From the NCBI RefSeq assembly GCF_006539925.1, contig NZ_BJNY01000017.1, forward strand, positions 1 to 64,000: DNA of 64,000 bases. Direction: 5' to 3'. Below, piece after piece: positions 1 to 64,000 of this stretch (within the stretch, counting starts at the first letter, position 1; each line of letters starts with the position of its first letter). Both the position numbers and the translations under genes were made by a program. The stretch is from Glutamicibacter uratoxydans (lineage in GTDB: Bacteria > Actinomycetota > Actinomycetes > Actinomycetales > Micrococcaceae). The notes under the pieces are model-generated. The model worked only from the letters and a program-made list of their open reading frames with translations. It ran no database searches and was not told the origin of the DNA.

Positions 1-924
1 GCTCCGAGGGGACCGCCAACACGGTCATCGTCCACCACCTCGGCACCACCGCCTCAAAGGTCATCAATTGACGCCACCGACTCGACTACGCCGGGATCGA
101 AGGCTTGCTCGACGCACCGCGTGCCGGGCGTCCACAACAAATCGGCCACACCGACATCGTCGCCGCGACCCTGGCCGCACCACCGAAAAGTACGGTGTCA
201 CAAACTGGCCTTCACGCCTGCTCGGTACTCATCTGGACATCGGCAACACCACCGTAGACAAGGCTTGGAGAGAGGGCGACATCCAGCCCTAGCGCAGTGA
301 AACGTTCGAATTCTCTACAGAGCCTGAAAAGATCAGCAAAGTCACCGACGTGATCGGCCCATATCTGAACCCGCCCCAGAACGCAATAGTTCTCTGCATT
401 GACGAAAAGGCTCAGATTCAAGCCTTGGATCTCACCGCGCGTTGCTGCCGATGAGAATGGGAGACACTTAAAAACGAACCCATGACTATGTTCGCCATGG
501 CACTGGAAACCTGTTCGCCGCGATGAACCTCTACACCGGCGAAGTCACTGGCGAATGTAAGCCCGAGCACCGCAGGCAAGAGTTCCTCTCGTTCCTGCGC
601 CAAGTCGATCGAGCCTATCTAGATCAAGAACTGCATCTAGTGATGGACAACTACGCGACCCATAAGACCCAGCAGGTCAAGGACTGGCTGAAGAATCGTC
701 CGAAAATCAGCGTGCATTTCACCCCGGCCAGCGGCTCGTGGCTGAACCTGGTGGAGGTCTGGTTTGGGATTATCGACCGGCAAGCGATTGAGCGGGTTAC
801 TTTCACGAGTGTGAAAGACTTGAATGCGAAGATCTGGACGTCGGTTAGTGGGTGGAATCAGCGGAAGCATCCGTTTGTTTGGACAAAGACTGCTGAGCAG
901 GTTTTGGCGAAGGCGAATCCTTGA
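1..924 (+). pseudogene. IS630-family transposase remnant
   Basis: The stretch encodes a degraded IS630-type DDE transposase that runs in from the left edge. Three pieces in shifting frames can be joined. An HTH-like N-terminal piece (SEGTANTV, GIEGLLDAPRAGRP) is broken by TGA at 69-71. A middle piece (KYGVTNWPSRLL, NAIVLCIDEKAQIQALD, which carries the first catalytic Asp) is broken by TAG at 290-292, where the family has Trp. The C-terminal piece, open from 523 to 924, has LHLVMDNYATHK and SGSWLNLVEVWFGIIDRQA, holding the second Asp and the Glu. A frameshift lies near 190, and the junction near 450-480 has lost sequence. The element cannot make an intact transposase. The right end may lie near 944-947 (CTAG), which is inference. 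Confidence 0.88.
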
Positions 925-1395
925 GGAACTTTAGAACGGACCACTAGATTCACATATGCTGCGACGCTCGAAACTGCAACCTGGTCACTACCAAATTTGA
1001 CAATTAAGAACGGCCTAAACATGCAAGACTCTTTAGACGCATTCGAGTTTAGGCATGAAGCATACGGTGTAAATCAGCCCGTGAGCATCATCAGAGTAAC
1101 CGGGCAATGCCATAGCCGAATCGACATCTAAAGATGAGGAAGCCAAATTACATCGCCTTATCTTGAGCAGCCGGATACTGGCTTGGGCCGTGGTGAAAGA
1201 GTATTCTCAGGTTTGGTTCAACCCAAAACATCCGTGGACCAACAATCATGATGGTTTCAGTCGTCAGCCAGTTCTGGGCACTTTTACGTTGAACAATTTT
1301 TAGCATTAACGATCCATGTCAGCTAGAGAATTACTAATCTTCCCTTACTTCACCTGGCCAACCCAAACGTCCTGTCACAACCCCACTAGGATAGA
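925..1395. other. AT-rich gap after the IS remnant
   Basis: No convincing gene lies here. One frame is open on the plus strand from 1100 to the TAG at 1301-1303, 67 codons, encoding segments such as LHRLILSSRILAWAVV and WFNPKHPWTNNHDGF. It has no ATG start or recognisable family and may be a gene remnant. The base composition is clearly more AT-rich than the housekeeping genes to the right, which fits an acquired or decaying segment. Confidence 0.5.
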
Positions 1396-2868
1396 CTAAT
1401 ATGCACCTGACTTACCCAAGACTGCTTTGACTGTCCGAATAAGGATGGTCAAGTCCTGGATCAATGACCAATTCTCAACATAAAACAAATCGAGACGGAC
1501 ACTTTCGTCCCATGTCAGATCAGAACGACCGCTGACCTGCCACAGGCCTGTGATTCCAGGTTTCACCAAAAGGCGGCGTTCTACATATTGTTCATACTGA
1601 TCTACTTCTGACTTTAATGGTGGACGAGGGCCAACCATACTCATATCGCCCTTGAGTACATTCCAAAGTTGCGGCAGTTCGTCAATGCTGTAGCGACGAA
1701 TGAATGCCCCCACCCGAGTTACGCGTGGATCATCTTTCATCTTAAAGAGAATCCCGTTACCCGTCGAATCGTCTTTAAGTTCGTCAATTAGCTTGTCGGC
1801 ATTGACGATCATCGACCGGAACTTGAACATCTGAAATACGTTTCCTAATGTACCAACACGTTCCTGCTCATAGAAAACTGGCCCAGGTGATCCCGCGCGG
1901 ATGGCCAGTGCGGTTATGAGAAAGACCGGAGAAAGTAGAAGCATCGCCAACGCAGCACCAATAATGTCGAAGGCTCGTTTAATTCCTGCTTGGAAACCCA
2001 CAAGTTTTGGAGTCGACACATGAATCAGCGGAAGCCCTGCCACCGGTTGAGTATGAATCCGCGGACCCGCAATGTCGGTAAGAGCGGGGGCCATGACCAT
2101 GGATATGCTTCGAGCTTGCAGTTCCCAGCCCAGTTCACGAATCTTTCGAGGTTTGATATTTGAACCTGCGGAGATTGCAACTACGTCAATGCCATTTCCA
2201 TCGATAGCTGCAACTATGTCGCGAACATGGCTAGATACCGTAAGAACTGGCAAAGGAAGCTCGTCTCCTGACGGTGAATTAAAGCTAAATCCTGGCAGTG
2301 CTGCTGCTGTTGCGTGATATCCAGCTTCTGGTGAGCTTTCTAACCGCTCGTGCAAGTGTTCGACGGCGCTAGGGGAGCCTAAAATTAATACGTTCCGAGT
2401 GAAATATCCATTACGTCGATTTTTTCGCACCCATTTACTAACAGTCCACCGCCCAACTACAAGTAAGATAATTCCGATAGGTAAGGCAATTCCTACGTAG
2501 CCACGTGCTGTGCTCAATTGGAAAGCATAGGAAAAAATGGCAATTCCACCGAAGAAGTAAAAAGTCGCCTTGGTGACATCTTTATATTCATCGATTCCCG
2601 TACCCAGAACTCGAATGTTCCTACTACCGGAACTTCCGATCGATATCCACCAAACTATGGTTAGGACCATGCTGATCGTCAAATAGCTCGGTTCGAATTG
2701 GTCTGACGGGAGTTGCGCATGCGAATCTGGTCCGAATCGAACTAATTGTGCCGTTGCCATGGCCGTAATAATGGCAACCGCGTCCACGGATCCAACGAGT
2801 TTTGGCAAAAACTGACACCATTTGCCCGTGCCGCTTTCCACTAACGCGCCTCTCTCAATCGTTGCCAT
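1396..2868 (-). CDS. polyprenyl glycosylphosphotransferase (exopolysaccharide sugar transferase)
   Basis: This 490-residue membrane enzyme belongs to the WcaJ/CpsE-type bacterial sugar transferase family. Members move a sugar-1-phosphate from a UDP-sugar to undecaprenyl phosphate and so start exopolysaccharide or capsule repeat synthesis. The N-terminal third has several hydrophobic segments, followed by a soluble middle region. The catalytic domain spans roughly residues 297-490: KRAFDIIGAALAMLLLSPVF membrane anchor, GPVFYEQERVG, FKFRSM, IDELPQLWNVLKGDMSMVGP and the terminal KPGITGLWQVSGR. Its length fits the family. No glycosyltransferase, flippase or polymerase gene lies nearby: upstream is an AT-rich gap and downstream another gap and an IS remnant. 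It is therefore isolated from any visible polysaccharide cluster. Confidence 0.92.
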   Translation of the reverse strand: MATIERGALVESGTGKWCQFLPKLVGSVDAVAIITAMATAQLVRFGPDSHAQLPSDQFEPSYLTISMVLTIVWWISIGSSGSRNIRVLGTGIDEYKDVTKATFYFFGGIAIFSYAFQLSTARGYVGIALPIGIILLVVGRWTVSKWVRKNRRNGYFTRNVLILGSPSAVEHLHERLESSPEAGYHATAAALPGFSFNSPSGDELPLPVLTVSSHVRDIVAAIDGNGIDVVAISAGSNIKPRKIRELGWELQARSISMVMAPALTDIAGPRIHTQPVAGLPLIHVSTPKLVGFQAGIKRAFDIIGAALAMLLLSPVFLITALAIRAGSPGPVFYEQERVGTLGNVFQMFKFRSMIVNADKLIDELKDDSTGNGILFKMKDDPRVTRVGAFIRRYSIDELPQLWNVLKGDMSMVGPRPPLKSEVDQYEQYVERRLLVKPGITGLWQVSGRSDLTWDESVRLDLFYVENWSLIQDLTILIRTVKAVLGKSGAY

Positions 2869-3357
2869 ATAGCCCCACTCTTAGCAAAATGCACTACCTC
2901 ATTCCCCGAGATGCAGTACAGCGCACTAATTTAAAGAAATACGTGCGATGAACAATACTTTACAGGCAAAGTTTCCAACACGGCAATTGAGCGATATATA
3001 GAAATAGCCTCATCAGCCGATGAGACTTTAGGGCGACTAGTAAATCTGCCGTCAACTACGATATTCACGAGTTACAGATTCAAGTACTCAAATAATTAAC
3101 CATGGCAATTTTTTAACTATTTCATTCATCTGACTAGGATATTTACTTGGTTACCTTGCCTGTGCAGGTAAACTCGAATTGAACAGTTTGCTTCCTGCGA
3201 TGAAACGGATGCATGACCAAGAATACCTGAAACATAAGTAAGATAAAAACATCTCCTATAGATTCAAAATACTACTTTGTCAACCATAGATTGGTAATGA
3301 GTTTCTACCTTGATCGTAGCGTGACGTACATTGCTACCAAAAGTCACACTAATTCAG
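2869..3357. other. AT-rich intergenic region
   Basis: No open frame of convincing length or composition is seen on either strand. The segment lies upstream of the sugar transferase and downstream of the SH3b gene, both on the minus strand. It probably holds the sugar-transferase promoter, but I cannot fix -35/-10 boxes with confidence. AT-rich composition matches the gap at 925-1395. Confidence 0.4.
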
Positions 3358-4086
3358 TCAGTAAACGGTGCGCAGCTGGCTAGCTGGAACCCACATGCGC
3401 TCACCCTCACGCTCGATCTGCCGCCACGCTCCTTGGCGAGCGACAATGATCACCGCTGTATCGGCCTGCAGGATCCGGGCTAAGCCATGGTGGTCCCCCG
3501 GTCCTTTGCGGGCGTTCAGCCGGATAGTGGTGAGTGCACGCTGGTTAGGCACTGCAATTAATCCGCTTTGAGCGGGTCGAGCAGGCAGCCGGTGCAAATA
3601 CATGCTGGGTACCCAACCAAGAAGTTGGTTGCACTGTATCTGCGACCAAAGTCCCTGCTGAAGTATCAAACGTACTCGTGTGCCATGGTCAATGACTTTG
3701 AGAACCGGGTATCCGGTTCCGCTGCCCTTGCGAAGATTTAGTGTTGCCGTCGTTTCGTGCGTCGTCTCAATCAGCGCGTAGCGGGTCAAGACAGGTTCGT
3801 GTTCCGTTGCTTCTTGACGCAGTGCCGGTGTTTCTTCAAACTCAGCCGGAATAGGTTCCAAATAGATATTTGGAACCCACCCATAGATCTGGTGAACATA
3901 CACGTGGGCCCAAGAGCCCTGGACTTCAACCAAGGACAGTTCTGTCCCTTGTGCCAGAGTGCTTTGCACCAGGTAGTGCCGCCCTGCACCCTTGCGGAGT
4001 TTCAGCGTTGCAGTCGTGCGGTGGGTACGCGAAACAGCCGGCGAACCAGATGCTGCCTGCGGGTAACCCATCTGTTTCACAACCAC
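3358..4086 (-). CDS. triple bacterial SH3 (SH3b) domain protein
   Basis: The protein of about 240 residues consists almost wholly of three bacterial SH3 repeats, at roughly residues 24-80, 105-165 and 180-242. Each has the pattern T-x-x-L-N-x-RKG-x-G, a central G-T/D-x-V/L and W-x-x-V/I, ending GWVPxxYL or MWVPASQL. SH3b repeats generally bind peptidoglycan or short peptides in secreted wall-associated proteins. No signal peptide or transmembrane segment is visible, so export is not shown. The start is uncertain: a GAGG ribosome site at 4086-4089 better serves the GTG at 4080-4078 or the ATG at 4071-4069 than the longest GTG start at 4086. The terminator of the upstream ferritin gene ends just before this gene. 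Confidence 0.75.
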   Translation of the reverse strand: MVVKQMGYPQAASGSPAVSRTHRTTATLKLRKGAGRHYLVQSTLAQGTELSLVEVQGSWAHVYVHQIYGWVPNIYLEPIPAEFEETPALRQEATEHEPVLTRYALIETTHETTATLNLRKGSGTGYPVLKVIDHGTRVRLILQQGLWSQIQCNQLLGWVPSMYLHRLPARPAQSGLIAVPNQRALTTIRLNARKGPGDHHGLARILQADTAVIIVARQGAWRQIEREGERMWVPASQLRTVY

Positions 4087-4090
4087 CTCA

Positions 4091-4137
4091 AAAGAAAAAA
4101 CTTAGGGAAGCAGCAAAGAAGCTGCTTCCCTAAGTTT
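4091..4137 (-). terminator. rho-independent terminator of the ferritin gene
   Basis: A perfect 17-bp stem (4098-4114 with 4121-4137) closes a 6-base loop. On the minus strand it is followed by a T-rich run (TTTTTTCTTT) at 4100-4091. It lies 33 bp after the ferritin stop codon and directly before the ribosome site of the SH3b gene, so it separates the two genes. Confidence 0.9.
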
Positions 4138-4169
4138 ATTCCATTTTTAGAAGTTGTTTCTTCTGCGTA

Positions 4170-4667
4170 TTAGCTCTCTTTGCGTGAGCTCAGTTCAGCG
4201 TCCAAACGAAGCAGTCCGCTGCCGTCATTGCCGATCAGCTTAACGCGGTCAAGAATCTCGCCAACGGTGGCTTCTTCTTCGACCTGCTCGTCAATGAACC
4301 AGTGCAGCAGAGGGATGGAGTCAATGTCTCCCTCAGTCTGTGCCAAGCGGTACAGCTCGCGGATGGCTTCCGAGACTTTCTGTTCGTGTGCCAGCGAAGC
4401 GGCGAACGCATCTGCAACAGACTTCACGTTCACCACTGGTGCGTGCTGTTCACCGATCTTCGGGTGGGCCGAGCGGTCGGTCATGTGATTCATGAACTTC
4501 TCTGCGTGTTCGATTTCCTCGCCGGCCTGGGCACGGAACCAACCAGCAATACCGGGAAGGCTCAGTACGTCCATCTCGATTGCCAGCTGGCGGTAAACCG
4601 TAGCAGCGGTCAGTTCAAGGGTTACTTGGTTGTTGAAGGCTTCTGCCAGTTTTCCTGTAAGTTCCAT
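4170..4667 (-). CDS. ftn: ferritin, non-haem iron storage protein
   Basis: The 165-residue protein is a four-helix-bundle ferritin that oxidises Fe(II) and stores it as a mineral in a 24-subunit cytosolic cage. ELTAATVYRQLAIEMD, GWFRAQAGEEIEHAEKFMNH and HWFIDEQVEEEATV carry the ferroxidase Glu/His/Gln ligands. The start at 4667 (MELTGKLAEAFNNQ) matches normal ferritin N-termini; a longer reading to 4727 adds 20 unrelated residues. Upstream of the ATG is CATAAT, a possible -10 box that would give a very short or absent leader. A partly DtxR/IdeR-like sequence lies at 4733-4749, so iron control is possible but unproven. The gene is monocistronic. Confidence 0.95.
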   Translation of the reverse strand: MELTGKLAEAFNNQVTLELTAATVYRQLAIEMDVLSLPGIAGWFRAQAGEEIEHAEKFMNHMTDRSAHPKIGEQHAPVVNVKSVADAFAASLAHEQKVSEAIRELYRLAQTEGDIDSIPLLHWFIDEQVEEEATVGEILDRVKLIGNDGSGLLRLDAELSSRKES

Positions 4668-4732
4668 GCTCAATAGATTATGTGGGTTTCTTTGCTTTGT
4701 CACCGAAGTTTGGACACACTTAGTCATGGCCG

Positions 4733-4749
4733 AATTAGGCTATAACCAA
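4733..4749. promoter_or_regulatory. possible IdeR/DtxR-like box upstream of ferritin
   Basis: The sequence ATTAGGCTATAACCAAC resembles part of the DtxR/IdeR consensus (TTAGG...CTAACC) but has an extra base and incomplete symmetry. It lies about 65 bp before the ferritin start, where IdeR activates ferritin genes in other actinobacteria. The match is weak and is offered only as a candidate. Confidence 0.25.
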
Positions 4750-4812
4750 CAGTTGGCCTGTAGTTAAGCAAGCCGGTGCTAACCAAGGCAACGGTAAGTA
4801 AAGCTAGGAAGC

Positions 4813-7242
4813 CTACTTACCCAGTCCAGCCCTTCGCAGTGCTTCAGCCATGGCTGTGTTCGCAGCTGGCTGCTGGGTCTTGCCGCCGTTCTGCACTCGT
4901 CCACGCTGGGCAGTGCGGGGCTGTCCCGCACGCTGCTCCCTGCCACTGTTCCGCGATGCGCGGTCACGCTGGCCGGCAGGCTTGTCCTGCTCGCCCGCTG
5001 CAAGCTCATCATCCAAACGCAAGGTCAAAGAAATACGCTTGCGTGCAGTATCAACATCCAAGACCTTGACCTTGACGATCTGGCCCGAGCTGACCACTTC
5101 ACGCGGATCGGAAATGAACTTGTTGCTCATCGCCGATACGTGAATCAAACCGTCCTGGTGCACGCCCAAGTCAACGAAGGCGCCGAAGGCGGCAACGTTA
5201 GATACCGTGCCTTCCATGATCATTCCGGGCTTGACGTCGCTGATGGACTCCACGCCTTCTTTGAGCGTCGCGGTGACGAACTCTCCACGCGGGTCTCGTG
5301 CCGGGCGCTGCAGTTCTGCCACCACGTCACGGATGGTCGGCTCGCCGAACTGCTCAGTCACAAAATCTGCTGGCTTCAGTTCCTCCAGGCGCCGGCCCTG
5401 TTCTTCTGCGGCCTTCTGCAAGGTCCGTGCCAGCTTATAGGCTTCTGGGTGTACCGAGGAGGCATCAAGTTTTTCCTTGCCTCCGGTAATGCGCAGGAAC
5501 CCTGCACACTGTTCAAAGGCCTTGGCACCCAGACGCGGCACCTTGAGCAAGTCCTTGCGCGTAGCGAATGGGCCGTTGGCGTTGCGGTGGTCAACAATAT
5601 TGCGGCTGAGCAGAGGGCCCACGCCAGCCACACGCGCCAGCAGAGATGGAGAAGCGGTATTCACATCAACGCCAACTGCGTTTACGCAGTCTTCCACGAC
5701 CGCATCCAGCGCACGGTCAAGCTTCGAGGCAGTCACATCATGCTGGTACTGGCCCACGCCAATGGACTTTGGATCAATCTTGACCAGTTCTGCCAGCGGG
5801 TCCTGCAATCGGCGGGCAATTGACACTGCACCACGCAGCGAGACATCCATGCCCGGCAGTTCTTGGCTTGCCAGCTCGGATGCAGAGTAGACCGAAGCTC
5901 CTGCCTCCGACACGATCACCTTGCTGACGTCTTTGGTCCCCAAAGCCTTGATGACCTCGGCCGCCAGGCGGTCGGTTTCACGCCCTGCGGTGCCGTTGCC
6001 TACCGCAATCAATGACGTGCCGTGCTTCTGCGCAAGCTTTGTCAGGATCGCTACTGATTCGTTCCACTTGTTCGCTGGAGCATGCGGATAGATAGTGGCA
6101 GTTTCAATGGCTTTGCCGGTCAGATCCACTACCGCCACCTTGACGCCGGTGCGCAAGCCTGGGTCCAGGCCTAGTACTGCTTTGTTTCCTGCCGGAGCGG
6201 CAAGAAGAACATCACGCAGATTGGCGGCAAAAATCTTGACCGATTCATCTTCTGCAGCTTCAAAGAGACGCGAACGCAAGTCCGATTCGAAACGGGTGAG
6301 CAGGCGTGCTTTCCACGCCAGGCGAACTGTTTGGGCCAACCACTTGCCTGCAGGGGCATCCGCGGCCGCGGTAATGCCCAGAGACGCTGCAATCGCGTTC
6401 TCGTAGCCGGATCGCGCAGCTTCCACAGCATCACTGTCGCGGGGATCTGCCTCGGCAAGCTGCAGATTCAAAACGCCATCGCGTTCACCGCGCAGCAGTG
6501 CCAGTACCCGGTGCGATGGCAAGTTGTCCAGGTCTGCAACATAGTCAAGGTAATCGGAGTATTTTCCGGTGCCTTCACTGCTAGCTCCGGCGGCCTGGCT
6601 GGAACCAATCTTGCCCGTCTTCCATAAACGCTCTCGGAGATCAGCCGCGAGAACAACGTCCTGGGAAACACGCTCAGTCACGATGGAACGTGCACCGGAA
6701 AGCACGTCAACGTCCGTAGCGAAACCAGCTCCCGCGTTCAGGTACTGTGCAGCGGCCTCTACCGGATCAATCTGTGGATTGCTCAACAGCAGATCAGCCA
6801 ATGGCTCCAAGCCTGCTTCACGGGCAATCTGCGCCTTGGTGCGGCGCTTGGACTTGAACGGCAGGTAGATGTCTTCAAGCTCAGATTTCGTGGCTGCCGC
6901 GGCGATTGCCGCATCCAGCTGATCTGTCAGCTTGCCGGCTTCGGCAATTGCTTCGCGGACAGCAACCCTGCGGTCTTCCAGCTCACGAAGGTAGCGCAGG
7001 CGTTCTTCCAGAAGACGCAACTGGCTGTCGCTGAGCATGCCGGTGACTTCTTTGCGGTAGCGTGCAATAAACGGAACCGTAGATCCGGAATCAAGCAGTT
7101 CAATGGCTGCTTTGACCTGCCATGCCTGGACCTTAGATTCAACGGATAGTTCCTTAGCCAGCTGATCAATGATGCGCTGTTCAACTGCCGTGCTGGCTGC
7201 GTTATTCTTCTGTTCGCTACTCACCGAACCATTGTGCACCAT
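4813..7242 (-). CDS. tex: Tex-family RNA-binding transcription accessory protein
   Basis: About 809 residues long, this is a cytosolic Tex protein, a conserved nucleic-acid-binding factor linked to transcription and RNA metabolism. Domains in order are a helical N-terminal Tex region, a YqgF/RNase H-like fold (GLDPGLRTGVKVAVVDLTG), tandem helix-hairpin-helix motifs (RVAGVGPLLSRNIVDHR, LLKVPRLGAKAFEQCAGFLR) and an S1 domain near residues 672-745 (GMIMEGTVSNVAAFGAFVDL, DGLIHVSAMSN). A basic, Gln/Arg-rich tail follows, longer than in many Tex proteins. I chose the start at 7242 (MVHNGSVSSEQ); a reading to 7278 adds twelve residues. It is divergent from the lipoprotein gene. Confidence 0.95.
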   Translation of the reverse strand: MVHNGSVSSEQKNNAASTAVEQRIIDQLAKELSVESKVQAWQVKAAIELLDSGSTVPFIARYRKEVTGMLSDSQLRLLEERLRYLRELEDRRVAVREAIAEAGKLTDQLDAAIAAAATKSELEDIYLPFKSKRRTKAQIAREAGLEPLADLLLSNPQIDPVEAAAQYLNAGAGFATDVDVLSGARSIVTERVSQDVVLAADLRERLWKTGKIGSSQAAGASSEGTGKYSDYLDYVADLDNLPSHRVLALLRGERDGVLNLQLAEADPRDSDAVEAARSGYENAIAASLGITAAADAPAGKWLAQTVRLAWKARLLTRFESDLRSRLFEAAEDESVKIFAANLRDVLLAAPAGNKAVLGLDPGLRTGVKVAVVDLTGKAIETATIYPHAPANKWNESVAILTKLAQKHGTSLIAVGNGTAGRETDRLAAEVIKALGTKDVSKVIVSEAGASVYSASELASQELPGMDVSLRGAVSIARRLQDPLAELVKIDPKSIGVGQYQHDVTASKLDRALDAVVEDCVNAVGVDVNTASPSLLARVAGVGPLLSRNIVDHRNANGPFATRKDLLKVPRLGAKAFEQCAGFLRITGGKEKLDASSVHPEAYKLARTLQKAAEEQGRRLEELKPADFVTEQFGEPTIRDVVAELQRPARDPRGEFVTATLKEGVESISDVKPGMIMEGTVSNVAAFGAFVDLGVHQDGLIHVSAMSNKFISDPREVVSSGQIVKVKVLDVDTARKRISLTLRLDDELAAGEQDKPAGQRDRASRNSGREQRAGQPRTAQRGRVQNGGKTQQPAANTAMAEALRRAGLGK

Positions 7243-7316
7243 CAAAGAAAATCTTCTGATGATCGACTCGGCTCGCATTCAGCGGATCCTAAAAGTGTGT
7301 AGCTACACTTTTTCTC

Positions 7317-7673
7317 ATGGGGAAAGTTCATTTTCGTAAGACATCAATACTCATTTTGATGTCAGTACTGACTCTGATGACAGCAAGCTGCTCTGTGATC
7401 GAGGACAGTGCATCATCAGCAGCCAACCAGCTAACCGATGCCGCGACCAAAGAGGTAGTACGCCAAGCCTGCGCGCCGATCCAAGATGGATCAATCGACG
7501 CCAGCGAACTGCGCGTGCTTTCGTCCATGGTGGGATCTGTTGAAGGCGGCGGTCTGCCCCAGTCCCTCGTTGACGTTCTCAATGAGCTGGCCGACTCCGG
7601 CGACAACGTGTCGAAATCTTTGCAGAACCGCTTGGTCAAGGCATGTGACGACGCAACGGCTCAAGCCAACTAG
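7317..7673 (+). CDS. small putative lipoprotein
   Basis: The product has 118 residues. An N-terminal basic stretch (GKVHFRK) and a hydrophobic segment end in a lipobox-like LMTASC, so Cys25 would be lipidated and the protein anchored outside the membrane. The mature part is hydrophilic, with SSAANQLTDAATKEVVRQAC and VDVLNELADSGDNVSKSLQNRL, and holds two further Cys residues. I do not recognise a family. An internal ATG at 7359 would shorten the signal region but keep the lipobox. The S4 gene starts 23 bp downstream, so the two may be cotranscribed. Confidence 0.7.
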   Translation: MGKVHFRKTSILILMSVLTLMTASCSVIEDSASSAANQLTDAATKEVVRQACAPIQDGSIDASELRVLSSMVGSVEGGGLPQSLVDVLNELADSGDNVSKSLQNRLVKACDDATAQAN

Positions 7674-7695
7674 CTTTTGTTCTAGACTTTTTTCT

Positions 7696-8127
7696 ATGGT
7701 CGAGATTCCTACTAGCGGCAAGATTCGCATTGATGCATGGCTATGGGCAGTACGCGTTTATAAAACCCGTTCAGAAGCAACCACCGCCTGCCGCGCCGGT
7801 CACGTCCGCCTCAATGGAATTTCAGTCAAGGCAGCCCAGCCGGTAGTTCCCGGAGACCGCATCCGCGTCCGCAAAAACGGCTTTGACCGCGAACTTGAAG
7901 TTGTTGGGCTGATTCCCAAGCGCGTCAGCGCTGCGATGGCCACCAAATGCTATATCGACCATACTCCGCCGCGCGAAAAAGTCATCATTCCCCAGGTTCC
8001 CATTCGCGAACGCGGTGCCGGCCGTCCCACCAAAAAGGACCGCCGGGAGATGGATCGACTCCGTACTTCATGGCAGGGTTCAGATGACCAATTCGACTTC
8101 TCCGAATTCGATGCTGACGAACTCTAA
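7696..8127 (+). CDS. S4-domain RNA-binding protein (Hsp15-like)
   Basis: This 143-residue protein has an N-terminal S4 RNA-binding domain (IRIDAWLWAVRVYKTRSEAT, RAGHVRLNGISVKAAQPVVP, GDRIRV) and a basic then acidic tail (RGAGRPTKKDRREMDRLR...FDFSEFDADEL). The layout is that of Hsp15/YrfH-type proteins, which in E. coli bind free 50S subunits carrying nascent chains. Cytosolic ribosome quality control is likely but inferred. The ATG at 7696 starts the conserved domain at once; a longer reading in this frame overlaps the lipoprotein gene and is not credible. Confidence 0.87.
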   Translation: MVEIPTSGKIRIDAWLWAVRVYKTRSEATTACRAGHVRLNGISVKAAQPVVPGDRIRVRKNGFDRELEVVGLIPKRVSAAMATKCYIDHTPPREKVIIPQVPIRERGAGRPTKKDRREMDRLRTSWQGSDDQFDFSEFDADEL

Positions 8128-8130
8128 AAC

Positions 8131-8178
8131 CAAGGTCTTCTTTCCGGCTATTTCATAGCCGGAAAGAAGACCTTGTCA
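8131..8178. terminator. bidirectional terminator hairpin
   Basis: A perfect 21-bp stem (8131-8151 with 8155-8175) closes a 3-base loop between the convergent S4-protein and peptidase genes. T-runs are short on both sides (TCATTTT to the right, GTTTTAG on the minus strand), but stem strength and position support termination in both directions. Confidence 0.82.
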
Positions 8179-8182
8179 TTTT

Positions 8183-10138
8183 CTAGGACAATTCAATCGC
8201 TGGGACGTCGGTCTCAAATCCGAAGATCTGTGCATAGAAAGCCAAAGAGCTCTCCAGCGCCTTGATGATGTTCGCCGACTGCCTGAAGCCATGTTGCTCA
8301 CCGGCAAAAAGAATGTAGGCATGTGGAATGCCGCGCTCGGCGAGCGCCTTGGCGACGATCTCCGACTGGGCCGGCGGAACTACCCTGTCCTCGTCTCCCT
8401 GCAGCAGCAGTACCGGGCAGGAGATCTTTGAGACGTGGTTGATCGGTGCGCGTTTCTCATACAGGTCTGCCGCTTCCGGGTAAGGGCCTACCAGGGAGAA
8501 CATGTACTGGGACTCAAAGTCGTGAGTGTCTTGGACCAGGCCCAGCAGATCGGAGACTCCGTAACGGCTGATTCCTGCGGTGAACACATCGGAGAAGGTC
8601 AGGGAGCATAGGACTGTCCAGCCGCCGGCGCTGCCGCCTTCGATGCCGATACGTGCAGGGTCAGCGATCTTTTGGGCTACCAATGCCTTGATCACTGCGG
8701 TGGTGTCTGCAACGTCTACTACTCCCCAGGCTCCGCGCAGCCTGTTGCGGTACTCGCGGCCGTAGCCTGTGGAGCCGCCGTAATTGACGTCTACTACGCC
8801 GATGCCGCGTGAGGTGTAGTAAGCCACCGCAGCGTTCAGCGTTGCCGCGGCTTGTGCGGTGGGCCCGCCGTGGACAAAGGTGACGAAGGGAGGCAGCTCC
8901 CCGTCGGTTCCTTCATAGCCTTCTTGGTAGGGGCGGTAGAGCAGTGCGTGGACTTTCTGTCCTGCCTCATTGGAGCATTCAAACTCTTCCACTGACGGAA
9001 GCATCGATGGCTCCGGCAGCTGCTGGATAGAGTTGGTGATGGCCCGGTGTTCCAGGGTCTGAAGATTGACCAGGGTGATCTGTTCGCCCTGGGTCATGGA
9101 GGAAGTGCCTGCCAACAGCCAGCCGTCCCGTACCTGCAGCGGCTTGATGCGGCTGAAAGGCAGGTTGATGTCTTCTACTCCCCCGGTCATTGCGTGGACC
9201 CGGGCGAGCTTGGTGGTTCCGGTGCCATAGGAGCACAGCAGGGTGTGCTGGTTTTCCACCAGATACCACCCGGTGCCAACCTGCCACAGCGGGCCGGCGA
9301 ATTCTGCCGCGCGATCCACCAGCCTGGTGGTACGTGCAGAACTGAGCTGGTAGATGTACGGATTCCACCAGCCTGATTTGTCACCGATAAATGCCAGCCG
9401 GTCATCATCAACCCATTCGGGCTGCATGATGGAAATGTCAGTTCCTCCGGCAATCACCTGGTCTTCCAGAGTTCCTGCATCGGTGAACTCTGCCAAGTGC
9501 AGTACAGTGCCGTCCCATGGCATGTTGGGGTGTTCCCAGCTGATCCATGACAGCTTGCTGCCATCCGGGTTCAATCGCGGGGCAGCAACGAAGCGTGCTG
9601 GTTCGGTCAGCACCCTGATGGCCGTTGCGTCTTCCGCCGCAGAGCCATCCAGCGGGATCTGGACTATATGCCTGACCGGGGTGGCGGTGAGGTCTTCCAT
9701 GATTGCCAGTACTGTCCGGTCCGGTCCCTGAATGAACTCGGCAAAGCGCAGTGCCGGGTCGGAGTTCACCGAAGAGTCTGGGGTCAGTGCAATGGGCGCC
9801 GCCTGGCCGAACTGCTGCAGGTAGACGCGCTGGTCCGAGAAGTTGGAAAAGACAATCGCGTCTTGGATACGTCCGGTGATCAGAGCCCAACTTGAGCCGC
9901 CGTATTCATGAACGCGTGAACGGACGTTATAGGGCTGGGCAATGAGCTGTTCTGCCGGCTGGTCTGAGTCCAAAGAATAAGAAACCAGGGTGTTGCGTCC
10001 GCCTTCTGCTGGGCGGCCTTCCTGGACAATGATTTGATCTTGGTAAAAGCATGCACCGCCCAATGGTTTGGTGCCTGCTGCAACATCATGAGCAGTAATG
10101 GTTGACGGCCAGGAGCCAAAGGGCAGTTTTGTAGGCAT
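8183..10138 (-). CDS. S9 family (prolyl oligopeptidase-type) peptidase
   Basis: This 651-residue serine peptidase has an N-terminal beta-propeller region (repeated strands to about residue 370) and a C-terminal alpha/beta-hydrolase domain. The nucleophile Ser lies in GIEGGSAGGWTVL near residue 500, with the Asp in LLQGDEDRVVP and the His in AGEQHGFR. The family removes dipeptides or cleaves short peptides, and substrates are channelled through the propeller. There is no signal peptide, so a cytosolic role in peptide turnover is likely. The gene stands alone on the minus strand with the shared terminator after it. Confidence 0.92.
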   Translation of the reverse strand: MPTKLPFGSWPSTITAHDVAAGTKPLGGACFYQDQIIVQEGRPAEGGRNTLVSYSLDSDQPAEQLIAQPYNVRSRVHEYGGSSWALITGRIQDAIVFSNFSDQRVYLQQFGQAAPIALTPDSSVNSDPALRFAEFIQGPDRTVLAIMEDLTATPVRHIVQIPLDGSAAEDATAIRVLTEPARFVAAPRLNPDGSKLSWISWEHPNMPWDGTVLHLAEFTDAGTLEDQVIAGGTDISIMQPEWVDDDRLAFIGDKSGWWNPYIYQLSSARTTRLVDRAAEFAGPLWQVGTGWYLVENQHTLLCSYGTGTTKLARVHAMTGGVEDINLPFSRIKPLQVRDGWLLAGTSSMTQGEQITLVNLQTLEHRAITNSIQQLPEPSMLPSVEEFECSNEAGQKVHALLYRPYQEGYEGTDGELPPFVTFVHGGPTAQAAATLNAAVAYYTSRGIGVVDVNYGGSTGYGREYRNRLRGAWGVVDVADTTAVIKALVAQKIADPARIGIEGGSAGGWTVLCSLTFSDVFTAGISRYGVSDLLGLVQDTHDFESQYMFSLVGPYPEAADLYEKRAPINHVSKISCPVLLLQGDEDRVVPPAQSEIVAKALAERGIPHAYILFAGEQHGFRQSANIIKALESSLAFYAQIFGFETDVPAIELS

Positions 10139-10212
10139 ATTTTGATCCTAACCAGCTTTGTCTTGGCTTTCGACCCTCGACAAGCGCAAACTCGATGGGA
10201 TTGGATTATTCC

Positions 10213-10752
10213 ATGTCAAAAATTGTGCTGTTTTTACGCGGCGTTAACGTCGGCGGGGTCAAAGTCTTGATGAAGGATTTGAGCGCTCTGCTGGCGAATG
10301 CCGGCTACACTCAGGTGCGCACCCTGCTGGCCAGCGGGAATGTGGTGCTCGATCCGGGTGATGCCGGGCTTCTGGAGGTTCAGCAACGGTGCAATGAACT
10401 TCTCGAAGCCGAATACGGCAGGTCCATCCCCACCCTGGCCTACTCAGCTAAAGAGATCATCCAGTTGGGAGGACCCTTTCCTCTAGACCTTCCCGAACCA
10501 GTGGCCGAGCACCATGGGTATCTGACCCTGTGTGAATCTCAGGCCCACGCGCAGCAGCTTCTTGAGCTGGCTCGCGAAGCTGCACCGGAGGCCGACTTGG
10601 CCTTGACTGGGCGTGCCCTGTGCTGGATTGTCCGCAAGGGTCAGAGCACCACCGATCCGCTCTCCAAGCTCCATACCTCGCAGGCCCGCAAACAGTTGAT
10701 CACCACCCGCAATCACAACACCTTGGTCAAGCTTGCCTCGATTGTTCAATGA
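10213..10752 (+). CDS. DUF1697 family protein
   Basis: The 179-residue protein begins with FLRGVNVGGVKVLMKDLSAL, the conserved opening of DUF1697 proteins, and continues with VRTLLASGNVVLDPGD. C-terminal RKQLITTRNHNTLVKLASI is also typical. The family has a two-domain ferredoxin-like fold but no agreed function. I chose the ATG at 10213 because the conserved region begins there. The TRIC-type gene follows on the same strand after 66 bp. Confidence 0.88.
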   Translation: MSKIVLFLRGVNVGGVKVLMKDLSALLANAGYTQVRTLLASGNVVLDPGDAGLLEVQQRCNELLEAEYGRSIPTLAYSAKEIIQLGGPFPLDLPEPVAEHHGYLTLCESQAHAQQLLELAREAAPEADLALTGRALCWIVRKGQSTTDPLSKLHTSQARKQLITTRNHNTLVKLASIVQ

Positions 10753-10818
10753 GCTGGTTCGCACGGCATAATAAATCGTTGCTTTGTTCGCCGTTGAACT
10801 TTGACTGAGAGCCCGTAG

Positions 10819-11481
10819 ATGCTGACCATCGTTGAACTTGTTGGTATTTTTTTCTTTGCCGTATCCGGTTCGCTGATGGCCGCCCGTCGAGGATTCGACA
10901 TGCTGGGTTCTGCGTTCCTCGGCGGAGTCTGCGGTCTTGGCGGCGGTGTAGTCCGAGATTTGATTCTGAACCAGTCTCCGGCAACCTTTCTGCACCCCAT
11001 CTATTTCGCCCCGCCCATCCTGGCGGCCCTGTGCGTCTACGCGTTTACCCCAGCAGTGCAGAAGCTTCACCGTCTGGTGCTCATCTTTGACGCCGCGGGC
11101 CTCGGATTGTTCTGTATGACCGGAACCATGAAGGCCCTGGAAAATGACTTCAACCCGGTCTCTTCGGTGCTGTTGGGTGTCATCACCGGCGTAGGCGGTG
11201 GCATGATGCGAGATGTCATTGCCAATGTGACCCCAGATCTGTTCAACCCGAGGGATATCTACGCCATCCCCGCCATCCTTGGCGCCACCGCCACGGCCTT
11301 CGCCTGGAACCTGGGCATCCTGAATCTTGCGGTGGGCATCTGCATTGCGGCACTGACCTTCGTACTGCGGCTCTCATCCATCCGCTTCGGGTGGAGCGTC
11401 CCCATGGCGGCGGGCCACTGGCACCGGGAGAACCCGCCAAGCCCTCCGGCCAATGACGGGCCCCGCCGGCACTTCCTCTAA
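10819..11481 (+). CDS. TRIC-type cation channel / YicG-like membrane protein
   Basis: The 220-residue membrane protein shows two homologous halves of three hydrophobic helices each, with GFDMLGSAFLGGVCGLGGGV and VSSVLLGVITGVGGGMMRDV as the matching glycine-rich motifs, each followed by R-D. This is the prokaryotic TRIC (UPF0126/YicG) pattern, a homotrimeric K+-permeable channel family. A seventh helix follows, and the C-terminal 35 residues form a hydrophilic Pro-rich tail. The physiological role in bacteria is unsettled. Confidence 0.9.
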   Translation: MLTIVELVGIFFFAVSGSLMAARRGFDMLGSAFLGGVCGLGGGVVRDLILNQSPATFLHPIYFAPPILAALCVYAFTPAVQKLHRLVLIFDAAGLGLFCMTGTMKALENDFNPVSSVLLGVITGVGGGMMRDVIANVTPDLFNPRDIYAIPAILGATATAFAWNLGILNLAVGICIAALTFVLRLSSIRFGWSVPMAAGHWHRENPPSPPANDGPRRHFL

Positions 11482-11488
11482 GCTTCCG

Positions 11489-12745
11489 CTAGTTGATCCG
11501 CTCCAGCTTGCCTGCGTCCTCGGCTCCCGGAGCCGTATCTTCAATGGTGCGAGGAGGATTGATGATCACCGCGCCAATGAGCATGACCACCACACAGATG
11601 CCGAGCATGGAGAAGGCGACTCCCCACGAGTCGGTGGCTTTCTGCACCACGCCAAAGAGCATCGGGACAATGCCGGCGCCGGCGTAGCCCAGGCCCTGTG
11701 CGAAGCCTGAAAGCACGCCCGAACCATAGGTGGTGCGCGAACGCAGGTTCATCATCAGCAGCGCAATGGCGAAGGTTCCCTGTCCCAGTCCTGCCATGGC
11801 CACCCAGAAGGCGGTGCCGTTGGTTGGGGACAGGTAGATGCCCAGGTGTCCGGTGACCCAGAAGACGGTGAAAACCAGCACTGCAATGATCGGGTTCTTC
11901 AGCCGCGGCACCCACAGGGGCACCAACAACGAGACCGGCAGGCCCAGAATTGCGAACAAGGCCAGCATGTTGCCGGAGGTCAGCTCGTCCAGGCCGCGGG
12001 CCTGCAGGTAGGGCGGAAGCCACGTGAAGTACACGTAGGTCTGCGCCGAGTTGCCAGCCAGGAAGATGGCAAGGCCCCAGGCAACCTTCGACTTCCACGG
12101 GTTGATCTTCACTAGCGGGTGGGCGGCGCCCGCCGCGTTCAGCGGCTGGTCTGGCCGGTCCACGTTTCGGTCAGCGATCAGCTGCAGCAGCCACGGGATC
12201 AGCACAATGGTGGAAAGCACCGCCCAGGAGCCGATGGAGATTTGCCAGTCGGTGGCGTTGGCCAGTGGCACCGAGAACTGCGGCGCCATCCAGGTGCCGA
12301 TAGCCAGCATGGTGACATAGCCGCTGGTGACAGTTCCGATGCGGTCGGGGAAATATTTCTTCACCAAAGGAGGCAGCACCACGTTGCCTACGCCGTAGCC
12401 GGCCAGGGCAACGATTGACATTCCGAGGAATGAATAGACTTCCGGCATGAAGATGCGGGCCACCTGGCCCACAATTGCCAGAGCTATGGAAAGCATCAGT
12501 GTGCGTTCAAGCCCGAAGCCGCGGATCAGCCGCGGGGTGAGCAGCCCGAAGACCGCGAAGACAATCGGTGCGAGCGTTGCCAGAAGGCCAATGGTGAATT
12601 CAGTGAACTGGATATCGTTTTGGATTCTCGCCAGCAGGGGCGGCACGGAAACCACCGCCGCGCGCAGCGATAATGCCAACAGCAAAATGCCGAGAAGTGC
12701 CCCCACTCTTCCCTTCATTGAAGTTTTCGGGCTGGTACTCGACAT
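11489..12745 (-). CDS. MFS transporter, CynX/NimT type
   Basis: This 418-residue protein has about twelve hydrophobic segments and the layout of the CynX/NimT branch of the major facilitator superfamily (SLRAAVVSVPPLLARIQNDI, GFGLERTLMLSIALAIVGQV, GSGVLSGFAQGLGYAGAG). CynX relatives are associated with cyanate and nitroimidazole or other small-molecule transport, but the substrate here cannot be read from sequence. It starts 18 bp after the TetR gene stop with a GAGG ribosome site, so both form an operon controlled by the TetR protein. Confidence 0.87.
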   Translation of the reverse strand: MSSTSPKTSMKGRVGALLGILLLALSLRAAVVSVPPLLARIQNDIQFTEFTIGLLATLAPIVFAVFGLLTPRLIRGFGLERTLMLSIALAIVGQVARIFMPEVYSFLGMSIVALAGYGVGNVVLPPLVKKYFPDRIGTVTSGYVTMLAIGTWMAPQFSVPLANATDWQISIGSWAVLSTIVLIPWLLQLIADRNVDRPDQPLNAAGAAHPLVKINPWKSKVAWGLAIFLAGNSAQTYVYFTWLPPYLQARGLDELTSGNMLALFAILGLPVSLLVPLWVPRLKNPIIAVLVFTVFWVTGHLGIYLSPTNGTAFWVAMAGLGQGTFAIALLMMNLRSRTTYGSGVLSGFAQGLGYAGAGIVPMLFGVVQKATDSWGVAFSMLGICVVVMLIGAVIINPPRTIEDTAPGAEDAGKLERIN

Positions 12746-12763
12746 GGACTATTACCTCAAAGA

Positions 12764-13318
12764 CTATTGGTTGCGATGACCCAACTTTTTTAGTTGCGGG
12801 ACTAACTCTAGTAAGTGGGAGAGGTTACCTTCAAAGTTTCGCTGGTACCAGGTCCCCGGGGTCCCGGTAAATGCGTAGAGCCCTTCGGAGATCAGCATGA
12901 TCAGGTGGGCAATATCCTTGTCCCCCACCTCTTCCATGAGCGCTTCCAGCCAGCGAGAGGAAATGCTCTCCAATTGGGTGTTGGCCGATTCCACGCCTGA
13001 CTGCGCCAGCCGCTGCAACGCGAGCAGCAGACGGTCCAGCTCGGTATCCACCTGGGCGCTGGTGCGGATGAAATAGGAAGCGGCGCCCTCTTCCGCGGTA
13101 TTCATATCCTGCAGGTCCAACAGGATCAGCTCCTCGCTCAGCGCTACCACCGCTTCAGCCAGGGCTTCCTTGGAGGCAAAGTGGTAGAGCAGGCCGCCCT
13201 TGGAAACACCGGCCTTCGCGGCGGTGGCTTCCATGGTTGCAGCACGCTCGCCTTCTTCACACAACAGTGAAATATAGGCGTCTAAAACCTTGGTGCGTGC
13301 TGCAGGGGGCCGTGCCAT
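12764..13318 (-). CDS. TetR family transcriptional regulator
   Basis: The product of about 184 residues has an N-terminal TetR helix-turn-helix (AATMEATAAKAGVSKGGLLY HFASKEALAE) and a helical C-terminal ligand domain. Start choice: MARPPAARTKVLDAYISLL at 13318 places the first helix normally; a longer reading to 13372 would run to within 9 bp of the operator. The gene is divergent from a DHA2 transporter, with a 28-bp palindrome in between, and is followed by a CynX-type transporter. It most likely represses itself and both transporters until a small effector binds. Confidence 0.9.
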   Translation of the reverse strand: MARPPAARTKVLDAYISLLCEEGERAATMEATAAKAGVSKGGLLYHFASKEALAEAVVALSEELILLDLQDMNTAEEGAASYFIRTSAQVDTELDRLLLALQRLAQSGVESANTQLESISSRWLEALMEEVGDKDIAHLIMLISEGLYAFTGTPGTWYQRNFEGNLSHLLELVPQLKKLGHRNQ

Positions 13319-13378
13319 TGAGCTCCATTCGGGGATCGAAAGTCCATTAGTGATGAGTACAACCATACCCAAAGATTG

Positions 13379-13406
13379 TAACTATACCGTCTGGACGGTA
13401 TAGTTA
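13379..13406. promoter_or_regulatory. 28-bp palindromic operator for the TetR regulator
   Basis: The perfect palindrome has the half-site TAACTATACCGTCT and lies 61 bp before the TetR start and 55 bp before the DHA2 transporter start. Symmetry, size and position between the divergent genes are those of a TetR-family operator. TATACCGTCTGGACGGTATA at the centre resembles QacR/TetR-like sites of TATAC...GTATA form. Confidence 0.88.
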
Positions 13407-13460
13407 TTTTTTGTCCCGGTCACTACTGGGCCCAAAACACTGAAAAACAGGATGATATTC

Positions 13461-14978
13461 ATGAGCTCACTACTCACCGACCAGACATCAACGCTGTCCA
13501 AGCCGCGACGTTGGGCGGCACTTGTTGTGCTCCTTTTCCCGGTACTGCTCATTTCCGTAGACAACACGGTGCTCACCTTTGCCGTGCCCGCAATTGCCGA
13601 GGCGCTGGCACCCACTGGAACCCAGCAGCTGTGGATCATTGACATCTACCCGCTGATCCTCGCCGGCCTGCTTGTTCCCTTCGGCTCGCTGGGCGACCGC
13701 ATCGGACGCCGCCGCCTGCTGCTGATCGGCGCTTCCGGCTTCGCCGCGGTTTCCGCCTTTGCTTCCTTTGCCACCGACCCCAACCAGCTGATCGCCTCGC
13801 GCGCGCTGCTCGGCCTCTTCGGCGCCATGCTGATGCCTGCCACCCTGTCGCTGATCCGCAATATCTTCATTGACGACACCGAGCGCCGCACTGCCATCGC
13901 CATCTGGGCCGCCGCTTTCTCGGGCGGCGCAGTGCTCGGCCCGCTGGTGGGCGGCGTGCTGCTCAACCACTTCTGGTGGGGCTCGGTCTTCCTGCTCGCA
14001 GTGCCCATGCTGCTGCCCCTGCTGATCGGCGGACTGGTCCTGGTTCCAGAATCCAAGGACCCGAATCCCGGCAAGGTTGACCCGATCTCCATTGCCCTGA
14101 TCGTGCTGACCCTGCTGCCCTTCACCTTTGCCATCAAGTCCTTCTCCACCGCGCCGTGGTACCTGCTCATTGTCGCCCTGGTGGTTTCGGTCATCAGCGG
14201 CATCAGCTTTGTGCGCCGCCAGCTGGGCACCAAGATCCCCATGATCGACGTGCGCCTGTTCAGCAACGCCATGTTCTCCGGCTCGCTGCTGGTGAACCTG
14301 ATCGGCATCTTCTCGCTGATCGGCTTCATCTACTTCGTTTCCCAGCACCTGCAGCTCATTGCCGGCTACACCCCGCTGCAGGCTGGCCTGCTGATGACTC
14401 CTGGCATGATCCTCTCCATGGCCTTCGGCCTGCTGGCGGTGGGACTGTCCAAGAAGTTCGGTTCGCCCAATGTGATGATGGCAGGCCTGCTGTTCTCGGC
14501 ACTTGCCTACACGCTGGTCATCATTGCCGGAAACAACCCGAGCATTGCGCTACTGATGATTGCCTTCTGCGTGTTGGGCACCGGCATCGGCATGACCGAG
14601 ACCCTGTCCAATGACATGGCTCTGTCCGCAGTTCCCGCCTCCAAGGCTGGCGCCGCCTCCGCAATCTCCGAAACCGCCTATGAGGTAGGCACAGTTCTGG
14701 GCACCGCGGTATTGGGCACCATCCTGAACACCGTCTACAGTGCCAAGCTCATGACTCCGGAAACACTGTCCGCAGCTTCGGCGGCCCAGGCCTCCGAGAC
14801 TTTGGGCGGCGCGCACCAGGTGGCCGCTACCCTGGATCCAGCTTCCGCGGCGGCGCTGCTGCAGTCAGCCGCAGAGGCCTTTGACCACGGTGTCATGTAC
14901 ACGGCGGCCATTGCCGCAGTGCTGTCAATCGTGGCGGCAATTGTTGTCGCCAAGGTCATCAAACCAGCGGCCCGGTAA
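13461..14978 (+). CDS. MFS drug-efflux transporter, DHA2 (EmrB/QacA) type
   Basis: The 505-residue protein has fourteen predicted hydrophobic segments and DHA2 motifs: VDNTVLTFAVPAIAEAL (motif D1-like), GSLGDRIGRRRLLLIGA (motif A) and GGAVLGPLVGGVLL (motif C, drug:H+ antiporters). It is likely to expel hydrophobic cations or drugs using the proton gradient. I chose the ATG at 13461 because AGGA at 13449 is then 8 bp away; the ATG at 13452 is too close. The TetR gene is divergent and the operator sits between them. Confidence 0.92.
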   Translation: MSSLLTDQTSTLSKPRRWAALVVLLFPVLLISVDNTVLTFAVPAIAEALAPTGTQQLWIIDIYPLILAGLLVPFGSLGDRIGRRRLLLIGASGFAAVSAFASFATDPNQLIASRALLGLFGAMLMPATLSLIRNIFIDDTERRTAIAIWAAAFSGGAVLGPLVGGVLLNHFWWGSVFLLAVPMLLPLLIGGLVLVPESKDPNPGKVDPISIALIVLTLLPFTFAIKSFSTAPWYLLIVALVVSVISGISFVRRQLGTKIPMIDVRLFSNAMFSGSLLVNLIGIFSLIGFIYFVSQHLQLIAGYTPLQAGLLMTPGMILSMAFGLLAVGLSKKFGSPNVMMAGLLFSALAYTLVIIAGNNPSIALLMIAFCVLGTGIGMTETLSNDMALSAVPASKAGAASAISETAYEVGTVLGTAVLGTILNTVYSAKLMTPETLSAASAAQASETLGGAHQVAATLDPASAAALLQSAAEAFDHGVMYTAAIAAVLSIVAAIVVAKVIKPAAR

Positions 14979-15272
14979 ACATTACGAATCAATATCTCAA
15001 ATTTTTGATTATTTGAGCTCAGGTTATTCAAATGTGGCTTGTGACCACGTAGGCTAGGCTGTGTAGTTCCAAAGTAATTCGCGAAGTACCCTTTAGAAGT
15101 TTGTGAATGTCGGACCATCTCGGTTGGCGCGATCCCTTCTAGACGTGAAGTGAAGTACTTGGCTGCTTCGCAGGATCAATCGATGGCAACATCATCGTTC
15201 CTGCGTAGATTACAACCAAGATCGCCTCATCAATTAGTCGGCGAGAAACGTCTGAAAGGACCAAATAAGAAT
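14979..15272 (+). promoter_or_regulatory. cold-shock gene upstream and leader region
   Basis: No gene is seen in this 294-bp stretch. CspA-family genes in other bacteria have long 5' leaders that change fold with temperature, and the space here would allow one. Direct sequence support is limited to its length and position; I could not assign the promoter exactly. Confidence 0.35.
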
Positions 15273-15476
15273 ATGGCAACCGGAATCGTCAAGTGGTTTA
15301 ACGCTGAAAAGGGCTTCGGCTTCATTGCTCCAGACAGCGGCGATCCAGACGTGTTCGCACACTTCACCGCTATCCAGACCCAGGGCTTCCGCACCCTGGA
15401 CGAGGGCCAGAAGGTTGAGTTCGAAGTAGTTGAGGGTCCAAAGGGTCTGCAGGCTGCAGACATCCGCGCTCTCTAA
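15273..15476 (+). CDS. cspA: cold-shock protein, CspA family
   Basis: The 67-residue protein is a single cold-shock domain with RNP1 KGFGFI and RNP2 DVFAHF, plus the opening [15 protein letters not shown]. Such proteins bind single-stranded RNA and DNA and melt structure in mRNA at low temperature. GAAAGGA lies 7 bp before the ATG. The gene has almost 300 bp of upstream sequence with no other gene and its own strong terminator, so it is monocistronic with a probable long leader. Confidence 0.96.
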
Positions 15477-15512
15477 TCGAAGGTCTTTAGCACTAACGCC
15501 TGACTTTTAACC

Positions 15513-15556
15513 GCTGTGGGCGGCTATCCATTTCGGATAGCCGCCCACAGCTTTTT
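15513..15556 (+). terminator. terminator after the cold-shock gene
   Basis: A perfect 17-bp GC-rich stem (15513-15529 with 15535-15551) with a 5-base loop is followed by TTTTT, 36 bp after the stop codon. Confidence 0.93.
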
Positions 15557-15617
15557 AATCACATGATTATTTGCGCATGCAAGGAATAGAACCCCAATTG
15601 CCCCAGTTGAAAATAGT

Positions 15618-16604
15618 GTGAAGCTATCAATTCTGGACCTCGCCCCGGTCTCCCCCGGAGGCTCAATTGCAGACTCATTCAAATCCTCGGTCAGGCTGGC
15701 GCAGACCGCTGAACGAAATGGCTACGAGCGTGTGTGGTATGCAGAGCACCACAACATGCCAACCATCGCTTCCAGCGCCACCTCGATTCTGATCAGCCAC
15801 ATCGCCCACCACACCGAGCGCATCCGCTTGGGCTCCGGCGGGGTCATGCTGCCCAACCACTCCCCCTTGGTGATCGCCGAACAGTTCGGCACCCTGGCCG
15901 AGATCTTCGGAGACCGCATCGACTTGGGCCTGGGCCGCGCACCCGGCACCGACATGAACACGTTGCGCGCTCTGCGCCGCGACCCCTCGGCTGCGGATAC
16001 CTTCCCGCACGACGTACTTGAGCTGCAGGCCTATCTGGCAGGAAAGTCACGCATCCCCACCGTGCAAGCCATCCCGGGCTCTGGCACCCATGTGCCGCTG
16101 TACATCTTGGGCTCTTCGCTGTTCGGCGCCAAACTGGCCGCCCAGCTGGGCCTACCATATTCCTTCGCCTCGCACTTCGCCCCGGCCGCCCTGCATCAGG
16201 CGGTCCAGCTGTACCGCGAGGAATTCACTCCTTCGGAGCAACTGGCCGAGCCCTATGTCATTGCCGGGGTCGGCGTGGCCGCAGCTGAAACCAGCGAGCG
16301 GGCCCACGAGCTGTTCGAGGCCGCCCGCCGCCACCGCGTGGCAAGCTTCCTGGGCCGCGGCGCCGACAAGACATTCACCGAGGCAGAGGTGGACATGCTC
16401 ATGGACACCCCTCAGGCGGCCCAGATCCTGGACATGATGCGCTACACCGCGGTGGGCACCGGCGAACAGGTGGCAGACTACCTTGAGCGCTTTGCCCAGA
16501 CCTCGCAGGCTGATGAGCTAATTACCGTGCATTACCCCACCGATGACCAAACCCGTCTTGATTCGGTGATCATCACCGCCCAGGCCGCAGGACTGAACGC
16601 CTAG
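15618..16604 (+). CDS. LLM-class flavin-dependent oxidoreductase
   Basis: The 328-residue protein has a luciferase-like (TIM-barrel) fold, MsnO8-type: [71 protein letters not shown]. Members use reduced flavin, FMNH2 or F420, to oxidise organic substrates; the natural substrate here is unknown. The start is GTG at 15618, directly before the conserved first strand. It stands alone between two terminators. Confidence 0.92.
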
Positions 16605-16651
16605 GTTCGAAAGCCCAACTTCGGTTTTGTTGACCGGAACTCATACAGAGC

Positions 16652-16694
16652 AATCCACCCCAGATGTTCCTTGAAGAACATTCTGGGGTGGATT
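16652..16694. terminator. bidirectional terminator hairpin
   Basis: Inverted arms 16652-16669 and 16676-16694 pair with one single-base bulge between convergent genes (oxidoreductase and MFS transporter). Short T-rich sequence (TTTCTTGATTGCTTTT) follows on the plus strand. Confidence 0.75.
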
Positions 16695-16725
16695 TCTTGA
16701 TTGCTTTTGATGCTTTCTGCGGTGC

Positions 16726-18114
16726 CTACTCGACGCGCAGGAAGTGGCGGCTCTGTTTGAGCCAGAAGATGGCCCAGCTGGCCAGCAGCGCGCCGGCCAG
16801 GGCGCAGAGAATGGAGAAGACAAAGATGCTGGGAGCCTCGCCGAAGCGTCCCACAGCCCAGCCCAGTGCAATCACCGGCACCGCGCTGCCCAGGTAAGTC
16901 ACCAGGTAGATGGCTGAGACGGTCTGCGCATGCAGTTCGGTGCTCACCGCATCTACGCACAGGGCGAACGCAGTGCGAAAGGCAATGCCCTGGCCCAGGC
17001 CTAGGATGGCCAGGGAAGCCACCGCCACCGGCAGGGAACCCTGGGTGGCGCTGAAGCTCAGGGACACGGTGCCGGCACCCAGCAAGATCAATCCCAGGGG
17101 CAGCAGGTAGTTGCCGCCGCGGACCACTACCTGGGACAGGGCGGAGACGCCCAGCGGAAGTCCTGCGATCAGGCCGATGGCCCACAGTGCGTCAAGGTCG
17201 AAGGCATTGGCCATGTAGCCCGGAGCCAAGGAGAGCACAAAGCCGAAGACCGCAAAGCTGAGGAAGCCTACCAGTGCCGCCATCCAGAAGTGCAGGCGTG
17301 CTTCACGTGGAATGCCGATGCGCCGCGGCGCCAGGGCCTTGGTCCTTTGCCCTGCCGAAGGGATGCCGATGGCCGGACGCGCCTGCAGGGTTCCCAGCGG
17401 GATCAGGACAATCAGCAGCAGGACCAGCTGGGTCATGAACACGGTGGTGCGCCCGCCCGGAAGTGCTGCGAGCAGGCCTCCGAAGAACGGGCCGAAGGCC
17501 ACGCCGCCGGAGGATGCCAGGAGGGTGAAGCGTGAAGCCCAGGCAGGCTTGGTGGGAAGCAGTTCGCGCAGCGCCGCCGCGGTGGCTCCGGTGGCCAAGG
17601 CCACGCCGGCGCCCTGCAGCCCGCGGCCAATGCACAGCTCGGTGAGATCCGAAGCGTAGGCGAAGACGAAAGTTCCTGCCATGGAGACCAGCACTGCCAG
17701 CACCAGGGCCGCGCGCCGGCCGATGTGATCTGACCAGTGGCCCACGGCCAGCAGGAAGACCATCAGCGAGCAGACGTAGCTGGAGAAGGCGATGGTGGTT
17801 CCCATGGGGCCGAGGTTCAGCTCGGTCTGCAGGTGGGGGTACAGCGGAGTGGCTAGGTTCGCGCCGACCAGCAGCATGAAGCTGACGACTACCGTAATCA
17901 CCAAGCGTGCGGTGACGCCCGGGTTCCAAGTCATCTCGCGGGTAGCTGCGGCTGGGCGCATGCGTAGTTCACTGATGACGGACACAGGCATGCTCCCACG
18001 AAATTGCAGATGATTCGATGATGAAAGTTTTTTACCGGCGGGGCGATTCGCTGCCCCACCGGTGATTTGAGCGTTCTGTAAGCGTTTGTCTACTGCCGCA
18101 GTTCGTTCACTCAC
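16726..18114 (-). CDS. MFS transporter
   Basis: The protein has about twelve hydrophobic helices, motif A GHWSDHIGRRAALVLAV and a GGVAFGPFFGGLLAALPGG motif C-like stretch, as in drug:H+ antiporters. The longest reading, from GTG at 18114 with AGGG upstream, adds about 60 hydrophilic residues before the first helix, longer than usual. Internal ATGs at 17991 (MPVSVISEL) or further in are good alternatives. It is divergent from an Lrp-family gene 56 bp away and is probably under its control. Confidence 0.88.
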   Translation of the reverse strand: MSERTAAVDKRLQNAQITGGAANRPAGKKLSSSNHLQFRGSMPVSVISELRMRPAAATREMTWNPGVTARLVITVVVSFMLLVGANLATPLYPHLQTELNLGPMGTTIAFSSYVCSLMVFLLAVGHWSDHIGRRAALVLAVLVSMAGTFVFAYASDLTELCIGRGLQGAGVALATGATAAALRELLPTKPAWASRFTLLASSGGVAFGPFFGGLLAALPGGRTTVFMTQLVLLLIVLIPLGTLQARPAIGIPSAGQRTKALAPRRIGIPREARLHFWMAALVGFLSFAVFGFVLSLAPGYMANAFDLDALWAIGLIAGLPLGVSALSQVVVRGGNYLLPLGLILLGAGTVSLSFSATQGSLPVAVASLAILGLGQGIAFRTAFALCVDAVSTELHAQTVSAIYLVTYLGSAVPVIALGWAVGRFGEAPSIFVFSILCALAGALLASWAIFWLKQSRHFLRVE

Positions 18115-18169
18115 TAATATCTACCCTGAGATCTCATTGAGAGACATTAATTGGTAGGATTTGAGCAAT

Positions 18170-18688
18170 ATGGTCAAATCTCTGGCCTTTGACGGTATTG
18201 GGAGTGCGCAAATGGTTCGGTTGGACGAGGTTGATCTGAAGATCCTCTTGGCATTGATCAGGGATCCAAGGATCCAGGTCTCGGAATTAGCTGATGAAGC
18301 AGGGGTGGCCCGCAACACCGCGCAGTCCCGCCTCCGCCGGCTGCAGCGTGCCGAGATCCTGCGCGAAGGCGGCAGGGATATCGACCTCGGCCTGCTGGGC
18401 TATGACGTGTTGGCTTTCGTGACCCTGGAAGTCAATCACCGCGAGCTGGATGCCGTGGTCACCTCGCTGCGGCAGATCCCCAATGTCCTTGAAATCCATG
18501 AAACGTCGGGCCGCGGCGATTTGTGGGTCAGGCTGATCGCCACCGATACCCACCAGCTGCAGCTGGTGCTGCGCCAGATCCTGCGCATCAAGGGCGTGAC
18601 CCGTTCGGAAACCACCTTCGCCCTGCATTCGCACCTTGCCTACCGCGCTTCGCCGCTGCTGGAGCACTACGCAGAGCACGACCATTAA
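18170..18688 (+). CDS. Lrp/AsnC family transcriptional regulator
   Basis: The protein of about 172 residues has an N-terminal winged HTH (LDEVDLKILLALIRDPRIQ, VSELADEAGVARNTAQSRLR) and a C-terminal AsnC/RAM ligand domain (VLAFVTLEVNHRELDAVV, VLEIHETSGRGDLWVRLIA). Lrp proteins form octamers or dimers that sense amino acids and control their transport and metabolism. Starts at 18161 (TTG), 18170 (ATG) or 18212 (ATG) are possible; AGGA is best placed for 18170. The divergent MFS gene is the likely target. Confidence 0.92.
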   Translation: MVKSLAFDGIGSAQMVRLDEVDLKILLALIRDPRIQVSELADEAGVARNTAQSRLRRLQRAEILREGGRDIDLGLLGYDVLAFVTLEVNHRELDAVVTSLRQIPNVLEIHETSGRGDLWVRLIATDTHQLQLVLRQILRIKGVTRSETTFALHSHLAYRASPLLEHYAEHDH

Positions 18689-18819
18689 AAGAACTACCTG
18701 CGACACGCGAATTCAAGTCTTTTGTTCAGGTCAATACGGTTCTAGGCTGGTGCCAAGAGAAGTCACGAGGTATGTGCCCGACTTCCGGCAGATCCTCGTC
18801 CACATCGAAGGAGTACGCC

Positions 18820-19074
18820 ATGAGCCGGGACTTTGAACCAACCGACTTTGCACCTGAATACGGCAACGACATCTACGAACCAGATGACGGCCGCGATTCC
18901 CAGGCTTATGAAGGCTCCAGCGACATGCCGGAGACCATGCGCAATATCGACCCGCTGGCAAAACGCAACTACCTCTACGACGATGACCTGGAAACCGTCG
19001 ACGAGCTGGACAACGAGTTCAACGATGACAGCAACGACGACGATGACGATGAATCAGGGGACGAGGACGACTGA
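18820..19074 (+). CDS. small, strongly acidic hypothetical protein
   Basis: The 84-residue protein starts at an ATG with a good GAAGGAG site 6 bp upstream. It is very acidic: FEPTDFAPEYGNDIYEPDDG at the N-terminus, a more ordinary middle (MPETMRNIDPLAKRNYLYDD) and a C-terminus that ends in DDSNDDDDDESGDEDD. No signal peptide or membrane segment is present. I do not recognise a characterised family; similar low-complexity acidic proteins occur in actinobacteria without assigned function. The good ribosome site and compact reading frame argue that it is real. Confidence 0.75.
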   Translation: MSRDFEPTDFAPEYGNDIYEPDDGRDSQAYEGSSDMPETMRNIDPLAKRNYLYDDDLETVDELDNEFNDDSNDDDDDESGDEDD

Positions 19075-19124
19075 CCTCTGCCGTGCCTAAGAAAATCTAT
19101 CGCTAGAAGCCTTAGAATTTAGCT

Positions 19125-20030
19125 GTGATTAATCCAGTTCATTTGCGCACCCTGCTAGAAGTCGTGGCCCACCGGTCGTTCGCCACCGCCGCCACACGGC
19201 TCGGCTACACCGCCAGCGCCGTCTCCCAGCAGATGACTGCGCTGGAGCGCAGCACCGGCACCACGCTGTTCGTGCGCGGCGCACGCTCCATCACGCCGAC
19301 TGCTGGCGCCATGCGCATGGTCCGCCATGCCAAGCGCGTGCTCACCGATCTGGATGCACTCATGGCAGACGTCGCCACGATTTCCACCGACTCGGCGGAG
19401 AACGAAGAAATCAAGCTCGGCATCTTCCCTTCGCTGGCCACCTTCGCACTGCCGCAGATCTTGAAGGCTGAGGATTGGAATTCGCTGGGCATCAACCTTC
19501 GCCTGTGGATCGGCGAGCCGCAGCAGACTGTGGCGGGGCTCGGCACCGGCGGAGACTTGGACCTTGCGCTGATCTTCCAGGTGGGCCCCGGTGGCTTGTC
19601 GTGGCCTGCTTCCCTGGAACGCACCTGGCTGGGAGACGACCAGTTCCGCGTGGTCATTCCGGCTTCCTGGCCCATTGCCGAGGATTCCCAGCTGACGGTG
19701 GACCAGCTGGCCGAATGGCCGTGGATCTTCCACCACCCTGGCACCTCCGATGCCACGCTGATCTCGCGACTGTTCGCCTCTTACAACATCCACCCGCAGG
19801 TGGCCGCCTACTGCGACGACTTCAATGCATCCCTCAGCCTGGTCGCCTCCGGCTTGGGAGCCGCCCTGGTTCCGGATCTGGCCATGGCAAATATGCCCGA
19901 GGGAATCCGCATTGTCGACGCCCCCGAGATCCGCCTAGCCCGCTCGATCTTCGCGCTGAAGCCGGAGAACTCCAAGAAGCCAAAGGCAGATCTGGTCTTG
20001 GATCGCCTCGCTCAAGTCCTTGCACGATAA
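19125..20030 (+). CDS. LysR family transcriptional regulator
   Basis: The 301-residue regulator starts at GTG 19125 and has an N-terminal HTH (LRTLLEVVAHRSFATAATRL, GYTASAVSQQMTALERSTGT) and a C-terminal periplasmic-binding-like effector domain (IKLGIFPSLATFALPQI, GLGAALVPDLAMANMPEGI). Most LysR proteins are tetrameric activators of a divergent operon, but the upstream neighbour here is the same-strand acidic-protein gene, so the target is not evident. Confidence 0.93.
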   Translation: MINPVHLRTLLEVVAHRSFATAATRLGYTASAVSQQMTALERSTGTTLFVRGARSITPTAGAMRMVRHAKRVLTDLDALMADVATISTDSAENEEIKLGIFPSLATFALPQILKAEDWNSLGINLRLWIGEPQQTVAGLGTGGDLDLALIFQVGPGGLSWPASLERTWLGDDQFRVVIPASWPIAEDSQLTVDQLAEWPWIFHHPGTSDATLISRLFASYNIHPQVAAYCDDFNASLSLVASGLGAALVPDLAMANMPEGIRIVDAPEIRLARSIFALKPENSKKPKADLVLDRLAQVLAR

Positions 20031-20288
20031 ATCCTCAAGATCACCTCAACTTCCAATACTTTGTCGATATTTCTATTCCGAGCAAGTTACGTCATACCCG
20101 CCGGTATAGATAACGATTGAGTAACCTTTTTTGATTTCATCCATCCAAAAAGTCCGAGTATTCGCCAAAGGTGCAGACAAATGCATAAGGGAATCTGTTT
20201 TAGCTGACGCTTACCTTCCGCTTTAATGTTTTGATTGAACTACGCTTCATTCATCCCAAAACATCATATGGAGAAGGTTTCTTTGAAT

Positions 20289-21221
20289 ATGCCTCCTGCA
20301 TCAATCACCAAAGCCGTCATTCCAGCGGCAGGCCTCGGTACCCGCTTTTTGCCGGCGACCAAGGCCATGCCCAAGGAGATGCTGCCGGTAGTCGACAAGC
20401 CGGCCATTCAGTACGTTGTCTCAGAAGCCGTAAAGTCAGGGTTCACCGACCTGCTGATGGTCACCGGCCGCAGCAAGCGCGCTCTGGAAGACCACTTCGA
20501 TCGTGTGCCCGCACTGGAAGCCGCGCTGAGTGGCAAAGGCGACCAGAAGAAGCTGGATCTGATTCAGGAAGCCACCGATCTAGGCAACATCCACTACGTC
20601 CGCCAGGGAAATCCACGCGGTCTGGGACATGCAGTCTTGTGCGCCAAGCAGCATGTTGGCCAGGAGCCTTTTGCTGTCCTGCTCGGAGATGACCTGATCC
20701 ATGAGGACGACGAGCTGTTGACCATCATGGCTGATGTCCAGCGCAGCACCGGCGGATCTGTCATTGCGTTGATGGAAGTACGCCCTGAGGAAATCAGCGC
20801 TTACGGTTGCGCGGAAGTCGAAGCTGTACCGGGGGCCGATTTCCTGAAGGTGCACGGTCTAGTCGAGAAACCAGCTGTTGACGAGGCTCCCAGCAACCTT
20901 GCGGTCATCGGCCGCTACCTGCTGCATCCTCGCGTCTTTGAAATCCTGGAGAACACTCCGCCAGGACGCGGCAACGAAATCCAGCTTACCGACGCACTGC
21001 AGGTTCTGGCAGCCGCCGAGGGCGAAGGCTCGGGCGTTCACGCAGTCATCTTCCGTGGCCGCCGCTTCGATACCGGCGACAAGCTCAGCTACATCAAGGC
21101 GAACATCACCCTTGCGGCCGAGAACGACGAGCTTGGCCCTGGCCTGAAGTCCTGGCTCAGGGACTTCGTATTGACCTTGGAAGCTGAAGACTCCGAAGAA
21201 CTTGTGGGCAGCGGCATCTAG
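20289..21221 (+). CDS. galU: UTP-glucose-1-phosphate uridylyltransferase
   Basis: The 310-residue enzyme makes UDP-glucose from UTP and glucose-1-phosphate. It shows the nucleotidyltransferase opening KAVIPAAGLGTRFLPATKAM, followed by PKEMLPVVDKPAIQYVV, GLGHAVLCAKQHVG, PFAVLLGDDLI and LVEKP, all as in bacterial GalU. UDP-glucose feeds wall teichoic or exopolysaccharide synthesis, so it may serve the sugar transferase at the left end, although the two are far apart. The ATG at 20289 lies 11 bp after GGAGAAGG; an ATG at 20268 is another possibility. Confidence 0.96.
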   Translation: MPPASITKAVIPAAGLGTRFLPATKAMPKEMLPVVDKPAIQYVVSEAVKSGFTDLLMVTGRSKRALEDHFDRVPALEAALSGKGDQKKLDLIQEATDLGNIHYVRQGNPRGLGHAVLCAKQHVGQEPFAVLLGDDLIHEDDELLTIMADVQRSTGGSVIALMEVRPEEISAYGCAEVEAVPGADFLKVHGLVEKPAVDEAPSNLAVIGRYLLHPRVFEILENTPPGRGNEIQLTDALQVLAAAEGEGSGVHAVIFRGRRFDTGDKLSYIKANITLAAENDELGPGLKSWLRDFVLTLEAEDSEELVGSGI

Positions 21222-21571
21222 CCACCGCACCACACCCAAGCTCATGGTGTCCTGGCGATTGGGGGCATCTGTGGCCTAGGTTTCTAGGAACGTACAGGTT
21301 ACAGGGCATCCATGAGGGCTCGTAGGGCTGCAGTCCGATAGAGAACTGACATGTGTAGGTCAGAGATCTACAGGGCTGCAGCCTACTTGCATCATTAGCC
21401 GGGTCTTTCCATTATTATTGCCACGGTATTTAGACAGAAACTGCAACTAATGCAAAGAATGATTTGAAGCCCTAAAAGCGAAAGTCATTTTCACGTCACA
21501 GCCCTGGTTCTTGTGGATTCATTTGGACCATTGTCCTAGGGTGGAATGAACGTAAAAACTTGGGGGAATCG
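21222..21571. other. intergenic leader with short repeats
   Basis: No gene is seen in these 350 bp. Direct copies of AGGGCTGCAG lie at 21324-21333 and 21372-21381. An imperfect inverted repeat (TGTAGGTC with GATCTACA, 3-base loop) is at 21354-21372, and GGCTGCAGCC at 21374-21383 is a palindrome. The region precedes the excisionase-type HTH gene and could be its operator. Confidence 0.4.
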
Positions 21572-21793
21572 TTGGAAAACTCAGAACCGTTCGAAGAACA
21601 GTCCTTTCTCACAGTCGGCGAAGTCGCAGACAAGCTACGCCTATCGCGCATGACGGTTTATCGGCTTATCAAGTCCGGCTCATTGCCTGCTCTAATGCTG
21701 GGAAAATCTTATCGAGTAACCCAGCACGACGTGCAGGAATACTTAATGTCGGCAAATGTCGTTCCAGAGCCAGAAAATTCACCTGAAAAATAG
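21572..21793 (+). CDS. excisionase-family HTH DNA-binding protein
   Basis: The 73-residue protein is little more than a MerR/excisionase-type winged HTH: SFLTVGEVADKLRLSRMTVY, RLIKSGSLPALMLGKSYRVT, then DVQEYL. Mycobacterial Rv0500A and similar small actinobacterial regulators share this layout. No integrase or phage gene lies nearby, so a chromosomal regulator is more likely than a true excisionase. The TTG at 21572 is preferred because GGGGGA lies 4-5 bp upstream; the TTG at 21560 overlaps that site. Confidence 0.85.
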   Translation: MENSEPFEEQSFLTVGEVADKLRLSRMTVYRLIKSGSLPALMLGKSYRVTQHDVQEYLMSANVVPEPENSPEK

Positions 21794-21893
21794 CTGTTCC
21801 ACAATACGTACGTTCTTTCTTTCGCTTGGCCATTCCAAGGACTGCTACCTTCGCAGATCCAAGCGGTCACTTTCCAAGATCCTGAGGATTCCA

Positions 21894-22826
21894 ATGCCCC
21901 ATGTTCCACTGCGTCGTCTTCTCACGTTCGCGTCCCTCCCCTTCCTTCTCTTGGCCCTGCTGATCCCTGCATCCGCTGCCAATGCCGCCGTCGCGCCTGA
22001 CGCCGCAGTTGCCGTGCCTGCTGCCGTGCGTTCGTGCTCTTCAGCCACCCCTGTGGCCAGCCGTCCGACGCTGAACTACAAGGACACCGGAAGCTGCGTA
22101 AAGCTGATGCAGCAGCTGTTGCTGAACAAGGCCTACAAGATCGGTGCTTCCGCACCGACCGGCAACTACCTCAGCGGCACCAAGGCTGCGGTGTTGCTGT
22201 TCCAGAAGAACAATCGACTGGTCGCCGATGCCGTGGTGGGCCCCAAGACCTGGGCGGTTCTTGCTTCTTCCAAGACTCCGAAGTTCACTTCCCCGGTGTA
22301 CCTGACGTTTGACGACTGCCCCAGCGGCTCCACCTCCACCGCTGCGCGCACCGCGTCCAACACCACGCTGAAGACGGCCCGCGACCTTGGCATGCACCTG
22401 CGCCTCTACGTCACCGGCGACTGCCTGAAGGCCAAGCGCTTCGACGTGGCCTACGCACGCCAGATGGGCCATACTGTCTGCAGCCACACCAACACCCACC
22501 CGGAGCTGACCAAGCTCACGCTGTCCCAGATCAAGGCCGAGCTGCAGATCCCGGGCTTGACCACCAACTGCGCCCGCCCGCCCTATGGCGCGGTGAACAC
22601 CACCGTGCGCACTGCCTTCTCGCAGCTGGGCTACCGGCTGGACCTGTGGAATGTGGATACCAACGACTGGCGGGGCAAGACCCAAACCGAAGTCACCAAC
22701 TACGTAATCGCCAATGCCCGTCCAGGTGACGTCGTGCTGATGCACATGAACCACAAGGCCTACAACTCCTCCGCGCTCAAGGCCATCAAGGCCGGCCTCT
22801 CGAAGAAGTCGGTCAATATCAAGTAA
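21894..22826 (+). CDS. secreted peptidoglycan-binding polysaccharide deacetylase
   Basis: The 310-residue protein has a signal peptide (RRLLTFASLPFLLLALLIPA, cleavage after ASAANA likely), a peptidoglycan-binding domain (CVKLMQQLLLNKAYKIG, LSGTKAAVLLFQKNNRLVAD, VGPKTW) and a NodB deacetylase domain from about residue 135. NodB motifs are TFDDCP (usually TFDDGP), SHTNTHP metal ligands, RPPYGA, DTNDW and VLMHMN. It probably removes N- or O-acetyl groups from wall glycans. The Gly-to-Cys change and several further Cys residues (GDC, TVCSH, TTNCARP) are unusual and suggest disulfides. The ATG has GAGGA 6 bp upstream. Confidence 0.92.
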   Translation: MPHVPLRRLLTFASLPFLLLALLIPASAANAAVAPDAAVAVPAAVRSCSSATPVASRPTLNYKDTGSCVKLMQQLLLNKAYKIGASAPTGNYLSGTKAAVLLFQKNNRLVADAVVGPKTWAVLASSKTPKFTSPVYLTFDDCPSGSTSTAARTASNTTLKTARDLGMHLRLYVTGDCLKAKRFDVAYARQMGHTVCSHTNTHPELTKLTLSQIKAELQIPGLTTNCARPPYGAVNTTVRTAFSQLGYRLDLWNVDTNDWRGKTQTEVTNYVIANARPGDVVLMHMNHKAYNSSALKAIKAGLSKKSVNIK

Positions 22827-22841
22827 TTCCCAAGCTTTCAG

Positions 22842-22892
22842 CAATACCGTGCGACCGCTGGCAATAAGACTGCCCGCTGCAGCACGGTATTG
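22842..22892. repeat. long-loop inverted repeat
   Basis: CAATACCGTGC at 22842-22852 pairs perfectly with GCACGGTATTG at 22882-22892 across a 29-base loop. It lies between the deacetylase stop and the hydrolase start with no T-run, so terminator or operator are both possible. Confidence 0.55.
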
Positions 22893-22959
22893 TTGCTGTG
22901 GACCACTTGTTTCACCGCTTGCCACGCCGCTGGCAGGCTTCCGGCAAAGGCTTTAGATC

Positions 22960-24009
22960 TTGACTACTTCCACCGATGCTCTGGTTCTCTCCACCGTCTA
23001 CGGCTCCATCGGGCACATCCAGCTGAACCGCCCAGCCAAGCTGAACGCCCTGAACCTGGAAATGCTGCTGGAACTACACCGGGTGCTGGGCGACTGGGTC
23101 GAAGATCCAAAGATCACCACCGTGCTGCTCACCGGAAACGGAGCACGAGGCTTCTGCGCCGGCGGAGACATTGCAGACTTCCACAAGGCAGTGACCACCA
23201 ACCAGCACGCAGACTTCCTAAACCTGCTGTCTAACGAGTTCAGCACCGACCTGCTGATTTCCAACTATCCCAAGCCGCTGGTCACCATGGCCCACGGCAT
23301 CACCATGGGCGGAGGCATTGGCCTGGCCAGCCACGCACCGGTGCGCCTTGTCACCGCCGATGCGCGCATGGGCATGCCCGAGGCGAAGATCGGCTACACC
23401 CCGGATGTGGGAGGCAGCCACCTGCTGGCACAGATGCCAGGACACTTCGGCGAGTACTTCGCCATGACCGCCGGTTCCTTCACCGGGGCTGACGCCGTGT
23501 ACCTGGGCTTTGCCGACGTAGTGGTCAATGACGACTTCGCCGCGAACATCCTGGACCACATTGACGAGTTCAACGGGCTGAATGCGGCGGACATGGCATC
23601 AGCCATCGAGGTGCTGCACGCTGCACCGGAGTCCTACCGCCTGGAACTTGACCGAGGATGGGTGGACCATGCCTTCAGCGCCGACACCCCGGAAGAAGTG
23701 GTGGTCCGGTTGGGCGAGATGGTGCACCCGCATGCGCAGCAGGCGGCAGAGCTGATCGCCCAGAACTCCCCCACCAGCGTCAGCTCTGCCTTCTATGCGG
23801 TGCGCGCGGCCCGCGAAGCGGATGACCTGCGCACCGCGCTGGACCGCGAGCTGCGGCTGGCCGGCTATCTGATGCACCAGCCGGATCTTGCCGAGGGCAT
23901 CCGCGCCCAGGTGATCGACAAGGACCGCAACCCTGCCTGGTCACCGGCGAACCTACATGAGGTCAATACCGAAGCGCTGCTGAGCCTCATGGACCCAGCA
24001 GACGCGTAA
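22960..24009 (+). CDS. enoyl-CoA hydratase/isomerase, 3-hydroxyisobutyryl-CoA hydrolase type
   Basis: The 349-residue protein belongs to the crotonase superfamily: IGHIQLNRPAKLNALNLEML, GNGARGFCAGGDIADFHKA (oxyanion hole) and HGITMGGGIGLASHAPVR with PEAKIGYTPDVGGSHLLAQM. The length and the C-terminal extension fit 3-hydroxyisobutyryl-CoA hydrolase, which releases 3-hydroxyisobutyrate from the CoA ester during valine breakdown. The start is TTG at 22960. No other valine-pathway gene is next to it. Confidence 0.88.
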   Translation: MTTSTDALVLSTVYGSIGHIQLNRPAKLNALNLEMLLELHRVLGDWVEDPKITTVLLTGNGARGFCAGGDIADFHKAVTTNQHADFLNLLSNEFSTDLLISNYPKPLVTMAHGITMGGGIGLASHAPVRLVTADARMGMPEAKIGYTPDVGGSHLLAQMPGHFGEYFAMTAGSFTGADAVYLGFADVVVNDDFAANILDHIDEFNGLNAADMASAIEVLHAAPESYRLELDRGWVDHAFSADTPEEVVVRLGEMVHPHAQQAAELIAQNSPTSVSSAFYAVRAAREADDLRTALDRELRLAGYLMHQPDLAEGIRAQVIDKDRNPAWSPANLHEVNTEALLSLMDPADA

Positions 24010-24016
24010 CTGATGA

Positions 24017-25786
24017 TTATTTGGTGCCCGGCTGCCCTTCTGGCCGGGTGACATTTGCATGCACCGGGTGCACCTTAGTGGAGTTGTGCGGCTCGATGCG
24101 CGGTGCATCCACCGCATCTTCCGGCTCCTGGGTTGTGTGTGAGTGGCTGGTAATGTCCACCGAGCGCGGCGCTCCGTAGCTGACGGGACGGTACTCGCCG
24201 AAGTGGTCCGCATCAGCTTCAGCCCAATCCTCGGCCCAGGAGGCCGGAGGATCTTCCAGCAGCTCGTTGGGGCGCAGCCACTGGAACAGCTCCGCGTAGG
24301 AGCGGGTTGACTGCAGGTTCACGCGGCGGCGCAGCATCCGGGTGTTGAGCTGTTCTGGCCCGGTAATGCCCATGGAAGCCATCAGCTGTCCGGCTTCGGT
24401 CACCGTGAGCTTGTGGTAGTTGTAGACGCGGTGTCCCTTGTCCTCCACATCCAGGGCCCGCGAGAGCCTGGTGTTCTGGGTGGCAACACCTACAGGGCAG
24501 TGGTTGGTGTGGCACTGCTGGGCCTGGATGCAGCCGGTGGCCATCATCATGGCACGGGCAGAGAAGCAGAAGTCTGCGCCCTGGATCAGCCTCTTGACGA
24601 TATCCGAGCCGCTGGCGATCTTTCCTGCAGCGGCCAGCTTCACCTCATGGCGCAGTCCCGCGCCCACGAGGATGGTGTGCACCAACATCAGGCCTTCAGA
24701 CAGCGGGGTGCCCACATGGTCCTCGTACTCAATAGGCGCTGCTCCGGTGCCTCCTTCGGCGCCGTCAATAGTAATGAAATCAACCAGCGTCCCGGTCTCA
24801 TGCATTGCCTTGCAGATGGCCATGACATCGGTGCGCGAACCCACGCAGAACTTGATGCCCACCGGCTTGCCGCCGCTGAGCTCGCGCAGGGTGGCAACAA
24901 ACTTCATCAGCTCGCGAGGGGTGGAGAACTCCGAGTGGCTCGCCGGCGAGATGCAGTCCTGTCCCAGGGGAACATCACGTGCCTCGGCAATCTCAGGGGT
25001 GACCTTCGCCGCCGGCAGCACTCCGCCCAGGCCTGGCTTGGCACCCTGCGAGATCTTGATGGTGATGCCCTTGACCTCTTCCCTCCCCGCCTTCAGCGCA
25101 AATGTCTGTGGGTCAAAATGGCCGTCGGAGGTGCGACAGCCAAAGTATCCGGAGCCGATTTCCCAGAAGAGATCTCCCCCGTACTCCAGGTGGTACTTGG
25201 TCAGCCCGCCTTCTCCGGTTTCTTGCATGAAGTCGCCCATGGCTGCGCCCTTGTTCATGGCCCGCACTGCATTGGCTGAGAGCGCTCCGAAGCTCATGGA
25301 GGAAACATTCAACAGCGAGACTTCATAGGGCTGGGTGCATTGGCTTGAACCAATGCGCACCCGGTGCTGGCCTTCCGGCGGCGGCACCGGCGCCGTGGAA
25401 TGCAGCAGGTATTCGTGGCCCACTACGTTCACATCCCGCTCGGTGCCGAAGGCCTTGTGGCTGTCTGCGCCTTTGGCTCGGGCGTAGATCATTGAGCGGG
25501 TGTCGCGGTCAAAAGGCTTGCCGTCGGTATTGCGTTCAATGAAGTACTGCTGGATCTCCGGGCGGATGAACTCGAAGAAGTAGCGGGCATGGCCCACAAT
25601 CGGGAAGTTGCGCAGAATTGAGTGCCGTTTCTGCGTGAGGTCGTGGATGCCCACTGCCACCAGAAAACCGGTGAGGACTACCAGGATCCACCAGACCCAT
25701 TCACCCGAGACGCCCGCGAGAACCGCTGTGGTGACGAATCCAATGGCGAGAACTGCCAGAAACGAGAGGACAACTGTACGCATCAT
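24017..25786 (-). CDS. FMN-binding glutamate synthase-like protein
   Basis: The 589-residue protein has two N-terminal membrane segments (VVLSFLAVLAIGFVTTAVLA, VWWILVVLTGFLVAVGI) followed by the FMN-binding central domain of glutamate synthase large subunits. Flavin-domain motifs are ISQGAKPGLGGVLPAAKV, FITIDGAEGGTGAAP and a Cys cluster CIQAQQCHTNHCPVGVATQ for an iron-sulfur centre. It lacks the N-terminal glutamine amidotransferase domain and the GXGXG domain, so it is not a complete glutamate synthase. Such stand-alone proteins are common in actinobacteria and have no agreed substrate. It converges with the CoA hydrolase gene (7 bp apart). Confidence 0.9.
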   Translation of the reverse strand: MMRTVVLSFLAVLAIGFVTTAVLAGVSGEWVWWILVVLTGFLVAVGIHDLTQKRHSILRNFPIVGHARYFFEFIRPEIQQYFIERNTDGKPFDRDTRSMIYARAKGADSHKAFGTERDVNVVGHEYLLHSTAPVPPPEGQHRVRIGSSQCTQPYEVSLLNVSSMSFGALSANAVRAMNKGAAMGDFMQETGEGGLTKYHLEYGGDLFWEIGSGYFGCRTSDGHFDPQTFALKAGREEVKGITIKISQGAKPGLGGVLPAAKVTPEIAEARDVPLGQDCISPASHSEFSTPRELMKFVATLRELSGGKPVGIKFCVGSRTDVMAICKAMHETGTLVDFITIDGAEGGTGAAPIEYEDHVGTPLSEGLMLVHTILVGAGLRHEVKLAAAGKIASGSDIVKRLIQGADFCFSARAMMMATGCIQAQQCHTNHCPVGVATQNTRLSRALDVEDKGHRVYNYHKLTVTEAGQLMASMGITGPEQLNTRMLRRRVNLQSTRSYAELFQWLRPNELLEDPPASWAEDWAEADADHFGEYRPVSYGAPRSVDITSHSHTTQEPEDAVDAPRIEPHNSTKVHPVHANVTRPEGQPGTK

Positions 25787-25853
25787 GAGGTGAGCCTATC
25801 GCCAACTTCGTGCGCTGTCAGGGGTTTGCGCCTTTTCAGTTGCCCGTACAAAG

Positions 25854-27638
25854 CTAATTCATTGGCAAGATCTTATCCGCCTCGCGCACAGCCATTCGGG
25901 AGAACAGCGAGTTCGAGTCTGCCAGCAGGTCCGCTGGCGCACCTGATTCAGCAACCACGCCTTCACGCAGCACTACTACCTGCGCGGCCTCGCCGAGGAT
26001 AGAAATGCGGTGGCTGATCATCAGCACCGCCATCCCCTGGGCGCAGCGGTTGTTGATCGCTGTGAGCACCAGCTGTTCGCTGGCAGAATCCAAGGCGCTG
26101 GTAGATTCATCCAGAATCAGCACCGCCGGGTTTCGAACCAGGGCGCGGGCCAAGGCCAGTCGCTGGCGCTGTCCGCCGGACAACCGCGTGGACCGGTCTC
26201 CCAGCTTGGTGTCCAGCCCATCCTTCTGGGCCTTCAGCCACGATTCCAGCCCCAGCTCGGCAAGCACCGACATCAGCTCATCATCACTGACGCCTTCCAT
26301 TCCCAGCAGCAGGTTCTCACGAATGGTTCCCCGCACCATGACAGCCTCTTGGGACACCAGGATCATTCTGGCGCGCAGCTCTGCCGCGGCAACCTCAGCG
26401 ACGTCTACCCCGCCAAAGCTCACTTCACCTGTACTCGGGATGGAGCGCACCAGAGCCTGGGCCGCGGTGGACTTGCCCGAACCGCTGTCGCCCACCAAAG
26501 CCACGATCTCCCCTGACTTGAGGGTGAAATCCAGTCCTTCAAGAACCGTCACTCCCTGATAGGCGGCGCCAAGATTCCGGACTTCTAGGATTCCCTCGGC
26601 AGGCAAAGGCTTGGGCTGCTTTGGATCCTGGACCTGGGGTAGTCCCACAGCCACCGAATACAGACGCTTGGCGCTGGCCAGCGAATCCTGTAGCCCAATA
26701 ATGAAGCCGTCCACGGTTCGCACCGCTTCAAATGACGGCACTACGATGACCGCCAAGACCAGCAAACCCGTCAGGTCATTGCGGGCAGAGAACATGACCA
26801 CCAGTGCCAGCAGGCTACCCCAGACCACCACCTGGCTCAGTGCTGCCCGGATGCCGGTGATCTTTCCAGCGCGCAGCGCCTGCGCTTCCACCGGCCTTGC
26901 AGCATTGCTGAACCTCGCCTGCATGGCCTTGCCACTGGCATAACCGTGGATAACGTCGATTCCTGCGAGGGTTTCAGACAGAATCTGGTTCTGGATGCCG
27001 CGCACCCTAGCCTGCCCGCTGGCTGCAGCGCGCAGGGACTTGACTCCCACCGCGGGGATCACCAGACCAACCACTACGTAGGCAATCAGCAACAGCAGCG
27101 CCGGTTCCTGCCCAAAGACCGCCCATGTCCACCAGGTCACCGCGGTGCTGACTAGCACCGCCGCCACTGCCGGCGGAAGCGTGTGGGCGAAGAACACCTC
27201 GACCCGGTCCACATCTCGGGTGGCAATGGCCAGTAGGCCGCCAGAGTTCTTGCTTCGGGCATCGAAGGGTGCCTGGTATTCGGCCGCGCTGAAGATCTTG
27301 TTGCGCAGCCGCGCCAAGGACAGGAAGGCGACCTTATGCCCTACGTACTGCTCGCCGTAGCGCAGGGCCCCCTTGCACAGTCCCAAGGCCACAATGATCA
27401 AGATCAGCCATGTCCAGGACAATCCGGTCAGTGTTTCAAGGCCTGGCAGCCGGATGACCTTGGCAATGCCTGCCGCTGCCAGCAGGTAGATGCCCAGCGA
27501 GGCAAAGCGGGTCAGGCAGGAAAGGATGCAGGCAAGGACCAGCGGAGGCAGCAGGTCGGCAGTGCTGCGCAGCAGCCAGCCGATGGTTGCCAGGCTGCCC
27601 GGGTCCTGCGCTGGGGAAGTATGTGGATGCTGTTTCAC
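25854..27638 (-). CDS. ABC transporter, CydC-like (ATPase fused to membrane domain)
   Basis: This 594-residue protein has a six-helix membrane domain and a C-terminal ATPase: Walker A GDSGSGKST, signature LSGGQRQRLALARAL and Walker B AVLILDESTSALD. The membrane half has RYGEQYVGHKVAFLSLARLR and TRDVDRVEVFFAHTLPPAVA, which match CydC (thiol-reductant exporter) proteins. Its GTG start overlaps the stop of the preceding ABC gene by 4 bp, so the two half-transporters form an obligate pair. CydDC exports cysteine and glutathione for cytochrome bd assembly in E. coli; no cydAB lies in the window. Confidence 0.8.
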   Translation of the reverse strand: MKQHPHTSPAQDPGSLATIGWLLRSTADLLPPLVLACILSCLTRFASLGIYLLAAAGIAKVIRLPGLETLTGLSWTWLILIIVALGLCKGALRYGEQYVGHKVAFLSLARLRNKIFSAAEYQAPFDARSKNSGGLLAIATRDVDRVEVFFAHTLPPAVAAVLVSTAVTWWTWAVFGQEPALLLLIAYVVVGLVIPAVGVKSLRAAASGQARVRGIQNQILSETLAGIDVIHGYASGKAMQARFSNAARPVEAQALRAGKITGIRAALSQVVVWGSLLALVVMFSARNDLTGLLVLAVIVVPSFEAVRTVDGFIIGLQDSLASAKRLYSVAVGLPQVQDPKQPKPLPAEGILEVRNLGAAYQGVTVLEGLDFTLKSGEIVALVGDSGSGKSTAAQALVRSIPSTGEVSFGGVDVAEVAAAELRARMILVSQEAVMVRGTIRENLLLGMEGVSDDELMSVLAELGLESWLKAQKDGLDTKLGDRSTRLSGGQRQRLALARALVRNPAVLILDESTSALDSASEQLVLTAINNRCAQGMAVLMISHRISILGEAAQVVVLREGVVAESGAPADLLADSNSLFSRMAVREADKILPMN

Positions 27639-29371
27639 TGCTGCTCCCCCGCGGTTGCGGTGCCGCTCAACTGGTGGGCGCGCGTCTGAAAATCAGCCAT
27701 AGCGTTCTTCAAATATCCCGGTGTCTCTAGAAGTTCAGCCAGCTGGCCTGATTGGATGATCTGTCCTTCGTCCATGACAATCACCCTGTCGTAGTCGCGA
27801 AGGAGTCCAAGACGGTGGGTCACGGTAATGACGGTGACAGAACTGTCCAGAGACCGCAGGGTCTTCAAGACCTCTTCTTCGGTCTGCACATCCAGGGCAC
27901 TGGATGGTTCGTCGAGCAGCAGCAGCGGCCGGTCCACCAGCAACGCGCGGGCGATGGCCAAACGCTGGGCTTGGCCGCCGGAGAGCCTCGCTCCTGATTC
28001 GCCGAGCTTCTCCTCCAAGCGCTCCCCCGGGTTATCGCCCAGCCAAGCGCCTAGGCCTGCTTGCTGCAGTGCATGGATCATCTGCTCGTCGCTGGCTTTG
28101 GGAGCCGCCAGCTGCAGGTTCTCCCGCAGCGACAGTGAGAAGAGGATTGCGTTCTGTTCCACCACTGCGCTCTTGCCCTTCAGCGTGGCAGGGCCCATGC
28201 CCATGCGCCCGTCGCTGATGGTTCCTTCGCTGGCTTCGAGCTGGCCCTGCAGCACGCGCAGCAAGGTGGTTTTGCCGCTGCCCGAGGCGCCGATGATTGC
28301 CGTGCGCGAACCGGCAGGGAAGGTGGCTGAGATCTTGTGCAGGGCGCGGTGCTCGCCGTCGTAGCTGGCGCAGATGTTCTCCAGCACCAGCCCGCGGGCG
28401 CGCAGGTCGACATCCAATGGGTTGGCTACCGATTGGTGGAATGGCAGGGATTTGATCTCTGCGATCTTCTGTTCGGCCGCCTTGCCGGTCATGCCAATGT
28501 AGAAGAAGCTGCCCACGTAGTTCACTGGAGCAAGCATCAGGAAGCTGAGGATCACCAGGCACACTGCTTCGCCGGTGGTAATGGCGCCGGTGTTCGACCG
28601 CCACCAGGCAAGGGCGGCGGCTGTTGAAAGCAGCAGTACGGCGAAGGATGCGTCGATGACCAGCAGCACCAGCTGGTTGCGGGCCAGCAGCTTCATGACT
28701 TGTTGGCGCACCCGTTCCGAGGCCGCGGCGATGCGCTGTCCCATCCAGCTGCCGCCGCCGTTGAGCTTAAGCATGCCCAGGGAGCGCAGTGCGTCGAGGA
28801 AGGTTGCGGTCAAGATGCCCTGGGCTCGGCGGTAGGCTCCGGAGGATCCGCTGAACAGCTTTTGGAAGCCAATGACAATCACCGGAACCAAGGCAGTGGG
28901 AATCAGCAGCAGTCCCGCCGAAACCGGATCAACCACCATCCCAATGAACAGCAGCACCAGCAGCGGGGTGGCCACTGCTGCAATGGCGGGGCCCATGAAT
29001 GCGCTGCGGTACTTCACCGAGCGGTCCACCATGTCCATGGCGGTGTGCACCAGTTCGCCTTCGCCCACCCGGCGGACCGCCAGCGGTCCTATGGAGAGGT
29101 AGTGGTGCATGAGCCTTTCGCGCTGGTGTTTGGTCATGTACCCGCTGGTGCGCGCAATGATGATCGGGATCAGCAGCGCGCACAGCGCGATGGTTGCCAG
29201 TTCTCCTGCAGCTCCCCAGTACCAGCCGGCATCCAACGGGGCATTCGCTGCCAGCAGGTCTACCGCCCGACCTGCCAAGACGCTCAGCCCGGCGGCGCTT
29301 GCCGCCGACACCAGAGAAAGCACCACCACCAGGGCGGTGGACGCCGAAAATAAACCAAAGACCCTACGCAC
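27635..29371 (-). CDS. ABC transporter, CydD-like (ATPase fused to membrane domain)
   Basis: The 578-residue protein has a six-helix membrane region followed by an ATPase with Walker A GASGSGKTT, signature LSGGQAQRLAIARALL and Walker B LLLDEPSSALD. It is the first gene of the pair and is translationally coupled to the CydC-like gene through a GTGA overlap. The two likely form a heterodimeric exporter. CydD assignment rests on gene pairing and layout; a siderophore, drug or peptide exporter of the same class is not excluded. Confidence 0.78.
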   Translation of the reverse strand: MRRVFGLFSASTALVVVLSLVSAASAAGLSVLAGRAVDLLAANAPLDAGWYWGAAGELATIALCALLIPIIIARTSGYMTKHQRERLMHHYLSIGPLAVRRVGEGELVHTAMDMVDRSVKYRSAFMGPAIAAVATPLLVLLFIGMVVDPVSAGLLLIPTALVPVIVIGFQKLFSGSSGAYRRAQGILTATFLDALRSLGMLKLNGGGSWMGQRIAAASERVRQQVMKLLARNQLVLLVIDASFAVLLLSTAAALAWWRSNTGAITTGEAVCLVILSFLMLAPVNYVGSFFYIGMTGKAAEQKIAEIKSLPFHQSVANPLDVDLRARGLVLENICASYDGEHRALHKISATFPAGSRTAIIGASGSGKTTLLRVLQGQLEASEGTISDGRMGMGPATLKGKSAVVEQNAILFSLSLRENLQLAAPKASDEQMIHALQQAGLGAWLGDNPGERLEEKLGESGARLSGGQAQRLAIARALLVDRPLLLLDEPSSALDVQTEEEVLKTLRSLDSSVTVITVTHRLGLLRDYDRVIVMDEGQIIQSGQLAELLETPGYLKNAMADFQTRAHQLSGTATAGEQQ

Positions 29372-29455
29372 AGTCTTATCCTAGGCCAGCTGCAACATTG
29401 CCCGGCGGATGTCATAGATTGCCGGTATTGATTCCTTTTTGCCACACTTGAACGC

Positions 29456-30469
29456 ATGACACGCCAGGATCCAGCTTCCCGCCCGCAATCAGTGACCTTG
29501 CGCTTCCTTGCCGCGCCGACCGACGTAGGCGTTGCAGGAACCGTCTCTGCGGGAACCGTTCTGGAATGGGTGGACAAGGCAGCCTACGCAGCCGCAGTGG
29601 GCTGGTCCGCCAGCTACTGCGTGACCGCCTACGTAGGCAACATCCACTTCGAAGATCCAATTCACTCCGGCGACCTGGTAGAGGTTACCGCCTCGGTGGT
29701 CTACACCGGCCGCACCTCCATGCACATCCGTACCGAAGTGTCCTTCTCCGATCCACGCGACGGCCGCCGAACCGTCTCCAGCACCTGCCTGGTGATCTTT
29801 GTGGCAGTGGATGAAAACGGCAAACCGACCGATGTACCTGAATTCGTGCCAAGCACCCCGCGCCAGATGGAGCTGCACGAGCATGCAATTGCCCGGATCG
29901 ACATCCGCAACCAGATCGTTGCAGCCATGAAGGACCAGGTCTATTCGGAGCAGGGCACCGCCGAACAGGTTACCCTGCGCTTCCTTGCTGCACCCGCGGA
30001 TGTGAACTGGGGCGGCAAGGTCCATGGCGGCATTGTCATGAAGTGGATCGACGAGGCCGCCTCCCTGTGCGCCTCGCGCTACTGCGGCCTGGACACCGTG
30101 GCAGTCTTCTCTGGCGGCGTGCGCTTCTACCGTCCGCTGTTCATCGGCGACCTGGTCGAGGTCGAAGCCCGTCTGGTCTACACCGGCTCGAAGGGCATGC
30201 ACATCTCGGTACATGTGCGCTCCGGCAATCCGAAGACCCGCGAAATGCACACCACCACCTACTGCCTGACCGTCATGGTGACCCGCGATGAGACCGGCAC
30301 CGCCATCCCGGTCAAGCCATGGGTTCCTGTCAGCGAAGAGGACCGCAAGCTCTGGCAGCATGCCCAAGACCTGATTGCCATCCGCGCCAATGCTCCCGGC
30401 GGCTACACTCCTACCCACCTTGCCAAGAGTTTTGAAGAAGATTCCGTTGTGGGTGAGTCTGCCCAGTGA
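29456..30469 (+). CDS. tandem-hotdog acyl-CoA thioesterase
   Basis: The 337-residue protein contains two hotdog domains in tandem, at roughly residues 10-125 and 170-290. Each has the catalytic-helix layout of acyl-CoA thioesterases: GTVLEWVDKAAYAAA with GNIHFEDPIHSGDLVEV, and GIVMKWIDEAASLCA with FYRPLFIGDLVEVEARLVYT. The halves are clearly related to each other. Such enzymes hydrolyse medium- or long-chain acyl-CoA to free acid. Its stop overlaps the trpF start by 4 bp, which suggests cotranscription without an obvious metabolic link. Confidence 0.9.
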   Translation: MTRQDPASRPQSVTLRFLAAPTDVGVAGTVSAGTVLEWVDKAAYAAAVGWSASYCVTAYVGNIHFEDPIHSGDLVEVTASVVYTGRTSMHIRTEVSFSDPRDGRRTVSSTCLVIFVAVDENGKPTDVPEFVPSTPRQMELHEHAIARIDIRNQIVAAMKDQVYSEQGTAEQVTLRFLAAPADVNWGGKVHGGIVMKWIDEAASLCASRYCGLDTVAVFSGGVRFYRPLFIGDLVEVEARLVYTGSKGMHISVHVRSGNPKTREMHTTTYCLTVMVTRDETGTAIPVKPWVPVSEEDRKLWQHAQDLIAIRANAPGGYTPTHLAKSFEEDSVVGESAQ

Positions 30470-31086
30470 GCCAGAAGCCTTTCGTCAAGGTCTGCGGATT
30501 GTCCACCGAAACAGACGTAGCAGTTTCCGTTGAACACGGTGCTGACGCTGTCGGATTCGTCCTTACCAAGAGTCCACGCGAAGTCTCTCCGCAGCGAGCC
30601 GCCGAGCTGGTGGCAGGCGTTCCGGAAACTGTGGCAACCGTTGCAGTCTTCCGTTCTGAAACGGTGGATCAAGCCATTCAATTAGCCACCGAAGCAAAGG
30701 TTGGTTGGATCCAGTTGCATGGCCACCGCACGCCGGAAGATGTTAAAGCGGTCAAGGCAGCGGGATTCCATGCCATCCGTGCTGTGCGCATGGATGCTGA
30801 TCATTCAGAGTTTGAAGACTGGGGCGAAGACTTCCTGCTCATCGACGCCGCAGTGCCTGGCAGCGGAGAAAGCTGGGACTACAAAGCCGTGCGTGAACTA
30901 GCCGCTGGACGGCGCTGGCTGGTTGCCGGCGGGTTGAGCGCGCAGAATGTTGCTGAGGCCCTAGAGGAATCGCAGGCTACCGGAGCGGATGTTTCTTCCG
31001 GCGTTGAGAGCTCTCGTGGGGTTAAAGATCCCGAGTTAATTTCCGGCTTCCTCGACGCTTCAAGAGCGGAAACACCGGCAGTCTAA
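30466..31086 (+). CDS. trpF: phosphoribosylanthranilate isomerase
   Basis: The 206-residue TIM-barrel enzyme performs the Amadori rearrangement in tryptophan synthesis. VKVCGLSTETDVAVSVEHGA with the catalytic Cys, ADAVGFVLTKSPREVSP and WIQLHGHRTPEDVKAV are TrpF landmarks; the catalytic Asp lies in LLIDAAVPGSGESWDY and the phosphate site in WLVAGGLSAQNV. The GTG start overlaps the thioesterase stop (GTGA). It stands apart from other trp genes, as seen in several actinobacteria, where trpF can be separate or replaced by priA. Confidence 0.93.
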   Translation: MSQKPFVKVCGLSTETDVAVSVEHGADAVGFVLTKSPREVSPQRAAELVAGVPETVATVAVFRSETVDQAIQLATEAKVGWIQLHGHRTPEDVKAVKAAGFHAIRAVRMDADHSEFEDWGEDFLLIDAAVPGSGESWDYKAVRELAAGRRWLVAGGLSAQNVAEALEESQATGADVSSGVESSRGVKDPELISGFLDASRAETPAV

Positions 31087-31169
31087 TAGAACCATAGTTC
31101 AACAACTGGAATGCAGGGGCTGGCGCGATATTTACGTTTCCCCATTGCATTGTTCGAATACCCAAAAAT

Positions 31170-31721
31170 CTACCCGATCCAGTTGTGCGGCGCCGGCTTG
31201 CGGCTGCCAGGCAATGCGCCGTTTTCGCGCCAGTCCAGCAGCCACTGCGGAACTACGCGGTCTTTAGGGACTTCAAGTCCAACCGCCTTCATGATTTCTT
31301 CGTTTGAGACTGCTCCCTTGCGGGAAGTCATTCGGGTGGCAATATAGGCGCGGGCGTAGATCTCGCCCTTCACCACGATGCGCTGTTCAAAGTAGATGCA
31401 CTTTTCGTCCATGCCCAGCAGTCGGGTTTCCTGGGAGAACTTCTTTCCCAGCTCCACAGATTTGCGGAAGGTGATTGTTTCGGTCTGAACCACCGGAGTC
31501 CACTTGTTCTTGCGCATGACATCCCAGACCCCTGAACGGAACATCAAGTCGAAGCGTCCTAGGTCGAAGATCGAGAAGTACATGCCGTTGTTGATGTGCA
31601 TGGCAAAGTCGACGTCAGTCAGGGTAGCCCTCATAGTGAGCGATCCGGTGTCGAACATCGACAGGCGTGGTGCCTTTTTGCTCCGCAGGTAAACCATCAG
31701 GACTCGAAAGATCATGTGCAT
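31170..31721 (-). CDS. thioesterase family protein (hotdog)
   Basis: The 183-residue protein shows a single hotdog-type domain: MRATLTDVDFAMHINNGMYF, SIFDLGRFDLMFRSGVWDVM, TPVVQTETITFRKSVELGKK. The D-x-D-x-x-x-H-x-NN pattern is that of 4-hydroxybenzoyl-CoA-thioesterase-like proteins with the Asp catalytic position. Substrate is unknown. The longest start at 31721 (MHMIFRVLMVYLRSKKAP) is plausible because LMVYLRSKK-type openings are common in this family; an internal ATG (MFDTGSL) is another. Confidence 0.82.
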   Translation of the reverse strand: MHMIFRVLMVYLRSKKAPRLSMFDTGSLTMRATLTDVDFAMHINNGMYFSIFDLGRFDLMFRSGVWDVMRKNKWTPVVQTETITFRKSVELGKKFSQETRLLGMDEKCIYFEQRIVVKGEIYARAYIATRMTSRKGAVSNEEIMKAVGLEVPKDRVVPQWLLDWRENGALPGSRKPAPHNWIG

Positions 31722-31871
31722 ACCATCACATTACTATCAAGTAACTTAGTTCTCTAGCCCGCAAAGTCACGGACTAGACCTTCGGCGTAATCCCTGCGAT
31801 CCACGCTTCATTTCCTCCTTGCCGGTAAAGTCAAAACAAACCATCACCGACTTTCACTGCAAGGAGCAAGG

Positions 31872-33242
31872 ATGCAGCGGCTGACCGCTTTCGTGCACAG
31901 GCGGTTGCCTGCATTGCCGCCCAGCGACTGGGAACGCGAATCACCAGCCCACAATGCTCTGCACCGCGACGTTCTGATTGGCTTCAGCTTCCTGGTCTTC
32001 GCTCTGCTCAGCTACGAAATGGTTTTGTCAGTCACCGAACAGGACAAGGCAGTGGACCGACTGCCTGCCTACGCCGTGCTCGCTTCTCTCATCCTGCCGC
32101 TAATGTTCCGCCGCCGCTGGCCCATCGCCATGATGCTGATCGGCTCCGCCGCGTTCATGATCAGCGGTACGTCCTCTGCCTATACGGTGACCATGCAGCT
32201 AACCGCACAGGTCGCCTACTTCTTGTGCCTCTACACCGCGGTGGCTTGGTCGAAGAACCGCAAAGCGCTATGGTCCACCATGAGCATCGTGCTGCTGTCC
32301 ATGACCGTGTGGATCCTGATCGATTTGTTCACCAGCGATCTGTTAAAGGAAGCAGGCAAGGCAATTGTTGAGAATCCTGCAGGGTTCATTTCCCCGGATA
32401 CTGCCTTTGCACTCTACACCTTTGCCACCAACGTCCTGTACTTCGGCGGCTCAATTTCTCTTGGGTTGATCAGCTGGTCAAACTCCTACGCCAATGAAGT
32501 GGTCAAATCCCAAGCCGAACGAATCGCCGCCCAAGCCGAACAGCTTGCGGACCGCGCGGTCAACGAAGAACGCCTGAGGATCGCCCGCGAACTGCACGAC
32601 GTCATCGCCCACCACATTGCCTCCGTCGGTGTCCAAGCAGCTGCGGCCCGCATGGTCCAGGACCGCGATCCACAGAAGGCCAGCGAGCTGATGAAAGGCA
32701 TCGAGACTTCGGCCCGCAGCGCCGTGGGAGAAACCCGGGCCCTGCTCGGAGTGCTGCGCGAACGTGGATCCCAAGTCCTGCCCGAAACTGCCACGGCTGA
32801 CAGCCGCCACCCGGAACCGTCCATGACGGGGCTGCCCACCCTGCTCTCCGAAAACCAGGCACTGGGCCTGTCGGTAGCCATCTCCCGCTCCGAGCATGCC
32901 GAAGGATTCATTGATTCACTGGCTCCGGGCATCTCGCTGGCTTTGTACCGCATCTGCGGCGAAGCACTGGCCAACGTCCGTCGGCATTCAACCGCAAGAA
33001 CTGCAACGCTGTCGCTGCGCTCAGGCATCGACGAGCAGGGCCCATGGGTTGAAGCCGAGGTCACCGATGAAGGCTCAAGCCGCGCCGACAGCTCCGGAAG
33101 CGGCTACGGACTGCGCGGCATCCGGGAGCGGGCCAACCTGCACCACGGCTTTGTTGAAATCGGCCCTCGTGTTCCGCGCGGCTGGCGCACCCGCGCCCGG
33201 CTCCGCGTCACCACCGACGCAGCGCATAAGGTTGAATCATGA
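31872..33242 (+). CDS. sensor histidine kinase (NarL-system type)
   Basis: The 456-residue membrane kinase has about six N-terminal hydrophobic segments, a HisKA_3 dimerisation domain (RIARELHDVIAHHIASVGVQ, phosphorylated His in ELHDV) and a C-terminal HATPase domain (RICGEALANVRRHSTA; GSGYGLRGIRERANLH). It phosphorylates the response regulator encoded directly after it; ATGA overlap couples the two. A membrane-embedded sensor without a large outside domain, next to an ABC transporter, is typical of Gram-positive systems that sense membrane or cell-wall stress. Confidence 0.93.
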   Translation: MQRLTAFVHRRLPALPPSDWERESPAHNALHRDVLIGFSFLVFALLSYEMVLSVTEQDKAVDRLPAYAVLASLILPLMFRRRWPIAMMLIGSAAFMISGTSSAYTVTMQLTAQVAYFLCLYTAVAWSKNRKALWSTMSIVLLSMTVWILIDLFTSDLLKEAGKAIVENPAGFISPDTAFALYTFATNVLYFGGSISLGLISWSNSYANEVVKSQAERIAAQAEQLADRAVNEERLRIARELHDVIAHHIASVGVQAAAARMVQDRDPQKASELMKGIETSARSAVGETRALLGVLRERGSQVLPETATADSRHPEPSMTGLPTLLSENQALGLSVAISRSEHAEGFIDSLAPGISLALYRICGEALANVRRHSTARTATLSLRSGIDEQGPWVEAEVTDEGSSRADSSGSGYGLRGIRERANLHHGFVEIGPRVPRGWRTRARLRVTTDAAHKVES

Positions 33243-33898
33243 CTTCTATTTCCGTGGTGATCTGCGACGATCAACCGTTGATCGTTTCCTCGCTAGCTTT
33301 AATTCTTGAGACAGACCCGCAGATCAAGGTAGTCGCCACCGCATCCAACGGCGCTGACGGCGTGCAGCAGGTTATTGACCATGCACCCACGGTGGCACTC
33401 ATGGATATCCAGATGCCACAGCTAGACGGCATTGCCGCCACCGCACAGATCACTTCTCAGAGTTCCACCAAGGTGGTGGTGCTGACGACCTTCGACAGGG
33501 ACGACTATCTCATCGATGCGCTTGATGCGGGAGCCAGCGGGTTCATCCTGAAGAACACCGAACCTGAATTCCTGATCAACGCCATCAAGCAGGTAGCAGC
33601 AGGGCACGCATTGCTCTCTCCCGAAATGACCATGAAGCTGATCCGCCACCGCACCGGAAACCTTGAAACAGACTCCGCACCTTCCGGCGAGCGCAGCAAG
33701 CTCGATGCCTTGACCGAGCGCGAGCTGCAGGTGCTCACGGAGCTGGCCAAGGGAAAGAACAACCAGGAGATCGCTATGGTGCTGTCCCTGTCCGAGGCGA
33801 CCGTCAAAACACATCTGTCGAATATCCTGGCGAAGCTTCATTTGCGTGACCGCGTGCAGGCGGTGCTCTTTGCCTACCGTGTGGGGCTCATTCAATAG
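33239..33898 (+). CDS. NarL/FixJ family response regulator
   Basis: The 219-residue protein joins a receiver domain (VVICDDQPLIVSSLALIL; phospho-acceptor Asp in VALMDIQMPQLDG near residue 56; VVVLTTFDRDDYL) to a LuxR-type HTH (LTERELQVLTELAKGKNNQE, VKTHLSNILAKLHLRDRVQA). Phosphorylation by the adjacent kinase would promote dimerisation and DNA binding. The NatAB-like transporter 106 bp downstream is the likely target. Confidence 0.95.
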   Translation: MTSISVVICDDQPLIVSSLALILETDPQIKVVATASNGADGVQQVIDHAPTVALMDIQMPQLDGIAATAQITSQSSTKVVVLTTFDRDDYLIDALDAGASGFILKNTEPEFLINAIKQVAAGHALLSPEMTMKLIRHRTGNLETDSAPSGERSKLDALTERELQVLTELAKGKNNQEIAMVLSLSEATVKTHLSNILAKLHLRDRVQAVLFAYRVGLIQ

Positions 33899-34004
33899 TT
33901 TCATTCTCAAGAGTGAGCCCGGTACCCCACAAGTTTTCTAGGCTGGTATCTATCAGGCAAGCAGGTTCGGGGCTTGTCCCGCACAGTCCAGCTAGAGGGT
34001 TCAC

Positions 34005-34883
34005 ATGCTAGAGGTACACCACGTCAGTCGTTCTTTTGCACAGCGGCTGGTGCTTGACGACATCAGCTTCATCGTTCCCAGCGGAGCGCTGACCGGATTC
34101 GTCGGCGCCAACGGCGCGGGCAAGACCACCACCATGCGCATCATCATGGGCCTGCTCAACGCCAGCTCGGGCCACGTGAGCCTCAACGGCTCCGAGCTGT
34201 CCGGCGATACCCGCCCGAACTTCGGATACATGCCCGAGGAGCGCGGCTTGTACCCCAAACAGCCGGTCATCGACCAGCTGCTGTATCTGGGCCAGCTGCA
34301 CGGGATCACCCGTGCAGAGTCCAGAAAGCGCGCCATGGATCTGCTGGCGCGCTTCGGCCTGGAAGACAGGGCCAAGTCAAAGCTTGAGTCGCTCTCCCTA
34401 GGCAACCAGCAGCGCGTGCAGGTGGCTGCTTCCCTGCTGCATGAACCTGATGTGCTGATTCTTGACGAGCCGTTCAGCGGCCTTGATCCGTTGGCTGTTG
34501 ACGCAATGAGCTCCATCCTTCGCGACTATGCCGCTCGCGGTGTGCCAGTCTTGTTCTCTTCCCACCAGCTGGATCTCTTGGATGTCCTGGTGGACCACCT
34601 GGTCATTATCCAAGAGGGGAAGATTCTGGCGAATTCTTCCGCTGATGATCTGCGGGCTTCACAAGCCTCGCGGCACCGCCTCAGCCTGGGCGCAGATGCC
34701 GGGTGGCTTCGCGACGAGCCAGGGGTCAGCGTGATTGACCTGTCAGGATCCCAGGCCCTGGTGAATTTCGAGTCTGAGGCTGATTCACAGCGCGTGCTGG
34801 CCAAAGCGCTGGGCCTTGGCACCGTGAGCGAGTTTGCCGTCCACCGCCCATCCCTCGCAGATATCTACCGGGAGATCATCTAA
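34005..34883 (+). CDS. ABC transporter ATP-binding protein, NatA-like
   Basis: The 292-residue ATPase has Walker A GANGAGKTTTMRIIMG, Q-loop region, signature SLGNQQRVQVAASLL (LSLGN instead of LSGGQ) and Walker B VLILDEPFSGLDPL, plus a C-terminal extension as in DrrA/NatA-type exporters. It powers the permease encoded next; the stop and the permease ATG overlap (TAATG). Systems of this type export sodium, antibiotics or peptides. Confidence 0.93.
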   Translation: MLEVHHVSRSFAQRLVLDDISFIVPSGALTGFVGANGAGKTTTMRIIMGLLNASSGHVSLNGSELSGDTRPNFGYMPEERGLYPKQPVIDQLLYLGQLHGITRAESRKRAMDLLARFGLEDRAKSKLESLSLGNQQRVQVAASLLHEPDVLILDEPFSGLDPLAVDAMSSILRDYAARGVPVLFSSHQLDLLDVLVDHLVIIQEGKILANSSADDLRASQASRHRLSLGADAGWLRDEPGVSVIDLSGSQALVNFESEADSQRVLAKALGLGTVSEFAVHRPSLADIYREII

Positions 34884-36055
34884 TGAAAACAATGAATGCT
34901 CCATGGCTGGTTGTCGCCCTGCGGGAAGTGGAGACCAAGGTCAAAGACAAGGCCTTTGTCATTTCCACCATCATGACCCTTCTGCTGATTGTCGGCTCCA
35001 TCGCCGCCTCAACGTTCTTCGCCAACAAGAGCGAAGATTTCAAGGTCGTCGCCACCGACCAGCTCAGCTACCAGGTGCTGCAGAGAGCCCAAGACCAGCG
35101 CCCTGAGAACCTGAACCTGACCATCTCTCAGGCTGAGTCTGCCGCGGCCAAGGAAGAGCTCAACGGCGAAAAAGTTGATGCCATGCTGTCCTCGACTGCC
35201 AACGGCCAAGAATTCACCCTGACTGGTTTTGACGAGGTGGACCCGCAGCTGCAGGATCTGGTCTCCTCTTCCATGACTACCGTGCTCACAGACCAGCTGT
35301 TGGCCAAGGCAGGCATCGATTCTTCCCAGCTGCCCAAGGCGGACCAGCTGAAGGTCTCCCAACTGCAGGGTGATTCGGAGCGTGCCTCCATGGTGCGGGC
35401 CATGGCCTTCTTGTTCTCCTTCCTCTTCTACATGGCCGCCTTGCTCTTCGGCATGCCCATTGCCAACTCGGTCATTGAAGAGAAGCAGAACCGTGTTGTA
35501 GAGATCCTTGCCAGCACCATCCGCCTGCGCCAGCTGCTGGCAGGAAAGATCATCGGCAACGTCATCCTGGCCATGGTGCAGCTGCTGCTGTTCATCAGCG
35601 CCGGCCTGCTGGCTGCCTACCTTGCACCAGGAGAGATTCCATTCCTCGGAGTCGTTGCCCAAGTAGCCGGATGGTTCGTCGTCTTCTTCCTGGGCGGATT
35701 CCTTGTCCTGGCCGGCATCTGGGCGGCGCTGGGAGCCCTAGCCACCCGCACCGAGGATCTGCAGCAGTCCACCGGTCCGGTGGTCGGCGCCCTATTGGCG
35801 GTGCTGTTCATCGGCATCTACGCCAAGGGCAGCTTCTTGGTCATTGCCTCCTACGTTCCCATCGTCTCTTCGGTAGCCATGCCTATCCGATTGCTGTCCG
35901 GCGAGGTCGCGTTGTGGGAACCGCTGCTGTCGCTGGCCATCCTCTTGGCAGCCTGCTGGGCGGTGCTGTTGTTCTCCGAGCGGATCTACCGTCGGGCTGT
36001 CATGCACACCGGCGGCACGCTGACGCTGCGCAAGGCGTTGAAGCTGGAAGTTTAA
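34883..36055 (+). CDS. ABC transporter permease, NatB-like
   Basis: The 390-residue permease has one N-terminal helix (AFVISTIMTLLLIVGSIAAS), a large outside loop up to about residue 165 and five or six helices in the C-terminal half (MAFLFSFLFYMAALLFGMPI, ANSVIEEKQNRVVEILAST). EEKQNRVVEILAS is the hallmark coupling helix of ABC-2 exporters such as NatB. It pairs with the preceding ATPase; the target is unknown but membrane stress defence is likely given the upstream two-component system. Confidence 0.92.
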   Translation: MKTMNAPWLVVALREVETKVKDKAFVISTIMTLLLIVGSIAASTFFANKSEDFKVVATDQLSYQVLQRAQDQRPENLNLTISQAESAAAKEELNGEKVDAMLSSTANGQEFTLTGFDEVDPQLQDLVSSSMTTVLTDQLLAKAGIDSSQLPKADQLKVSQLQGDSERASMVRAMAFLFSFLFYMAALLFGMPIANSVIEEKQNRVVEILASTIRLRQLLAGKIIGNVILAMVQLLLFISAGLLAAYLAPGEIPFLGVVAQVAGWFVVFFLGGFLVLAGIWAALGALATRTEDLQQSTGPVVGALLAVLFIGIYAKGSFLVIASYVPIVSSVAMPIRLLSGEVALWEPLLSLAILLAACWAVLLFSERIYRRAVMHTGGTLTLRKALKLEV

Positions 36056-36095
36056 AGGTCTGCGGCGGCTGGGCAACAGAATCTGCACAGCCGTC

Positions 36096-36719
36096 TTGAC
36101 TAAGATTTACAAGGTGAGCGAAGAGAAACCCGTCCTGAATCTGTCCGCGCGACACATCATCGTATGGCTGGCAGCCATTGTTGGAATTACCGTCTCCACG
36201 CTGATGGCTACCAGCAACTATGTCTTTGACACCAGTGCGCTGTCGGTGGCGGTCCTGTGGGTGGTGCGGATTCTGACGCTTGCAAGCTTCTGGCTGTTGA
36301 AGCTGCCCAAGGACGTCAAGATTTTTGGCATCGGCCTGATCGCCCTGTCTCTGGTTCTGGACCTGCTGCTCAAGCTGCCGGTGCTCGGCTCGGTGCAGTA
36401 CGCCGACTGGTTCCTCGTCTCGGCTCTGGATATCACCGGCACCTATTCCGTCTACTTCACCGTGTGGGGGCTGCTGCTTCCCGTCATCACCATGACCGGG
36501 TGGTTCGTCCTGGCACGCCGCAAGCTGGCCGGCTGGATTACCGGGCTTATCCTCACGGTAGCCATGGGATTCCTTGCCTTCAGTGCCGCGAGCTCTGACA
36601 CCGGGACCTTTACGGTTTTCATGATCTTCGCGGTGGCCCGCTACATTGTCCCGGCAGCCGCTGCAGCACTGGTTGATTTCATTCTCCAGCGCTTCCAGGC
36701 TAAATCCGCCACCAACTAA
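36096..36719 (+). CDS. hypothetical membrane protein
   Basis: The protein of about 200 residues has six hydrophobic segments (ARHIIVWLAAIVGITVSTLM, ALSVAVLWVVRILTLASFWL, FGIGLIALSLVLDLLLKLPV, SVYFTVWGLLLPVITMTGWF, LAGWITGLILTVAMGFLAF, FTVFMIFAVARYIVPAAAAA). No family is recognised. The start is TTG at 36096 or GTG at 36114. It follows the NatAB-like genes after 40 bp on the same strand and could belong to their operon. Confidence 0.75.
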   Translation: MTKIYKVSEEKPVLNLSARHIIVWLAAIVGITVSTLMATSNYVFDTSALSVAVLWVVRILTLASFWLLKLPKDVKIFGIGLIALSLVLDLLLKLPVLGSVQYADWFLVSALDITGTYSVYFTVWGLLLPVITMTGWFVLARRKLAGWITGLILTVAMGFLAFSAASSDTGTFTVFMIFAVARYIVPAAAAALVDFILQRFQAKSATN

Positions 36720-36768
36720 GACAGTACAGTTCAGGCATTTCCCCACATCAAACTGGCATGATGTGGGT

Positions 36769-37299
36769 ATGGACAAATCTGCACAGCTGCCCAAGAGCCG
36801 GCACATCTACCGCTCGGCCGGACTGACTGCAGCGGCAGCGGTGATCTTCGGGGTTTCGCTCAGCGGCTGTGCGGCGCTTCAAGACTATTCAGGTGACACC
36901 TGCGACGGCCGCCGCCCGGTGAGCACTTTGGAGCAGGCAGGCAAAGATCTGGTCAGTGCCGTCTATGCGAACGACAAGGCTGGGGTTTGCCGAGTCATCA
37001 ATACTTACGCCGGTGATCGCTTGGACGACAAGATGATCGCCGCAACCAAGGAGATCCTGGTTCACAAGGGCATTACACCCGACAATGTCCGCGTTGTGAC
37101 CGGTGAGCAGGCCGGTAGCCATATTCCTGCCCAGCTGACTGACGGCAGCGATGATCGTTCGCACTGGATCGATGTCGGAGCGACATCGGTGCGAGGCAAT
37201 GGCTTCACCATTGATCTTCCGACTGAGGTGTTCCCTCCGGAACTTGTCAATCAGAACGATCCGTCACCGTCGGCATCATTCGGTGACCCCGAGAGCTAA
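36769..37299 (+). CDS. putative secreted lipoprotein
   Basis: The 176-residue protein has a basic N-terminus (LPKSRHIYRS), a hydrophobic stretch and the lipobox VSLSGC, so Cys31 would be lipidated. The mature domain (TCDGRRPVSTLEQAGKDLVS, YANDKAGVCRVINTYAGD, EILVHKGITPDNVRVVTGEQ) has a Cys pair that may form a disulfide. I do not recognise the family. A longer reading from 36646 overlaps the preceding gene and is not preferred. Confidence 0.78.
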   Translation: MDKSAQLPKSRHIYRSAGLTAAAAVIFGVSLSGCAALQDYSGDTCDGRRPVSTLEQAGKDLVSAVYANDKAGVCRVINTYAGDRLDDKMIAATKEILVHKGITPDNVRVVTGEQAGSHIPAQLTDGSDDRSHWIDVGATSVRGNGFTIDLPTEVFPPELVNQNDPSPSASFGDPES

Positions 37300-37424
37300 T
37301 CGGCACGGTCAGTCTTCACTGACCAAAGCGCAGATTCGTCGCCGACGAATGCCCAGCCGCTACCAGCGTCCATCAAGGATGTATGTGTTCGTCGATCGAT
37401 GATGGCGGACCGTGAAGAGCATTA
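37300..37424. other. short gap with two small hairpins
   Basis: Two perfect 7-bp stems lie here: GGTCAGT-CTTC-ACTGACC at 37307-37324 and ATTCGTC-GCC-GACGAAT at 37334-37350. Neither has a T-run. They lie between convergent genes and may stop transcription weakly. Confidence 0.5.
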
Positions 37425-38477
37425 TCAGTCGGCAGATTTCAGCAGGCGCAGCCCTGCCGAAAATGACAGCTTCACTCCGGTGCGCTGAGCGATTTCTTCA
37501 CGGATGATGCGCACCTTGTCCAAGGTTCCCTTTGGCTGGAATTCGCGTGCACCCTGCGGAGCATCTGGCGAGACTGCATAGTCCAGTACGGTGCGGCTGA
37601 TACCCAGGTTCCGCAGCAGCTCGCGCAATTGCGGGATGCCCACGTCAGTCTGGAGCGCACGCTGCAGCTCGGCGGCGGCCCGCGGGTTGCCTGTGGCTTC
37701 CCCGAAGTCTGCGAAGGTTTCATCGACCAGGTCGAACCAGTCGTTCCACAGGGTCTGCAGCCGCTGCGCTGCGGGGCTGCCTGCAGGGAAGGAAACCAGC
37801 GGGGCCATCGTGTCGCTGAATTCGAAGTCCTGGCGCTGTCCACGGGAAAAGACCGCCGCATTGATGTCGCCGAATTCCGGGATCAGCCCCACGATGATTC
37901 CTGCGTCCTGAGGGAAGCTGAACCGGTGGTAGCGCCGTTCCCCCTCATAGCGGATGAAGCCGCATCCGTCGGCTTCCCAAAATTTCCAGCGGGCTCCCTT
38001 GTCCTTGGCCGCCGCGATCACCATATGTTCGGGGCGCAGCGAAGCCCCGGCAAAAACCGCCCAGTCCTGGTAGCTGTAGTCGGTGTCGGCCTGTGGCAGA
38101 GGCAGCCCGAGAAGGCACTCTTCATTGAAGAACGCCACCGCCGGATTAATGGCGGACAGCATCTGGGCATCGACCGCCTGGTCAAAGGGACGGGAGGAAA
38201 CAGTTCCTTGGGCATCGGCAACAAACACGGCGCCTTCCTCGGGACCCGCAAGGATCAGCTGCACCGAGGTGCTGTTGCTCTGGTAGTTCGGGCCCTCGAC
38301 AATTCCCACCAGCCCCAGCGGTGCGAACACCTGCTGGACCCTTTGGGCAGCATCCGGGACCCTGCCGGTGAATGCCAGTGAAAGTTCGTTGTACTCAAAA
38401 TCGGAAGCTGACACGCGAATCCTTCTGCTGGCTCTGCTGCTGGTAGTTGATGCTGGGGCAGCATCTGCTGCAGCCAT
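37425..38477 (-). CDS. conserved hypothetical protein
   Basis: The 350-residue product starts MAAADAAPASTTSSRASRRI and has no signal peptide or membrane segment. A longer reading to 38522 adds 15 residues of doubtful composition. Features include VFAPLGLVGIVEGPNYQSN, EDWAVFAGASLRPEHM-like aromatic stretches (YSYQDWAVFAGASLRPE), GFIRYEGERRYHRFSFPQDA and a helical C-terminus (LQRALQTDVGIPQLRELLRN LGISRTVLDYAVSPDAPQGA). I do not recognise a function. It lies behind the putA terminator and so is transcribed on its own. Confidence 0.72.
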   Translation of the reverse strand: MAAADAAPASTTSSRASRRIRVSASDFEYNELSLAFTGRVPDAAQRVQQVFAPLGLVGIVEGPNYQSNSTSVQLILAGPEEGAVFVADAQGTVSSRPFDQAVDAQMLSAINPAVAFFNEECLLGLPLPQADTDYSYQDWAVFAGASLRPEHMVIAAAKDKGARWKFWEADGCGFIRYEGERRYHRFSFPQDAGIIVGLIPEFGDINAAVFSRGQRQDFEFSDTMAPLVSFPAGSPAAQRLQTLWNDWFDLVDETFADFGEATGNPRAAAELQRALQTDVGIPQLRELLRNLGISRTVLDYAVSPDAPQGAREFQPKGTLDKVRIIREEIAQRTGVKLSFSAGLRLLKSAD

Positions 38478-38523
38478 CTTATGGCACTGGTGATTACACA
38501 GTCTTATCGTCTCGGGCACCAAG

Positions 38524-38574
38524 AAAACCGCGCCCGGCGGGAACTTATTTCGAAGAAGTCCCTGCCGGGCGCGG
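38524..38574 (-). terminator. rho-independent terminator of putA
   Basis: CCGCGCCCGGC at 38528-38538 pairs with GCCGGGCGCGG at 38564-38574, extended inward by further pairs with a single bulge. On the minus strand it is followed by TTTTCTT. It lies 35 bp after the putA stop codon. Confidence 0.85.
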
Positions 38575-38608
38575 CCTGTCTTGCTCTGAGAACCGTGAAG
38601 TCCTAAGA

Positions 38609-41600
38609 CTAGATCAGTTCATCGCTCAGGTGGTTCGGGGTGCCGAAGCGGTGAGCGGTGATGGACACTGCCTGCTCGTGCAGGAATGGCAGCAGCTCAA
38701 CACGGCCGGCGCCGGTCACGTTCGAAGCGTAGATGGCAACATCTGGCTTGCCGTTGGTGGCTTCTGCAACCTCGGACAGCGAGCCGCCGATCAGGCGGAT
38801 GCGTGCCGAAGACTGCGGGCCGGTCTTGGCGGCCAGCTTGGCTGCACGCTGGGCGAATGCAGCTGCATCTTCCTTCACCACGGTGACCGAGTACTCGGCC
38901 AGCAGGTTGCGCACGCCGCGAGGCAGCTCGACGTCTGCGGAGAAGACCACGCGGGAACCGGCGGTCACGCCGGCGGCCAGCACGCGCAGCGCCTCGGCGA
39001 TGCCGTGGCCGGAGGTGGCTTCCTCGTAGCGCACGGTGACATCCACCGGACGGTAGCGGAACACGTTGCGCTCAGCCTGCAGGCCCGAACGGTCCTTGGC
39101 CAGGTTGAACTCGTTGTTCCACCACAGCTTGTCGCTGCCCAGGGCGGCCTTCAGCCATGCGGCATCGGCGTCGTCCAGGTCTGCGGCGTTGATCAGACGG
39201 TTGTCGAAGGTGGACAGCGCAGCGGTCTCAGCAACCGGGGCGTCGGTCCAGGAGCCCATGCCCACCAGGTAGTTCGGGCCGCCGGCCTTGGTGCCTGCGC
39301 CGATGGCCGACTTCTTCCAGCCGCCGAATGGCTGGCGCTGCACAATGGCGCCGGTGATGCCGCGGTTGACGTAGATGTTGCCTGCCTGGATGTTCTCCAG
39401 CCAGTAGCCCAGCTCGTCCTTGTCCAGGGAGTGCAGGCCCGAGGTCAGGCCGTAGTCGATCTCGTTGACCATTTCCACTGCCTCTTCGAGGGTTTCAGCG
39501 GTCATGACGCCCAGGATCGGGCCGAAGTACTCGGTCAGGTGGTACTCGCTGCCGCGCTTCACGCCGTAGCGTACGCCTGGGGAGTACAGCTTGCCCGAAT
39601 CGTCCAGCTGCTTTGGCTCAAGAGCCCAGCGCTCGCCGGCGCCCAGGGTGGTCAGGCCGCGCTTGAGCTTCTCGCCCGGCTCGCCGATCAATGGGCCCAT
39701 CTGGGACTCTGGGTTCCATGGGTAGCCCACGCGCAGCGACTTGACCGCGTCGATCAGCTGGTTGTTGAAGCGGCGGGAGTCAGCCACCGAGCCGACCAGC
39801 ACGACCAGCGAGGAGGCCGAGCACTTCTGGCCTGCGTGGCCGAAGGCGGACTGCACCACATCCTTGGCAGCCAGGTCAAGGTCGGCGTGAGGGGTCACGA
39901 TGATCGCGTTCTTGCCGGAGGTCTCTGCCAGCAGCGGCAGGTCCTTGCGGAAGGAGCGGAACAGCTCAGCGGTCTCGTAGCCGCCGGTCAGGATCAGGCG
40001 GTCGACGCGTGGGTCGGAGACCAGCTGGGTGCCCAGCTCGCGCTCGCCCACGAAGACCAGCTGCAGCACGTCCTTCGGCACGCCGGCGTCCCACAGGCAC
40101 TGGACCATCACTGCGCCCACGCGGGCCGCCTGGCCTGCAGGCTTGATGATCACTGCTGAGCCTGCCGCCAGGGCGGAGAGGGTGGAGCCTGCAGGGATGG
40201 CCATTGGGAAGTTCCATGGCGGGGTGACCACGGTCAGCTTGGAAGGAACGAACTTGGCGCCGTCAACGGTGTCCAGTTCGCGGCCCAGGCCTGCGTAGTA
40301 GTGGGCAAAGTCGATGGCCTCGGAGACCTCAACGTCGCCTTGGTCGATGGTCTTGCCGCACTCGGAGCCCAGCACCTCAAGCAGGGTGGCGCGGCGCTCT
40401 TCGAAGAGCTGGCCGGCGCGGTGCAGGATTTCTGCACGCTTGGCCGAACCCAGTGCCTGCCAGTCGGCGGCGGCGTCAACGCCCATGGCGATGGCTTCAT
40501 CCAGCTCGCCGGAGGCGGTGATGGTGTAGGAGGAGACCAGGTCCTTGCCCAGGGTGGAATCCTGCATCTTGGCAAGGATCTCGCGGCCCCATTCGCGGTT
40601 GTTCTTCAGGTCCGGATCGGTGTCCGGGGTGTTGAAGAAGCTGCCGGTGCCCTCGATCAGGGATTCGATCTTGCCGGCCAGCGCCGGATCTTCCACCTGG
40701 CGGTTCTGCACGCGGTGCGGGCCCGGAACGGTGTTGGTCATGGCTTCCAGGGAGGCCAGGAAGCGGTTCTTCTCGCGCTGGAACAGGGCTTCGTTCTTCT
40801 CCAGCTCGAAGACTGCAGACATGAAGTTTTCCTGGCTGGCGCCCTCTTCGAGGCGGCGGATCAGGTAGGCGATGGCCACGTCGAATTCTTCAGGGTGCAC
40901 TACCGGGGTGTAGAGCAGCAGCTCGCCGACCTCGCGGCGCACCGCCTCGGCCTGGCCGGTGGCCATGCCCAGCAGCATCTCAAACTCGATGCCTTCGGTG
41001 ACGTTGCGGGACTTGGCCAGCAGCCAGGCCAGCGCCACGTCGAACAGGTTGTGGCCTGCCACGCCGATGCGCACGTTCTTCACGTGCTCTGGGCGCAGCG
41101 AGTAGTCGATGACCATCTTGTAGCTGGTATCGGAATCCTGCTTGGAGTGCCAGGTAGCCAGCGGCCAGCCGTGGATGTCGGCTTCCATGGTTTCCATTGG
41201 CAGGTTTGCGCCCTTGACGACGCGGACCTTGATCGGTGCGCCGCCGTCGGCAACGCGGGCCGCGGAGAATTCCTGCAGCTGGATCATGGCGCCCAGGGCG
41301 TCCGGCAGGTAGGCCTGCAGCACGATGCCTGCTGACAGGTTCTTGAATTCAGGCATGGACAGGATCTTGGTGAAGACCGCGATGGTCAGCTCCAGGTCCT
41401 TGTACTCTTCCATGTCAAGGTTGATGAACTTCTTCTTAGGCCCCTTGTTGGCCAGCTCGTAGAGCGGCTTGAGCTTCTCAACAATGTGCTCCACAGCTTC
41501 GTCGAAGGCCCAGTGGTTGTGCGGGGCCACGGTGGAGGAGACCTTGATGGAGACGTAGTCCACGTCGTCGCGGGCCAAGAGCTTGGTGGTGCCGTCCAAG

Positions 41601-42127
41601 CGGCGGGCTGCTTCGCCCTGGCCCAGGATGGCCTCGCCCAGCAGGTTCACGTTCAGGTTGACGCCTTCGCGCTTGATCTTGTTGATCGCGCCGCCCAGCT
41701 TTGCATCGGAGGCGTCGATGATCAGGTGGCCGACCATCTCACGCAGCACCTTGCGGGCGATCGGTACGACGACCTGAGGCACGATCGGCGCCATGAAGCC
41801 GCCCAGGCCCACAGCCTTGCGCATGTACCACGGCAAGAAGGAAGGAACCTTAGGCGCCAGTGCCTTCAGGTTCGCTGCTGCAACGTTCAAATCCTCGGGG
41901 CGGATCACGCCGTCGACGAAGCCTACGGTGAAGTCAAGGCCGTTGGGATCCTTCAGCACGCCTGCCAGTCGGGCTGCGGAGGCGTCGGTAGGGAATTGCG
42001 CTGCCTCGGTGAGCCAGCGGCGAACCAGCTTGATGACGTCGTCGGCAAGTTCCGCCGGGGTAGTCAATGCGTTGCCGGCGGCGTCAACTGCCGGCGGCAC
42101 AATGTGCTGGGTGTTGATGGAAGACAC
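38609..42127 (-). CDS. putA: bifunctional proline dehydrogenase / L-glutamate gamma-semialdehyde dehydrogenase
   Basis: The 1172-residue enzyme oxidises proline to glutamate in two steps. The FAD-dependent proline dehydrogenase barrel lies at about residues 100-470 (KFINLDMEEYKDLELTIAVF, VRVVKGANLPME, RRLEEGASQENFMS). The NAD-dependent aldehyde dehydrogenase follows (VVTPPWNFPMAIPAGSTLSA, LAETSGKNAIIVTPHADLDL, catalytic Cys in GHAGQKCSASS near residue 760). The C-terminal stretch of about 250 residues has a non-catalytic ALDH-like look. There is no N-terminal DNA-binding domain, so regulation must come from elsewhere, probably the divergent LysR gene. The putP gene lies 3 genes' length to the right on the other strand. 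Confidence 0.97.
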   Translation of the reverse strand: MSSINTQHIVPPAVDAAGNALTTPAELADDVIKLVRRWLTEAAQFPTDASAARLAGVLKDPNGLDFTVGFVDGVIRPEDLNVAAANLKALAPKVPSFLPWYMRKAVGLGGFMAPIVPQVVVPIARKVLREMVGHLIIDASDAKLGGAINKIKREGVNLNVNLLGEAILGQGEAARRLDGTTKLLARDDVDYVSIKVSSTVAPHNHWAFDEAVEHIVEKLKPLYELANKGPKKKFINLDMEEYKDLELTIAVFTKILSMPEFKNLSAGIVLQAYLPDALGAMIQLQEFSAARVADGGAPIKVRVVKGANLPMETMEADIHGWPLATWHSKQDSDTSYKMVIDYSLRPEHVKNVRIGVAGHNLFDVALAWLLAKSRNVTEGIEFEMLLGMATGQAEAVRREVGELLLYTPVVHPEEFDVAIAYLIRRLEEGASQENFMSAVFELEKNEALFQREKNRFLASLEAMTNTVPGPHRVQNRQVEDPALAGKIESLIEGTGSFFNTPDTDPDLKNNREWGREILAKMQDSTLGKDLVSSYTITASGELDEAIAMGVDAAADWQALGSAKRAEILHRAGQLFEERRATLLEVLGSECGKTIDQGDVEVSEAIDFAHYYAGLGRELDTVDGAKFVPSKLTVVTPPWNFPMAIPAGSTLSALAAGSAVIIKPAGQAARVGAVMVQCLWDAGVPKDVLQLVFVGERELGTQLVSDPRVDRLILTGGYETAELFRSFRKDLPLLAETSGKNAIIVTPHADLDLAAKDVVQSAFGHAGQKCSASSLVVLVGSVADSRRFNNQLIDAVKSLRVGYPWNPESQMGPLIGEPGEKLKRGLTTLGAGERWALEPKQLDDSGKLYSPGVRYGVKRGSEYHLTEYFGPILGVMTAETLEEAVEMVNEIDYGLTSGLHSLDKDELGYWLENIQAGNIYVNRGITGAIVQRQPFGGWKKSAIGAGTKAGGPNYLVGMGSWTDAPVAETAALSTFDNRLINAADLDDADAAWLKAALGSDKLWWNNEFNLAKDRSGLQAERNVFRYRPVDVTVRYEEATSGHGIAEALRVLAAGVTAGSRVVFSADVELPRGVRNLLAEYSVTVVKEDAAAFAQRAAKLAAKTGPQSSARIRLIGGSLSEVAEATNGKPDVAIYASNVTGAGRVELLPFLHEQAVSITAHRFGTPNHLSDELI

Positions 42128-42287
42128 TTAGTGGTCCCTTCGATGCAGTTCGTACATTTGTTGGGTTCGGCACCGAACGCTCATGTCGTTTTGGGCTGTG
42201 CAGGCGGCCGACTCTCGACAAGAATCACGCGCCACGCGAAGCTGTGTGCAACATTGAGTATGACCCTTTTATGTGTTAAGCAAAAGT

Positions 42288-42317
42288 GAACAAAACCGAA
42301 GAATTTTGTTCGGTTTT
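42288..42317. promoter_or_regulatory. interlocked inverted repeats in the putA-lysR gap
   Basis: Two inverted repeats share bases. GAACAAAA (42288-42295) pairs with TTTTGTTC (42304-42311), and AAAACCGAA (42292-42300) pairs with TTCGGTTTT (42309-42317). Both cannot form at once. The element lies 160 bp before putA and 52 bp before the LysR start, where a LysR regulator would bind. Confidence 0.65.
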
Positions 42318-42368
42318 CCTAATGTATTCTGATTCTGTCCACACCACCGATGAAACGGGCGGCAAACC

Positions 42369-43304
42369 ATGCTTGAACTGCGCCGATTAAGGCTCCTTCG
42401 CGAACTGAGCATCCGCGGCACGATCGCCGAAGTTGCCGACGTGCTCAGCTACTCGCCCTCCTCCGTCTCCCAGCAGCTGAGCCAGCTAGAAGCGGAGGCC
42501 GGAGTGGAGCTGTTGCGCCGCACCGGGCGCACCCTGCAGCTGACCCCGCAGGCTCAGGTCCTGGTGGCGCACACCGAGGAGCTGCTCGGCTCCATGGAGC
42601 GCGCCGAAGCCGCCCTGGCCGCCACCCTGTCCACCGTGGCCGGCACCGTACGGCTGGCAGTTTTCCAGACCGCCATGCTCGCCATCATGCCCCCGGTGCT
42701 GCGCGAGCTGCGCGCCACCTACCCGAACCTGCGGGTGGAGATGAGCCAGCAGGAGCCGGCCGAGGCGCTGCATGAAACCTCCAGCCGCAACTTCGATTTG
42801 GTGGTGGCCGAACAGTACCCGGGCCACGCCGCCCCGCACTATGAAAACCTCGACCGACGTGTGCTGACCCATGATTCAATCCGCCTGGCCCTGCCGCTTA
42901 AGGGCGGGGTGGGCAATGCTGAATTCGACCGCGTCACCGCCCTGGAGCACGCCGCCAACCTGCCTTGGGTGGTGGAGCCTGAGGGCGCGGCCAGCCGACA
43001 CTTCGCCGAGCAGTCAGCCAGGCTAGCAGGCTTCGAGCCGGACCTGCGCTATGAGACCGCCGACCTGCAGGCCCACGCCCAGCTGGTGGCCACCGGCAAC
43101 GCGGTGGCGCTGCTGCCAGATCTGGTGCTGCGCGACGAGGCCAGCGGCCTGCGCGCAGTAGACCTGCCCGGCGCCCCGGTGCGCACCATCTTCACCGCCA
43201 TGCGCCACTCCTCGGCCCAGTCCCCCGCCATCCAAGCGGTGCGCTCGATGCTGCACCAGCAGCCGGGAATGAGCGATGCGGGCAAGATTCCCGCCAAGCA
43301 TTAG
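42369..43304 (+). CDS. LysR family regulator, likely of proline use
   Basis: The 311-residue protein has a LysR HTH (LRRLRLLRELSIRGTIAEVA, DVLSYSPSSVSQQLSQLEAE) and an effector domain (GTVRLAVFQTAMLAIMPPVL). It lies between the divergent putA gene and putP and is therefore the obvious regulator of both, answering the lack of a DNA-binding domain in this PutA. The inducer may be proline, which is inference. The ATG at 42369 directly precedes the first HTH helix. Confidence 0.92.
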   Translation: MLELRRLRLLRELSIRGTIAEVADVLSYSPSSVSQQLSQLEAEAGVELLRRTGRTLQLTPQAQVLVAHTEELLGSMERAEAALAATLSTVAGTVRLAVFQTAMLAIMPPVLRELRATYPNLRVEMSQQEPAEALHETSSRNFDLVVAEQYPGHAAPHYENLDRRVLTHDSIRLALPLKGGVGNAEFDRVTALEHAANLPWVVEPEGAASRHFAEQSARLAGFEPDLRYETADLQAHAQLVATGNAVALLPDLVLRDEASGLRAVDLPGAPVRTIFTAMRHSSAQSPAIQAVRSMLHQQPGMSDAGKIPAKH

Positions 43305-43443
43305 TTTGGTCACAAAATGGTAACGGCGAGCTGAACGGTGCACGACAAACCCGAGATTTAGTGCAATAGTGGTGACTCGCACCACAAGACCCCGCGCCCC
43401 GTCTGTTCATCACGCCGGCGGGCACAATCGGTTATGAGGAAAA

Positions 43444-44949
43444 ATGTCCGATCAGACTTTTCAGATCATTGCGATCGTCATATACATGTGCGGCATGCTG
43501 GGCATCGGCTATGTGGCATACCGCCGCACGAACAACATTGACGACTACATGCTGGCAGACCGCGGCCTGAAGCCATGGGTCGCCGCACTGTCCGCCGGCG
43601 CATCAGACATGTCGGGCTGGCTGCTCATGGGCCTTCCCGGAGCCATCTACCTCGGCGGCATGCACGAGGCATGGATCGCCATCGGCCTGCTCATCGGCGC
43701 CTGGCTGAACTGGAAGTTCGTTGCCCCGCGCCTGCGCTCCTACACGGCGATCGCCCAGAACGCGATCACCGTCCCCTCCTTCTTTGAAAAGCGCCTAAAG
43801 GACAAGTCGCACCTGCTGCGCATCGCCTCCGCGCTGATCATCCTGGTGTTCTTCACCTTCTACGTCTCCTCCGGCATGGTGGCCGCGGGCAAGTTCTTCG
43901 AGTCCACCTTCGGCTGGCAGTACATGGCAGGCCTGGTCTTCGTTGCAGGCATCACCCTGCTGTACACCCTGTTCGGCGGCTTTCTGGGCGCCTCGCTGAC
44001 CGATATGGTCCAAGGCATCTTGATGTTCGCGGCCCTGGTTGCCGTGCCGATCGTCGCCATCACTCAGGTGGGCGACATCTCCACCCTGGGCGAGCGCATC
44101 ACCAATGCCAACCCTGCTGCCTTCAACCTGTTCTCCTCCTTCGAGACCAACAGCGCAGGCCTTGCCATCGTCGCGATCTTCTCCACCGCAGCCTGGGGCT
44201 TCGGCTACTTCGGCCAGCCGCACATCATCGTGCGCTTCATGGCGCTGCGCACCCCGGCTGAGGCCAAGAGCGCCCGCCGCATCGGCATCGGCTGGATGTT
44301 CCTGACCACCTTCGGCGCCGTGTGCACCGCGCTGATCGGCATCGCCTACTTCGCCGCTGATCCGCTGGGCAAGGACCGCAGCGAAACCGTGTTCCTGCTG
44401 CTGAGCCAGATCTTCTTCCACCCATTCGTTGCGGGCCTGGTGCTGGCAGCGGTGCTGGCAGCCATCATGTCCACCATGTCTTCACAGCTGATCGTCTGCT
44501 CCTCGGCGCTGATCGAGGACCTGTACAACATCTCCGGCCGCAAGGCTTCGCCGAAGATGCTGATCACCCTCAGCCGCACCGGCGTGCTGACCATCGCAGT
44601 GATCGCGCTGCTGCTGGCGCTGAACCCCGACTCCTCGATCCTCGACCTGGTGGCCTTCGCCTGGGCTGGCTTCGGCGGCGCCTTCGGCCCGATCGTGCTG
44701 CTGAGCCTGTACTGGCGCAAGCTGACCGCAGTCGGCGCCTTCGCCGGCATGGTCACCGGCGCAGTCGTGGTCTTCGTCTGGGGCAACATCGACGTGCTGT
44801 CGAGCGCCATGTACGAGATCGTTCCGGGCTTCGCCCTGAACCTGCTGGTTGCCTGGGCTGTCTCCCGTGCCACCTTCAAGCACAACGACACCATCCAGAA
44901 CGAATTCACCGAGATGGAGCAGGAGGTCGGCGCGAAGGTCACCGCCTAA
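43444..44949 (+). CDS. putP: sodium/proline symporter
   Basis: The 501-residue transporter belongs to the sodium:solute symporter family with about thirteen helices. PutP landmarks include DDYMLADRGLKPWVAALSAG, SDMSGWLLMGLPGAIYLGG, GWQYMAGLVFVAGITLLYTL, FGGFLGASLTDMVQG and GYFGQPHIIVRFMALRTPAE, with MSTMSSQLIVCSSALIEDLY. It imports proline with Na+ to feed PutA. GAGGAAAA lies just before the ATG and a terminator follows the gene. Confidence 0.95.
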   Translation: MSDQTFQIIAIVIYMCGMLGIGYVAYRRTNNIDDYMLADRGLKPWVAALSAGASDMSGWLLMGLPGAIYLGGMHEAWIAIGLLIGAWLNWKFVAPRLRSYTAIAQNAITVPSFFEKRLKDKSHLLRIASALIILVFFTFYVSSGMVAAGKFFESTFGWQYMAGLVFVAGITLLYTLFGGFLGASLTDMVQGILMFAALVAVPIVAITQVGDISTLGERITNANPAAFNLFSSFETNSAGLAIVAIFSTAAWGFGYFGQPHIIVRFMALRTPAEAKSARRIGIGWMFLTTFGAVCTALIGIAYFAADPLGKDRSETVFLLLSQIFFHPFVAGLVLAAVLAAIMSTMSSQLIVCSSALIEDLYNISGRKASPKMLITLSRTGVLTIAVIALLLALNPDSSILDLVAFAWAGFGGAFGPIVLLSLYWRKLTAVGAFAGMVTGAVVVFVWGNIDVLSSAMYEIVPGFALNLLVAWAVSRATFKHNDTIQNEFTEMEQEVGAKVTA

Positions 44950-44972
44950 GCACCTACCTGCTGAAGTCACTG

Positions 44973-45006
44973 AACTCCCGTCGCCCCAAAGGGCGGCGGG
45001 AGTTTT
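44973..45006 (+). terminator. terminator after putP
   Basis: A 14-bp stem (44973-44986 with 44991-45004, one T-G pair) with a CAAA loop is followed by TTTT at 45003-45006. It is 24 bp after the putP stop. Confidence 0.88.
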
Positions 45007-45007
45007 G

Positions 45008-45673
45008 CTATGTCCACAGGAATTCAAGCATCGTCTGTGCCTGGTTCAGCGAGCCGAATACCGCGTCGGCCCCCGCCTGCTGAAGCTGCTGCGCAGTGTA
45101 GTTGCCGGTGGCCACACCCAGGGACCTGGCGCCGAACTGTCTGGCCGGCGGGAAAATCCTGCTGGTATTTTCCGCGCGCGGCGCGCAGCGAGCCGTCGAC
45201 CAAATCTGCGCGCACCTCATGCTCGTCTCCGTAGACCGCGAGGTCCAGATCCACATATGCTCCGGCGCGGATCTGGGAGACTTCGGCTTCGCCTATGGTG
45301 CGCAGGTTGCCGGTGAGCACCGACTGGATCAGCCACTCCTGCGCTGCAAAGAGCTTGAGCGCATCCAGCGCCCCAGGTAGCGCCGTACCTCCATAGGCGG
45401 CGAATTCATGTTCGTGCTCCCGCGCATACTTGCAGGCCACACGCTAAAGCCGCTGCAGCAGATGCTCCTTTCCAGGTGCCGCACGCTGCATGTGCTCTCG
45501 CAAAATCGAGGCATCAGTACGCCCGCAAAAATCTATGCCTTGCGGAGTATCTATCCCGAAGAGCTCGGCAAAGGCCGCGTGCATGGCGCGGCGGCCTAGG
45601 CCGGTAAGGTTCAGCAGCGTCTGGTCAGCGCCCAATCAAGATCCCGAAGAATGAGCAGCGGAGCCGGACTCAA
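45008..45673 (-). pseudogene. HAD-family hydrolase, inactivated
   Basis: The minus strand encodes the parts of one HAD phosphatase in order. From TTG 45673 it reads SPAPLLILRDLD, where motif I D-x-D-G-T should follow, but about ten extra bases break the frame. The next frame resumes TLLNLTGLGRRAMHAAFAEL and GIDFCGRTDASIL. It meets an in-frame TAG at 45446-45444, then continues ACKYAREHEHEFAAYGG, IQSVLTGNLRTIGEAEV, VYGDEHEVRADLV. A second frameshift near 45130 precedes GARSLGVATGNYTAQQLQQA, GADAVFGSL. Three lesions rule out a working enzyme. Close ancestors are phosphoglycolate-phosphatase-like. Confidence 0.85.
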
Positions 45674-45891
45674 CATTTGCCGCCTCGGCTTATACAACAA
45701 AAGCTCAGGCTAACCAAGGATTCACTAACGCACCCACAGCGTGCACAAGTATGCCTTTTTACCCACCTCAGAACACGTTTTCGTAACACTTGCGCGCACA
45801 GACTGTGGCGTACGTCTCAAAGATGCAATGCGTAGTAGCTTTGGGGTAAGTTCTCGAAAACTCGCTTCGAACTCATCTAGGGGGATTCACA

Positions 45892-47292
45892 ATGAGCAGC
45901 ATCAAGAAGTTCGCACATTGGCAGCGCACCGAGTCCCAGTTCTTGGCCGCAGGGGCAGATGCGGTCTATTCCATCGTGGGCAACTTGTCGCAGACCGGGC
46001 AGTGGATGAAGGTCTTCTCCTTCAAGGTCCACGACGACCAGCGCGGCGTGGGCACCAAGGTCGACCTGCTGCCGCCGGGCAAGATCTTCGGGATGCTCCA
46101 CCAGAGCACCGCACCGGCAGGCTCCATCACCCGCCGCAACCAGGCGGCCCGCATGGTCGAGTTCACACAGCCCCAGCCCGGCGGCCGCATGGTCATGCGC
46201 TGGCGGGTGGACGAAGTTGCCGGCGGCTGCGTCCTGCACTTCACCATTGAGATCCACGGCCCGGGCACCACCGCCTTCAAATTCACCATCGGCAACGCGC
46301 TGTGCCACGACTACACGGTGGCAGTCGCCCGGCTCTACCGGATGATCGCGCACACCGCCCACATCAAGCTCGATGCCCACGTGGTCATCGCTGGCGGCCG
46401 CGGCTTCCTTGGCCGCAACCTGGCAGCAGACCTGGTCTGCCGCGGGGCATCGGTGGCGGTGCTCTCGCGCACCCGCGAGGACTACTTCCCCACCGAGCAG
46501 TTCATCTGGGACGGCATCCACCAGGGCACCTGGATCGGTGCCTTCCACAGCGACCGCCCGGTGCATCTGGTCAATCTTGCCGGTGAGCGCGTGGACAAGC
46601 GCAACACCCCGCAGAACATTGCCGAGCTGACCGATTCCCGGGTGCTCACCACCAAGACTTTGGCCGAGGCCGCCGCCACCCAATCTCAGCTGAAAACCTG
46701 GATCCAGTCCAGCACCACCGCGATCTTCGGAGATGCCGGCGAGGCCGAGCTGACCGAGTCCTCCCCCATTCCCACCGGAGAACGCGCGCTGCCCGAAATG
46801 ACAGGCATCGCCTCAGCCTGGGAACAGGCGTTCACCGACGCGAAGGTCAACGCCGAGCACAGCTACATCCTGCGCACCTCACTGGTCATGCATCCCGATG
46901 CTCCGTTGCTCGGGCCGCTGAACATGCTGGCCAATGTGGGACTCGGCGGAAAGCTGGGCCATGGCAAGCAGTGGTTCAGCTGGATCGGCATGGAGGACTG
47001 GCTGCAGGTTATCCGCTGCCTGCTCGGCCTGCAGGAACCCCGTATTCCGGATGGCATCGTGCATGCCACCGCTCCCAATCCCCTGCGCAACGAAGAAGTG
47101 ATGGCTGCGTTGCGCGGACTTGCCGGCATGCCCGGCATCCCCACCGGCTCGCTGATCCCCAAGCTGGGGGCGGCGGTTATGGGCAATAACGCCCGCGTGG
47201 TGCTGACCGGCCGTAAGGTCACCAGCGACGTACTCAAAAAGGCAGGTTTTATATTTGAAGAAACAAGCTTTTCTGCGACCGTTGGTCGCTGA
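45892..47292 (+). CDS. SRPBCC domain fused to TIGR01777-type NAD(P)-dependent epimerase
   Basis: The 466-residue protein starts with a SRPBCC/START-like lipid-binding domain (about residues 1-155; IVGNLSQTGQWMKVFSFKV, MRWRVDEVAGGCVLHFTIEI). It continues as a TIGR01777 sugar-epimerase-like Rossmann protein (HVVIAGGRGFLGRNLAADLV, VNLAGERVDKRN, DRVLTTKTLAEA-like LTDSRVLTTKTLAEAAA, WIQSSTTAIFGDAGEAELTE, FSWIGMEDWLQVIRCLLG) with the DUF1731 C-terminal tail. The same fusion occurs in other actinobacteria. The reaction is unknown; YfcH/SulA-type relatives also lack a substrate. A terminator is not seen. Confidence 0.87.
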   Translation: MSSIKKFAHWQRTESQFLAAGADAVYSIVGNLSQTGQWMKVFSFKVHDDQRGVGTKVDLLPPGKIFGMLHQSTAPAGSITRRNQAARMVEFTQPQPGGRMVMRWRVDEVAGGCVLHFTIEIHGPGTTAFKFTIGNALCHDYTVAVARLYRMIAHTAHIKLDAHVVIAGGRGFLGRNLAADLVCRGASVAVLSRTREDYFPTEQFIWDGIHQGTWIGAFHSDRPVHLVNLAGERVDKRNTPQNIAELTDSRVLTTKTLAEAAATQSQLKTWIQSSTTAIFGDAGEAELTESSPIPTGERALPEMTGIASAWEQAFTDAKVNAEHSYILRTSLVMHPDAPLLGPLNMLANVGLGGKLGHGKQWFSWIGMEDWLQVIRCLLGLQEPRIPDGIVHATAPNPLRNEEVMAALRGLAGMPGIPTGSLIPKLGAAVMGNNARVVLTGRKVTSDVLKKAGFIFEETSFSATVGR

Positions 47293-47551
47293 ATTATAGA
47301 CTCAAATGCATTTCTGTTTTACCGCATGTCGTAAATAAGACTATTTTTTTCATTAGCTACTAAAGAGTATTATTTTCGATCACTTATCTGACTACGACGA
47401 AAGTATTTGTTTACGCTCGTAACAAATTGTTCACCTTTTGTTTCCAGCACGTCGGCGTTGGATTTACCGCCAAATTCGATCATAAAATAGTTCAAGTAAC
47501 GCTTTAGAGCACACTTTTCTATTGACCGTCACCAAAGGATCCACCTACATC
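47293..47551. other. AT-rich promoter region of the ATP-grasp gene
   Basis: No gene is seen in these 259 bp, which are clearly more AT-rich than the surroundings (runs such as ACTATTTTTTTCATTAGC, GTATTATTTTCGATC). It precedes the ATP-grasp gene and probably contains its promoter, but I cannot place boxes with confidence. Confidence 0.4.
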
Positions 47552-49186
47552 ATGGCCAATACTTCAGAAGCTTCTGTTTCGGCTTCACGCCCACGCATTC
47601 CAAAGCCAAGCGAACTATCCAAATTACGCAGCCAAATTCAGGCAGTCGAAGATATGGAAGATATGAGCGCTAATGTAGCCATGGACGCCGCTTACGTTGA
47701 GGAAGACAACACGGATCAGACTCCGGTGGTCCTGCCTTTTGCTCGCCCATTGAAGAACATGAGCGAAATCCGCCATTTCTTCCGCACCAACCAGACTCCG
47801 ATCTATTTCATCGGCGCCACCCCGGTCAACCTGCTCGGTCTTGACCGCTGGGTCCGCAAGTTCAGCTACATCACCTACTACGACGGCTGGGACGGTCACC
47901 ACCCGCGCGTCTTCACCCCAAGCGAGAAGCCGTACGTCGAATTCCAGAGCGCCGAGGAAATCAACAACTGGCTGCTTGAGAACCCAGAGGTTCGCGAATA
48001 CATCGATTCGCGCCGCACCCCGGGCGGTCCGCGTCCGAAGATCGCCATGGTCTTCTTCGACGAGGAAACCGAAGCCATCTGCGAGGAGCTGGGCTACGAC
48101 CTGATCCTGCCTTCGGCCGAACTGCGCAACGAGCTGGACTCCAAGATCGTTACCACCCGACTGGGCAATGAAGCCGGCGCACCGTCGGTGCCGAACATCC
48201 TGGGCCGCGCGAACACCTACAAGGAGCTGCAGAAGCTGGCCGACAAGGCCAACCTGGGCAGCGACCTGGTGGTGCAGACCCCTTATGGCGACTCGGGCAA
48301 AACTACGTTCTTCATCACATCCGAGGAAACCTGGAACCAGTATTCCAAGTACATCATCGATGAAGACATCAAGGTCATGAAGCGCATCAACAACCGCCCC
48401 GTGGCTGTTGAAGCTGTGCTCACCCACTGCGGCACCGTCGTCGGCCCGATCCTCACCGAGCTGGCCGGCTACAAGGAATTGACCCCTTACAAGGGCGGCT
48501 GGTGCGGCAATGAGATGCACCCGGATGTCCTGAACGACTCCCAGCGCCACCGCGCCACCGAGCTGGTGCGCCGCGTGGGCGATGGCCTGCGCAAGACCGG
48601 CTACAAGGGCTTCTTCGAGGTTGACGTGCTGGTAGATACCGACACCGACGACGTTTACCTGGGCGAGCTGAACCCGCGCATCTCGGGCGCCAGCGCCATC
48701 ACCAATGTGACTGCCGGCGCCTACGCCGACATTCCGCTGTTCCTCTTCCACCTGCTTGAGTACCTGGACGTAGAGTTCAGCATCGACGTGGACGAGATCA
48801 ACGAGCGCTGGGAAGAGATGTCCGGCGCCGACATCTGGAGCCACATGATCATCAAGGAAACCGATGACATTGTCCAGTACATCACCCATGCTCCACGCAC
48901 CGGCAACTACGTTCTAGACTCGAAGGGCAAACTGCAGTTCGTCCGACCTGCTCTAGACTGGCATCAGTTGCAGAATCACAAAGAGGCATTCTTCCTACGA
49001 ATCTACGGCGTAGAAGACTATCGCTGGAAGGGAGCCGATCTTGGGATCCTTGTCACCAAGGCCAAGCTACAGTTCACGGGTAAGAAGAAAACCAGACTCT
49101 CCATTGATGCCAAACACCTCATCTCCTCAATCAGATCCCAATACCGGGGTATTGACGTCCCTCCAGCCGAGTCAGACGACAAGTAA
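47552..49186 (+). CDS. ATP-grasp enzyme (biotin-carboxylase-like)
   Basis: This 544-residue cytosolic protein has an ATP-grasp fold. A pre-ATP-grasp region (PIYFIGATPVNLLGLDRWVR, RPKIAMVFFDEETEAICEEL, YDLILPSAELRNELDSKI) precedes DLVVQTPYGDSGKTTFFITS (glycine loop with lysine), VMKRINNRPVAVEAVLT, GFFEVDVLVD and the Mg2+-binding DVYLGELNPRISGASAITN. The family joins a carboxylate to an amine or thiol through an acyl phosphate. Automated pipelines often call such proteins biotin carboxylases, but no biotin carrier or carboxyltransferase partner is adjacent. The ATG at 47552 has AAAGGA upstream at 47533. The serine-hydrolase gene overlaps its last 80 bp. Confidence 0.8.
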   Translation: MANTSEASVSASRPRIPKPSELSKLRSQIQAVEDMEDMSANVAMDAAYVEEDNTDQTPVVLPFARPLKNMSEIRHFFRTNQTPIYFIGATPVNLLGLDRWVRKFSYITYYDGWDGHHPRVFTPSEKPYVEFQSAEEINNWLLENPEVREYIDSRRTPGGPRPKIAMVFFDEETEAICEELGYDLILPSAELRNELDSKIVTTRLGNEAGAPSVPNILGRANTYKELQKLADKANLGSDLVVQTPYGDSGKTTFFITSEETWNQYSKYIIDEDIKVMKRINNRPVAVEAVLTHCGTVVGPILTELAGYKELTPYKGGWCGNEMHPDVLNDSQRHRATELVRRVGDGLRKTGYKGFFEVDVLVDTDTDDVYLGELNPRISGASAITNVTAGAYADIPLFLFHLLEYLDVEFSIDVDEINERWEEMSGADIWSHMIIKETDDIVQYITHAPRTGNYVLDSKGKLQFVRPALDWHQLQNHKEAFFLRIYGVEDYRWKGADLGILVTKAKLQFTGKKKTRLSIDAKHLISSIRSQYRGIDVPPAESDDK

Positions 49187-50396
49187 CCCTGGTGCCGACG
49201 GCGCGGACTCTGCGGGCAATGGCTCGCAGGGTCCGCTGACCATCGCCAATTGGCAGTATCCAGAAAACATTGAGCGCTCGTTCCAGAACATTGCGCGTAT
49301 CCATCCCACCGCCAAGGTTTCACGCGGCGACGGGCCTATCGTCAAGCTGCATATTTCCGAAGACGAGCTGGGCAAGCTGGAAGTTGCCAAGGCGAGCTAC
49401 ACCGATCCTTCCCAGACGGTGCGCGGCGTCCTGCACGCCACGAACACCGACGGGTTCCTTGTCATGCACAACGGCAGGATCCTGTGGGAAAAGTACAACA
49501 ACACCATGACCTCCACGACCGACCATCTGTTGATGTCGGTCAGCAAGACCCTGGTGGGCACGGTCATCGGCGCACTGCAGGATGCCGGCAAGCTGGACGT
49601 CAATGAGCTGGCGTCCAAGTACGTGCCGGCGTTGTGCGACTCCGGCTACGCCGGGGCCAAGGTCCGCGACATCCTTGACATGCGCTCGGGCATCCAGTTC
49701 TCCGAAGAGTACCTGGACCCCAACGCCGAGGTGCGCCTGCTGGAAGAAGCCATCGGCTGGGCTCCAGCGCGCAACGCGAACGGCCCGAAGGGCATGTACG
49801 ACTTCCTGCTCACGCTCAAGGCCAAGGGGCCGCACGGCGGAGTGTTCGAGTACCGTTCCTGCGAGACCGACGTGCTGGGCTGGATTGCAGAGTCCGCTGG
49901 CGGCGCCCCCATGCAGGACCTGCTCTCGGAGTATGTCTGGGCAAAGATCGGCGCCCAGCAGGATCTTGTCATGGGCGTGGACCAGTTCGGCACCGGCATG
50001 TTCGACGGCGGGCTGAACGCCACGGCGCGCGATTTGGCGCGCTTCGGGCACATCTACGTCAACGGCGGCCGGGCGCTGACCGGCAAGCAGGTTGTCTCCC
50101 AGGAATGGGTGGACGATACCTTCCGCCAGAGCGCTGAGCTCTTCGATGCCTTCGCCAAGTCGCCGGGCGACAACATGATGCCCGGTGGGCGCTACCGCAA
50201 CCAGATCTGGTTCCCGAACGGCCAGACCAATGTTGCAGTGGCGCTGGGCATCCACGGCCAGATGATCTACATGGATCCTGCCACCAAGCTGGTGGGCGTC
50301 AAGCTCTCCAGCTGGCCGCTGCCGCAGGATGCGTCAAAGCTGTTCCCGACGCTGCGGGCCTTCGAAGCCATCGCACGCCACCTGGCAGAACAGTAG
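49107..50396 (+). CDS. serine hydrolase (class C beta-lactamase / D-Ala-D-Ala peptidase fold)
   Basis: This 429-residue protein has a beta-lactamase-like transpeptidase domain: SVSK (S-x-x-K nucleophile in LLMSVSKTLVGTVIG), YRS at the Y-x-N/S position (GGVFEYRSCETDVLGW) and GIHGQMIYM at the third motif. No signal peptide is present, so it is probably cytosolic, unlike a true penicillin-binding enzyme. Family members are esterases, amidases and aminopeptidases. Its start lies inside the preceding ATP-grasp gene, so translation of the two is coupled. The likely start is the ATG at 49107; the first 60 residues are low-complexity and Ser/Gly-rich. Confidence 0.83.
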   Translation: MPNTSSPQSDPNTGVLTSLQPSQTTSNPGADGADSAGNGSQGPLTIANWQYPENIERSFQNIARIHPTAKVSRGDGPIVKLHISEDELGKLEVAKASYTDPSQTVRGVLHATNTDGFLVMHNGRILWEKYNNTMTSTTDHLLMSVSKTLVGTVIGALQDAGKLDVNELASKYVPALCDSGYAGAKVRDILDMRSGIQFSEEYLDPNAEVRLLEEAIGWAPARNANGPKGMYDFLLTLKAKGPHGGVFEYRSCETDVLGWIAESAGGAPMQDLLSEYVWAKIGAQQDLVMGVDQFGTGMFDGGLNATARDLARFGHIYVNGGRALTGKQVVSQEWVDDTFRQSAELFDAFAKSPGDNMMPGGRYRNQIWFPNGQTNVAVALGIHGQMIYMDPATKLVGVKLSSWPLPQDASKLFPTLRAFEAIARHLAEQ

Positions 50397-50410
50397 GCGC
50401 TTCAACGCTA

Positions 50411-50466
50411 AACGCCAAGGGCTGCGGACCTCCCTTCGGGGAAGTCCGCAGCCCTTGGCGTTTTAT
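50411..50466. terminator. bidirectional terminator hairpin
   Basis: A perfect 19-bp stem (50411-50429 with 50444-50462) with a 14-base loop is followed by TTTTA. It lies between convergent serine-hydrolase and decarboxylase genes. Confidence 0.9.
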
Positions 50467-50479
50467 GCGTCCTACATCC

Positions 50480-53230
50480 CTAGCCGGCGGCGCCGGGGGC
50501 CAGCGACTTCAGCGCGGTATTGGTGAAGACCTGGTAGCCCTTGTCCTCGTGGTAGCCGTGGATCTCGCGGGTATCGAGCACATCCATGTAGTTCAGGATG
50601 TCCAAGGTGACCACCTGGCCCGGAACCAGCACCGGGAAGCCCGGCGGGTACGGGGTCACGAACACCGCGGAGACCACCCTGCCGCCGCCGATAATCCGCT
50701 CGCGGATCTGCGAGGAGGTCAGGAACTCGGAGGCCGGGTCCTGGTAGGTCAGGTAGTAGGCCTTGCGCATGTCCCCACTGCCCCCGCCGGTGGCGAATTC
50801 CTCAGCGAAATAGCTGAAGTCCGGCAGCGGAATGCGCCCGGCGCCCGGAGCCCTGACCACGCAGCTGCCCTCGATGCGGCGCTTGCGTTCCAGCTCCTCG
50901 GCGATCTTCACCAGCACCTCGATCAGGTGCGCCACCGCCGAACGGTTGGTGCCGATATTGGTCATCAGCAGCACCGAGGTGCGGCTGGTCTTGTTGACCT
51001 GGATCGAGTGCCCGTCCATCAGGTAGGTGTGCTTGAAGGTGTCCCCATCCACGCCGGTGCGGCTGATGTCCAAGGTCAGTCGCGACGGATCGAGCACCAG
51101 CTCGTCCTGCCGCCACGATTCGTCCCAGACAGCCAGTCCGTCGCGCACCGGGTTGCCCGAGGTGGTGGTCCTGAACTCCTGCGGAATCAAGTCCCCGGTA
51201 TCAAGGATCCTGAAGTACTTGTTCAGCAGCTTGTTGCGGGTCATCGCACGGGCAATCGACTGGGCGAGGTCCACTTGACGCTGCACCAGCGCGTAGCCTT
51301 CCAGCTCCGCCTGACGCCGCCCGATGTCCAGCGAGGCAAGGATCTGGTAGTTCGGCGAGGTGGAGGTGTGCGTCATGTACGCCTCGCGGAAGGCGTTGGC
51401 GTTGCGCAGCGCGTAGTCCTGGTCGAAGACGTGGATCATCGATCCCTGGCGAAGCGAGGTCAGCGTCTTGTGCGTTGACTGCGTGGAGTACACGCGCAGG
51501 CGCGTGGTGCCCGGATCCGGGAACAGTCTGGTGCGCAGCCACACCTCGTCGTTCTCCGGATTCTCCAACGTGCCGGGCGCAGGCAGGGAGGCCTTGAGCT
51601 GCTGGTAGCGCTGCACGTACTCCTCGGTGCCCAGCTCCTCTTCCATCTTCGCTGCGGCGGTCATGCCGGTGCGCTGGCGGTAGATCGGATGGAAGCCGGC
51701 AAAAGCGAACCACGCCTCGTCCCAGAGGAACACCAGATCCGGCTTGATGGTCAGGCATTCTTCCATGACCCGGCGCGGGTCGTAGATGATGCCGTCGAAG
51801 GTGCAGTTGGTCAGCGTGATCATCTTGACCTTGTGCAGCAGCCCCTCGCGGCGCAGCTGCAGCAGGCGTCCCTTAATCTCCTCCAGGGAGACCGCGCCGT
51901 ACATTGCGTGCTCGTTGAGCGGGTAGGCCTCCAGGTAGCTGACGTTCGCCCCTGCAAGCACCAGCGAATAGTGGTGGGACTTGTGGCAGTTGCGGTCCAC
52001 CAACACGATGTCCCCCGGGGCCAGGATCGACTGGTGCACGATCTTATTCGCCGTGGAGGTGCCGTTGGTGACGAAGTAAGTCCGGTGGCTCTGGAAGGCC
52101 CGGGCCGCCAGTTCGTGGGCCTTCTTGATGGAGCTCTTGGGATCCAGCAGCGAATCCAGTCCGCCTGAGGTGGCAGAGGTTTCAGCCAGCAGCAGGTTCT
52201 TGCCGTAGAAGTCCACCAAGTCCCTGGCCCATGGCGAATTCTGCACCGAGCCGGCGCGGGAAATCGGCATTGCGTGGAACACGCCGCCGGGACGCTTTGC
52301 ATACTTCTGCAGGGCGTTGAAGAACGGCGTGTGGTAGCGGTCGGTGATCTCGGCGAGGATCGACAGGTGCAGGTCCATGCGGTCGTTGCGCGAGAAGATG
52401 CGCCGGAACCGCCCGGTGATCTCATGGGCAATGGATTCCAGGGCAACGCCTGCAATCAGGTAGACAGGGATCTCCGGGCGCATATCCGAAAGGATGTGCT
52501 CCATGTCCAGCAGCCCCTGAATCTGCTGCGAGTGCCCGAAGTAGCCCTTGATCCGCCCGTCGATAAACGCCTGCAGTCCGCCACTGAGGCGGCGCCTGGT
52601 CTTCAGGTCGTAGCGGGCGCTGAGCACCACCGACTGGATGCCCGGGTTGATTACGATGGCCGCCAACGCGTCCTCGATACTCGGCACCGCGACAAAGTTG
52701 TAGTGGAACGGATCGGTGCGCTGACGCTGTTCAAGAATTTCCTCTTTGAAGCGCTCGATCTCCTCGGTTGGACCGTTGTCCACCAAAAGGATTTCCACCT
52801 GCGGAATGATCAGTCCGTTGGGCCCAGAGCTCACCCCCTCGACGAGGGTGCTCTCGTGGCTCCCGTAGTCGGAATTATCCCGGCCTTCGGGTTCGAAATA
52901 CTGGGTCTGGGTCCTGAAGGACTGGTTGGCCCGGTGCACCAGACGCATGGCGTCGTCAAAGTGCCCCTCGGTCATCAGCCGGTCCACTTCGTTGAAGAAG
53001 TGCAGGCCCGGATTCGCCCAGTACGGCTCTATGCTCGATAGCTGCGCGAGCAGCCTTCCAGCTTCTGTCTTATATTCTTCACACCGCATTTCGTCTTTGA
53101 ATTCCGATGTGATTTCGCTTAGTACATACCCCAAGTGTTCCCAAGCATCTTTGCGCTTCCTCCATGCACTTTCAGGAGTTGCGATTGCTTGGCTCTTGCC
53201 CTTGGTCAACCCGTCACTCACGGTTGCCAT
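50480..53230 (-). CDS. Orn/Lys/Arg-type PLP decarboxylase
   Basis: The 916-residue protein is a fold-type-I PLP enzyme of the biodegradative ornithine/lysine/arginine decarboxylase group but longer than the usual 700-760 residues. Residues 1-130 form a helical extension with no match I recognise. A receiver-like wing domain follows (VEILLVDNGPTEEIERFKEE). The catalytic domain has THQS-type SHK: YSTQSTHKTLTSL, with the PLP Lys near residue 585, plus FVTNGTSTANKIVHQSILAP, DRNCHKSHHYSLVLAGA and FLWDEAWFAFAGFHPIYRQR with the cofactor Asp. The C-terminal domain includes FVTPYPPGFPVLVPGQ. Start choice: ATG 53230. The substrate cannot be read. Confidence 0.9.
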   Translation of the reverse strand: MATVSDGLTKGKSQAIATPESAWRKRKDAWEHLGYVLSEITSEFKDEMRCEEYKTEAGRLLAQLSSIEPYWANPGLHFFNEVDRLMTEGHFDDAMRLVHRANQSFRTQTQYFEPEGRDNSDYGSHESTLVEGVSSGPNGLIIPQVEILLVDNGPTEEIERFKEEILEQRQRTDPFHYNFVAVPSIEDALAAIVINPGIQSVVLSARYDLKTRRRLSGGLQAFIDGRIKGYFGHSQQIQGLLDMEHILSDMRPEIPVYLIAGVALESIAHEITGRFRRIFSRNDRMDLHLSILAEITDRYHTPFFNALQKYAKRPGGVFHAMPISRAGSVQNSPWARDLVDFYGKNLLLAETSATSGGLDSLLDPKSSIKKAHELAARAFQSHRTYFVTNGTSTANKIVHQSILAPGDIVLVDRNCHKSHHYSLVLAGANVSYLEAYPLNEHAMYGAVSLEEIKGRLLQLRREGLLHKVKMITLTNCTFDGIIYDPRRVMEECLTIKPDLVFLWDEAWFAFAGFHPIYRQRTGMTAAAKMEEELGTEEYVQRYQQLKASLPAPGTLENPENDEVWLRTRLFPDPGTTRLRVYSTQSTHKTLTSLRQGSMIHVFDQDYALRNANAFREAYMTHTSTSPNYQILASLDIGRRQAELEGYALVQRQVDLAQSIARAMTRNKLLNKYFRILDTGDLIPQEFRTTTSGNPVRDGLAVWDESWRQDELVLDPSRLTLDISRTGVDGDTFKHTYLMDGHSIQVNKTSRTSVLLMTNIGTNRSAVAHLIEVLVKIAEELERKRRIEGSCVVRAPGAGRIPLPDFSYFAEEFATGGGSGDMRKAYYLTYQDPASEFLTSSQIRERIIGGGRVVSAVFVTPYPPGFPVLVPGQVVTLDILNYMDVLDTREIHGYHEDKGYQVFTNTALKSLAPGAAG

Positions 53231-53250
53231 TCTTCCTCTCACACTTGCGG

Positions 53251-53269
53251 TGTTAACTGGTTGTTAACA
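53251..53269. promoter_or_regulatory. inverted repeat upstream of the PLP decarboxylase
   Basis: TGTTAAC at 53251-53257 pairs perfectly with GTTAACA at 53263-53269 across a 5-base spacer. It ends 20 bp before the decarboxylase start. The position suits a repressor site or a leader hairpin. Confidence 0.55.
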
Positions 53270-53886
53270 TTCCGAGTCACTTCGTTGTCACTCAATAACC
53301 GAGAGACTATGCCATATTTGAAAGCGATATCAACGAAAATCGCGATGTTACAGTTAATTTCCCCGATGGCAACAAATGTTCATTTTTCGTTTGCCAATTT
53401 CATCCTCGGCTCAAAGCTTGAATGCAAATCACACGCCGCATCATTAACATTCAACGACTGCTTGACACCGCGATCATCGTATATTTTCACAGATATAACG
53501 AGCCGCTATCGCCGCCGCACAGAGTTCACCCTCTGCGCAAGTCAACAGTGACTTTGGCGTCCAACACCGCGCTCGAAATAAAATGAATGCCATTCTTTTA
53601 ATGGCGTTACTTCACGAAAATAAATGATGCCGCCTCGCCCTGTCCGGCGGATAAAACAAGAATTGAAATCCCTAAGATTTTCACCGATCAGCCACTTTTA
53701 TAATGCCGGAAGATACAGCAGAGGAACGCCGCATCGCATCAAGCTCCGCGCTGCTGGCAAATTCCCGTGGTTCCGCCCCACCACTAGCGATTGCGCAGAA
53801 GACACTGGTAATACTGTTTTCAGCAACAGCTTTCGGGCACCCTCGGCGCTGCCCTATGGCGATCAACAACAGACGGAGGGCCCGCA
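53270..53886. other. AT-rich intergenic region before the first M20 gene
   Basis: The stretch of about 620 bp has no gene I can support. TATAAT at 53698-53703 with GATTTT 17 bp upstream is a likely sigma-A-type promoter for the M20 gene. That leaves a leader of about 175 bases in front of its ATG at 53887. No known riboswitch pattern is evident in that leader. Composition changes from AT-rich (to about 53700) to GC-rich after it. Confidence 0.55.
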
Positions 53887-55107
53887 ATGAGTTCTGCTGC
53901 AGGCAAATTGACGACCGAATTGACCGAGGAACAACGGGCGGTCATGCACGAGATGTACAAGCATCTTCATGCGCACCCCGAGCTGTCGATGCAGGAGCAT
54001 CAGACCGCCTCCTACATTGCCGAACAGCTCGACGCATTGGGCATCGAGAACTTCATCTGCGCAGGCACCGGCGTGGTCGGAATCCAGCGCAACGGCGAGG
54101 GTCCGGTGGTCGGCTTCCGCGCCGACACCGACGGGCTGCCCATCCATGAAGACACCGACGCCGACTATGCGTCCACCGCGCGTGGCACCCTGGCCGACGG
54201 CAGCGATGTGCCGGTCATGCACGGCTGCGGGCACGACACCCATATCACCGCCGCGCTGACGGCAGCGGCCCGGCTGGCCGAACAGACCGATGCTTGGCAG
54301 GGCACCGTCGTCTGGATCTTCCAGCCAGGCGAAGAGACCGCAGCCGGGGCCAAGGCAATGCTTGAGGACGGATTGTGGGAGAAAGCCCCACGCCCGGACA
54401 TTATCTTGGGCCAGCACGTCTTCCCCTTTGCCGCAGGATCCATCGCGCTGACCGGCGGTCCGTCGATGACCATGGCGGACTCGCTCAAAGTGACATTGAA
54501 GGGACGGCAGGCCCACGGGTCCCAGCCGCAGGAGTCCATCGATCCCATTGTTCTGGGTTCCTACATCATCACCCGGCTGCAGACCCTGGTGTCCAGCGAA
54601 CTGAACCCGCAGCAGTCGGCGGTGATCACCTGCGGCACCTTCCATGCCGGGCTGAAGGAAAACATCATCCCGGACAAGGCCGAGTTCACGTTGAACGTGC
54701 GCACCTTCTCGGAAAAGGTGCGCACCCAAGTACTGGGCGGCATCAACCGCATCATCAACGCCGAGGCAATGGCCTCCAATGCGCCGCAGCCCCAGATTGA
54801 AATGTTCAATTCCTTCCCGAAGCTGCACAACGATCTGGAACACACGGAGATTGTGCGCAAGGTGCTCAAATCGGAGCTGGGCGACGACAAGGTGGTCCAG
54901 ATGCCTCCGGCAATGGGCTCCGAGGACTTCGGTGCGCTGGGCGACAGCATCGATGTGCCCTACGCGTATTGGTTCTTCGGAGGCTTCGTCCCCCGGGAAT
55001 CAACGCCGCCAAGCAACCATTCCCCGCACTTCCTGCCCGACTACGAGCCTGCACTGGATACCGGAGTTAGAGCTGTGCTTGCCACCTTGGGGCATTACCT
55101 GCGCTGA
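53887..55107 (+). CDS. M20 family amidohydrolase (first copy)
   Basis: The 406-residue metal hydrolase belongs to the M20D family (hippurate, N-acyl-amino-acid and IAA-amino-acid hydrolases). Metal-ligand motifs are ADTDGLPIHEDT, HGCGHDTHI and FQPGEETAAGA; the dimerisation lid lies in the middle (QAHGSQPQESIDPIVLG), followed by CGTFHAGLKENIIPDKAEF and MGSEDFGALG. It splits an amide bond of an N-acylated substrate in the cytosol. It is very close to the copy at 62000-63220. Its ribosome site is ACGGAGGG, and it converges with the Lrp gene. Confidence 0.93.
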   Translation: MSSAAGKLTTELTEEQRAVMHEMYKHLHAHPELSMQEHQTASYIAEQLDALGIENFICAGTGVVGIQRNGEGPVVGFRADTDGLPIHEDTDADYASTARGTLADGSDVPVMHGCGHDTHITAALTAAARLAEQTDAWQGTVVWIFQPGEETAAGAKAMLEDGLWEKAPRPDIILGQHVFPFAAGSIALTGGPSMTMADSLKVTLKGRQAHGSQPQESIDPIVLGSYIITRLQTLVSSELNPQQSAVITCGTFHAGLKENIIPDKAEFTLNVRTFSEKVRTQVLGGINRIINAEAMASNAPQPQIEMFNSFPKLHNDLEHTEIVRKVLKSELGDDKVVQMPPAMGSEDFGALGDSIDVPYAYWFFGGFVPRESTPPSNHSPHFLPDYEPALDTGVRAVLATLGHYLR

Positions 55108-55123
55108 GCTCGCCGTGCTGGGT

Positions 55124-56068
55124 TCAGATGGCCAGAAGCTTGCCGCCACGCTTGCGGGCCTGGACGACCAGGGAGGTCTTGACCTGCAGCATGGCGTCTC
55201 CCCAAGCGCTGTCGGAGATGAATTTATACAGCTCCGCCTGATTCGCTACAGTCACGTCGACCACCAGCTGGCAATCGCCTGCCACCGCCGCCGCATAGCG
55301 GACTTCGGGGCGCGCCGCGAGCCGCTGGCCCAAAGGTTCAATCTGGCTCGGCGTGGTGGAGACCCACAGCAGGGCTTCCACCGGAAGCCCCACCGCTGCG
55401 GGCTCGACTAGTGCCCTGATCGAAATCTGTCCGCTGTGCAGCAGCCAGTCGATGCGCCTTGCCACCGAGGTTTCGCTCATCGCCACTCGGCGCGCCACCG
55501 ATTCTATGCTTGCCCGGCCGTCCTCCTTCAGCGCGGCGATGATCTGCTCGTCTTTGCTGCTCAGATCCGGTACGGCCTTCCAGGACGTGCGGTCGGGGTC
55601 CTTGCGCAGCGCCTGTTCTTCGGCGGCGTTCAGGGAACCCAAACGCCAGCCGCGGATGGTTTTGAAGTATTTGAGTATCGGGTAGACCACCATCGCGGAG
55701 ACCCCCGGCGTAGCAGGCAGCTGCAGCGAGAGCACATCGGTGGCATCTCCGGTGTAGTGCAGTTCAACGATCAGGTCCTCCCTGCCGGTGACCTGATAGG
55801 AGAAGCTGGTGTCCTCCCGCGCCGACAGGGCTTCGCTGGCGATCCTCCCGGTCCCCGGAGCGCAGGAGCAGGCAACCAACATTGAATGCTCGCGGTGCCT
55901 GATGGCGGCGACCGTCACCAGCCCGTTCTCCAAAAGCCAAGCTCCATGGCGGGCCACCGAACGTTCGGGCATATCCAGCACCGCGGCGATCTTGCGCCAG
56001 GTGGCGCGTCCGTCCACCTGCAGCGCCGCAATGATCCGCCGCTGGGCATCGCCCAGTTCCTTCTCCAC
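55124..56068 (-). CDS. two-HTH Lrp/AsnC regulator
   Basis: The 314-residue regulator is two Lrp/AsnC units in tandem. The first HTH is ELGDAQRRIIAALQVDGRAT with MPERSVARHGAWLL; the second is DEQIIAALKEDGRASIESVA with MSETSVARRIDWLL. Each is followed by an AsnC-type ligand domain (FSYQVTGREDLIVELHYTGD; VRYAAAVAGDCQLVVDVTVA). Standard Lrp proteins have one unit of about 150 residues. Its GTG start has AAAGGAG upstream and lies 29 bp after the carboxyltransferase stop, so it is the last gene of the amidase operon and probably controls it. Confidence 0.9.
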   Translation of the reverse strand: MEKELGDAQRRIIAALQVDGRATWRKIAAVLDMPERSVARHGAWLLENGLVTVAAIRHREHSMLVACSCAPGTGRIASEALSAREDTSFSYQVTGREDLIVELHYTGDATDVLSLQLPATPGVSAMVVYPILKYFKTIRGWRLGSLNAAEEQALRKDPDRTSWKAVPDLSSKDEQIIAALKEDGRASIESVARRVAMSETSVARRIDWLLHSGQISIRALVEPAAVGLPVEALLWVSTTPSQIEPLGQRLAARPEVRYAAAVAGDCQLVVDVTVANQAELYKFISDSAWGDAMLQVKTSLVVQARKRGGKLLAI

Positions 56069-56097
56069 GTCCCGCCAGCTCCTTTGCTTTCCCTCTG

Positions 56098-57633
56098 CTA
56101 CTCCTGCGGCGCCAGACTCCGCTGCGCTGCCGCCAGGTAGCGCTCATTGCGCACAGCGCGCAGCGCGCCGCGTTCACGCTGGGCCAATTCCTGCAGCGCA
56201 CCGCCCAGCACCTGGCCGACCTCCTGCGAGAATCTCCGGGGCGCCGTGCTCACATCGTACTCTTCGGGCACGATCACCTGGACAATCCCCTCGCGCCGCA
56301 GCGAAAAGGCATCGGTAAGCTGCGCGTGCGCGAGCATCGGCGCATGCTCGGTGTCCCGATACATGATGGCGCTGGCCCCTTCGGGAGGCAGCGGGGACAG
56401 CCAGGAATTGGCGGCGGCAATTGTGATGTCCGCTGGCAGCAGCGCCAGCGCCCCGCCCCCGGTGCCCTGGCCAAGCAGCAACGAGACGCTGGGGACGTTC
56501 AGCCCCACCAGCGCATCGATACAGCGAGCAATCTGCCCGGCCATGCCGCCTTCCTCAGCCTTCTGGCTCAGTGCCGCACCCTCCGTGTCGATCACCGTCA
56601 CCAGGGCGATCCCCAGATGCTGCGCCAGCTGGGCGCCGCGCCGCGCCTCGCGCAGGAAGGCAGGGCCCATCGGCTCGGCGGTGCGCGCGTCATCTGCCCT
56701 GCTCCGGTCCTGGCCGACGATCACCGCAGGCTGTCCGGCGAAGCGGGCCAGCGCCAGGTACATCCGCGGGTCGTTCTCCCCTTCGCTGGTTCCCGAGAGC
56801 TGCAGTGCATCGCTGGCTGCATATTTGACCACGTGGCGCACCGATGGCCTGCGCGGCTTGCGCGTTGCTTCAATGGCAGCCCAGACTTCCTCTTGGCTGA
56901 GCACCCTGTCCGCCACCTGCGGATAGGAAGGCGCACTTGAATCGACTTGCCCCGGGGCAAGGATTCTCAGCGCCCGGGTGACGATCTGCGCCAGCTGCTC
57001 CAGCGGCACCACCGCGTCGATGATTCCGTGCTGCTGCAAGTTCTCCGACACCTGCACGCCAGGCGGGAAGGGTTCGTGGTAGATGGTTTCATAGACCCGA
57101 GGCCCCAAAAAGCCCAACAGCGCTCCGGGCTGGGCGATGGTGATATGCCCCAGCGAGCCCCAGGAGGCCATGACTCCGCCGGTGGTCGGGTGGCGCAGGT
57201 AGACCAGATAGGGCAGCGAAGCCTCGGTATGGGCGCGCACCGCTGCGGTGATGTGCACCATGGACACGAAGGCAGGGGTGCCCTCCTGCATGCGGGTGCC
57301 TCCGGAGGCCGGCGATGCCAGCACCGGCAGCCGCGCGGCGGTGGCGCGCTGGAAGGCGGCGATGATCCGGCCGGCCGTCGCCTTGCCGATGGAACCTGCC
57401 AGGAAATCGAATTCGGAGATCACCACCGCCACGTCTTGGCCGTTGATGCTTCCCTGCCCGGTGATCACCGCTTCGTCGCAGGCGCTGCGCGCCGCGGCGC
57501 GCTCAAGCTGCCCCCGGTACTCCTGGTCGGCAAAGCCGTAGTCCACCGGCGTATCCCAGCTGACGAAGCTGCCAGGATCCAGCACCGTCTCGATCATGGC
57601 CCGGGCGCTGATGCGTTCTGTCTGCTGGCTCAT
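56098..57633 (-). CDS. fused AccD/AccA-type acyl-CoA carboxyltransferase
   Basis: The 511-residue protein joins an AccD-like N-terminal half (FVSWDTPVDYGFADQEYRG, VVISEFDFLAGSIGKATAGR, VLASPASGGTRMQEG, GHITIAQPGALLGFLGPRVY) to an AccA-like C-terminal half (VTVIDTEGAALSQKAEEGGM, LLLGQGTGGGALALLPADI, WLSPLPPEGASAIMY). No zinc-finger Cys residues are seen at the N-terminus, unlike E. coli AccD. It could carboxylate, transcarboxylate or decarboxylate a CoA ester; no biotin carboxylase or carrier gene is in the cluster. ATGA overlap couples it to the CoA-transferase gene. The malonate-decarboxylase beta/gamma subunits have the same ancestry. Confidence 0.9.
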   Translation of the reverse strand: MSQQTERISARAMIETVLDPGSFVSWDTPVDYGFADQEYRGQLERAAARSACDEAVITGQGSINGQDVAVVISEFDFLAGSIGKATAGRIIAAFQRATAARLPVLASPASGGTRMQEGTPAFVSMVHITAAVRAHTEASLPYLVYLRHPTTGGVMASWGSLGHITIAQPGALLGFLGPRVYETIYHEPFPPGVQVSENLQQHGIIDAVVPLEQLAQIVTRALRILAPGQVDSSAPSYPQVADRVLSQEEVWAAIEATRKPRRPSVRHVVKYAASDALQLSGTSEGENDPRMYLALARFAGQPAVIVGQDRSRADDARTAEPMGPAFLREARRGAQLAQHLGIALVTVIDTEGAALSQKAEEGGMAGQIARCIDALVGLNVPSVSLLLGQGTGGGALALLPADITIAAANSWLSPLPPEGASAIMYRDTEHAPMLAHAQLTDAFSLRREGIVQVIVPEEYDVSTAPRRFSQEVGQVLGGALQELAQRERGALRAVRNERYLAAAQRSLAPQE

Positions 57634-58820
57634 GACCTGCCCGCCTCCATGGGGCTGAGCTGGCCAAGCCATGCGCGGATCTCCGCCTCGTCCTGGTTCA
57701 ACAGCGGCGGGGCAGCATGGTCGGTGCGGGTCACTTCCTGCTGCCGGTCGAAGAAGCGCAGCGGTGCTCCGGGCAGGGTGATTTCGCCGAGCAGCGGATG
57801 CCGCACCTGCATGGCCAGATGCTGGGAATGCACCTGCTCCCACTGGTACACCTCGTCCATGGTGCGCACGATGCCTGCAGGGATCCCCGCCTGGCCCAGC
57901 TGTTCCAGCAGCGCGGTGGTGGGCAGCTGGGTGAACTTCTCCTCGATGACGGCGATGAGCTCATCGCGGCGCTGCACTCGCTGTTCGTTGGTTTCATAGC
58001 CGGCGGTGGGCAGCTCGAACTTTTCAACCAGCGCCTCCCACAGCTTGGGGCTGCCGACGCTGATCTGCACGAACCCGTCGGCGCTGCGGAACAGGCCGTA
58101 GGGGGCGATGGACGGGTGGTGGTTGCCCTGGGCATGCGGGACTTCGGACGCAATGGTCTGCCGGGTGCCCTGGAAGGCGTGAACGCCGACGATCGCGGCG
58201 AGCAGCGAGGTGCGCACATGCTGTCCGCGCCCGGTGTGCCCGCGTTCCAGCAGCGCAGCCAGCACGCCGTAGGCACCGTACATTCCAGCCAGCAGGTCCC
58301 CGATGGGCACGCCCACCTTCTGGGGGTCATCTGGCCCGGACCCTGTCAGGGACATCAGGCCCGCCTCGCCCTGCAGGATCTGGTCGTAGCCGCTGCGCCA
58401 GGCTTCCGGCCCGTCGTGGCCGAAGCCAGAGATGGACAGCACCACCAGCGCCGGATTCAGCTGCTGCAGCCGTGCTTCGTCGAAGCCCAGCCGGTCAAGG
58501 ACCCCGGGGCGGAAGTTCTCCACCAGCACGTCGGCCTTTTCAAGCATGGCTGCCAGCGTGGCCGCCCCGTCCTCGCTTTTCAGGTCCAGCGCGATGGACT
58601 GCTTGTTGCGGTTGCAGGAGAGGAAGTAGGTGGACTGGCGGTCGTCCTCCGGGCCGACGAAGGGCGGCCCCCAGCCTCGGGTGTCATCTCCCCCGTTGAC
58701 GTTCTCCACCTTGATGACCCGGGCCCCGAGGTCCGCGAGCATCATGGTTGCATGCGGGCCAGCCAGGGCCCGCGAGAGGTCGATAACTGTATAGCCGGTC
58801 AATGGTCCTGCAGTGCTCAT
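57630..58820 (-). CDS. CaiB/BaiF family CoA-transferase (family III)
   Basis: The 396-residue enzyme has the family III opening GYTVIDLSRALAGPHATMML ADLGARVIKVENVNGGDDTR, the catalytic Asp in a YDQILQGEAGLMSLTGSG stretch and LLAGMYGAYGVLAALLERG. It moves CoA between a donor thioester and a carboxylic acid. Placed between an amidase and a carboxyltransferase, it would activate the acid released by the amidase. ATG at 58820; the amidase stop is 16 bp upstream, and its end overlaps the next gene. Confidence 0.93.
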   Translation of the reverse strand: MSTAGPLTGYTVIDLSRALAGPHATMMLADLGARVIKVENVNGGDDTRGWGPPFVGPEDDRQSTYFLSCNRNKQSIALDLKSEDGAATLAAMLEKADVLVENFRPGVLDRLGFDEARLQQLNPALVVLSISGFGHDGPEAWRSGYDQILQGEAGLMSLTGSGPDDPQKVGVPIGDLLAGMYGAYGVLAALLERGHTGRGQHVRTSLLAAIVGVHAFQGTRQTIASEVPHAQGNHHPSIAPYGLFRSADGFVQISVGSPKLWEALVEKFELPTAGYETNEQRVQRRDELIAVIEEKFTQLPTTALLEQLGQAGIPAGIVRTMDEVYQWEQVHSQHLAMQVRHPLLGEITLPGAPLRFFDRQQEVTRTDHAAPPLLNQDEAEIRAWLGQLSPMEAGRS

Positions 58821-58836
58821 GGGTTGTGTTTCCTTC

Positions 58837-60291
58837 CTAGGCGCTGACGGTCTGGATGCGGGTGGATGCCACCGAGGCGGGGTCAATGGCCAGCTGCGGG
58901 GCGGTGGCGGCGAAGTTGGTTAGCTGCTCGTAACCGGCGGCCCAGTTCAGCAGCGCGGCGTCCTGGTAGTGGTTGGCTGCCAGCTGCCAGCCCACCGGCA
59001 GCCCGGAGGCGGTGAAGCCGGCGGGCATGGCGATCACCGGCAGGCTGGCGGCCGAGAGCAGGCAGGCCGAACGCATCCAGTCCAGATAGGTTTCGGCCCG
59101 CGTGCCTGCAATGTCTTCCGGCCAACGCCAGGAGGCGTCGAAGGGCAGCACCTGGGCGGCCGGGGAAAGGAAGATGTCATAGCGCGAATAGAAGTCCTGC
59201 ACCGCGCGCTGAAGCCGGGTGCGGGCCGCCATGGTTGAAATCATGGCGGCTCCATCCAGGTCCAGACCCTTCTTCACATTCCAGCGGACCTCCGGCTTGA
59301 TCAGCTCGCCCTTGGCCTCGACCAGGGCGCCGAGATTGGTGGCGAAGTCGAAGGCGCGCACATTGCCGAAGACCTCGTCGGCCTCGCGGAAGTCGATGCT
59401 CGCCTCTTCGAGGATCGCCCCGGCGGCCTCGAAGACCGCCAGCTGGCCGCGCAGCACCTCGATGACTTCCTGTTCCACCGGGACCCCGATGCCGAAGTCG
59501 AAGCTGTAGCCGATGCGCACGCCCTTCAGGTTTGGCGCGAGCTGGGCGAAGTCCTGGCCGCGCAACGTATTGGGGGTCGGCAGCTGTGCGTCCCCGGCGC
59601 TGGCCTGCATGAACAGCGAGATATCCTCCACGCTGCGGGCCATCGGGCCCGAACGCGCAAGCCAGGAGTAGGCGTTCGAGGGAGCTTCCAGCGGGATCAC
59701 GCCATAGGACGGGCGGAAGCCGATGACATTGCAGAAGCTTGCGGGGATGCGCAGGCTGCCGCCCATGTCCGAGCCGTCGCCCAGCGGCTGGATGCGTGCG
59801 GCGATGGCTGCCGCGACGCCGCCCGAGGAGCCGCCGGCCGAACGGTCGGTGGCATAAGGGTTGGTGGTGGTGCCGAAGACTTCGTTGAAGGTGTGGGAAC
59901 CGGCCCCGAATTCGGGCACATTGGTCTTGCCGGTCCGAATGGCCCCGGCCGCCGTCAGACGGGCAATCTGCAAATCGTCGTGCTCCGGGACATTGTGCTC
60001 CAGCGCCAGCGAACCCTGGGTGGAACGCAGGCCTGCGGTGTTGAAGGTGTCCTTGTGGGTCATCGGCAGCCCGTGCAGCAGGCCGGTGGCCTCGCCCCGA
60101 GCGCTGGCCTCGTCGGCCGCCGCCGCGAGCTGCTGGGCCCGCTCGAAATCGGTGGTCACCACAGCGTTGATCGCGCCGTTGACCTCTTCGATGGCGTTGA
60201 TGTGGCTGGCGAGGGCTTCGCGGGCCGAGATTTCTCGGCTGCGGATCTTGCCGGTGAGCTGTACTGCTGACAGCTGCTGGATCTCGTTCAT
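58837..60291 (-). CDS. amidase (amidase-signature family)
   Basis: The 484-residue amidase has the Lys-Ser-Ser catalytic triad layout: Lys in GLPMTHKDTFNTAG, cis-Ser in DRSAGGSSGGVAAAIAAR, nucleophile Ser in GDGSDMGGSLRIPA. It hydrolyses an amide R-CO-NH2 or R-CO-NHR to the acid. The start at 60291 (MNEIQQLSAVQLTGKIRSRE) follows AAGG-type sequence and matches family N-termini; a reading to 60378 adds unrelated residues. It is the first gene of the minus-strand operon, divergent from the DUF5058-type transporter. Confidence 0.92.
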   Translation of the reverse strand: MNEIQQLSAVQLTGKIRSREISAREALASHINAIEEVNGAINAVVTTDFERAQQLAAAADEASARGEATGLLHGLPMTHKDTFNTAGLRSTQGSLALEHNVPEHDDLQIARLTAAGAIRTGKTNVPEFGAGSHTFNEVFGTTTNPYATDRSAGGSSGGVAAAIAARIQPLGDGSDMGGSLRIPASFCNVIGFRPSYGVIPLEAPSNAYSWLARSGPMARSVEDISLFMQASAGDAQLPTPNTLRGQDFAQLAPNLKGVRIGYSFDFGIGVPVEQEVIEVLRGQLAVFEAAGAILEEASIDFREADEVFGNVRAFDFATNLGALVEAKGELIKPEVRWNVKKGLDLDGAAMISTMAARTRLQRAVQDFYSRYDIFLSPAAQVLPFDASWRWPEDIAGTRAETYLDWMRSACLLSAASLPVIAMPAGFTASGLPVGWQLAANHYQDAALLNWAAGYEQLTNFAATAPQLAIDPASVASTRIQTVSA

Positions 60292-60392
60292 GACTGGCCT
60301 TTCGGGAAGTGGCTGCGAGCTTTGCCACAATCTTCGGCTTACGCTGGCGACATTCGGAATAGGGTGGGCGCAAATCATGCGTTTTGGAGGAT

Positions 60393-60412
60393 TTGGCCAC
60401 TTTTATGGCCAA
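60393..60412. promoter_or_regulatory. inverted repeat between divergent amidase and transporter operons
   Basis: TTGGCCA at 60393-60399 and TGGCCAA at 60406-60412 form a perfect 7-bp inverted repeat with a 6-base spacer. It lies 102 bp before the amidase and 95 bp before the membrane-protein gene, so it may bind the two-HTH Lrp regulator at 55124-56068. Confidence 0.65.
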
Positions 60413-60506
60413 TTCCCCCATTCCTTGCCTAGCCTCTCGACCCGATGGAACCTTGAATCCATGAGACACGCATCACAGTGATGATGTGACAGCTAAGGAG
60501 AGTTCG

Positions 60507-61247
60507 ATGTACCTACCACTGGCCGCGGCGGACCCGGCATCAACTGATATCTGGGCAGTAGCAAACTCGCCGTTCTTATGGTTCTGCGCACTGGGCGTCT
60601 TCGCAGTGATCTTCGTCCAGACCTTCCTCTACAGCCGGGCCGCGAAGGCGGCAGCCCCGCACGTCGACATGCCACTGCGCGAAGTCAAGGAGGCCTTCCG
60701 CGCAGGCGCCGTCGCTTCCATCGGTCCGTCGCTCTCGGTGGTCTTGGTAGCCATCGCGTTGCTGGCGCTGTTCGGAACCCCCGCAGTGCTGGTGCGCATT
60801 GGCCTGATCGGCTCGGCGGCCACCGAAACCGCCAGCGCGAACCTAGCGGCCCAGTCCATGGGCTCGATGCTCGGCGGCGACAGCTACACCCAGCAGGTCT
60901 TCGCCGTGGCGTTCATGGCCATGAGCCTGTCCGGCGGCATGTGGATGCTGTGCACCCTGCTGCTCACCCCGGTGCTCAAGCGCGGCAGCAAGTCGCTGGC
61001 CAAGCGCAACCCGGCGGCCATGGCGCTGATCCCCACCGCGGCCCTACTCGGCGCATTCAGCATGCTGACCATTGCCGAAATCCCCAAGTCGAACATCCAC
61101 ATGATGCTGGTGCTGATCTCCGCAGCCTCCATGGCGTTCTTCCTCTTCCTGGCCAAGGTGCTAGGCGCCAAATGGCTCAAGGAATGGGCCCTTGGCTTCG
61201 CCATCCTCATCGCCATCACCGCCGGCTATTTCATGCACACCGCCTAG
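60507..61247 (+). CDS. DUF5058-type membrane protein
   Basis: The 246-residue protein has about six hydrophobic segments (FLWFCALGVFAVIFVQTFLY, VASIGPSLSVVLVAIALLAL, FAVAFMAMSLSGGMWMLCTL, MMLVLISAASMAFFLFLAKV). It resembles DUF5058 family proteins, which lack a known function. The ATG at 60507 has AAGGAGA 6 bp upstream. It is the first gene of an operon with a second membrane protein and an M20 hydrolase, so the pair is likely to take up the hydrolase substrate; that role is inferred. Confidence 0.8.
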   Translation: MYLPLAAADPASTDIWAVANSPFLWFCALGVFAVIFVQTFLYSRAAKAAAPHVDMPLREVKEAFRAGAVASIGPSLSVVLVAIALLALFGTPAVLVRIGLIGSAATETASANLAAQSMGSMLGGDSYTQQVFAVAFMAMSLSGGMWMLCTLLLTPVLKRGSKSLAKRNPAAMALIPTAALLGAFSMLTIAEIPKSNIHMMLVLISAASMAFFLFLAKVLGAKWLKEWALGFAILIAITAGYFMHTA

Positions 61248-61269
61248 GGCATAGAAAAGGACAATTCTC

Positions 61270-61989
61270 ATGAGCACCCAAACCCTCACCAGCGCCGATG
61301 CGTCAATGGCGCGCTTCGACAAGCAGACCACCCGCTATGGATCGATCACCATGACACTCGGCCTGATCTTCTCGCTGCTCGGCCCGATCTACTTGGTGTT
61401 CTTCTCCGGCCTTGAGATCACCCCGACCATGATCGGGGTCGCCTTCGCCGCGGTGGCCGCCACCTTCGGCGTCTTCTGGATCGTCGAACCGCTGACCTAC
61501 TTCCCCATCCTGGGTTCGGCGGCCATGTACCAGGCATTCATGATTGGCAACATCTCTAACAAGCTGCTGCCAGCGGCCATTGTTGCCCAGTCCTCGATCA
61601 ACGCCAAGCCGGGCACCCGCCGCGGAGATCTGGCCAGTGTCATGGCCATCTGCGGAGCCGCCACCGTGCACCTGACAAGCCTGCTGATCTTCGTCGGCCT
61701 GCTCGGCTCATGGCTGGTGTCGATCGTGCCCATTGAGGTGATCGAAGTGGCGCGCATCTACATCCTGCCTTCGCTGATGGGAGCCGTGCTGGTCCAGGCC
61801 ATCGTCGCAATGAAGCAGCTTCGCCCTACCATCGTGGCCATCACGCTCTCGCTGCTGATGTATTTTGTGGTCATCCCGCTGGTTCCTTCCCTCGCACTGT
61901 TCGGCACCGCACTGGTGGTGCTCTTCTCCATCGTCCTTTCCTGGATTGTCCGCGACCGCAAAGCAGTCCATACCACCGAAGAAGCCTAG
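61270..61989 (+). CDS. membrane protein paired with the DUF5058-type protein
   Basis: The 239-residue protein has six to seven hydrophobic segments (GSITMTLGLIFSLLGPIYLV, MIGVAFAAVAATFGVFWIVE, LGSAAMYQAFMIGNISNKLL, VHLTSLLIFVGLLGSWLVSI, IYILPSLMGAVLVQAIVAM, VVIPLVPSLALFGTALVVLF). I do not recognise a family. AAAGGA precedes the ATG. It lies 22 bp after the DUF5058-type gene and 10 bp before the M20 gene, so all three are one operon. A two-subunit secondary transporter is the simplest reading. Confidence 0.75.
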   Translation: MSTQTLTSADASMARFDKQTTRYGSITMTLGLIFSLLGPIYLVFFSGLEITPTMIGVAFAAVAATFGVFWIVEPLTYFPILGSAAMYQAFMIGNISNKLLPAAIVAQSSINAKPGTRRGDLASVMAICGAATVHLTSLLIFVGLLGSWLVSIVPIEVIEVARIYILPSLMGAVLVQAIVAMKQLRPTIVAITLSLLMYFVVIPLVPSLALFGTALVVLFSIVLSWIVRDRKAVHTTEEA

Positions 61990-61999
61990 GGAGTCAAAG

Positions 62000-63220
62000 T
62001 TGAGCACCGAATCAGCACGCCTGAAAACCACCCTCGACGAGGAACAGGCTCAAATCATGCACCAGATGTACAAGCACCTTCATGCGCATCCAGAACTGTC
62101 CATGCAGGAACACCAGACTGCCGCCTATATCCAGGGCAAGCTGGATGAACTGGGCATCGAGAACTTCATCTGCGGCGGCACCGGAGTGGTGGGCATCCAG
62201 CGCAACGGCGAAGGAGCAGTCATTGGCTTCCGCGCAGACACCGACGGGCTTCCCATCGCCGAGGACACCGGAGCTGGGTACGCCTCCACCGCCCGAGGCA
62301 CACTGGCCGACGGTACCGAAGTTCCGGTCATGCACGGCTGCGGGCACGACACCCACGTCACCGCAGCGCTGACCGCGGCCGCAAGGCTTGCCGAACAAAC
62401 CGACGCATGGCAGGGCACCATTGTCTGGCTCTTCCAGCCAGGCGAGGAAACCGCCGCTGGAGCCAAGGCGATGCTTGCCGACGGCCTGTGGGACAAGGCT
62501 CCGCGCCCGGACATCATCCTGGGCCAGCATGTCTTTCCCTTCGCGGCAGGCTCCATCGGACTGACCCCGGGAGCCGCCATGGCCATGGCCGATTCCTTCA
62601 AGATCATCCTGAAGGGCAAGCAGTCCCACGGCTCCCAGCCGCAGGATTCCATCGACCCGATTGTGCTCGGCGCGCACACCATCGCACGGCTGCAGACCCT
62701 GGTCTCCCGTGAGCTGGCTCCGCAATCCCCCGCTGTGGTTACCTGTGGTTCTTTCCATGCGGGCCTGAAGGAAAACATCATCCCCGACAAGGCCGAATTC
62801 ACCCTGAACGTGCGCACCTTCACCGAGGATGTCCGCACCCATGTGTTGGACGGCATCGACCGCATCGTCAATGCCGAGGCCATGGCGTCCAATGCGCCGA
62901 AGCCCCAGATCGAAATCTTCAACTCCTTCCCGAAGCTTCACAACGACCCGGAGCAAACTGAGATAGTGCACCGGGTTCTGGCCAATGAATTAGGCGAGGA
63001 CAAGGTGGTGGAAATCCCTCCTGCCATGGGTTCAGAAGACTTCGGCGCCCTGGGCGATGCCATCGGCGTCCCGTACGTGTACTGGTTCTTCGGCGGCTTC
63101 ATCCCGGGCGACGCTCCTGCACCGGTCAACCACTCCCCGCACTTCCTGCCCGACTACGAGCTATCGCTGGCCACCGGCGTTCGCGCCGCGCTAGCGGGTC
63201 TAGGCCACTACCTGCGCTGA
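62000..63220 (+). CDS. M20 family amidohydrolase (second copy)
   Basis: The 406-residue hydrolase has the same motifs as the copy at 53887: ADTDGLPIAEDT, HGCGHDTHV, FQPGEETAAGA and MGSEDFGALG. I count 14 differences over 99 aligned residues from the HEMYKHLH segment to HGCGHDTH. The start is TTG at 62000, with AGGGAG upstream; both copies are then exactly 406 residues. A longer reading to 61865 overlaps the preceding gene and is rejected. It is the last gene of the transporter operon, so substrate uptake and hydrolysis are made together. Confidence 0.93.
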   Translation: MSTESARLKTTLDEEQAQIMHQMYKHLHAHPELSMQEHQTAAYIQGKLDELGIENFICGGTGVVGIQRNGEGAVIGFRADTDGLPIAEDTGAGYASTARGTLADGTEVPVMHGCGHDTHVTAALTAAARLAEQTDAWQGTIVWLFQPGEETAAGAKAMLADGLWDKAPRPDIILGQHVFPFAAGSIGLTPGAAMAMADSFKIILKGKQSHGSQPQDSIDPIVLGAHTIARLQTLVSRELAPQSPAVVTCGSFHAGLKENIIPDKAEFTLNVRTFTEDVRTHVLDGIDRIVNAEAMASNAPKPQIEIFNSFPKLHNDPEQTEIVHRVLANELGEDKVVEIPPAMGSEDFGALGDAIGVPYVYWFFGGFIPGDAPAPVNHSPHFLPDYELSLATGVRAALAGLGHYLR

Positions 63221-63238
63221 TCATCTTCAACAATCGAC

Positions 63239-63285
63239 AGGGGCTTGGAATGAACGAAGATTCTGTTCATTCCGAGCCTCTTTTT
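63239..63285. terminator. terminator after the second M20 gene
   Basis: Inverted arms 63239-63255 and 63265-63281 pair over 17 positions with one G-C to G-T type mismatch region, followed by TTTTT. It separates the M20 operon from the convergent ABC-F gene. Confidence 0.85.
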
Positions 63286-63304
63286 ATTGCTTCAAGCAGC
63301 GCAG

Positions 63305-64000
63305 CTACATCATCACCGAACGTCGCAGGCTCAGGCCTTCGTCGTCCAGTTCAGCCCAGATTTCAATATCCAAGCGTTCCAGGAAGCGTTCATCGTGGCT
63401 GACAACCAACAACCCACCGTGGTAGTTCGACACAGCAGATACCAGCGCGTCCACCGTCTGGATATCGAGGTTGTTCGTTGGCTCATCCAAGATCAACAGC
63501 TGATGCGCGGGCTCCGCAAGCAATAGGCTCGCAAGTTTGACCCTGAACCTCTCGCCACCCGATAAGTCCCCTAGTTTTCGGTTGGCGGCAGTACCTCGCA
63601 AGAGGAAGCGTGCAAGCTGCGCTTGGACCTGCTGCCGAGCACTCTCGGGCGCTGCACCCTGCACGAAATCCAAGGCACTTTCGTTCTCATCCTCGAAGGA
63701 CAACCGCTGTGGAAGATAGCCGATGCGTGATGTGAAGGCTCGCAGACCCGATCCCCAAGACCTCTGTGTTCCTTCGAGAAGCTCAGTGATCATCCGGCTT
63801 TTGCCCACGCCGTTGGCACCGATGAGCGCCATTCGCTGCGGACCGCGTAATTCAGCAATGCTTTCGCCAGCATTGCAGAGTTCAAGCAAGCGCTTATTCG
63901 CAGGGACCATCGGATCTGGAAGATCGATGCGAATAAGACGGTCGTCACGGATCGCATCCTTGGCTCGCTGCGCTGCAGTGGCGGCCTCGGAAACCTTCTC
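63305..64000 (-). CDS. ABC-F family ATPase, C-terminal part (runs off the right edge)
   Basis: The last 231 codons of an ABC-F protein are present; the 5' end is outside the window, with the reading frame open to 64000. Visible are the second ATPase domain: Walker A LIGANGVGKSRMITEL, signature GDLSGGERFRVKLASLLLAE, Walker B LLILDEPTNNLDIQTVDALV and the H-loop VVSHDERFLERL. The upstream linker is charged. ABC-F proteins act on the ribosome (antibiotic protection or translation control) rather than as transporters. The subfamily cannot be read from this part. Confidence 0.9.
   Translation of the reverse strand, partial: EKVSEAATAAQRAKDAIRDDRLIRIDLPDPMVPANKRLLELCNAGESIAELRGPQRMALIGANGVGKSRMITELLEGTQRSWGSGLRAFTSRIGYLPQRLSFEDENESALDFVQGAAPESARQQVQAQLARFLLRGTAANRKLGDLSGGERFRVKLASLLLAEPAHQLLILDEPTNNLDIQTVDALVSAVSNYHGGLLVVSHDERFLERLDIEIWAELDDEGLSLRRSVMM

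Follow-up and report, generated by a model that had tools for sequence, protein, structure and literature searches.

A candidate locus for the import and hydrolysis of amide-bonded carboxylic acids in Glutamicibacter uratoxydans

In a 64,000-nucleotide stretch of Glutamicibacter uratoxydans DNA (the window), we found a locus built on a conserved unit of a DUF5058 membrane protein, its partner membrane protein (MemB) and an M20 hydrolase, to which an AsnC-type regulator, an amidase and a CoA-transferase/AccDA pair are added in part of the genomes. Our leading reading, held tentatively and at somewhat less than even probability, is that this is an import-and-hydrolyse locus for amide-bonded carboxylic acids, with malonate the acid most likely to be released. 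An earlier note on this DNA had proposed an amide-bonded substrate, which the sequence appears to support. It had also named no known pathway with exactly this gene set, and we found none described within the literature searched.

In the mechanism we propose, DUF5058 and MemB would jointly form an importer. The cytosolic two-zinc M20 enzymes, judging from their kept residues, would cut N-acyl amino acids, amides whose alpha-carboxylate is free, and the amidase may act on further amides of that acid. From the gene neighbourhood, malonate is the acid most likely released; the CoA-transferase would convert it to malonyl-CoA, and AccDA would convert malonyl-CoA to acetyl-CoA through biotin or by direct decarboxylation.

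Gene layout, neighbourhood and regulation

Reading frames and Pfam matches agree with the layout first described between the two M20 genes, which is four minus-strand genes followed by two plus-strand membrane-protein genes:

53887..55107, plus strand: M20 copy A, the extra copy in this lineage; 406 codons, ATG start; PF01546, PF07687 and TIGR01891 above cut-off
55124..56068, minus strand: double AsnC/Lrp-type regulator, 314 aa; HTH_AsnC-type and AsnC_trans_reg above cut-off
56098..57633, minus strand: AccDA, fused AccD-like and AccA-like halves, 511 aa; PF01039 181 bits, PF03255 145 bits
57630..58820, minus strand: type III (CaiB/BaiF) CoA-transferase, 396 aa; PF02515 383 bits
58837..60291, minus strand: amidase-signature enzyme, 484 aa; PF01425 318 bits
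60388..60417, strand not applicable: candidate operator in the divergent promoter region of amidase and DUF5058; dyad TTGGCCA-N6-TGGCCAA
60486..61247, plus strand: DUF5058 membrane protein, 253 aa from GTG; PF16481 219.5 bits against a gathering cut-off of 28.2
61270..61989, plus strand: MemB, the partner membrane protein of DUF5058, 239 aa; no Pfam or NCBIfam match at E 0.001
62000..63220, plus strand: M20 copy B, third gene of the transporter operon; 406 codons, TTG start; TIGR01891 above cut-off
63239..63281, plus strand: candidate operon terminator, an 18-pair hairpin followed by T-rich DNA, from a scan for terminator-like sites

The CoA-transferase and AccDA genes overlap by 4 bases. The scan returned eight terminator-like sites against 7.4 expected in shuffles, and the hairpin at 63239..63281 is the longest of the eight.

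The order DUF5058–MemB–M20 was kept in all 15 loci of relatives (one genome per species), and the two membrane proteins adjoin an M20 hydrolase in Actinomycetota, haloarchaea and Paracoccus. The haloarchaeal triad has this order in six plasmid records; in Paracoccus, M20 lies upstream of DUF5058 and MemB. We gathered 80 DUF5058 loci, 70 of which had enough flank for gene-content counts. M20 was present in 63 of these 70, an amidase in 35 and at least one of the two in every one; AccDA and CoA-transferase occurred together in 16, 15 of which also carried the amidase.

These counts bear on an alternative that we regard as possible, if doubtful. It is a general scavenging route in which N-acyl amino acids would enter through the membrane pair and be split by M20 to free the amino acid, and the amidase, CoA-transferase and AccDA would form a separate acid pathway that shares just the locus and its regulator. 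This alternative is favoured by the 34 of 70 loci that have M20 without amidase, CoA-transferase or AccDA (27 without AsnC and 7 with it), by the glycine-cleavage genes that adjoin the haloarchaeal triad in five of six records, as if glycine were released, and by the loose acyl choice of the nearest solved M20 relative (PMC7209930). Against it, the CoA-transferase and AccDA genes of Leucobacter and Paenarthrobacter lie downstream of M20 in the same direction, as in one operon, and seven complete loci have the membrane pair and the amidase but no M20, one of them (L113) with CoA-transferase/AccDA as well. The haloarchaeal glycine-cleavage neighbours say nothing on malonate. A ureido or hydantoin pathway, in which cyclic or ureido amides would be taken up and the amidase would free the acid, seems very improbable: hydantoinase-like and carbamoylase-like frames (named from their translations) precede DUF5058–MemB–M20–amidase in L121, but this is a single locus, and no such family was found among those, named by reading, that are common to at least five of the 80 loci.

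The double AsnC-type protein may control both divergent operons through the conserved dyad. Among relatives, 7 of 20 upstream regions held dyad-like sites, and across the whole window the dyad matrix scored best at 60388–60417 (39.7; next place, 13.4). Upstream of copy A, the matrix built from relatives found no site (best score, 0.8). The 11-mer GCCACTTTTAT, a piece of the dyad, has just two occurrences in the window, at 53691 and 60396 (0.01 expected), having been picked after both places were seen; given this post hoc choice and the matrix score, we rejected the idea that the same operator lies upstream of copy A. For the two regulatory states proposed in the earlier note, the missing matrix site and the recurring 11-mer point in different directions.

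Origin of the two M20 copies

Both M20 frames are exactly 406 codons long, as claimed previously, but the description 'near-identical' was overstated, with identity at 322 of 406 residues (80%; 323 of 407 counting the stop) and 940 of 1221 bases including the stop. The reported 14 differences in 99 N-terminal residues do not apply to the first 99, of which 24 differ, but do apply to 99-residue windows that start after residues 20–45. Identical DNA around the HGCGHDTH motif was recovered, the longest identical run being 32 bases and spanning it. Identity was 84, 91 and 57% at codon positions 1, 2 and 3, with dN of 0.129 and dS of 1.11 (NG86). Searching its own genome with copy A returned copy B at E 6e-225 and, next, an M20 protein 34% identical at E 7e-47. 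Copies A and B are paralogues, and their likeness is far above chance.

The earlier note had asked for a phylogeny, which would show whether the two proteins fall in different clades. Both fell inside one six-row Glutamicibacter clade (100/100 in both trees), which led us to reject independent acquisition, and they are probably sisters (100/95 and 83/78 in the two trees). We did not find copy A in any of the 15 relatives carrying the locus, nor did we find it between the OKR decarboxylase and AsnC genes in any of the 10 relatives where both were found; the position of copy B was kept in all 15. The shared clade and the absence of copy A from these relatives support the local duplication that had been proposed, and gene order bears out the placement of copy B within the transporter operon and of copy A alone. 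Having two bracketing M20 genes is not the rule; copy A is additional in this genome. It arose as a second copy through duplication in this lineage and now lies apart from the operon, with no dyad. Taken alone, an M20 duplication is ordinary, and the surrounding locus is the better finding.

Substrate clues and the released acid

Copies A and B scored 274.7 and 274.2 bits against TIGR01891 (M20D amidohydrolases; curated cut-off, 153.75). Their nearest solved relative is 6slf, the N-acyl-glutamine-cleaving enzyme N-AGA, which has a loose choice of acyl group (PMC7209930); it matched at 292 and 295 bits, the next at 171 and 176, and 155 of 382 aligned residues are identical between 6slf and copy A. 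In 6slf numbering, the two-zinc site (Cys, His, Glu, His, His) is kept in A, B and all 78 linked M20 proteins, as are, in all 78, the alpha-carboxylate contacts Arg264 and Asn251, which A and B share with N-AGA. The residues that contact the glutamine side chain in N-AGA, Asp301 and Asn191 (PMC7209930), are found in neither copy. Asp301 is Asn in both, and Asp occurs there in 0 of 78 linked proteins compared with 6 of the 10 N-AGA/Corynebacterium rows; Asn191 is Ser in both, and Ser or Ala in all 78. Acyl-pocket positions 335, 185, 186 and 354 are also changed in A and B. These pocket residues argue against N-acyl-glutamine as the M20 substrate. We found no basic residue that separates 18 AccDA-linked rows from 29 M20-only rows; Lys257 is kept in both groups, and 8 of 10 N-AGA-side rows have Ser at this position.

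On the acid side, the amidase translation reads THKD, GGSSGG and GSDMGGS, which we take to be the Lys and Ser-Ser motif stretches of the family. Malonamidase E2 (PDB 1ock and others) is likewise an amidase-signature enzyme; it matched the window amidase at no more than 69 bits, whereas the best solved match, a GatA, reached 188 bits, and malonate release from an amide is our proposal here. The best NCBIfam model for the CoA-transferase was succinate-glutarate CoA-transferase (301 bits; cut-off, 750), and models and solved relatives place the protein nearest the succinate-glutarate, formyl/oxalate and hydroxymethylglutarate enzymes. These relatives, and the family name of MatC_N (dicarboxylate carrier), favour an import-and-hydrolyse locus that releases a dicarboxylate other than malonate itself, such as succinate, glutarate, oxalate or a substituted malonate. 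We consider this unlikely, as AccDA is nearer to acetyl-CoA/malonyl-CoA carboxyltransferase (accD, 169 bits; accA, 142 bits; both below the NCBIfam cut-offs) than to methylmalonyl-CoA decarboxylase (mmdA, 70 bits). AccDA did not reach the cut-offs of the malonate decarboxylase (Mdc) models: the beta-subunit models gave 46 and 48 bits (cut-offs, 278 and 228) and the gamma-subunit model 20.9 (cut-off, 237). Since its scores are higher for AccD and AccA than for those subunits (48 and 21 bits), AccDA may act as a biotin-dependent carboxyltransferase, in either direction.

Malonate, which the earlier note left out, is indicated on the acyl side by gene neighbourhood, since elsewhere the CoA-transferase/AccDA pair adjoins MatC-type carriers. 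Of the 47 MatC matches compared, 15 of the 22 strongest and none of the following 25 lay within 6 kb of AccDA, against 0.17 expected overall; the other 7 strong matches were not near AccDA. MatC_N was confirmed in five of 10 fetched AccDA regions, the other five being without MatC. Among the 80 DUF5058 loci, a close match occurred only in L086, where MatC_N was confirmed and MatC stands with the whole gene set; four others had relatives at 35–42%. The G. uratoxydans genome itself had no MatC (PF07158) match at E 0.001. M20 mostly occurs without CoA-transferase/AccDA (48 of 63 loci), and its acid therefore need not be malonate. MatABC is a known malonate-use system, and its MatC-type carriers adjoin the same CoA-transferase/AccDA pair, but in other genomes. 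Mdc malonate decarboxylase is another known route (PMC5534430); the fused AccDA is weakly like MdcD and MdcE, and here a CoA-transferase replaces the synthetase or acyl-carrier system of these routes. Literature queries combining malonate terms found no paper.

The membrane pair and its possible role

DUF5058 was the sole Pfam family matched by the two membrane proteins, with no known transporter family among the matches, and no solved relative of MemB was found. Single-chain structure models were poor (mean pLDDT, 66.6 and 58.9) and matched no solved fold at E 0.001. The idea that DUF5058 and MemB are homologous halves was unsupported (hhalign probability, 0.4%). We found no mention of DUF5058 in the literature searched. 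Rfam gave no sign of a riboswitch beside DUF5058: no match exceeded its gathering score in the window or in 7 of the 80 named loci, and a set of 8 plasmid loci returned a single, unrelated sRNA match.

The best reading of the pair is that it would be a two-protein importer of amide-bonded acids, by analogy with AbgT, which with AbgA/AbgB serves p-aminobenzoyl-glutamate uptake and cleavage. In both systems the importer would adjoin an M20D hydrolase, and AbgB-type 3io1 is a remote relative of copies A and B (60 and 69 bits); unlike AbgT, the membrane part here consists of two small proteins without a transporter-family match in Pfam. The importer that feeds the body-odour enzyme N-AGA is given as unknown in PMC7209930 and PMC12609316. 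A role for DUF5058/MemB as that importer was unsupported: in a sample of 151 genomes from the genus to which a Corynebacterium metagenome-assembled genome (MAG) belongs, DUF5058 occurred in 2, including that MAG, and N-AGA-like matches (E 1e-70) in all 151. The best of these matches reached no more than 62% identity, and this sample may therefore lack the odour enzyme itself.

With low confidence, we suggest that DUF5058/MemB may be a heteromeric transporter of an undescribed family that feeds M20D enzymes with N-acyl amino acids, with a malonyl-amide route in Glutamicibacter and relatives. Such a transporter would extend from actinobacteria to haloarchaea. Its substrates could include, for instance, N-malonyl amino acids from plants, with the CoA-transferase and fused AccDA putting the malonate to use. 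Plants produce N-malonyl conjugates, malonyl-ACC among them (PMC4227472). If true, an uncharacterized membrane-protein pair found in two domains of life would gain a testable job in supplying M20D enzymes with imported amide-bonded acids, and a part in malonate use could be proposed for the CoA-transferase/AccDA pair held by many Micrococcales genomes. Bacterial use of plant N-malonyl conjugates by such a route would, if true, bear on what becomes of them in soil.

Duplication and control of the M20 gene

Reading frames confirmed the positions of the two M20 genes, copy A (53887-55107, plus strand) and copy B (62000-63220, plus strand), and the 406 codons of each. Between them lie genes for an AsnC-type regulator, AccDA (a fused AccD-AccA carboxyltransferase), a type III CoA-transferase and an amidase on the minus strand, followed by DUF5058 and its partner membrane protein MemB on the plus strand. 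A and B are identical at 322 of 406 residues (323 of 407 positions with the stop) and at 940 of 1,221 bases. The earlier note had counted 14 differences in 99 N-terminal residues; the count over residues 1 to 99 is 24, and the lower figure fits 99-residue windows starting after residues 20 to 45. The DNA identity it saw at the HGCGHDTH motif is a 32-base run, the longest shared by A and B. Given dN of 0.129 and dS of 1.11 (NG86), both copies look to have been kept by selection, and their split does not look very recent.

The proposed local duplication was borne out by phylogeny and gene order. In a 90-row M20 tree, A and B were sisters (100/95) inside a six-row Glutamicibacter clade (100/100); this tree carries a long-branch warning for the rows on the side of N-AGA, the body-odour enzyme, and for two distant paralogues. 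In a 23-row tree lacking all of these, the clade was still recovered at 100/100, and support for the A/B sisters fell to 83/78, not starred. The different-clade outcome that the earlier note had set against duplication was therefore not seen. An M20 match (E 1e-100) was present in 16 of 18 genomes of the genus, including the source of the window. Copy A was absent from the locus regions of the 15 relatives with a match, and no M20 gene lay between the OKR-type decarboxylase and AsnC genes in any of the 10 relatives having both. The absence of A from these regions indicates that B occupies the position common to the genus and that A is an additional copy.

The amidase/DUF5058 intergenic region contains a candidate operator dyad, which 7 of the relatives' 20 upstream regions share, two of them in a weaker form. 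A matrix built from six sites, with a near-duplicate dropped, scored 39.7 at 60388; the second-best place anywhere in the window reached 13.4. Because the matrix finds no site upstream of A (0.8 at most), though half of one dyad element (11 bases) recurs there, A is likely controlled separately from the putative transporter operon. Regulatory roles would fall to the AsnC-type protein and the candidate operator. Elsewhere, an inverted repeat at 50410-50463 (25-base arms, 96% complementary, 4-base spacing), between converging serine-hydrolase-like and OKR decarboxylase genes, resembles a two-way terminator.

Gene linkage and the acid side

DUF5058, MemB and M20 stood in constant order in all 15 relatives' main-locus regions (20 kb each), with the amidase in 5 and the CoA-transferase with AccDA in 3. 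A scan with the MemB alignment gave 279 relatives. The best 80 served as loci, and 70 of these were complete, with 6.5 kb or more to the left of MemB and 4.5 kb or more to its right. These 70 contained M20 (63), AsnC (42), the amidase (35), the CoA-transferase (16) and AccDA (16), and all had M20 or the amidase. AsnC accompanied the amidase in 34 of 35 loci and the amidase accompanied AccDA in 15 of 16, counts for which Fisher P values are no independent evidence because the loci share descent. The sixteenth AccDA locus, L072, extends into another module of its contig, and that module has the amidase. Biotin carboxylase was not among the nameable families common to at least 5 of the best 80 loci (crude gene calls); the window's own genome has four biotin-carboxylase-type genes outside the locus.

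Individual loci varied. Glutamicibacter G011 (L034) carries two DUF5058-MemB-M20 modules ~10 kb apart (1108-4956 and 8560-16683), with amidase, CoA-transferase and AccDA in the second only. L044 (G014, 8457-9908) has disrupted frames for both DUF5058 and MemB, and the AsnC gene of L039 (G001, 6488-8865) is in pieces with ~1.5 kb between. In Arthrobacter sp. APC 3897 (L121, 2966-7228), DUF5058-MemB-M20-amidase comes after two frames that, by reading, resemble a hydantoinase and a carbamoylase. A Leucobacter locus (L078, 2180-3724) has a gene of the gamma-glutamyltranspeptidase family (PF01019, 358 bits) on its upstream side.

Among 297 genomes searched in the order, 66 gave AccDA-like matches (E 1e-60). 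Ten AccDA regions were examined: in nine, AccDA adjoins a CoA-transferase that has 63-71% identity with that of the window, and five hold MatC, a dicarboxylate carrier (MatC_N, 173-210 bits). Across the order, the 22 strongest MatC matches scored 177 bits or more, and 15 of them had AccDA within 6 kb, the other 7 not; none of the next 25 had it so close, where chance predicts 0.17 for the 47 compared. One locus, L086, unites MatC, CoA-transferase, AccDA, AsnC, amidase, DUF5058, MemB and M20. The linkage of MatC to CoA-transferase and AccDA points to malonate as the released acid. Other MatC relatives among the best 80 of 279 loci were in L107, L116, L128 and L129 (35-42% identical). In L107 (11052-13697), L116 (11052-14511) and L129 (11029-14472) the relative lies ~1 kb behind DUF5058-MemB-M20, and is 35-37% identical to that of L086. 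Behind it comes a CoA-transferase that has 39-40% identity with that of the window and then, in L116 and L129, a frame that reads like enoyl-CoA hydratase. The CoA-transferase/AccDA pair of L225 (G159, 4460-8072) is flanked by frames that by eye read like hisG and hisF.

By model matches, AccDA is more like AccD and AccA than like malonate decarboxylase subunits. MdcE of malonate decarboxylase is only weakly like the carboxyltransferase alpha subunit, which PMC5534430 explains by different ligands; the AccA-like half of AccDA is well kept and so suggests that AccDA still interacts with biotin. Its reaction may run in either direction, malonyl-CoA to acetyl-CoA being the proposed one.

The M20 substrate pocket

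The nearest solved relative of the M20 proteins is 6slf, an N-acyl-glutamine-cleaving M20D enzyme sharing 155 of 382 aligned residues with A; its contacts are named in PMC7209930, and its numbering is used here. The zinc ligands, Glu140, Asp340, Arg264 and Asn251 are kept in all 78 DUF5058-linked M20 rows. Since both distant M20 paralogues of the window's genome keep them too, they mark M20D in general. Asp301 of 6slf, which binds the glutamine amide (PMC7209930), and Asn191 are both missing from the 78 rows: position 301 is Tyr (46), Ser (23), Asn (6, including A and B) or Thr (3), and position 191 is Ser (71) or Ala (7). Judged from these residues, the substrates would be N-acyl amino acids bearing a free alpha-carboxylate and a side chain probably other than that of glutamine.

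DUF5058 and MemB beyond the genus

DUF5058 is patchily distributed. The order has it in 16 of 198 genomes, 15 of them above the cut-off, and the phylum in 4 of 396, with 3 above the cut-off; both counts include the window's genome. Ten of 12 matching plasmid records were examined. In each of six haloarchaeal records three genes stand in a row, namely DUF5058, one more gene and an M20/amidohydrolase gene, with glycine-cleavage genes within 9 kb in five, the Halalkalicoccus record being the exception. Four of the six (L186, L189, L190, L236) also have a protein annotated as TRIC cation channel family close to DUF5058. In a Paracoccus record, M20 is upstream of the DUF5058/MemB pair. The pair lies amid transposases, without M20 and with one stop in DUF5058, in a Vibrio record; pADNL2 of Paenarthrobacter carries DUF5058 together with a partner with in-frame stops, and the stretch in an Arthrobacter record carries no annotation. 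In all 8 records tested (five haloarchaea, Paracoccus, Vibrio and pADNL2), the gene that follows DUF5058 was recognised by the MemB profile, at 91-178 bits.

The pocket positions differ in these M20 proteins (Gly301 and Arg191 in 5 of 5 haloarchaeal rows; Asp301 and Phe191 in Paracoccus), which indicates that the partner of DUF5058 and MemB, the two proteins that would carry out transport, is an M20 enzyme of this broad type and not a single orthologue.
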